Assembly (NCBI GenBank): GCA_024278775.1
Contig: JAJRSP010000190.1
Location: forward strand, 1 to 19,682
DNA from: Planctomycetota bacterium
GTDB taxonomy: Bacteria; Planctomycetota; Phycisphaerae; UBA1845
DNA length: 19,682 nucleotides
Direction of reading: 5' to 3'
Position numbers and translations under genes: made by a program. Every line of letters starts with the position of its first letter. Position 1 is the first letter of the stretch. The notes under the pieces are model-generated. The model searched no databases. It was not told the DNA's origin and worked only from the letters and a program-made list of their open reading frames with translations. Positions 1 through 19,682 of the stretch are shown here, piece after piece.

Positions 1-1
1 C

Positions 2-175
2 GGAAGCGGGCAGATCATCACCGACGCGGAACGTCAGAGCATCGGCGGCTACGGCGGTGATGACGCAGCGAACTGGTCCGGCACAATGCCAACGACAACC
101 GACGAAGCGATCGCACGGATTGCAGCAGTCTTAACTGAACACCTTGGGGTAAGCATCCCCAATATCGAGCCATAG
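2..175 (+). CDS. 3' end of an unknown upstream gene (partial)
   Basis: An open frame runs from the window edge to a TAG at 173-175 and gives the last 57 residues of a protein. It contains a Gly/Asp-rich stretch (GGYGGDDAANWSG) followed by a short predicted helix (EAIARIAAVLTEHLG). I do not recognise it. It lies 15 bases before the next gene, on the same strand, so it is probably part of the same prophage structural operon. A head or tail structural or head-tail completion role would suit the position, but nothing in the fragment proves it. Confidence 0.6.
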   Translation, partial: GSGQIITDAERQSIGGYGGDDAANWSGTMPTTTDEAIARIAAVLTEHLGVSIPNIEP

Positions 176-190
176 CAAAGGAGCGTTTCA

Positions 191-1249
191 ATGGCGAATT
201 ACAAAGTTCTCATCGGCGATGTAACCAATGGTCTGGCCACGCATAACCAGTCGGCCTGGCAAGCGGGCGATCGTGTGATCGACCCGGCCGGGAATCAACT
301 GGCCCGAACGAGCGAAGTCAGCGCCGCCGCCACGGGTATTCAGGGCGCGGTGGACACCTACGCCGAGTTGGCGGACCCCACCACGCTGGGCTTAGGCGTG
401 CTCTACATCGTCCGCCAGGATACCGGTGCGCCCAGCGGCGACGGTGTCTACCGCGTTGAGGATAATGCGGGTACGAACGTCTGGGCGTTCCTCGACAAGC
501 TCAATCTTCAGGACGCCTCGGAGGTGTCGTTCTCGAACGCGGCGTCCGGACTAACAGCTTCCGACGTGCAGGCTGCGCTCGATGAGATTGACGGCGCTGT
601 CGACGGCAAAGCCCAGGACGTTTACGTCGATAGCTCGTTCACCGGCCCGGTCGATACCGCTGCGGTCGATCCCAACGGCACCATTCCGAGCATGTGGTTC
701 CCGTCCGGCCCGGGCGACCCGCACGAGATGGTCGACGACGCGGTGCGCGATCCGAGCGTGCCCGACACCAGCGACTACGTCGAGTGGGACGCCACGATGC
801 AGAGCAACGACGATCCGGTCGAACTGGAACTGGCGACGATCGATCTCGCCGGCGGCCGCGTCAACGAAGTGACGGTGCGCGCCTACTGCGGCGGAACGGA
901 TGCCGACATGGACGTGGCGCTGAACATCGGTGGAACATACACGCAGCCGCAACCACTGCTCAGTAACGGCGGCGCAAACGGCTGGCGTACCGCGACGTTC
1001 AATGCGACGACCGACCCGACGCTGTTCCCGTTCGTGCAGGCCAATCTCGACGCGCTGCGTGCGCGTTTCCGCGGCACCACGCAGAACCCGCCGCCCGGCC
1101 CGCGCGTCACGCTCTACGCCGCCTACGCCGACGTGATCCACGACGGCGGCAGCGCATGGGCGACCGCATCGCCGTCAACCTTACAGGTTGCGCTCGACCG
1201 CCTGGCCACCCAGGTCGCCGCGCACTTCGGTTCGAAGATCCCCGCGTAG
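191..1249 (+). CDS. Phage structural protein, fibre/decoration-like
   Basis: A 352-residue protein with a strong ribosome site (AAGGAG at 178-183, 7 bases before the ATG). Two stretches are of the kind common in phage virion and fibre proteins: around residues 55-95 a YAELADPTTLGLGVLYIV...DGVYRVED segment, typical of short beta modules in tail proteins, and around residues 115-135 a SFSNAASGLTASDVQAALDEI segment, the trimer-like motif often seen before fibre repeats. The C-terminal half (about 145-352) is Asp/Gly/Pro-rich and looks like a beta-sandwich. There are no membrane segments. It sits just before the connector and tail tube genes. The exact role (decoration, neck fibre or tail fibre) is not determined; the virion assignment is inference from motifs and position. 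Confidence 0.6.
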   Translation: MANYKVLIGDVTNGLATHNQSAWQAGDRVIDPAGNQLARTSEVSAAATGIQGAVDTYAELADPTTLGLGVLYIVRQDTGAPSGDGVYRVEDNAGTNVWAFLDKLNLQDASEVSFSNAASGLTASDVQAALDEIDGAVDGKAQDVYVDSSFTGPVDTAAVDPNGTIPSMWFPSGPGDPHEMVDDAVRDPSVPDTSDYVEWDATMQSNDDPVELELATIDLAGGRVNEVTVRAYCGGTDADMDVALNIGGTYTQPQPLLSNGGANGWRTATFNATTDPTLFPFVQANLDALRARFRGTTQNPPPGPRVTLYAAYADVIHDGGSAWATASPSTLQVALDRLATQVAAHFGSKIPA

Positions 1250-1277
1250 CCCCCGGAATCAAAGGCGAGGCACTGCC

Positions 1278-1691
1278 ATGATCGGCATGAAGGTGAAGTT
1301 CAACCCCCGCAAACCGCGTGACGGCATCGACACCCACAAGGTCAAACGTGCCGTCGATCGCTCCACCTTCCGAAACCTCGGCCACGCTGGCGCAGCCGTT
1401 CGTATGACGGCCCGTTGGAGCATTCGCCGAAGCCAAAGGCCCGCTGCTCCCGGATCGCCGCCGCGCACGCGCCGAGGCCAACTCAAGAAAGCCATCGTTT
1501 ACGCGGTGGAGAAGACCAGGCAGCGCGTGGTGGTCGGACCCACGCACAACATCGTCGGCCCGTCCGCCATGGCCCACGAGTTCGGCGGGCGCTTCCGGGG
1601 TCAACGGTACCCCAAGCGCCCGCTGATGGGGCCGGCATTGATGAAGAATATCGACCGCCTGCCCAGGTTCTGGGCTGGATCGGTGAATTGA
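1278..1691 (+). CDS. HK97 gp10-like head-tail connector / minor tail protein
   Basis: 137 residues, small and strongly basic. I chose ATG 1278 because AGGCGAGG lies just upstream; the frame stays open further upstream, but that stretch overlaps the previous gene and reads as low-complexity Arg/Pro shadow. The C-terminal part carries the pattern of the HK97 gp10 family: a VVVGPTHNIVGPSAMAHEFG stretch (residues about 82-101), then basic residues and a P-x-R/K-P-x-M-x-P-A-L-like sequence (PKRPLMGPALMKNI). In that family the protein joins the head completion proteins to the tail tube, and its gene precedes the tail tube gene, as it does here. It ends 17 bases before the tail tube gene. Confidence 0.72.
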   Translation: MIGMKVKFNPRKPRDGIDTHKVKRAVDRSTFRNLGHAGAAVRMTARWSIRRSQRPAAPGSPPRTRRGQLKKAIVYAVEKTRQRVVVGPTHNIVGPSAMAHEFGGRFRGQRYPKRPLMGPALMKNIDRLPRFWAGSVN

Positions 1692-1708
1692 AAGGAGTGA
1701 AGTAAACC

Positions 1709-2131
1709 ATGAGCATCAGACTCGGCATGGAAGCCAAACTGTACTGGGGTGCGGCCGGGGCAACGGCGAGCACGGAACTGACCAACGTCAAGGACGTCAC
1801 GCTGAACCTCGAAACCGGCGAAGCCGACGTGACCACGCGCGGCAACCTCGGCTGGCGCGCCACGGTCGCCACGCTCAAGAACGGCAGCGTCGAATTCGAG
1901 ATGGTCTGGGATACCGCCGATCCCGGCTTCGTCGCGCTCAAGGACGCCTACTTCAACAACGCACCGATCGCTCTGGCCGTTCTCGACGGCGACATCGCTG
2001 CCGGCGGGTCCGGCCTCGACGCGGACTTTGCCGTGACCAACTTCTCGCGCAGTGAACCGCTCGAGGAAGCGATCACGGTAAGCGTGACCGTCAAGCCGAC
2101 GTATGCCACCCGCGCACCGGTCTGGATATAG
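1709..2131 (+). CDS. Major tail tube protein
   Basis: 140 residues, with a good ribosome site (AAGGAGTG at 1692-1699). The sequence is almost all alternating beta strands: an early LTNVKDVTLNLETGEADVTTR stretch, then a WRATVATLKNGSVEFEMVWD hairpin and a closing ITVSVTVKPTY strand. This is the layout of the siphovirus/TP901-type tail tube fold, in which a small beta-sandwich stacks as hexamers to build the tube. Its place between the gp10-like connector and the tail chaperone matches siphovirus gene order exactly. Length is at the lower end for such proteins. Confidence is high for the role and moderate for the precise family. Confidence 0.75.
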   Translation: MSIRLGMEAKLYWGAAGATASTELTNVKDVTLNLETGEADVTTRGNLGWRATVATLKNGSVEFEMVWDTADPGFVALKDAYFNNAPIALAVLDGDIAAGGSGLDADFAVTNFSRSEPLEEAITVSVTVKPTYATRAPVWI

Positions 2132-2144
2132 GAGACATCTCGTT

Positions 2145-2651
2145 ATGAAAACCTTCACCGATAACGCCGGCCGCACATGGACGGTCAACATCAACGTCGA
2201 CGCCATCAAGCGCGTCAAGGGTTTGGTCGACGTCAACCTGCTCGATGTCATCGCCCCCGGAACGGCAAAAGGCGACCGCGATCTGCTTGGGCGCTTGAGC
2301 AGCGACCCGATTCTGCTCTGCGATGTGCTGTACGCCCTGTGTAAACCCGAGGCGGACCCCCGGAAGGTGTCAGACGAGGACTTCGGACGCGCCATGGGCG
2401 GCGATGCGATCGATCACGCGACGACGGCGTGGCTGGAGGAGTTGGTGGATTTTTTCCCGAAGGACAAGCGTCGCGTGCTCGGCAAGGCGCTTGCGAAGCT
2501 GCGGACACTCGAAGCCCGCGTGCTGGACGTCGCCGAGCAGAAGATCGACAGCCCGCAGATCGACGCGCTGATGGAGAAGGCGATGGCGGAACTGTCGAAC
2601 GACTCATCAATGAACTCGCCGGAATCGCCGGTGTCCACGCCGGACCCCTGA
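2145..2651 (+). CDS. Tail assembly chaperone, short form (G-like)
   Basis: 168 residues from ATG 2145, preceded by AGGAGA at 2130-2135. The protein is mostly helical and acidic (LLDVIAPG..., EELVDFFPKDKRRVLGKALAKL) and ends in a Ser/Pro-rich tail (NSPESPVSTPDP). It lies between the tail tube and the tape measure gene, where tailed phages encode the chaperones that coat the tape measure protein during tail assembly. The last about 60 bases are also open and protein-like in the -1 frame, which continues well past this stop. That is the arrangement of the G/GT chaperone pairs of lambda-like phages. Role is inferred from position, size and the frame overlap. Confidence 0.65.
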   Translation: MKTFTDNAGRTWTVNINVDAIKRVKGLVDVNLLDVIAPGTAKGDRDLLGRLSSDPILLCDVLYALCKPEADPRKVSDEDFGRAMGGDAIDHATTAWLEELVDFFPKDKRRVLGKALAKLRTLEARVLDVAEQKIDSPQIDALMEKAMAELSNDSSMNSPESPVSTPDP

Positions 2652-2890
2652 CGCTGCGTGAACTGGTGTGGATGGCTGAGGCAAAGCAGCGCACAGCCTG
2701 GTCGCATACGTCGGCCCTGCTGGCAATGCTCGCCAACGTCAATCGTGCAACTTCCGGGGGCAAGAGGAGTCAGTCGTTCAAGCCAAGTGACTTCGATCCG
2801 TTTGAACACACTGACATAGATCGCAGCGACAAACTTCCGGGAAGCGTGCGCATGTTGAAGGACGTATTCGTCAAACACAAGGAGGTGTAA
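2588..2890 (+). CDS. -1 frame extension of the tail assembly chaperone (GT-like)
   Basis: The frame one base behind the short chaperone encodes a credible protein from about 2588 to a TAA at 2888-2890: an ELAGIAGVHAGPLTLREL start, then VWMAEAKQRTAWSHTSALL and a KPSDFDPF motif near the end. I recall the LTLREL-WMAE-...-ANV pattern as common in planctomycete prophage chaperone regions. No convincing ribosome site or start codon exists at the head of this segment, so a -1 ribosomal frameshift from the upstream gene is the likeliest route. I see no canonical X XXY YYZ slippery heptamer; the best local candidate is the C run next to the stop (CCC TGA at 2646-2651), where a -1 slip re-pairs perfectly. 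The left boundary is approximate. Its 3' end overlaps the ribosome site of the next gene. Confidence 0.55.
   Translation, partial: GTVERLINELAGIAGVHAGPLTLRELVWMAEAKQRTAWSHTSALLAMLANVNRATSGGKRSQSFKPSDFDPFEHTDIDRSDKLPGSVRMLKDVFVKHKEV
2749..2760 (-). repeat. CCCCCGGAAGTT-family copy, inverted, in the chaperone extension
   Basis: AACTTCCGGGGG is the exact complement of the unit. In the reading frame it encodes Thr-Ser-Gly-Gly, the same peptide the copy at 6434 encodes. Shorter matches (AACTTCCGGG) lie at 2832-2841 and 7631-7640. Confidence 0.65.
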
Positions 2891-2893
2891 ACC

Positions 2894-3445
2894 ATGAAGA
2901 CCAATCACATCGTAGCCGTCGTCATTTTCCTCATCGTTGTCTTGTGCCTGGTCGCGTGCGCGACAGCGGGACGCATCATCACCGAGGAGCGCTACGGCGA
3001 CCTGACGCGCCGCGTTACCGTACTGCAACCGGGCGGCGCGGTTGAAGCGGCTACACTCGATCAAACAGATCCGAATGACAAGGGCGTGACCCTGAGCGCA
3101 TCGACCGGCGCGCGGCAGCGCGTCGATCAGGTCGGCGTGCGACGTATCGGTATCGTTACCTGGTCGGGTGTGGCCCTGTGTGTTATCGGCGCGACGCTCA
3201 TCGTCGTTCGTGGTTGGTTCCCATTGATTCCCATGTCGGCCAGTATCGCCACGATCGGTGTGGGCGTAGCGCTACTGTGGCTGCCTGCCGTGCTGGATCA
3301 GTACACATGGCTGCTTCTGATCGTCGCGGGCTTTGTCGGCGTGTTGTATCTGACCGGCGGCATCGACAACTGGATCAAGCTTTACAGAAACAAGATGCCA
3401 ACCGCATCTACCTCGCCACCACCACCTTCTGTAACTGGAAGCTAA
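2894..3445 (+). CDS. Small membrane protein between chaperone and tape measure genes
   Basis: 183 residues with a near-perfect ribosome site (AAGGAGGTG, 8 bases before the ATG). The N-terminus is a hydrophobic segment (residues 5-21) ending in LVAC at residue 22, which fits a lipobox, so it could be a lipoprotein signal or simply a first membrane helix. A soluble acidic/basic loop follows (about 25-80), then three closely spaced hydrophobic stretches (about 84-104, 106-126, 128-150) and a Pro/Ser-rich tail. No family is recognised. A membrane protein is unexpected here in a tail operon; holin, superinfection exclusion or host-envelope factor are possible, none of them shown by the sequence. 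Confidence 0.6.
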   Translation: MKTNHIVAVVIFLIVVLCLVACATAGRIITEERYGDLTRRVTVLQPGGAVEAATLDQTDPNDKGVTLSASTGARQRVDQVGVRRIGIVTWSGVALCVIGATLIVVRGWFPLIPMSASIATIGVGVALLWLPAVLDQYTWLLLIVAGFVGVLYLTGGIDNWIKLYRNKMPTASTSPPPPSVTGS

Positions 3446-3448
3446 TCT

Positions 3449-5797
3449 ATGCCCTCCGCACGTGGCATCAAAGCCGGCGCGGCGTATGTTGAACTATACG
3501 CCACCGACAATCGCCTGGCACGCGGTCTTCGCGCGGCGCAGAAGCGCCTGCGCGGGTTCAGCGTGTCGGTAAGCGGCATTGGTAAGCGCCTCACCGCACT
3601 GGCCGCCGTCAGCGCAACGCCACTGCTCGTCGGCGTGAAGGTGTTCGCCGACTTCCAGCAGCAGATGGCCAACGTCGAGACCATGTTGGCCCCCGGAAAT
3701 GCCGAGAAATACATGGATCGCTTCCGACGCGGCATCCGCGAGATGTCCGTCGAGTTCGGCGAGTCCACCGAGGCGCTGGCTGGCGGGTTGTACGACATCC
3801 TCTCCGCGTCTGTCGCACCGGAGCGCGCACTCGACGTGTTGGCCACCTCGGCGCGCGCCGCTAAGGCAGGACTGACCGACACGCGCACTGCGGCGGATGC
3901 GATCACCACGGTGCTCAACGCTTACGGCCTGTCGGCCGAGCATGCCGGAGACGTCTCCGACTGGCTATTCAGCATCGTCCAGCGCGGCAAGACGACGTTT
4001 GCGGACCTCGCGCCCACCATCGGCAACGTCGCCACCATCGCCGCGACGGCGGGCATCGGCTTTGACGAACTGGGCGCTGCCGTCGCGACGCTAACGCGCA
4101 GCGGCATCAAGACCGAAGAATCAATGACGGCTGTCAACGCCATCCTCTCGGCCTTCCTCAAACCCAGCGCCGAAGGTGCCAAGCTCGCGCGCGAACTCGG
4201 ATTCGAGTTGAACACGGCAACGCTCAAGAGCGAGGGACTCGTCGGCGTGTTCCAGCGCATCGCCGATCTGCCGCCGGACGCGATCGCAAAGCTGTTCCCG
4301 AATATTCGTGCGCTCAAGGGCGTATTACCGGCGCTAAAGAACATGGCGAGTTTTGGCGACGACGTCGCCGCAATGGCAAACCGTGCCGGCGCAACAGAGA
4401 CAGCCTACGAGAAGATGACCAAGACGCTGACGCACGCGTTCAACCGCGTGAAGCAGGCGGGACTCGTGGCGCTGTCCGTGGTCGGCGAAGCCTTGAGCGA
4501 ACCGGTCGCCAGGGCGTCAGCCGCGATCACGCGTTACGCGCAGATGATCGCCGAGTTGGTGCAGAAGAACAAGGGACTGGTGCTCGTCGCGGCGAAGGTC
4601 ATCGCCATTGTCGGCCTGGTCGGCGGCACTCTCATGGCCGTGGGCATTGCCGGTCAGACGCTGGCGTTCATCTTCGGCGGCATCGCATCGATCATGTCCG
4701 GCGCTGGTGCTGCGATCGGCATTGTCGGCTCGGCGTTGGCGGCGATGCTTTCGCCGATCGGCCTGGTCATTGCCGGGGCGGTCGTTCTGGCTGGTGTCAT
4801 CCTGCACGCCACCGGCGCGGCGGGGAAAGCTCTCGATTGGCTTGGAGGCCAATTCCGGGGGCTGAAAGACAAAGCGCTGGTCGCCTGGCAGGGTATCGCC
4901 GACGCACTGGCTGCCGGCGACATCGCCTTGGCCGCCAAGGTCCTGTGGTTAGCCTTAAAGATCGAATGGCAGCGCGGGATCAACTACCTCGAAAGCCTGT
5001 GGTTAGGCTTCAAGGACTTTTTCCTCGGCATCGCCGTGGACGCCTTCTACGGTGCGGTGAAAGTCCTCGCCACTGCCTGGCACGGCCTACGGGCGGTATG
5101 GGCCCAAACGACGGCGTATCTATATAAGGTATGGGTCCAGTTCACATCGGGAATTCAGTCCGCCTTCCGAGGAGCCCAGTTGAAGGTCGAAGAGGGCCTG
5201 CATCACATCGCGGGTTTGCTCGACGAGAACTACGACGTCGAGGCTGCGATCAACATCGCCCGCACGAACGAGCAGGCCGACCAGCGAAACATCGAGCAGC
5301 AGAAACAGCAGTCGCTCCAACAGAGCGAACAACAACGCCGGCAGGATATGGCCCGCATCGGCCAGGACTTCGAGGCTGAGAAGCAGGCGATCGACCAGGC
5401 ATCGCAGAAGGCGCACAACGAGCGGCGGGGCCGCTACCAGCAGCAGATCGACGAATCGATGACGGCGCTCGAAGCGGCGCGCAGGGAATACCGCAGCGCC
5501 TTGGCCGAAGCCGCGCAGAAGCGCCGCGTCGCGGAATCGCAGCAACCATCCGAGGGTGACGGACAGTCTGGTCTATTGAACGAACTGAAGGATCGGCTGG
5601 CGAACCTCGGCGACACGCTGCAGCGCATCGGCGAGCGCACCGTTGAAGTCCGAGGCACGTTCAACGCCGCCGCGATCCAAAGCCTGATGACATCCGACGG
5701 CACGGCCGACCGCACCGCCAAGGCCACCGAAGCCACCGCCACCAACACCAAGCGACTACTGACCGAAGCCCGGCGCAGCACGCTGACGTTCGCTTGA
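3449..5797 (+). CDS. Tail tape measure protein
   Basis: 782 residues, the longest phage gene in the window. The N-terminus (about 1-60) has the AYVELYATDNRLARGLRAAQKRLRGF-type start of tape measure proteins. Residues about 65-330 match the TIGR01760-type core: a helical region with ADFQQQMANVETML, an ESTEALAGGLYDILSA stretch and a TAADAITTVLNAYGL stretch. Residues about 374-460 are strongly hydrophobic and Gly/Ala-rich, as expected for the part inserted into the host membrane at DNA ejection. A Gln/Glu/Arg-rich coiled coil occupies about 606-699. Tail length scales with this protein at roughly 0.15 nm per residue, suggesting a siphovirus tail near 115 nm (inference). The gene follows the small membrane protein by 3 bases with only a weak ribosome site. 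Confidence 0.88.
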   Translation: MPSARGIKAGAAYVELYATDNRLARGLRAAQKRLRGFSVSVSGIGKRLTALAAVSATPLLVGVKVFADFQQQMANVETMLAPGNAEKYMDRFRRGIREMSVEFGESTEALAGGLYDILSASVAPERALDVLATSARAAKAGLTDTRTAADAITTVLNAYGLSAEHAGDVSDWLFSIVQRGKTTFADLAPTIGNVATIAATAGIGFDELGAAVATLTRSGIKTEESMTAVNAILSAFLKPSAEGAKLARELGFELNTATLKSEGLVGVFQRIADLPPDAIAKLFPNIRALKGVLPALKNMASFGDDVAAMANRAGATETAYEKMTKTLTHAFNRVKQAGLVALSVVGEALSEPVARASAAITRYAQMIAELVQKNKGLVLVAAKVIAIVGLVGGTLMAVGIAGQTLAFIFGGIASIMSGAGAAIGIVGSALAAMLSPIGLVIAGAVVLAGVILHATGAAGKALDWLGGQFRGLKDKALVAWQGIADALAAGDIALAAKVLWLALKIEWQRGINYLESLWLGFKDFFLGIAVDAFYGAVKVLATAWHGLRAVWAQTTAYLYKVWVQFTSGIQSAFRGAQLKVEEGLHHIAGLLDENYDVEAAINIARTNEQADQRNIEQQKQQSLQQSEQQRRQDMARIGQDFEAEKQAIDQASQKAHNERRGRYQQQIDESMTALEAARREYRSALAEAAQKRRVAESQQPSEGDGQSGLLNELKDRLANLGDTLQRIGERTVEVRGTFNAAAIQSLMTSDGTADRTAKATEATATNTKRLLTEARRSTLTFA

Positions 5798-5809
5798 CCC
5801 TCTGGAAAC

Positions 5810-5821
5810 ACCCCGGAAGTT
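5810..5821 (+). repeat. CCCCCGGAAGTT-family copy before the 5825 start codon
   Basis: ACCCCGGAAGTT lies just before ATG 5825, with GGAAG about 8 bases from the start, so it probably doubles as the ribosome site. It is the same unit as at 2749, 6434-6463 and 6696-6732. Confidence 0.7.
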
Positions 5822-5824
5822 GCC

Positions 5825-6691
5825 ATGCCCATCACCGTCGAAGAAAAACTCGAAAGCCGCCAGTCCACGACAGGGCAGAACGCTTCGGTGGACCTGATAT
5901 ACATCGTGCGCGGCAGCGACGATGACATCCAGATCAAAAGCGCCGTTGATACCAACTCACCGTCTGACCACGATGGCCTTGAAAAGCAAAGCATCCACAT
6001 TGAACCGATTGGCCCGCAGCTTTGGGAAGCCACGGTGCGCTACGGTATTCCGGGTGGCACCAACGCACCGCCGCCGGAGACCGGTGAGTCCTCCTTCAGC
6101 TTCGACACCGGCGGCGGCAACCAGCACATCACCCAGTCGTTGCAGACCGTCGGGAGTTACGCCGCCACTGGAATGCCGGGGACTCCCGACTTCCAAGGTG
6201 CGATCGGCGTCGCAGACGCTTCCGGGGGCATTGACGGCGTGGACATCACCGTGCCCGTCTATCAATTCAGCGAAACGCACTACATCGACGACAGCGTCGT
6301 CACACTCGCCTATCGCGGCACGCTTTTCAACCTCACAGGCAAGACGAACGATGCGCCGTTCAAAGGCCTAAGTGCAGGCGAGGGTCTGTTCCTCGGCGCA
6401 TCGGGTACGAAACGCGGCTCTGCCTCCGGGGGAACTTCCGGGGGCGGGGGTGCCCCCGGAAGTATGGGCGATTGGGAGATCACGTTTCGCTTCGCCGCGT
6501 CGCCGAATCGAACCGGCATGACCATCGGCGGTATCACCGGCATTGACAAGAAAGGCTGGGAGTACATCTGGGTGCGCTATGCGGATGTTGAGGACACGAC
6601 CGCGCTGGTCATTGTGAAGAAACCTGTCGCCGTCTACGTCGAGAAGGTCTACGAGGAAGGCGACTTCGCGGCACTGGGAATCGGAACATAA
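5825..6691 (+). CDS. Distal tail-cluster protein of unknown function
   Basis: 288 residues, beta-rich and acidic, with no signal or membrane segment. Residues about 80-140 and 190-220 are Gly/Pro-rich. The second stretch (SGGTSGGGGAPGSMGD) is encoded by a perfect inverted repeat of the CCCCCGGAAGT element. The C-terminus (GWEYIWVRYADVEDTTALVI, then a KKPVAVYVEKVYEEGDF segment) resembles, from memory, a conserved protein found after tape measure genes in planctomycete prophages. By position it could be a distal tail or baseplate component. Its ribosome site appears to be the GGAAG of a repeat copy (5810-5821). No function can be named from sequence. Confidence 0.6.
   Translation: MPITVEEKLESRQSTTGQNASVDLIYIVRGSDDDIQIKSAVDTNSPSDHDGLEKQSIHIEPIGPQLWEATVRYGIPGGTNAPPPETGESSFSFDTGGGNQHITQSLQTVGSYAATGMPGTPDFQGAIGVADASGGIDGVDITVPVYQFSETHYIDDSVVTLAYRGTLFNLTGKTNDAPFKGLSAGEGLFLGASGTKRGSASGGTSGGGGAPGSMGDWEITFRFAASPNRTGMTIGGITGIDKKGWEYIWVRYADVEDTTALVIVKKPVAVYVEKVYEEGDFAALGIGT
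6434..6463. repeat. Perfect inverted repeat of the CCCCCGGAAGT element (hairpin)
   Basis: ACTTCCGGGGGC (6434-6445), a 6-base loop, and its exact complement GCCCCCGGAAGT (6452-6463). It lies inside a coding region, encodes a Gly/Ser linker, and would make a 12-bp GC-rich stem in DNA or mRNA. Confidence 0.85.
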
Positions 6692-6695
6692 CCCC

Positions 6696-6732
6696 CCCCC
6701 GGAAGTTCCCCCGAAAGTTTCCCCGGAAGTGA
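6696..6732 (+). repeat. Three tandem CCCCCGGAAGTT-like units between two tail genes
   Basis: The units are CCCCCGGAAGTT (6696-6707), CCCCCGAAAGTTT (6708-6720) and CCCCGGAAGTGA (6721-6732). They fill almost the whole gap between the stop at 6691 and the ATG at 6736. The GGAAG of the last unit is placed to act as a ribosome site. Confidence 0.8.
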
Positions 6733-6735
6733 AGA

Positions 6736-7596
6736 ATGAGCGACATCCTCAAGAAGGTGAACTCCGGCGATCCGCTGCGCATCCACGCACGGACGTACAA
6801 CGCCTTCATCGACGCAGCACTCGACCACCAGCATAGGCAACACTCCGGCCAGACTACGTCACCGGCGCGATTAGCATCCGCCAACACATCTGCGAGTGCG
6901 GGCAACGTCGTTCTGATCCGCAACGACAGCGGCCAGAACCGCCAGCGCTTTGAAATCCTCGGCATCAACGCGCCGGTGTTTTTGCCGACCGATCACCTCG
7001 AAGAGTTCCAGCGCCAGGTAGCGATTGCTTGCGTCGAGCCGGTAATTGATGAACACGCCGATCGCTTCGTGATCCTCAGCGAACCAGTGCGCGCCGGAGC
7101 GATCGGGCGTGCGTGGGTAAGCGGTGTCTGTCCGGTTCAGGTCGTTGTCGATGACGAAACCTTCATGTTCGCCGAGGTGCAGGACGGCGATGCCACCTCG
7201 CTCAAGGCCGTGCTGATCGGTCCCGTCACGATCGTGTGGAAGGAACCCGGCGTGGGTACTGACCTTCGCTGGGCCCTGGTGCGCTTCGGTTCCGCGCCCA
7301 TTCCGGGGGTGATCCCGGTGAAAGTCTGGCGCGACGGCGGCACCACCGACGGCAGCAAGACACTGCAGTGCAACCGCACCTACAAGGTTCGCGCACTGGA
7401 AGCCCAAGGGCCCAACGACAACACGGGCCAGTTGCTCGGTACGAACCTCGCGCCCCTGAAACGCCGCCCGGCACGCGGCAAGTTATCCGTCGCATCAAAC
7501 ACCGGCGCAGGTGAAATCGGCACCGGCTACTTCTATGGCAATGACTTCATCCTCTACGACGCGAACGAAACCCTCGACGTGGAGGCGTGTACCTGA
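6736..7596 (+). CDS. Distal tail-cluster protein of unknown function
   Basis: 286 residues beginning MSDILKKVNSGDPLRIHART, followed by a helical NAFIDAALDHQHRQ segment and a long beta-rich region: residues about 55-75 VVLIRNDSGQNRQRFEILGI, 95-150 with CVEPVIDEHADRFVILSEPV, then GAIGRAWVSGVCPVQVVVDD. I recall the SGDPLRI...YN-FIDAA opening as recurrent in planctomycete prophages downstream of the tape measure gene, but it has no characterised function that I know of. A virion or baseplate component is the likely role. The start codon lies just after a tandem array of three CCCCCGGAAGTT-like units whose last GGAAG may act as the ribosome site. The stop overlaps the next start (TGATG). Confidence 0.6.
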   Translation: MSDILKKVNSGDPLRIHARTYNAFIDAALDHQHRQHSGQTTSPARLASANTSASAGNVVLIRNDSGQNRQRFEILGINAPVFLPTDHLEEFQRQVAIACVEPVIDEHADRFVILSEPVRAGAIGRAWVSGVCPVQVVVDDETFMFAEVQDGDATSLKAVLIGPVTIVWKEPGVGTDLRWALVRFGSAPIPGVIPVKVWRDGGTTDGSKTLQCNRTYKVRALEAQGPNDNTGQLLGTNLAPLKRRPARGKLSVASNTGAGEIGTGYFYGNDFILYDANETLDVEACT

Positions 7597-8237
7597 TGGG
7601 AAGCAGTGGTCAATTCGACATCGACCCCCAAACTTCCGGGATTGGCGCGTTCGGTGTTGCCGATGATGGCCGCTTTATGATTTGCGGTGAGTGCTGTGGT
7701 GGGCCGCCGTGTCCACTTTGTCCGGACGGTGCGCTGTCGTCGACGATCCAAGTTGATGTCGCCGGTGTCACGCCGTGCCCGGCAATCTGCCGCGACGCAT
7801 CCGGCTGGAGTTTTCGCGCCACCATCCTTATCGATGTCAATGGTAATTATGCGCTGCCGCAGGACATCGGTTGGCCGTGCTACTACGACGCCTATCGTGT
7901 TATGCCTCAGTACTACAAGTACGAATTCTGGCGGAACCCTACTTGTAGCGATCCGCAGCATTGGCAAAGCCCGAGCCTGTGGGATCTGTCCGTCGTCGCC
8001 GAGTTCTTCATGGGCGAAGACTACGGCTTCACCCCCGGCCTGAAATTCGGCGTCGCCCTCGTCGGCGGCGACTGCCCCTTCGCCGGCATCATTGACATCA
8101 CGAACGCCTGTCACGGTACGCACGTCGTGCCCAATCAGAACCCATCGTGCTTCGAGCGCGCGACGAACATCTGGTTTGATCCATCGGGTTACAGAGCATC
8201 CGCCACTGGCGGCACCGCGACGGTCACGATTCCATGA
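7596..8237 (+). CDS. Cysteine-rich tail-cluster protein
   Basis: 213 residues from ATG 7596, which overlaps the previous stop and has GGAGG at 7581-7585. A GTG at 7587 is in frame but lies only 1 base after that ribosome site, so I prefer the ATG. The protein has 12 cysteines, including a tight cluster at about residues 30-43 (CGECCGGPPCPLC) and single cysteines spaced through an aromatic, beta-rich body. The cluster could bind zinc or form disulfides. No signal peptide is visible, which favours metal binding or folding within a virion particle. Function is unknown; by context it is part of the tail or host-contact apparatus. The stop overlaps the next ATG by 4 bases. Confidence 0.55.
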   Translation: MGSSGQFDIDPQTSGIGAFGVADDGRFMICGECCGGPPCPLCPDGALSSTIQVDVAGVTPCPAICRDASGWSFRATILIDVNGNYALPQDIGWPCYYDAYRVMPQYYKYEFWRNPTCSDPQHWQSPSLWDLSVVAEFFMGEDYGFTPGLKFGVALVGGDCPFAGIIDITNACHGTHVVPNQNPSCFERATNIWFDPSGYRASATGGTATVTIP

Positions 8238-8587
8238 AACCTCAGTATCGCAAGTTGCACGACCAGAGCGCCGCACGGCAGGGCGACTCGTCCGCAGGCG
8301 CATCGGTCACACATCGCATCCTGCCGCCCGGCGACTGGTTGGCGATGTTCATCCAAGTCGCCACTGTTGGCTTCGTCCGTCCCTGCACCGGGTGCAAATC
8401 CCGCATGACGGCAATGAACCGTGCGGGGTGGCGCGGGCTGCCTAGGCTCACGCTGCGTTGGATAGGTATCAAGACTGGCGCTCGTCTTAGCAACCGAAGC
8501 TGCAGCCCGGTACGCACACGCTGTTCATCGACGCCACGACCAACGATCCGCCCTACAACTTCGGCGCGTGGTATCGATTCGACCTGA
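8234..8587 (+). CDS. Small Cys-x2-Cys prophage protein, 3' part probably frameshifted
   Basis: The ATG overlaps the previous stop (ATGA), pointing to translational coupling. The first about 75 residues look real: a polar N-terminus, a short hydrophobic helix (WLAMFIQVATVGFV), then RPCTGCKSRMTAMNRAGWRG, a Cys-x2-Cys plus Arg/Trp motif that I recall in small proteins of this prophage type. After about residue 80 the sequence becomes Arg/Ser/Thr/Pro-rich shadow while the +2 frame becomes protein-like (see the fragment at 8491-8607). The 3' half is therefore probably a frameshift or fusion product. Function unknown. The reading frame as such is open to the TGA at 8585-8587. Confidence 0.45.
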   Translation: MKPQYRKLHDQSAARQGDSSAGASVTHRILPPGDWLAMFIQVATVGFVRPCTGCKSRMTAMNRAGWRGLPRLTLRWIGIKTGARLSNRSCSPVRTRCSSTPRPTIRPTTSARGIDST

Positions 8588-8607
8588 CCTTCCAGGAGGC
8601 CCCGTGA
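8491..8607 (+). pseudogene. C-terminal fragment of a lost prophage protein
   Basis: After a TAG at 8488-8490, this frame encodes 38 residues that look like a true protein end: PGTHTLFIDATTNDPPYNF, then a WYRFDLTF strand and a stop at 8605-8607 that overlaps the next ATG (TGATG), with GGAGG just before it. No start codon precedes it in frame, so the N-terminal part is missing or lies in another frame of the gene above. The beta-strand pattern suggests the end of a beta-sandwich virion protein. This is direct evidence of a frameshift or deletion between about 8440 and 8500. Confidence 0.45.
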
Positions 8608-8857
8608 TGCCCGAGCAACCCGAATCGCTCCAGCCGACGCTGAAGAAGAAGTGTCCCGACTGCCCGCCGCTAGTCGCCCCCGGCGCGGCTACACGCCCAC
8701 GCGGCCAAGCTGCATCGAGTGCGTCGAGTAGCACCTCGGCGCGGCGTTGGTCCTGCTCACCGAAGCCCACGAGGGCTGCTCCTATCGGCTTCGCGCTATC
8801 GGCCACCTCTTCGAAGCCGAGGACGAGTCTCAGGAATGGCCGGCGCTGCACTTTTAG
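8607..8857 (+). pseudogene. Broken small Cys-motif prophage protein (frameshift, internal stop, truncated)
   Basis: The ATG at 8607 overlaps the previous stop and has GGAGG at 8594-8598. The first frame gives MPEQPESLQPTLKKKCPDCP. From about 8687 the protein-like sequence moves to another frame: GYTPTRPSCIECVE, an in-frame TAG at 8729-8731, then HLGAALVLLTEAHEGCSYRL, RAIGHLFEAEDESQEWPALH and a TAG at 8855-8857. Two CxxC motifs (CPDC, CIEC) suggest a zinc-ribbon-like protein. From memory, intact relatives have Lys in place of the first TAG and run about 20 residues further, so the gene carries three lesions. Known cause of the end: none; homology simply stops at about 8851. Confidence 0.6.
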
Positions 8858-9263
8858 ACCGACGTTTACAGTGTGCGAGTCTGCGAATTACGCTTCCGAG
8901 AACAACGCCACACAGGCTCAGATGGAAGTAGACCAGCTTCTTGGTCTGGTGCGAGATCGACCGTGAGCTCCTGGCTGACGCCGATTTGTAGCTGTCGCGG
9001 AAGATTTCCCCGGACGTAGCGTGAGGCCAACGACAAAGGCAAGCCGCCTGATCAGACCCCAATGTGCGGTCCAATCCGAACTGGAGCGATTGTCCCAGCG
9101 TCAGCAGCTCGCACATGGGATTGAACTCCGCTAAAATCTACCGCCATCAGTCTCTTCGACTCGTTGCGAAGACGACCGTTCTACGACTGTTGTTTTCTTA
9201 CCGCCGCGGCGTGAACAGCATGTGCAAGATCCGGGCACAATTAGGGGCTTCTAGGGGGTGAAC
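8858..9263 (+). other. 406-base stretch with no recognisable gene
   Basis: Between the broken prophage protein and the kinase start I see no protein that reads convincingly in any frame, no tRNA-like cloverleaf and no clear terminator. The open frames here are short and of mixed composition. The stretch begins exactly where the upstream pseudogene loses its expected sequence, so it may hold the scar of a deletion or insertion and the promoter of the downstream three-gene unit. No well-spaced -35/-10 pair is evident. Confidence 0.4.
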
Positions 9264-10583
9264 ATGGCCAGCGGCAAGCTGGATATCGTTGCCGAACGTT
9301 ACCTGATCCAAGAGACGATTCAGACCGGTGGGATGACAACGGTCTACCTCGCTCGTGATCTCGTAAGCGATGAACTGATTGCTCTCAAGCGATTCGACCG
9401 GGACAAGCATCTTCCGGAGATTGAGCGTGAGGCGTTTCTCCGTGAGGTTGACGCTCTCCAGAACCTCAAACATCCCAGCATCGTGCGGATGTTGGATTCC
9501 GGAGAGGATGCTCAGGGGCAATTCTACGTCGTGCTGGAACTCATGCGGCACGACCTTGTTCACGAGCGTCACGCGGGCGGAGCTCCATTCGCGGGCTGGG
9601 ACGATTTCGCCGACCTCGTGGTCTTGCCTCTTGTGGAAGCTCTCGCGTATGCCCACGAGATGGATATAGCCCATCGAGATGTCAAACCGGCAAACGTCCT
9701 GGTCGATGTCGATGGATCGGTGAAGCTGGCAGATTTCGGCATCTCAAAGCTCAAACGAACGCTCCAGCCACGCGTCACCCTCAACCAGTTTATGTCCCCT
9801 CCCTTCTCGCCACCCGAAGCTGACACGGGTGGCTACACCTATTGCCGTGATGTCTATTCGGTTGGGGTGCTTTGTATATGGGGCCTATGTGACATTCATG
9901 TACATGGCCACGCGAGCGTGCTCGAAGGGCTGAAGACGTTCGATGCACCACCAGAGGTCGTCGATGTCATCCAGCGAGCCGTCTCGACGGCACCGGAAGA
10001 CCGCCAGCAGTCTGCAGTCCTGCTGGAGGCAGAGCTCTCTCGCATACAACTCAAGAGACGACGGGACTGGCAGGCTCAGGACCGGCCGAGCTGTGCTGTC
10101 GGACTGACGAATCGGGCACGTGAGGCAATCGCAGAGGAGATTGCGACGGACGACGAGCACGCGATCCGCAAGTTCGTTGACGAGGACATGAATGCGGACG
10201 CCTGCATTCAGCGACTTATTGAGAAACCCGGGACCATGCAGGAACGCGTACGTTCTGGTCACTATTCTCTGCTGGGAAGCAGCCTTCGCTATCACTTGGC
10301 TGGTAGCAGAGGCGAGAGAAGATGGATCGAAGCCGAGGAAGTCTTCAAGCGATTGCATCGTGAGTTTCCTGACCTTATGACGTATCGTGACATCGGTCAC
10401 AGCCACGAGAAACGACTGATATGCGACGACCGATTCACATTCGGTGGAAGTTTTAACCTTTTGTCCTTCTCCGGCGAACGGCGCGGCCGAGGGAAGTTAC
10501 GTCACGAAGGTGCCGACCTGATCACGTCGTCTGAGTTCTGCGAAGAGCTTTATAGCCGATACCTCAAGGAGTTTTTTTCTTGA
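9264..10583 (+). CDS. Hanks-type Ser/Thr protein kinase with unknown C-terminal region
   Basis: 439 residues from ATG 9264 (AGGGGG just upstream; an in-frame GTG lies 6 bases earlier). Residues about 10-265 form a protein kinase domain: a loosened Gly loop (TGGMTTVY), the ATP-anchoring Lys42 (ALKRF), helix-C Glu61, the catalytic loop HRDVKPAN (His137-Asn144, catalytic Asp139), DFG at Asp157, a PPE-type P+1 motif and CRDVYSVGV (helix F Asp). It should therefore be an active kinase transferring phosphate to Ser/Thr. There is no transmembrane helix or PASTA repeat, so it is cytoplasmic. Residues about 275-439 are a separate helical, charged region I do not recognise. It is the first gene of a three-gene unit with a GTPase and a tail-anchored protein; GC content drops relative to the prophage. 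Confidence 0.88.
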   Translation: MASGKLDIVAERYLIQETIQTGGMTTVYLARDLVSDELIALKRFDRDKHLPEIEREAFLREVDALQNLKHPSIVRMLDSGEDAQGQFYVVLELMRHDLVHERHAGGAPFAGWDDFADLVVLPLVEALAYAHEMDIAHRDVKPANVLVDVDGSVKLADFGISKLKRTLQPRVTLNQFMSPPFSPPEADTGGYTYCRDVYSVGVLCIWGLCDIHVHGHASVLEGLKTFDAPPEVVDVIQRAVSTAPEDRQQSAVLLEAELSRIQLKRRRDWQAQDRPSCAVGLTNRAREAIAEEIATDDEHAIRKFVDEDMNADACIQRLIEKPGTMQERVRSGHYSLLGSSLRYHLAGSRGERRWIEAEEVFKRLHREFPDLMTYRDIGHSHEKRLICDDRFTFGGSFNLLSFSGERRGRGKLRHEGADLITSSEFCEELYSRYLKEFFS

Positions 10584-10665
10584 CGGACGGTTTGTCCTGT
10601 AGAATTCGGCCAATTCGCACCGCTATGCGCGGGCGACAGCGCCATTGCGGAAGGCGAATCACGAC

Positions 10666-10737
10666 ATGGGAAAGCCTGCTCATAAACTGAATCGGATGTT
10701 GGCAGGAGCGATATCAACGATTTTCCGTGGGAGGTAA
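10666..10737 (+). CDS. Possible 23-residue leader peptide before the GTPase gene
   Basis: In the 158-base gap between kinase and GTPase an ATG at 10666 opens a 23-codon frame ending in TAA at 10735-10737, inside the ribosome site of the GTPase. The peptide is basic and contains KPAHKLNRMLAGAIST, which loosely resembles the start of small KPxHKIR-type proteins found on mobile elements. No clear ribosome site precedes it. It may be a coupling leader, a remnant or chance. Confidence is low. Confidence 0.2.
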   Translation: MGKPAHKLNRMLAGAISTIFRGR

Positions 10738-10741
10738 CAGA

Positions 10742-11500
10742 ATGGCTTGGAGTGCGCTGTTCGCGAAGTCATGGAAGGTACTCAGTCAAGCGGTCAAGAA
10801 GCATGGCCCAAAGCTTGCCAAGAAGTATGGGCCATTACTCATTGATTGGGTGCGCAGGCTCGCACCGAAAGTTCTGGATTGGTGGAATGGCAAGAAGATT
10901 GCAGTGATCGGCCCCACTGCGGTCGGTAAGAATTGCCTTTACCACCGCCTTCGGGGTGAGGTCATTCCAGACGACCACCACCAAACCAAGAGCCCTGAGC
11001 GTATGCCCCGTTTTGCTTTCAAGCGATCGCTACCCAGCGGTAAGGAGTTCCAAGTCACCTTCAGCCGCTGCACCAATGTGGGAGGTGAACTCGAGCAAAG
11101 GACACGATATTGGCTCGACACATGCAGAGACGCCGACGTCATCTTCTACATGATGACGCTGGATGATCTGCGACACGGCAAGTTCCGACAGCGTTCCCGG
11201 ATTCATGGGGACCTGAAATGGTTGGCGTCTCATATGGGTCAATTATCGAACGGCGTTGTGGTTCATCTCTTGGTCAACAAGATTGACCTCGAACTCGAGG
11301 ATGGGGACGGCTACAAGGAGTTCGTCGCAGAATTGCAGGCGCACATCGATGAATTAGAGGCAACGGCTAAGGCGGTATTCGGGGACTATCATCACAGATT
11401 GACGGGAATCAGTCCGACGTCCATTAAGGACGACCATATATTCGCGTTATCGTTCCCTCGGGCGCTAGAGTCGGTGTATGAGGTACTACATCAGCGATGA
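10742..11500 (+). CDS. Ras-like P-loop GTPase with amphipathic N-terminus
   Basis: 252 residues from ATG 10742 (GGGAGGT at 10729-10735). Residues 1-50 form a basic, Trp/Leu-rich amphipathic helix (SWKVLSQAVKKHGPKLAKKY, then LLIDWVRRLAPKVLDWW), suited to lying on a membrane. The GTPase domain follows: G1 is GPTAVGKN at 57-64, with Asn where Ser or Thr normally binds magnesium; ADVIFYMM is the central strand; G4 is NKID at 179-182, giving guanine specificity. The G3 DxxG motif is not evident (TNVGGE instead). These departures suggest slow or absent hydrolysis, or a sensor-like GTP switch. It is sandwiched between a kinase gene and a tail-anchored protein gene whose start it overlaps. Family knowledge supports a small GTPase; its partner and signal are unknown. 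Confidence 0.75.
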   Translation: MAWSALFAKSWKVLSQAVKKHGPKLAKKYGPLLIDWVRRLAPKVLDWWNGKKIAVIGPTAVGKNCLYHRLRGEVIPDDHHQTKSPERMPRFAFKRSLPSGKEFQVTFSRCTNVGGELEQRTRYWLDTCRDADVIFYMMTLDDLRHGKFRQRSRIHGDLKWLASHMGQLSNGVVVHLLVNKIDLELEDGDGYKEFVAELQAHIDELEATAKAVFGDYHHRLTGISPTSIKDDHIFALSFPRALESVYEVLHQR

Positions 11501-12147
11501 ACATTATCTGGATACTTCCCCACCGCTCTCAGGACGATGACGAAGCTGTGATCGTCAACGGTGTCAGCTGCAGATTGAGCGACGCACTTGACGTCTCAAC
11601 TCTACCGCCGGCCGTCACACTGGGCATACCTGAGTCGGTCCTGCGGAAGCATGGCACCAATGATCTGATCTTCAGCCAATTCGTCCGCGACGCACCTTCG
11701 GTGCGCAGTTATTACATTCTTTCCGTTCCGGCAGGCAAAGATAAGGGGGGGCGAGCTGTCTATTTGACCGCATTGACGGTTTTGGAGGCCGGTGAACATA
11801 TTCCGAGCCTTCTGCCGACTGACGAACTGGACGGTCCGGAGCGAGACCTCGCGAAAACTCTCCAGCAGAGGCTTCAAGACGTGCAAGACCATTGGGCGGC
11901 GAGAGTGCAAGAGATGATCAAAGCCGTAAGACACAATCCCAATGTAGTCTCGTTCGCGAATGTCTTGATTCCGAGGTCACCTTACCCGTCACGATGGACG
12001 CCGGAAAAAAAAACGTTTGGCCGGATCGCGCTAGCGACTTTGTGCGCGGTGATTGGCGTGGCGACCATCATGGTCCTGCGTAATTGCTCCCAGAATGGGG
12101 ACGTCCGGCCAGCCGAAAGGAATGCAGTGACGCAACGCTCGAAGTGA
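11497..12147 (+). CDS. Tail-anchored protein of the kinase-GTPase unit
   Basis: 216 residues; the ATG overlaps the GTPase stop (ATGA), so the two are almost certainly translated together. Residues 1-135 form a compact soluble domain (MNIIWILPHRSQDDDEAVIV..., SYYILSVPAGKDKGGRAVYL). A helical stretch at about 108-150 (DLAKTLQQRLQDVQDHWAAR) is followed by one membrane helix at about 177-196 (IALATLCAVIGVATIMVL) and a short charged tail. Such C-terminal anchoring leaves the bulk of the protein in the cytoplasm. I recognise no family. The pairing with a membrane-leaning GTPase suggests it is the membrane docking partner or an effector. Its stop lies 11 bases before the left end of the insertion sequence. 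Confidence 0.7.
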   Translation: MNIIWILPHRSQDDDEAVIVNGVSCRLSDALDVSTLPPAVTLGIPESVLRKHGTNDLIFSQFVRDAPSVRSYYILSVPAGKDKGGRAVYLTALTVLEAGEHIPSLLPTDELDGPERDLAKTLQQRLQDVQDHWAARVQEMIKAVRHNPNVVSFANVLIPRSPYPSRWTPEKKTFGRIALATLCAVIGVATIMVLRNCSQNGDVRPAERNAVTQRSK

Positions 12148-12158
12148 ATCGACGCTAA

Positions 12159-12167
12159 AGTGGTCCA
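12159..12167 (+). repeat. Left terminal inverted repeat of the IS
   Basis: AGTGGTCCA, matched in inverted form at 13545-13553. Similarity falls off after the ninth base. Confidence 0.55.
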
Positions 12168-12229
12168 CAAGCGGGTGTGAAAAAAACTCAGCCACCCGCC
12201 GGAGGTGGTTCAAAATGTCGGGCACTGTG

Positions 12230-13318
12230 TCATGCAGCTTTTCGCTCGTAGTGGTTGAGCAATCCGCCGAGCAACTGCTGCCGACGGACAACCCCGATTT
12301 CACCCGCGACGGGAGGCGAGGGCGGCTGGCCGGCTTGGCCCAAGGGCACGTTGCCAAGCGGCTGATGGGGGCGACGGTGATTATAGAACATCGCGTAGGT
12401 CTGGACGATGTGGTCCATGTGACCGAGGCTGAAGCAATAGAAATGGTTCAGGCACTCCCGCTTCAGGCTGCCGATCCACGACTCGGCGAAAGCGTTGGCG
12501 ATCGGCGACTGGTACGGCGTCTTGACGATCTGGATGTCCGCTGCCTTGAAGACATGGTCGAAGGACTCGGTGAACTTGGTGTCGCGGTCGTGAACGATGA
12601 ACCGCATACCGAGCCCTTCCTCATCGAGCCACATGCCGACGTTTCGTGCCTGCTGCTTCACCCACTCTTCGGTCGGGTGGTAGGTGCTCGAGCTGACGAA
12701 GACCTTTCGGCTACCCAGATGAATGAACATCAACCCGTAAGCGAGCCGCTTGCCAAGCGGTGTCCAAACGTTCTTGCAAAAGAAGTCGCAGGCCACCATG
12801 GTGTTGACGTGCATATTGACAAAAGTGCGCCACGGGGTGGTCACACCCTTGGGCGCGCGCCGGTCGGGGTCAGGCAGCAGTCCTTCGTCAACCAGAACAC
12901 GCCGCACCGAGCTGCGGCTCGGGGTCAGCACCAGCTTGCGCAGCTCGCCCACGATCCGCCGCACGCCCCAGCCGACGTTTTCGCGGGCCAGACGCAGAAT
13001 CAACTCACGGAGCGACGCGGTCATCTGCCGGGGGCGGCCGACCCGTCCAGGCGCTTTGCCTTCCCGCTGTTCGCGGAGCCAACGCTTGTACGTCTTGACA
13101 CTGACGATGCCGATGAGATCATCAACCCGATGTTCCAACGACGCTCCCAGCTTGAGCAAGCGCGACCGCTCCTCCGGCGTGAGGATGACCCGGTTGCCAA
13201 GCACCCTCTGTCGCAGCAGCTCGACCTGGGCTTGCAGGAATCGAATCCGCGCGTCACGCCGGATCGACCAAGCCTCCGTCAGCATCCAGAACACCACCAT
13301 CATCCATCGTGGAAGCAC
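12230..13318 (-). CDS. DDE transposase, integrase-core (rve) type
   Basis: About 362 residues. A GGAGG lies 8 bases before GTG 13318, which I prefer; GTG 13324 and ATG 13306 are in frame. The N-terminal third is helical with helix-turn-helix character (SVKTYKRWLREQREGKAPGR, then RQMTASLRELILRLARENVG and WGVRRIVGEL). The integrase core follows, with the catalytic triad visible as VACDFF (Asp about 180), FIVHDRDTKF (Asp about 246) and NAFAESWIGSLKREC (Glu about 281; D-34-E spacing; numbering from 13324). It ends with YNHRRPHQPLGN. The triad is complete, so the enzyme may be active. Resemblance is to IS3/IS481-type transposases; the exact IS family is not settled. Confidence 0.85.
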   Translation of the reverse strand: MLPRWMMVVFWMLTEAWSIRRDARIRFLQAQVELLRQRVLGNRVILTPEERSRLLKLGASLEHRVDDLIGIVSVKTYKRWLREQREGKAPGRVGRPRQMTASLRELILRLARENVGWGVRRIVGELRKLVLTPSRSSVRRVLVDEGLLPDPDRRAPKGVTTPWRTFVNMHVNTMVACDFFCKNVWTPLGKRLAYGLMFIHLGSRKVFVSSSTYHPTEEWVKQQARNVGMWLDEEGLGMRFIVHDRDTKFTESFDHVFKAADIQIVKTPYQSPIANAFAESWIGSLKRECLNHFYCFSLGHMDHIVQTYAMFYNHRRPHQPLGNVPLGQAGQPPSPPVAGEIGVVRRQQLLGGLLNHYERKAA

Positions 13319-13544
13319 CGGCACGTCCTCCGATCCAAATGTCGTAAGTTCAGTAATGGCAACTGCCCAACATTATGGACCACCCCCGTGGGACCGCCAA
13401 GCATGGCAACGTCGCCACAACGCCACGCCCTCTCCTGGCGACCCGCCCGATTCGCGTGAACTCGGCTCCAAGAGCCGTCACAAAAACTTCAACTGACCGG
13501 GCCAGCACCACAAAAAAAGCATACCCGACTTACCGAAGAGGGTT

Positions 13545-13553
13545 TGGACCACT
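13545..13553 (-). repeat. Right terminal inverted repeat of the IS
   Basis: TGGACCACT, the complement of the left end. The TAG stop of the adjoining PHP gene starts at the next base, which supports this as the true boundary. Confidence 0.55.
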
Positions 13554-14105
13554 CTACAGGTGCGCATCCCATCCGCCCACGATCGGCGTGTGTTTGCCGG
13601 CCGCGTCACGTCGGCGGTACCAATCGATTAATTCCTGATGACGAGGCGCGTCGAAGCCATCGGTGTTGATCAGGTTGATCCCGTCGATGATGCCCTGATC
13701 CATCAGCCGATCCATCTCGCCGGTGAGGTAAAGTGTCTCCCACGTGTCGGGATAATCGGGGTGTGCCAAACAGACAAGATCCGCCACGTCCCGTAGTTGT
13801 AACAAGGCTTTTTCGTAATCGTTTTCCGTACCCGAGGAGAGGTCCGGCACGTCCGCGCCGACGGTGACGACATGCATCATGCTGTATGCATGTTCTCGGC
13901 CGGGGTAGAGTCGGATCCGATCGCTGAATGTTTCGGCCGCGGCGACAAGGGGCGGTAAGTATTCGGGGCCGTCCATCAACGTGACGAAGTCGTAGTGGTA
14001 ATAGCCCAGTGCCGCCAGCAGCAATGTGGGGTTGTCCGGATCAGCCCGCCACCAGTGGTCATGGAATCCACCGAGCAGGATGCGTTTACCGCCGAGTTCA
14101 AACAT
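13554..14105 (-). CDS. PHP-domain metal-dependent hydrolase, truncated by the IS
   Basis: 183 residues. The motifs of a PHP phosphoesterase/hydrolase fold appear in order: HxH at His15-Asp-His17 (GGFHDHWW), Glu71 with His78 (YPGREHAYSMMH), His115 (CLAHPDYP) and DxH at Asp180-His182 (GGWDAHL). The protein stops one residue after the last motif, at a TAG that abuts the IS end exactly. PHP proteins of this kind usually continue for tens of residues, so the C-terminus is probably lost, although all metal ligands remain. No signal peptide is present and the ribosome site is weak. It is the last gene of the leftward carbohydrate operon; its substrate is unknown, possibly a phosphorylated or lactone sugar product. 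Confidence 0.65.
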   Translation of the reverse strand: MFELGGKRILLGGFHDHWWRADPDNPTLLLAALGYYHYDFVTLMDGPEYLPPLVAAAETFSDRIRLYPGREHAYSMMHVVTVGADVPDLSSGTENDYEKALLQLRDVADLVCLAHPDYPDTWETLYLTGEMDRLMDQGIIDGINLINTDGFDAPRHQELIDWYRRRDAAGKHTPIVGGWDAHL

Positions 14106-14205
14106 GGCGTGTTCTCAGCCGGACCGGATGTGACGAACCTGTAGCCGTCCAGCCTTGGCGTCGCAGCCAGTAGTCCCAGACATAGCGATCATCAGGTGCG
14201 TACAT
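14098..14205 (-). pseudogene. N-terminal remnant of a glycosidase-like gene
   Basis: A 35-codon frame with a usable ribosome site (GGAG, about 8 bases before the ATG) begins MYAPDDRYVWDYWLRRQGW. This opening resembles the N-terminus of five-bladed propeller glycosidases (GH32/43/68-like), which often start with a YAP-D-x-x-VWDFW segment. After about 20 residues the likeness ends, and the frame stops just inside the PHP start. It looks like the stub of a deleted gene that once lay between the fucosidase and the PHP gene. The evidence is short. Confidence 0.3.
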
Positions 14206-14229
14206 GGCGAAGCTCCGCAGCCACCGGCG

Positions 14230-15480
14230 CTATGGCAGGTCGGGGAACCGGTCGGCATCGCCGATGATGCGGCTGATGTCCTGATCCGGCGGGCGGTCGA
14301 GTTCCAGTTCCACAACGGTCAGTAAATCATCGGGCGGATCGGGGGGAAGTCCGCGGAGGAATGTCCGGTGGTCCTGCTGTTCCCATGACAGGGGTTGGCC
14401 GGTGGCCAGCAACCGGGCGTGTCGGATGGTGTTGGTCAATCCGCCGATGACCACTTCCGGGCCGAAGTATCGTTGGAGGTGCAGGTACATGCGGCAGCCT
14501 CGGGTGGTTGTAGGCCCCCAGAGATTGAAGGAGATGGTTGTGCGATCGGTGCCGTAGATACTTTCGCCGTTGACGGCCAGCCATTGACCGACACGTCGCA
14601 GAATGGTTGGCGCTGGTTCGGGAATGCGCCCATCGCCGTCCGGGCCGACGTTCAGAAGGAGGTTGCCCTGGCCGGCGGCGACTTGTGCCAGTTGAATGGC
14701 CACATCGCGCGGCGATTTCCAGTCGTGGTCGGCTGCGCAGTACCCCCAATTGTCGTTGAGCGTCATGCACGCCTCCCACATGCGTTCCGGCGGGGCGGGA
14801 TGGATATGCCGTTCGAGCGTCGCGAAGTCCTCGACCGTCATTGCGCGGTTGTTGATCAGGATCCGTGGTTGCAGGCGGCGCGCCATGGCATTGAGTTGAT
14901 CGGCACGCCATTGCTGGGGGGAATAACCTTGCGGTAGGTCATACCAGAGAATATCGATCCGGCCATAGTCCGTCATCAATTCGCGCACCAGGTCGTGGGT
15001 GTAGTCCATAAACCGCTCGCGTGCCGCATCGTCGCCCCGCCAGCCGGCAGACCAGTCCGGGTGATACCAGTCGCCCAGCGAGTAGTACAGTCCTACCTTC
15101 AAACCCGCTCGGCGCACAGCCTGGACATAGTCACCCACCAGGTCGCGTCGAGCGGCGCTGTTGACGGCATTGAACGAGCAGACCCCGGAATCCCAAAGAC
15201 AAAAACCCTCGTGATGCTTTGTGGTCAGCACCATGTATTTCATCCCCGCCTCCGCCGCCAGTGCCGCCCATGCATGGGGATCGTAATGCCGGGCCTCGAA
15301 CCGGTCGGCGAGTTTGACGTATTCATCAAGCCCGATGCGCTCGCGATTGAGCACCCACTCACTCCGCCCCAATAAGGCGTACAACCCCCAGTGGATGAAC
15401 ATGCCGAAGCGAGCGTTGCGGAACCACTCCAGACGATCATCGCATACGTTGTGCATGTTGGCTGCGGTCGTGCGGGTCAT
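14230..15480 (-). CDS. GH29 alpha-L-fucosidase
   Basis: 416 residues, without a signal peptide, so likely cytoplasmic or periplasmic by another route. It shows GH29 landmarks: WFRNARFGMFIHWGLYAL at about 19-36, LTTKHHEGFCLWDS at about 85-98, GLKVGLYYSLGDWYHPD, and the nucleophile region DILWYDLPQG with Asp181 as the expected catalytic nucleophile. GNLLLNVGPDGDGRIPEPA closes the barrel, and a beta-rich C-terminal domain follows. The reaction is release of alpha-L-fucose from oligosaccharides with retention of configuration. It starts 9 bases after the stop of the beta-helix glycosidase, in the same operon. Met9 is an alternative start. Length is normal to slightly short for the family. Confidence 0.9.
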   Translation of the reverse strand: MTRTTAANMHNVCDDRLEWFRNARFGMFIHWGLYALLGRSEWVLNRERIGLDEYVKLADRFEARHYDPHAWAALAAEAGMKYMVLTTKHHEGFCLWDSGVCSFNAVNSAARRDLVGDYVQAVRRAGLKVGLYYSLGDWYHPDWSAGWRGDDAARERFMDYTHDLVRELMTDYGRIDILWYDLPQGYSPQQWRADQLNAMARRLQPRILINNRAMTVEDFATLERHIHPAPPERMWEACMTLNDNWGYCAADHDWKSPRDVAIQLAQVAAGQGNLLLNVGPDGDGRIPEPAPTILRRVGQWLAVNGESIYGTDRTTISFNLWGPTTTRGCRMYLHLQRYFGPEVVIGGLTNTIRHARLLATGQPLSWEQQDHRTFLRGLPPDPPDDLLTVVELELDRPPDQDISRIIGDADRFPDLP

Positions 15481-15489
15481 AACTGGCGA

Positions 15490-18400
15490 TTACCTTTTTT
15501 GCGCGATCGAAGAAGACGCTGCCGTGTCGAAACTGGAAGCAGACATATCGGGAATGCTGTGTACATCGGCAAAAGCCTGTTCAAGGGTCTTTTTCGCCGT
15601 TTGCGATGTGGCGGGCTCGAACGTGAGATAGATCAGCTCGCGGCCGAAGGTCACCGTGTATTGGCCGGCCTTTTTCGCCTCGACGGCGAGGGGCATCCCC
15701 AGAAGATCGATCGCCTCCAGGGCACGAGGGCTGCGCAGAGACAGGCGGCGCGGTTTGGCATATTCAGCATCCTTGGGCCAGATGGCGGCGATGACCCGGC
15801 GCGACGGCGCGGTAAACAGATAGCCGATGTAATCGCGCCCGAGGTTAAGTTGGCCCACGGGTGTCGCGTCGTATAGCAGACTGTCCATCGTGTGCAGCGA
15901 CTTGAGTGTGAGCAAAGGGTTCATCAACGAGTCATGGACCAGACCTTGCAGGGTGTGGTAGTTGTAGCCGATGCCGCCTTCACCGAGCAGGGCGGCATAC
16001 ATGCGGGCGGCGTATTGCGCCTGAAGGATTTCACCTTCGCCGAATTCGACTTGGCGGACCAAGCCGTGCAGACTCAGGCGATAGCCGATACAGCGCGTTT
16101 CGTTCAAGCCGCTGCTCATACCCTCTTCCGTGAGAAATAGCCGCGGCTTGTGGCCGTTGGCGACCAGGTCTTGCTTGGTCTCGTGAATCAGTTTTCGGTA
16201 ACTTTGCTTTTCGCTTTCGGGGTTGGGCAGGCCGAACCGGTAGGGGTGGAACGCGAAGGAATCAAACGTGCCGGGCGGCATGGCCATCGTGGCGTTGTAA
16301 AGATCTTTGCGATGGGCATTGACGACGGAGCCGCCGATGATGTGGGCGCCCGGATCGGTGTCGCGTAGAGCTTTGGAAGTGACTTTCAATACCTTGGCAT
16401 ACTCCTCGCCGTCAAGGAAACAGTTCGGCTCGTTGAGCACCTCCCAGTATCGAATGCGTCCGCGATATCGTTTGGCCATACGCCGAATGATCTCTGCCCA
16501 CTGTTGGAGTTGCCGGGGTGTGCAGCGATCCTTGGCGTCGGGATCGGTTTTGACTTCGATGGCATTGCCGTCAACCTCACCCGGCGCGGGCGCCCAGGTT
16601 CTCCCGCCGGTCAGCGCTGCGGCATCGCTGGGCGTCAGCAGCCAACGGAGGTTGAACCGGTCCGCGTCATCAATCATGCGGATGAAGCGGTCGTTGTTGA
16701 GCATGTCGGCCATACGCGCATAGCCGGCATACAGGTGCAAGGTACCCAGGCCCAATGCCGCCATCGCCTGGCATTGACGGCGCCACGTGGGGCCGGGATT
16801 CACGTCGGTATACCCCGGGGTGGCGGCGAAAAAATCGTGGTTGCGACCATCACGCGGCGCCGGTGCGCCAATGGAAAACCGCAACTTGCCCGCAGCCAGC
16901 GGTTGCTCCTTCGTGTCCTGGAAGGTGTATCGCAAAACAAAGATACCCGCCAACGTCTTGGGTAAATCAATCGCGAATGAGGCGGCGGTGTCAGGCGGCG
17001 CTTCAAATACCTGGTGACCTTGAGCAACCTCTCCGGCAAATGGAGCGATCAATGTCCAGCGGAGTTTGCCGCGCAACGCAGCATCGGTTCGATTGATCAC
17101 TTTGCCGACCAGTGGCTGACCGGGTGCGACGAGCATGCCGATGTATTCGTCGGGGACGAATTCCAGGTCCGGGGAGAATACGCTGCCCGTCGCACCTTCC
17201 TCCACTTTCACCGCGTCGATCCAGTACCGCCCCTTGACCGTGGTGAACGTGGCGGTGGCGATGTCGGGGAAACGCGGCTTGGGATCGAGTGTGACCGAGT
17301 AGCGTTTCCATTGCGTGTCCAGTTTGACCTTTTCGCCGATGCCGGATTTGTTCTGCCAAGAGGGGAAGGTCATGCCGGCGGCCAATTGCGTGCCGGGCTC
17401 GGCCGCCTTGGCGCGAAAGCTGATCGTCACCGGCCTGTCGCGCGTGTAGCGGAACCCCAGGCTTTGAATCCGCATGTTGATCCGCGTGCCCGGCGAGGGG
17501 TTATCCCAGACGTTAAGACACCGGCCCATTTCCGCGCCGTCTTCCTCGACGATCGCGTAGCCGGCCTGGCCCGGATCAAAACCGACCCAAGGGGTGATCC
17601 ACCAGCCGAGCAGACCGGCTTCAAACGAGGGATTGAAGACCAGGTTTTCGCCCGGCGCGTTGCCGGATTCGGGATAGGGGGCAGGCCCCATCGCACCGAT
17701 GATCGCTTGGCCGTCCTTGACGCATGGCGAGTCGGGGTGCGGGCTGAGGAAGTTCGGCTTCGCCGGGTTCCACTGGACAATCATCGGCTCCGCGTGAATG
17801 TCGGTCTCGGGCTTGGGATCAACATTGTCGTAATGGTTGGTGCCGATGTTGTCGTCGCGTTGGAGCCAGATACCGCTTTTGGCCGCCCAGATATTGTTCT
17901 CGTAAACGCGGGTATCGGTCGGCGGACGTTTTTCATCAAAGCGGATGCCCAGCCGGCACCACGCGATAAGGTTGTGATGAATTTCGTGTTCCCCGCCGCT
18001 GTAGGCACGAATGCCATACGCATTGGAAACGATGGTGTTGTGGTGAATGTTGTGTTTTTCGCCGGGGCCGAGGGTAATGCCGTGGCCGGTCCAGGCGCCC
18101 TGGAAATCATAAATACGGTTGTAGGCCACCTCGCATCCGCTGCTGTAGATGACACTGACTGCGCGGTTGCCTTCATGCACGAGGTTGTTGAGCAGTTTGA
18201 CATCGTCGGACCAGCCGACCCACAACCCGCCGCGGCGAATGTCGAAGCCATCCACGCGAACGTGCGGCGACCCGCTGATGACCCATGAAATAACCTCGTC
18301 TCGCCCGTCGATGATGACCTTGCCGCGAGCTTTGAAAGTAATCGGTGCTTCGGCCGTGCCGCCCCGGCGCACAAGAACAACACCCAGTGGAATGTTGTGG

Positions 18401-18825
18401 CCGCTGATCGGTTCGTCTTTCAGTTCGAGGTAATAGACCCCTTCGCTGACGATCACGGTATCGCCGGGCTGCGGCGGTGCGTAGTCCGGCGAACGCACAA
18501 CCGCGCCGGCCCTGGCGGCGGGTACCCCCCGGCAACCGGTGAGGGTTTGCAGCGTGCGCCCCGTGTAAGTGAAGGTGGTCTTACCGAGGGTGGCCCGGCC
18601 GCGCGGAGGAAACTGGTCGGCCTTGACCACGCGAACGGTTTGATCATTCTGCTTCGTCGGTTGGAGCAGTACCGTCGGCTGACCCCGGTCAATGCTGCGC
18701 CACGCGCCGGTCTCGGTCAGGCCGTTGCGAGCGTCATCGCCATCGGGGCGCACGTAGTAGGTGGCACCCTCGACAGTCCATCCCATCAGCAACAGCAAGA
18801 CCGCAGTGACAAATGCCCGTTTCAT
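15490..18825 (-). CDS. Secreted beta-helix / carbohydrate-binding / clan GH-A glycosidase
   Basis: 1111 residues with a signal peptide (residues 1 to about 20: KR, then AFVTAVLLLLMGW). Residues about 22-380 form a right-handed parallel beta-helix (DUF1565-like YYVRPDGDDARNG start; repeats with YNRIYDF, NIHHNTIVSNAYGIRAYSGG and YENNIW). About 391-550 is a jelly-roll carbohydrate-binding module (NLVFNPSFEAGLLGWW). A linker/Ig-like part follows to about 650. About 670-1070 is a TIM barrel of clan GH-A type: YWEVLNEPN with Glu799 as probable acid/base and FLTEEG with Glu900 (or 901) as probable nucleophile. A GH39/GH5-like enzyme is likely. The beta-helix might bind or cut polysaccharide itself. 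It overlaps the upstream gene by 4 bases and precedes the fucosidase. Confidence 0.8.
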   Translation of the reverse strand: MKRAFVTAVLLLLMGWTVEGATYYVRPDGDDARNGLTETGAWRSIDRGQPTVLLQPTKQNDQTVRVVKADQFPPRGRATLGKTTFTYTGRTLQTLTGCRGVPAARAGAVVRSPDYAPPQPGDTVIVSEGVYYLELKDEPISGHNIPLGVVLVRRGGTAEAPITFKARGKVIIDGRDEVISWVISGSPHVRVDGFDIRRGGLWVGWSDDVKLLNNLVHEGNRAVSVIYSSGCEVAYNRIYDFQGAWTGHGITLGPGEKHNIHHNTIVSNAYGIRAYSGGEHEIHHNLIAWCRLGIRFDEKRPPTDTRVYENNIWAAKSGIWLQRDDNIGTNHYDNVDPKPETDIHAEPMIVQWNPAKPNFLSPHPDSPCVKDGQAIIGAMGPAPYPESGNAPGENLVFNPSFEAGLLGWWITPWVGFDPGQAGYAIVEEDGAEMGRCLNVWDNPSPGTRINMRIQSLGFRYTRDRPVTISFRAKAAEPGTQLAAGMTFPSWQNKSGIGEKVKLDTQWKRYSVTLDPKPRFPDIATATFTTVKGRYWIDAVKVEEGATGSVFSPDLEFVPDEYIGMLVAPGQPLVGKVINRTDAALRGKLRWTLIAPFAGEVAQGHQVFEAPPDTAASFAIDLPKTLAGIFVLRYTFQDTKEQPLAAGKLRFSIGAPAPRDGRNHDFFAATPGYTDVNPGPTWRRQCQAMAALGLGTLHLYAGYARMADMLNNDRFIRMIDDADRFNLRWLLTPSDAAALTGGRTWAPAPGEVDGNAIEVKTDPDAKDRCTPRQLQQWAEIIRRMAKRYRGRIRYWEVLNEPNCFLDGEEYAKVLKVTSKALRDTDPGAHIIGGSVVNAHRKDLYNATMAMPPGTFDSFAFHPYRFGLPNPESEKQSYRKLIHETKQDLVANGHKPRLFLTEEGMSSGLNETRCIGYRLSLHGLVRQVEFGEGEILQAQYAARMYAALLGEGGIGYNYHTLQGLVHDSLMNPLLTLKSLHTMDSLLYDATPVGQLNLGRDYIGYLFTAPSRRVIAAIWPKDAEYAKPRRLSLRSPRALEAIDLLGMPLAVEAKKAGQYTVTFGRELIYLTFEPATSQTAKKTLEQAFADVHSIPDMSASSFDTAASSSIAQKR

Positions 18826-19682
18826 GGCGTATCTTTCTCGCGTTTTAGAGCGTCGAGGTAAATGTCATCCATCCGTTTGGCCTGTTGATCTTCAAACCAC
18901 AATTGGAATCGCCACCCCCACAGGCGATCCACGCATTTGACCAGCAGCGTGTTCCAGCCTTGTTGGAGTTGGAGGTTCACCCGGTCCACCGGCGTGTCAG
19001 ACCGAGCGCCGAAGTATTCGTGAATTTGCTTACCGTTGAGCCAGACCTTGGCGTCGTCGTCGGAGCCGAAGACCATCACCGCCTTGCGCTGCGTCGGCGA
19101 CCAGACGTAGGTCAAGCCGTAACCGACCACATCATCGAGGGTGGGAAACATCGCATCGAGTAACACGCGATTGTTCCGGGGGTCGGCCGAGACCAGTCGC
19201 CATCGGATGGGCGTTCCGCCGAGGCCGGTGTAGACGGCGCTGGTGTCGAGGGTTTGTTCCGGTCCGAATGCAATGCCGAAGCCGCCGTCACGGCCGGCGG
19301 GATTATCCCACGGCGCGATGACCCACCACGACGAGCCATTACCCTTGAATGACGCAGCCTGATTTTGTTGGGTGCCGACGGAAAACGCGCCGCGGGTGCG
19401 CTGTTTTTGAACGATCAGCGATGGCCGGGTGGCGGTGTCCCGGCGCGGCCGGCCGAGGGTGACGCCGATGACGATGGGCACAATTTTGTCATCCATGCCG
19501 ACCAGTTCGATCGCGGTAATTTTGCGCTGCGGATAAGGATTACGATGGCGCAGCAGGTAGACCTTGGGCGTCGCCCCGTCGACGGATCGGCCGGTCCATG
19601 CGACCTGGGAAACGGTCAGTTGTTCCGGAGCGCGATAGGTCCAGTCGCCGACGGCCGGGCCGTAGAGGATGGGGATCGGTTC
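18822..19682 (-). CDS. Carbohydrate-binding exported protein, C-terminal part (partial)
   Basis: The frame is open from the window edge, giving the last 286 residues; the ATG at 19496 is internal, since the preceding 62 codons read as good protein. The first part (APEQLTVSQVAWTG..., YLLRHRNPYPQRKITAIEL) matches a domain I recall in planctomycete exported glycan enzymes. The middle (SSWWVIAPWDNPAGRDGGF) and the end (VFGSDDDAKVWLNGKQIHEY, then LQQGWNTLLVKCVD) form a beta-jelly-roll like those appended to GH2 or PA14-type proteins, with the characteristic WLNGK and GWNTLLVK strands. It probably binds glycan as part of a larger exported enzyme. The stop overlaps the start of the next gene (ATGA). 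Confidence 0.65.
   Translation of the reverse strand, partial: EPIPILYGPAVGDWTYRAPEQLTVSQVAWTGRSVDGATPKVYLLRHRNPYPQRKITAIELVGMDDKIVPIVIGVTLGRPRRDTATRPSLIVQKQRTRGAFSVGTQQNQAASFKGNGSSWWVIAPWDNPAGRDGGFGIAFGPEQTLDTSAVYTGLGGTPIRWRLVSADPRNNRVLLDAMFPTLDDVVGYGLTYVWSPTQRKAVMVFGSDDDAKVWLNGKQIHEYFGARSDTPVDRVNLQLQQGWNTLLVKCVDRLWGWRFQLWFEDQQAKRMDDIYLDALKREKDTP

What the first reader, a model, noticed from the sequence alone, without database searches (positions are those of the whole stretch)
9264..12147. Three-gene kinase / GTPase / tail-anchored protein unit that matches no system I know
Seen: a complete Hanks-type kinase with an unknown C-terminal region, a P-loop GTPase with an amphipathic N-terminus, and a single-pass tail-anchored protein, co-oriented, the last two overlapping by 4 bases. 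The unit sits between a decayed prophage end and an insertion sequence. GC is lower than in the prophage: hand counts of single 60-base lines give 31/60 (10741) and 34/60 (11521) against 38/60 (4261) and 43/60 (841). Known: kinases such as Stk2 act in anti-phage defence, and small GTPases with partner genes recur in bacterial conflict systems. Inference: a membrane-associated GTP switch controlled by phosphorylation, acting as an accessory defence or signalling module.
Basis: partly seen in the sequence, partly recalled or inferred. Interest (0 to 1): 0.75.

Follow-up and report, generated by a model that had tools for sequence, protein, structure and literature searches.

The report
Collapsed Mokosh beside a GTPase pair
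What looked like a new three-gene system is the fused wreck of a known anti-phage system (Mokosh) lying next to a separate, unstudied gene pair, a membrane-linked GTPase and a partner with a membrane tail, that recurs together in distant bacteria, twice close to known phage-defence genes.

Summary
The three ORFs are real and correctly placed, but they are not one system. ORF 9264-10583 is not a kinase with an unknown tail. Residues up to about 348 match the kinase end of MkoA of Mokosh type I (41-43% identical). Residues 349-439 match the last 91 residues of its partner nuclease MkoB (75% identical to P0081). The MkoA helicase and most of MkoB have no significant match in the window. About 3.6 kb seems to have been lost, fusing two genes in frame.

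The GTPase and the tail-anchored protein are a conserved pair, adjacent and co-oriented in 6 of 7 related loci from three phyla. In Pseudomonas and Pectobacterium the pair lies within 3 kb of the DRT1 defence reverse transcriptase. In the other five loci the GTPase sits in an HMA_2/P-type ATPase/CHAD cluster. No kinase or PLD match lies in the stored flanks of the seven.

The GTPase is predicted Arf-like, with Asn/Asp in the P-loop and Asn for the G3 Asp. The partner may be longin-like (weak). The triplet is rejected. The pair remains an uncharacterised membrane GTPase module.

The parts
9264..10310 (+). MkoA-derived part of the fused ORF: N-terminus, kinase domain and the stretch before the helicase (ORF residues 1 to about 348)
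   Evidence: tblastn of MkoA from L015 and L016 matches 9285-10310 and 9300-10298, 43% and 41% identity, E 9e-74 and 1e-78; PADLOC MkoA 1.1e-60; residues 245-348 alone hit 2 of 2 MkoA and 0 of 35 PLD proteins
10308..10583 (+). MkoB-derived part of the fused ORF: last 91 residues of the PLD nuclease, second half of PLDc_2
   Evidence: tblastn of P0081 residues 418-508 matches 10308-10580 at 75%, E 3e-44; residues 349-439 alone hit 35 of 35 PLD proteins and 0 of 2 MkoA; P0081 is MkoB by PADLOC (1.5e-49); PLDc_2 spans 362-468 of P0081
10404..10427 (+). HKD motif HEKRLICD (ORF residues 381-388), followed by GGSFN
10742..11500 (+). Arf-like GTPase of an uncharacterised family (252 aa) with a long N-terminal helix
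10910..10933 (+). P-loop GPTAVGKN: Asn where S/T is canonical (residues 57-64)
   Evidence: column 64 is N 22, D 10, S 1 in 33 sequences
11497..12147 (+). Tail-anchored partner protein (216 aa): alpha/beta domain plus C-terminal TM
   Evidence: homologues directly downstream of the GTPase in 6 of 7 loci, 18 invariant columns in A2
12022..12078 (+). predicted C-terminal membrane anchor (residues 176-194)
   Evidence: mean Kyte-Doolittle hydropathy 2.25 over 19 residues
12230..13324 (-). IS transposase (IS481/IS3-like DDE), right boundary of the cargo
   Evidence: Pfam rve_3 and HTH_32 over cut-off; NCBIfam IS481 5e-27 and IS3 1.5e-23, both below their curated cut-offs
191..8442 (+). phage tail module (tail tube 1709-2131, tape measure 3449-5797 and others), left boundary
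   Evidence: relatives in 9 viral contigs, DNA match to L037 ends at 8442

Best explanation
The region is a patch of acquired defence-type cargo between a phage tail module and an IS. Its first gene is a collapsed Mokosh type I locus: an internal loss of about 3.6 kb fused the start of mkoA (kinase) to the end of mkoB (PLD), removing the helicase and the first half of the PLD domain. The product is probably no longer a working defence system. The next two genes are an independent two-gene module. In it a membrane-associated Arf-like GTPase, with an amphipathic N-terminal helix and an unusual P-loop and switch II, acts as a nucleotide-dependent switch, and a tail-anchored protein translated from the overlapping gene acts as its membrane receptor or regulator. 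Shown here: the two-gene origin of the fused ORF, the conserved pair, the odd motifs and the contexts. Inferred: the size of the loss (from the lengths of relatives), loss of function, GTP binding, membrane recruitment, the partner's role, and a role in defence.
For: MkoA homology ends (10310) where MkoB homology begins (10308 with P0081). Searched apart, residues 245-348 hit 2 of 2 MkoA and 0 of 35 PLD proteins, and residues 349-439 hit 35 of 35 PLD proteins and 0 of 2 MkoA. MkoA and MkoB are separate adjacent genes with a 4-bp overlap in both intact loci inspected, the plasmid loci L015 and L016. The helicase AAA_11/AAA_12 domains lie at about MkoA residues 564-1125 and have no window match below E 0.9. 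Of the 35 other hits of the C-terminus-directed search, 0 has a kinase signature. The GTPase is followed by the partner gene in 6 of 7 loci from three phyla, with a 4-bp overlap in the window, L006 and L007. drt1a lies 2.8 kb downstream in L006, with one ATPase gene between; drt1b and drt1a follow the pair in L007; AbiTii is near in L007 and PDC-S11 in L006. The GTPase fold matches Arl1/Arf. All four cargo segments share low GC3.
Against: Only one copy of the fusion is known and no reads were available, so an assembly error or a retained function cannot be excluded. With P0082 and P0103 the gapped MkoB alignment runs further left (to 9996 and 10131), over a stretch that also matches MkoA; searched alone that stretch hits no PLD protein. 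The nearest subfamily of the GTPase (P0002-P0006) has no readable context, so the window lineage itself has a context of one. Five of the seven loci show a metal-transport/CHAD context, not defence. The partner's fold is a weak guess. No anti-phage activity has been shown for the pair in anything I read.
Confidence: 0.75

Rival explanations
1. The GTPase pair is not a defence module but part of a membrane metal-storage or metal-transport platform (HMA_2, P-type ATPase, CHAD). The defence-side copies are mobile derivatives or hitch-hikers.
For: All five loci L001-L005 have DUF1490-like and HMA_2 matches and a P-type ATPase ORF upstream of the GTPase (read; Pfam on L002 and L003); CHAD is shown by Pfam in L003, with similar ORFs by eye in the other four. 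A tree puts the five within one 100/100 side of 51 rows.
Against: The window and DRT1-side copies lie outside that side (31-row side, 100/100). The HMA_2 and DUF1490-like queries hit neither L006 nor L007. No experiment links the GTPase to metal.
Confidence: 0.3
2. The fused kinase-PLD ORF is a working minimal effector, with the kinase and HKD end under control of the GTPase pair.
For: The frame is open across the junction, HRD, DFG and HKD motifs are intact, and the genes are co-oriented with shared low GC3.
Against: The first half of the PLD domain and the whole helicase are missing. The fusion is single among the proteins found. No kinase lies beside the pair in 7 other loci.
Confidence: 0.07
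3. The fusion is a metagenome assembly error joining the start of mkoA to the end of mkoB.
For: The protein is known from one contig, the window itself, and no whole genome is held for the window.
Against: The join falls in frame without a stop. The repeat search of 8700-13700 shows no long exact repeat at the join, only short imperfect matches (the nearest 10345-10363, 79% to 9385-9403).
Confidence: 0.08
4. One reading: a dedicated three-gene kinase-GTPase-tail-anchor defence or signalling system.
For: Gene order, co-orientation, overlap and composition in this one contig.
Against: The kinase gene is a Mokosh remnant. The triplet is absent from 7 of 7 other GTPase loci in the flanks held. MkoB is absent from 6 of 6 GTPase genomes at E 1e-6. 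The GTPase is absent from the plasmid collection, where 23 records carry an MkoB-like match.
Confidence: 0.04

Closest known systems
Mokosh type I (MkoA kinase-helicase, MkoB PLD)
   Same: Both halves of ORF 9264-10583 are MkoA and MkoB by profile and alignment.
   Different: Helicase and most of MkoB are missing; two genes are fused into one; not a complete system.
DRT1 (UG1 reverse transcriptase-nitrilase) neighbourhoods
   Same: The GTPase pair lies within 3 kb of drt1a in Pseudomonas composti and next to drt1b and drt1a in Pectobacterium.
   Different: No reverse transcriptase was seen among the window ORFs examined. The GTPase and partner of the window match no PADLOC model.
DO-GTPase/GAP1 conflict systems (PMC7159879, passages read)
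   Same: Two-gene logic of a TRAFAC GTPase plus an associated downstream protein. A conserved Glu follows the G3 region (E116, 30 of 33). Weak DO-GTPase2 profile hits in 9 of 33 members.
   Different: The Roc profile hits more members (28 of 33). The window protein has no DO-GTPase hit. The partner is 216 aa with no GAP1 domain hit.
MglA-MglB and other small GTPase plus roadblock/longin partner pairs (starts of abstracts in a listing)
   Same: Ras/Arf-like GTPase encoded with a small alpha/beta partner.
   Different: The partner carries a C-terminal membrane anchor and the GTPase has N/D in the P-loop. Sequence similarity to these was not tested.
TagF / Sec22b longin domain
   Same: TagF is the top Foldseek match of the partner model (E 0.031). 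PMC3325213 (passage) says TagF resembles the Sec22b longin domain. Both families have a D-x-x-G-R motif.
   Different: Foldseek E is not significant, VIA Z for TagF entries is only 3.3-3.8, and the profile comparisons are negative.

Membership tests
Mokosh type I | MkoA: N-terminal Ser/Thr kinase | tested here: met
   MkoA profile 1.1e-60; 41-43% identity to two MkoA over residues 13-345 and 9-349
Mokosh type I | MkoA: C-terminal superfamily 1 helicase (AAA_11/AAA_12) | tested here: not met
   present at about residues 564-1125 of L015/L016 MkoA, no match below E 0.9 in the window
Mokosh type I | MkoB: separate full-length PLD protein of about 510 aa | tested here: not met
   only its last 91 residues are present, fused to MkoA
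DO-GTPase/GAP1 | GTPase matches DO-GTPase profile | tested here: not met
   no hit for the window protein; 9 of 33 members weakly, best 2.3e-5
DO-GTPase/GAP1 | GAP1 three-domain partner downstream | tested here: not met
   none of the 7 members of A2 has a GAP1 Pfam hit at E up to 1, though HMMER's filters drop most weak hits
Arf/Ras-like TRAFAC GTPase | G-domain fold | tested here: met
Arf/Ras-like TRAFAC GTPase | P-loop GxxxxGK[S/T] and G3 DxxG | tested here: not met
   N/D replaces S/T in 32 of 33; N (32) or S (1) replaces the G3 Asp in 33 of 33
Arf/Ras-like TRAFAC GTPase | NKxD guanine-specificity motif | tested here: met
   N 32, K 33, D 33 of 33
Longin/TagF-like domain (partner protein) | longin-type fold | tested here: inconclusive
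DRT1 component | constant neighbour of drt1a | tested here: inconclusive
   2 of 7 GTPase loci have it; the converse (how many drt1a loci have the pair) was not tested

The most novel reading that the evidence does not exclude
The pair is a bacterial membrane-switch module in which an Arf-like GTPase with a re-wired Mg-binding site works with a tail-anchored longin-like partner, a bacterial parallel of Arf/Rab GTPases and longin SNARE-type anchors. It is used both at metal/granule membranes and, in mobile islands, next to DRT1 and Mokosh as an infection-sensing or membrane-directed defence component.
Probability: 0.15. Interest if true: 0.85.

Novelty: new variant of a known kind. Interest (0 to 1): 0.5.

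Why it matters
It removes a false three-gene system from the list and shows how a decayed defence locus can mimic a new one: two known genes fused in frame look like one kinase with an unknown tail. It also brings out a conserved, unnamed GTPase and tail-anchored pair, seen in three phyla, with an unusual nucleotide site and two sharply different contexts. The pair is small enough to test directly.

Tried and rejected
A conserved kinase-GTPase-tail-anchor triplet: no kinase or PLD hit in L001-L007 (tblastn E up to 1, flanks of at most 10 kb and shorter at contig ends). GTPase as a phage or plasmid gene: no relative in viral contigs, phages or plasmids at the limits of those searches. Pair as a constant part of Mokosh: MkoB (query P0081) found in 0 of 6 GTPase genomes (no positive control); in 5 of 282 genomes of the phylum of G004, all partial, best 3.6e-7; in 1 of 297 of the phylum of G002 (29% identity), a genome that was not the one GTPase match, which apparently drew the same 297. 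By eye, no longest-contig length is shared between the GTPase hit list and the MkoB hit list, a weak test because most contigs are short. GTPase frequency by the genome search: 1 strong match of 247 (order of G006; five further matches at E 2.9e-4 to 1e-3 covered 29 to 64 positions and were set aside), 1 of 321 (class of G006), 1 of 297 (phylum of G002), 1 of 264 (phylum of G004, two copies), 1 of 150 (family of G002); each time the match was the centre genome itself. TagF membership of the partner: hhalign probability 0.1 and 0.17, hmmsearch E 0.14 or worse against five sequences; kept only as a fold hint. GAP1 membership: no Pfam hit. PDB sequence search with A2: nothing better than E 0.13. 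Ferrosome membership of the P-ATPase loci: the DUF1490-like hit is below its cut-off (E 0.013) and the ferrosome primary paper is not held; left open. tRNA search: none in the window. Promoter and terminator scans: about as many sites as in shuffles. Paper searches for Mokosh with GTPase and defense system, and for DRT1 with nitrilase and GTPase, gave 0 papers; this covers only the open-licence library.
Full report
Observation. They differ in composition from both sides: GC3 0.58-0.63 against 0.73-0.81 in the four phage, IS and downstream genes tested, so the block looks acquired. To the left is a phage tail module; DNA similarity to viral contig L037 (75%) runs from 3535 to 8442 and that contig ends 79 bases further. 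To the right is an IS transposase at 12230-13324 on the minus strand.

The kinase ORF is a fusion. The MkoA model of PADLOC gave the best hit (1.1e-60, residues 8-365), ahead of other defence kinases such as mad6 at 2.2e-43 and PD-T4-6 at 2.3e-41. A search with residues 266-439 found 35 other proteins between 284 and 518 aa; the best, P0081, is 75% identical over the last 91 residues. P0081 and the three others scanned are MkoB by PADLOC (4 of 4; the MkoB model covers residues 25-419 of P0081, and the C-terminal part matches MkoC). Two intact Mokosh loci were read from cyanobacterial plasmids: a 1147 or 1157 aa kinase-helicase gene overlapping a 511 or 530 aa PLD gene by 4 bp. Against these the window ORF matches MkoA residues 5-345 and 10-340 and then stops; MkoB residues 418-508 of P0081 start at the same place, 10308. 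With P0082 and P0103 the gapped alignment runs further left, to 9996 and 10131, so I searched the two sides apart: residues 245-348 hit 2 of 2 MkoA (E 2e-11 and 9e-11) and 0 of 35 PLD proteins, and residues 349-439 hit 35 of 35 PLD proteins and 0 of 2 MkoA. MkoA's helicase domains (about 564-1125) have no window match below E 0.9, and no other part of P0081 matches below E 0.6. Judged by the relatives' lengths the missing part amounts to about 1,200 codons. HRD, DFG and HKD motifs remain, but the PLD domain has lost its first half. None of the 35 other hits has a kinase signature, so among proteins of 0.55 to 1.75 times the length the fusion was found only here. The simplest reading is an internal deletion in a Mokosh type I locus, recent enough that the frame is still open. 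That Mokosh acts against phage is established elsewhere (Millman et al. 2022, recalled; PMC10952713 and PMC11291487, passages seen).

The partner. The protein search found no relative of the tail-anchored protein, but reading the DNA after the GTPase in related loci showed one. Seven loci in six genomes were found among the genome contigs. In six the next gene encodes a relative of 176-234 aa; with the window protein they share 18 invariant positions, among them W5, L7-P8, Q12 and the motif G-x-D-x-x-G-R. Five of these keep the C-terminal membrane stretch; in L006 a membrane-like stretch lies in another frame downstream, and no such gene was seen in L002. The pair is therefore real and widespread, and occurs without the kinase.

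Contexts. In Pectobacterium aroidearum (L007) the pair is followed by drt1b and drt1a (DRT1), with AbiTii upstream; in Pseudomonas composti (L006) drt1a lies 2.8 kb downstream past a GHKL-type ATPase gene, with a PDC-S11 candidate and an MBL protein upstream. The other five loci (a gammaproteobacterial MAG, two Bryobacteraceae MAGs, two from one Myxococcales MAG) have DUF1490-like and HMA_2 matches in all five and a P-type ATPase ORF before the GTPase (Pfam on L002 and L003); CHAD is shown by Pfam in L003 with similar ORFs by eye in the other four. A tree of 82 GTPases places the five on one well supported side of 51 rows, and the window with the two DRT1-side copies on a 31-row side; the window's nearest kin are P0002-P0005, whose surroundings I could not read. 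The family is rare: in samples of 247, 321, 297, 264 and 150 genomes the only strong match was the centre genome itself each time.

Mechanism. Most likely the GTPase binds the membrane in its GTP state through its N-terminal helix and is recruited or regulated by the tail-anchored partner, giving a membrane-localised switch. In mobile islands this may serve defence alongside DRT1 or Mokosh; in the P-ATPase loci it may organise a metal-transport or storage membrane, for which DUF1490 proteins as P-ATPase scaffolds are a precedent (PMC9374683, passages). The conserved pair is shown; the rest is inference.

Verdict. The triplet is not a system. It is a collapsed Mokosh type I locus plus a separate conserved GTPase pair. 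The pair deserves follow-up; the kinase does not.

Noticed in passing
L001-L005 (for example L003:3156-10445): Cluster of DUF1490-like, HMA_2 and P-type ATPase genes with the GTPase, usually the tail-anchored partner, and CHAD-like genes, in MAGs of three phyla; looks like a metal platform or granule locus.
   Followed up: partly
L006:10627-11157 and L002 after 10672: The partner gene lacks its membrane stretch in frame in L006 and was not seen in L002, although the GTPase frame is open in both.
   Followed up: partly
window 3535-8442: Phage tail module with a relative of 75% DNA identity in viral contig IMGVR_UViG_3300030119_000996, which ends 79 bases past the homology.
   Followed up: partly
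L007:7214-8188: AbiTii-like gene (PADLOC 5e-37) about 1.8 kb upstream of the GTPase.
   Followed up: no
window 13554-19496: Minus-strand genes beyond the IS: an alpha-L-fucosidase (14230-15480) and a long protein with NosD/beta-helix matches (15490-18825).
   Followed up: no
P0103 residues 272-318: An MkoB relative carries a weak effector-associated domain EAD9 match (E 0.0011, below cut-off).
   Followed up: no
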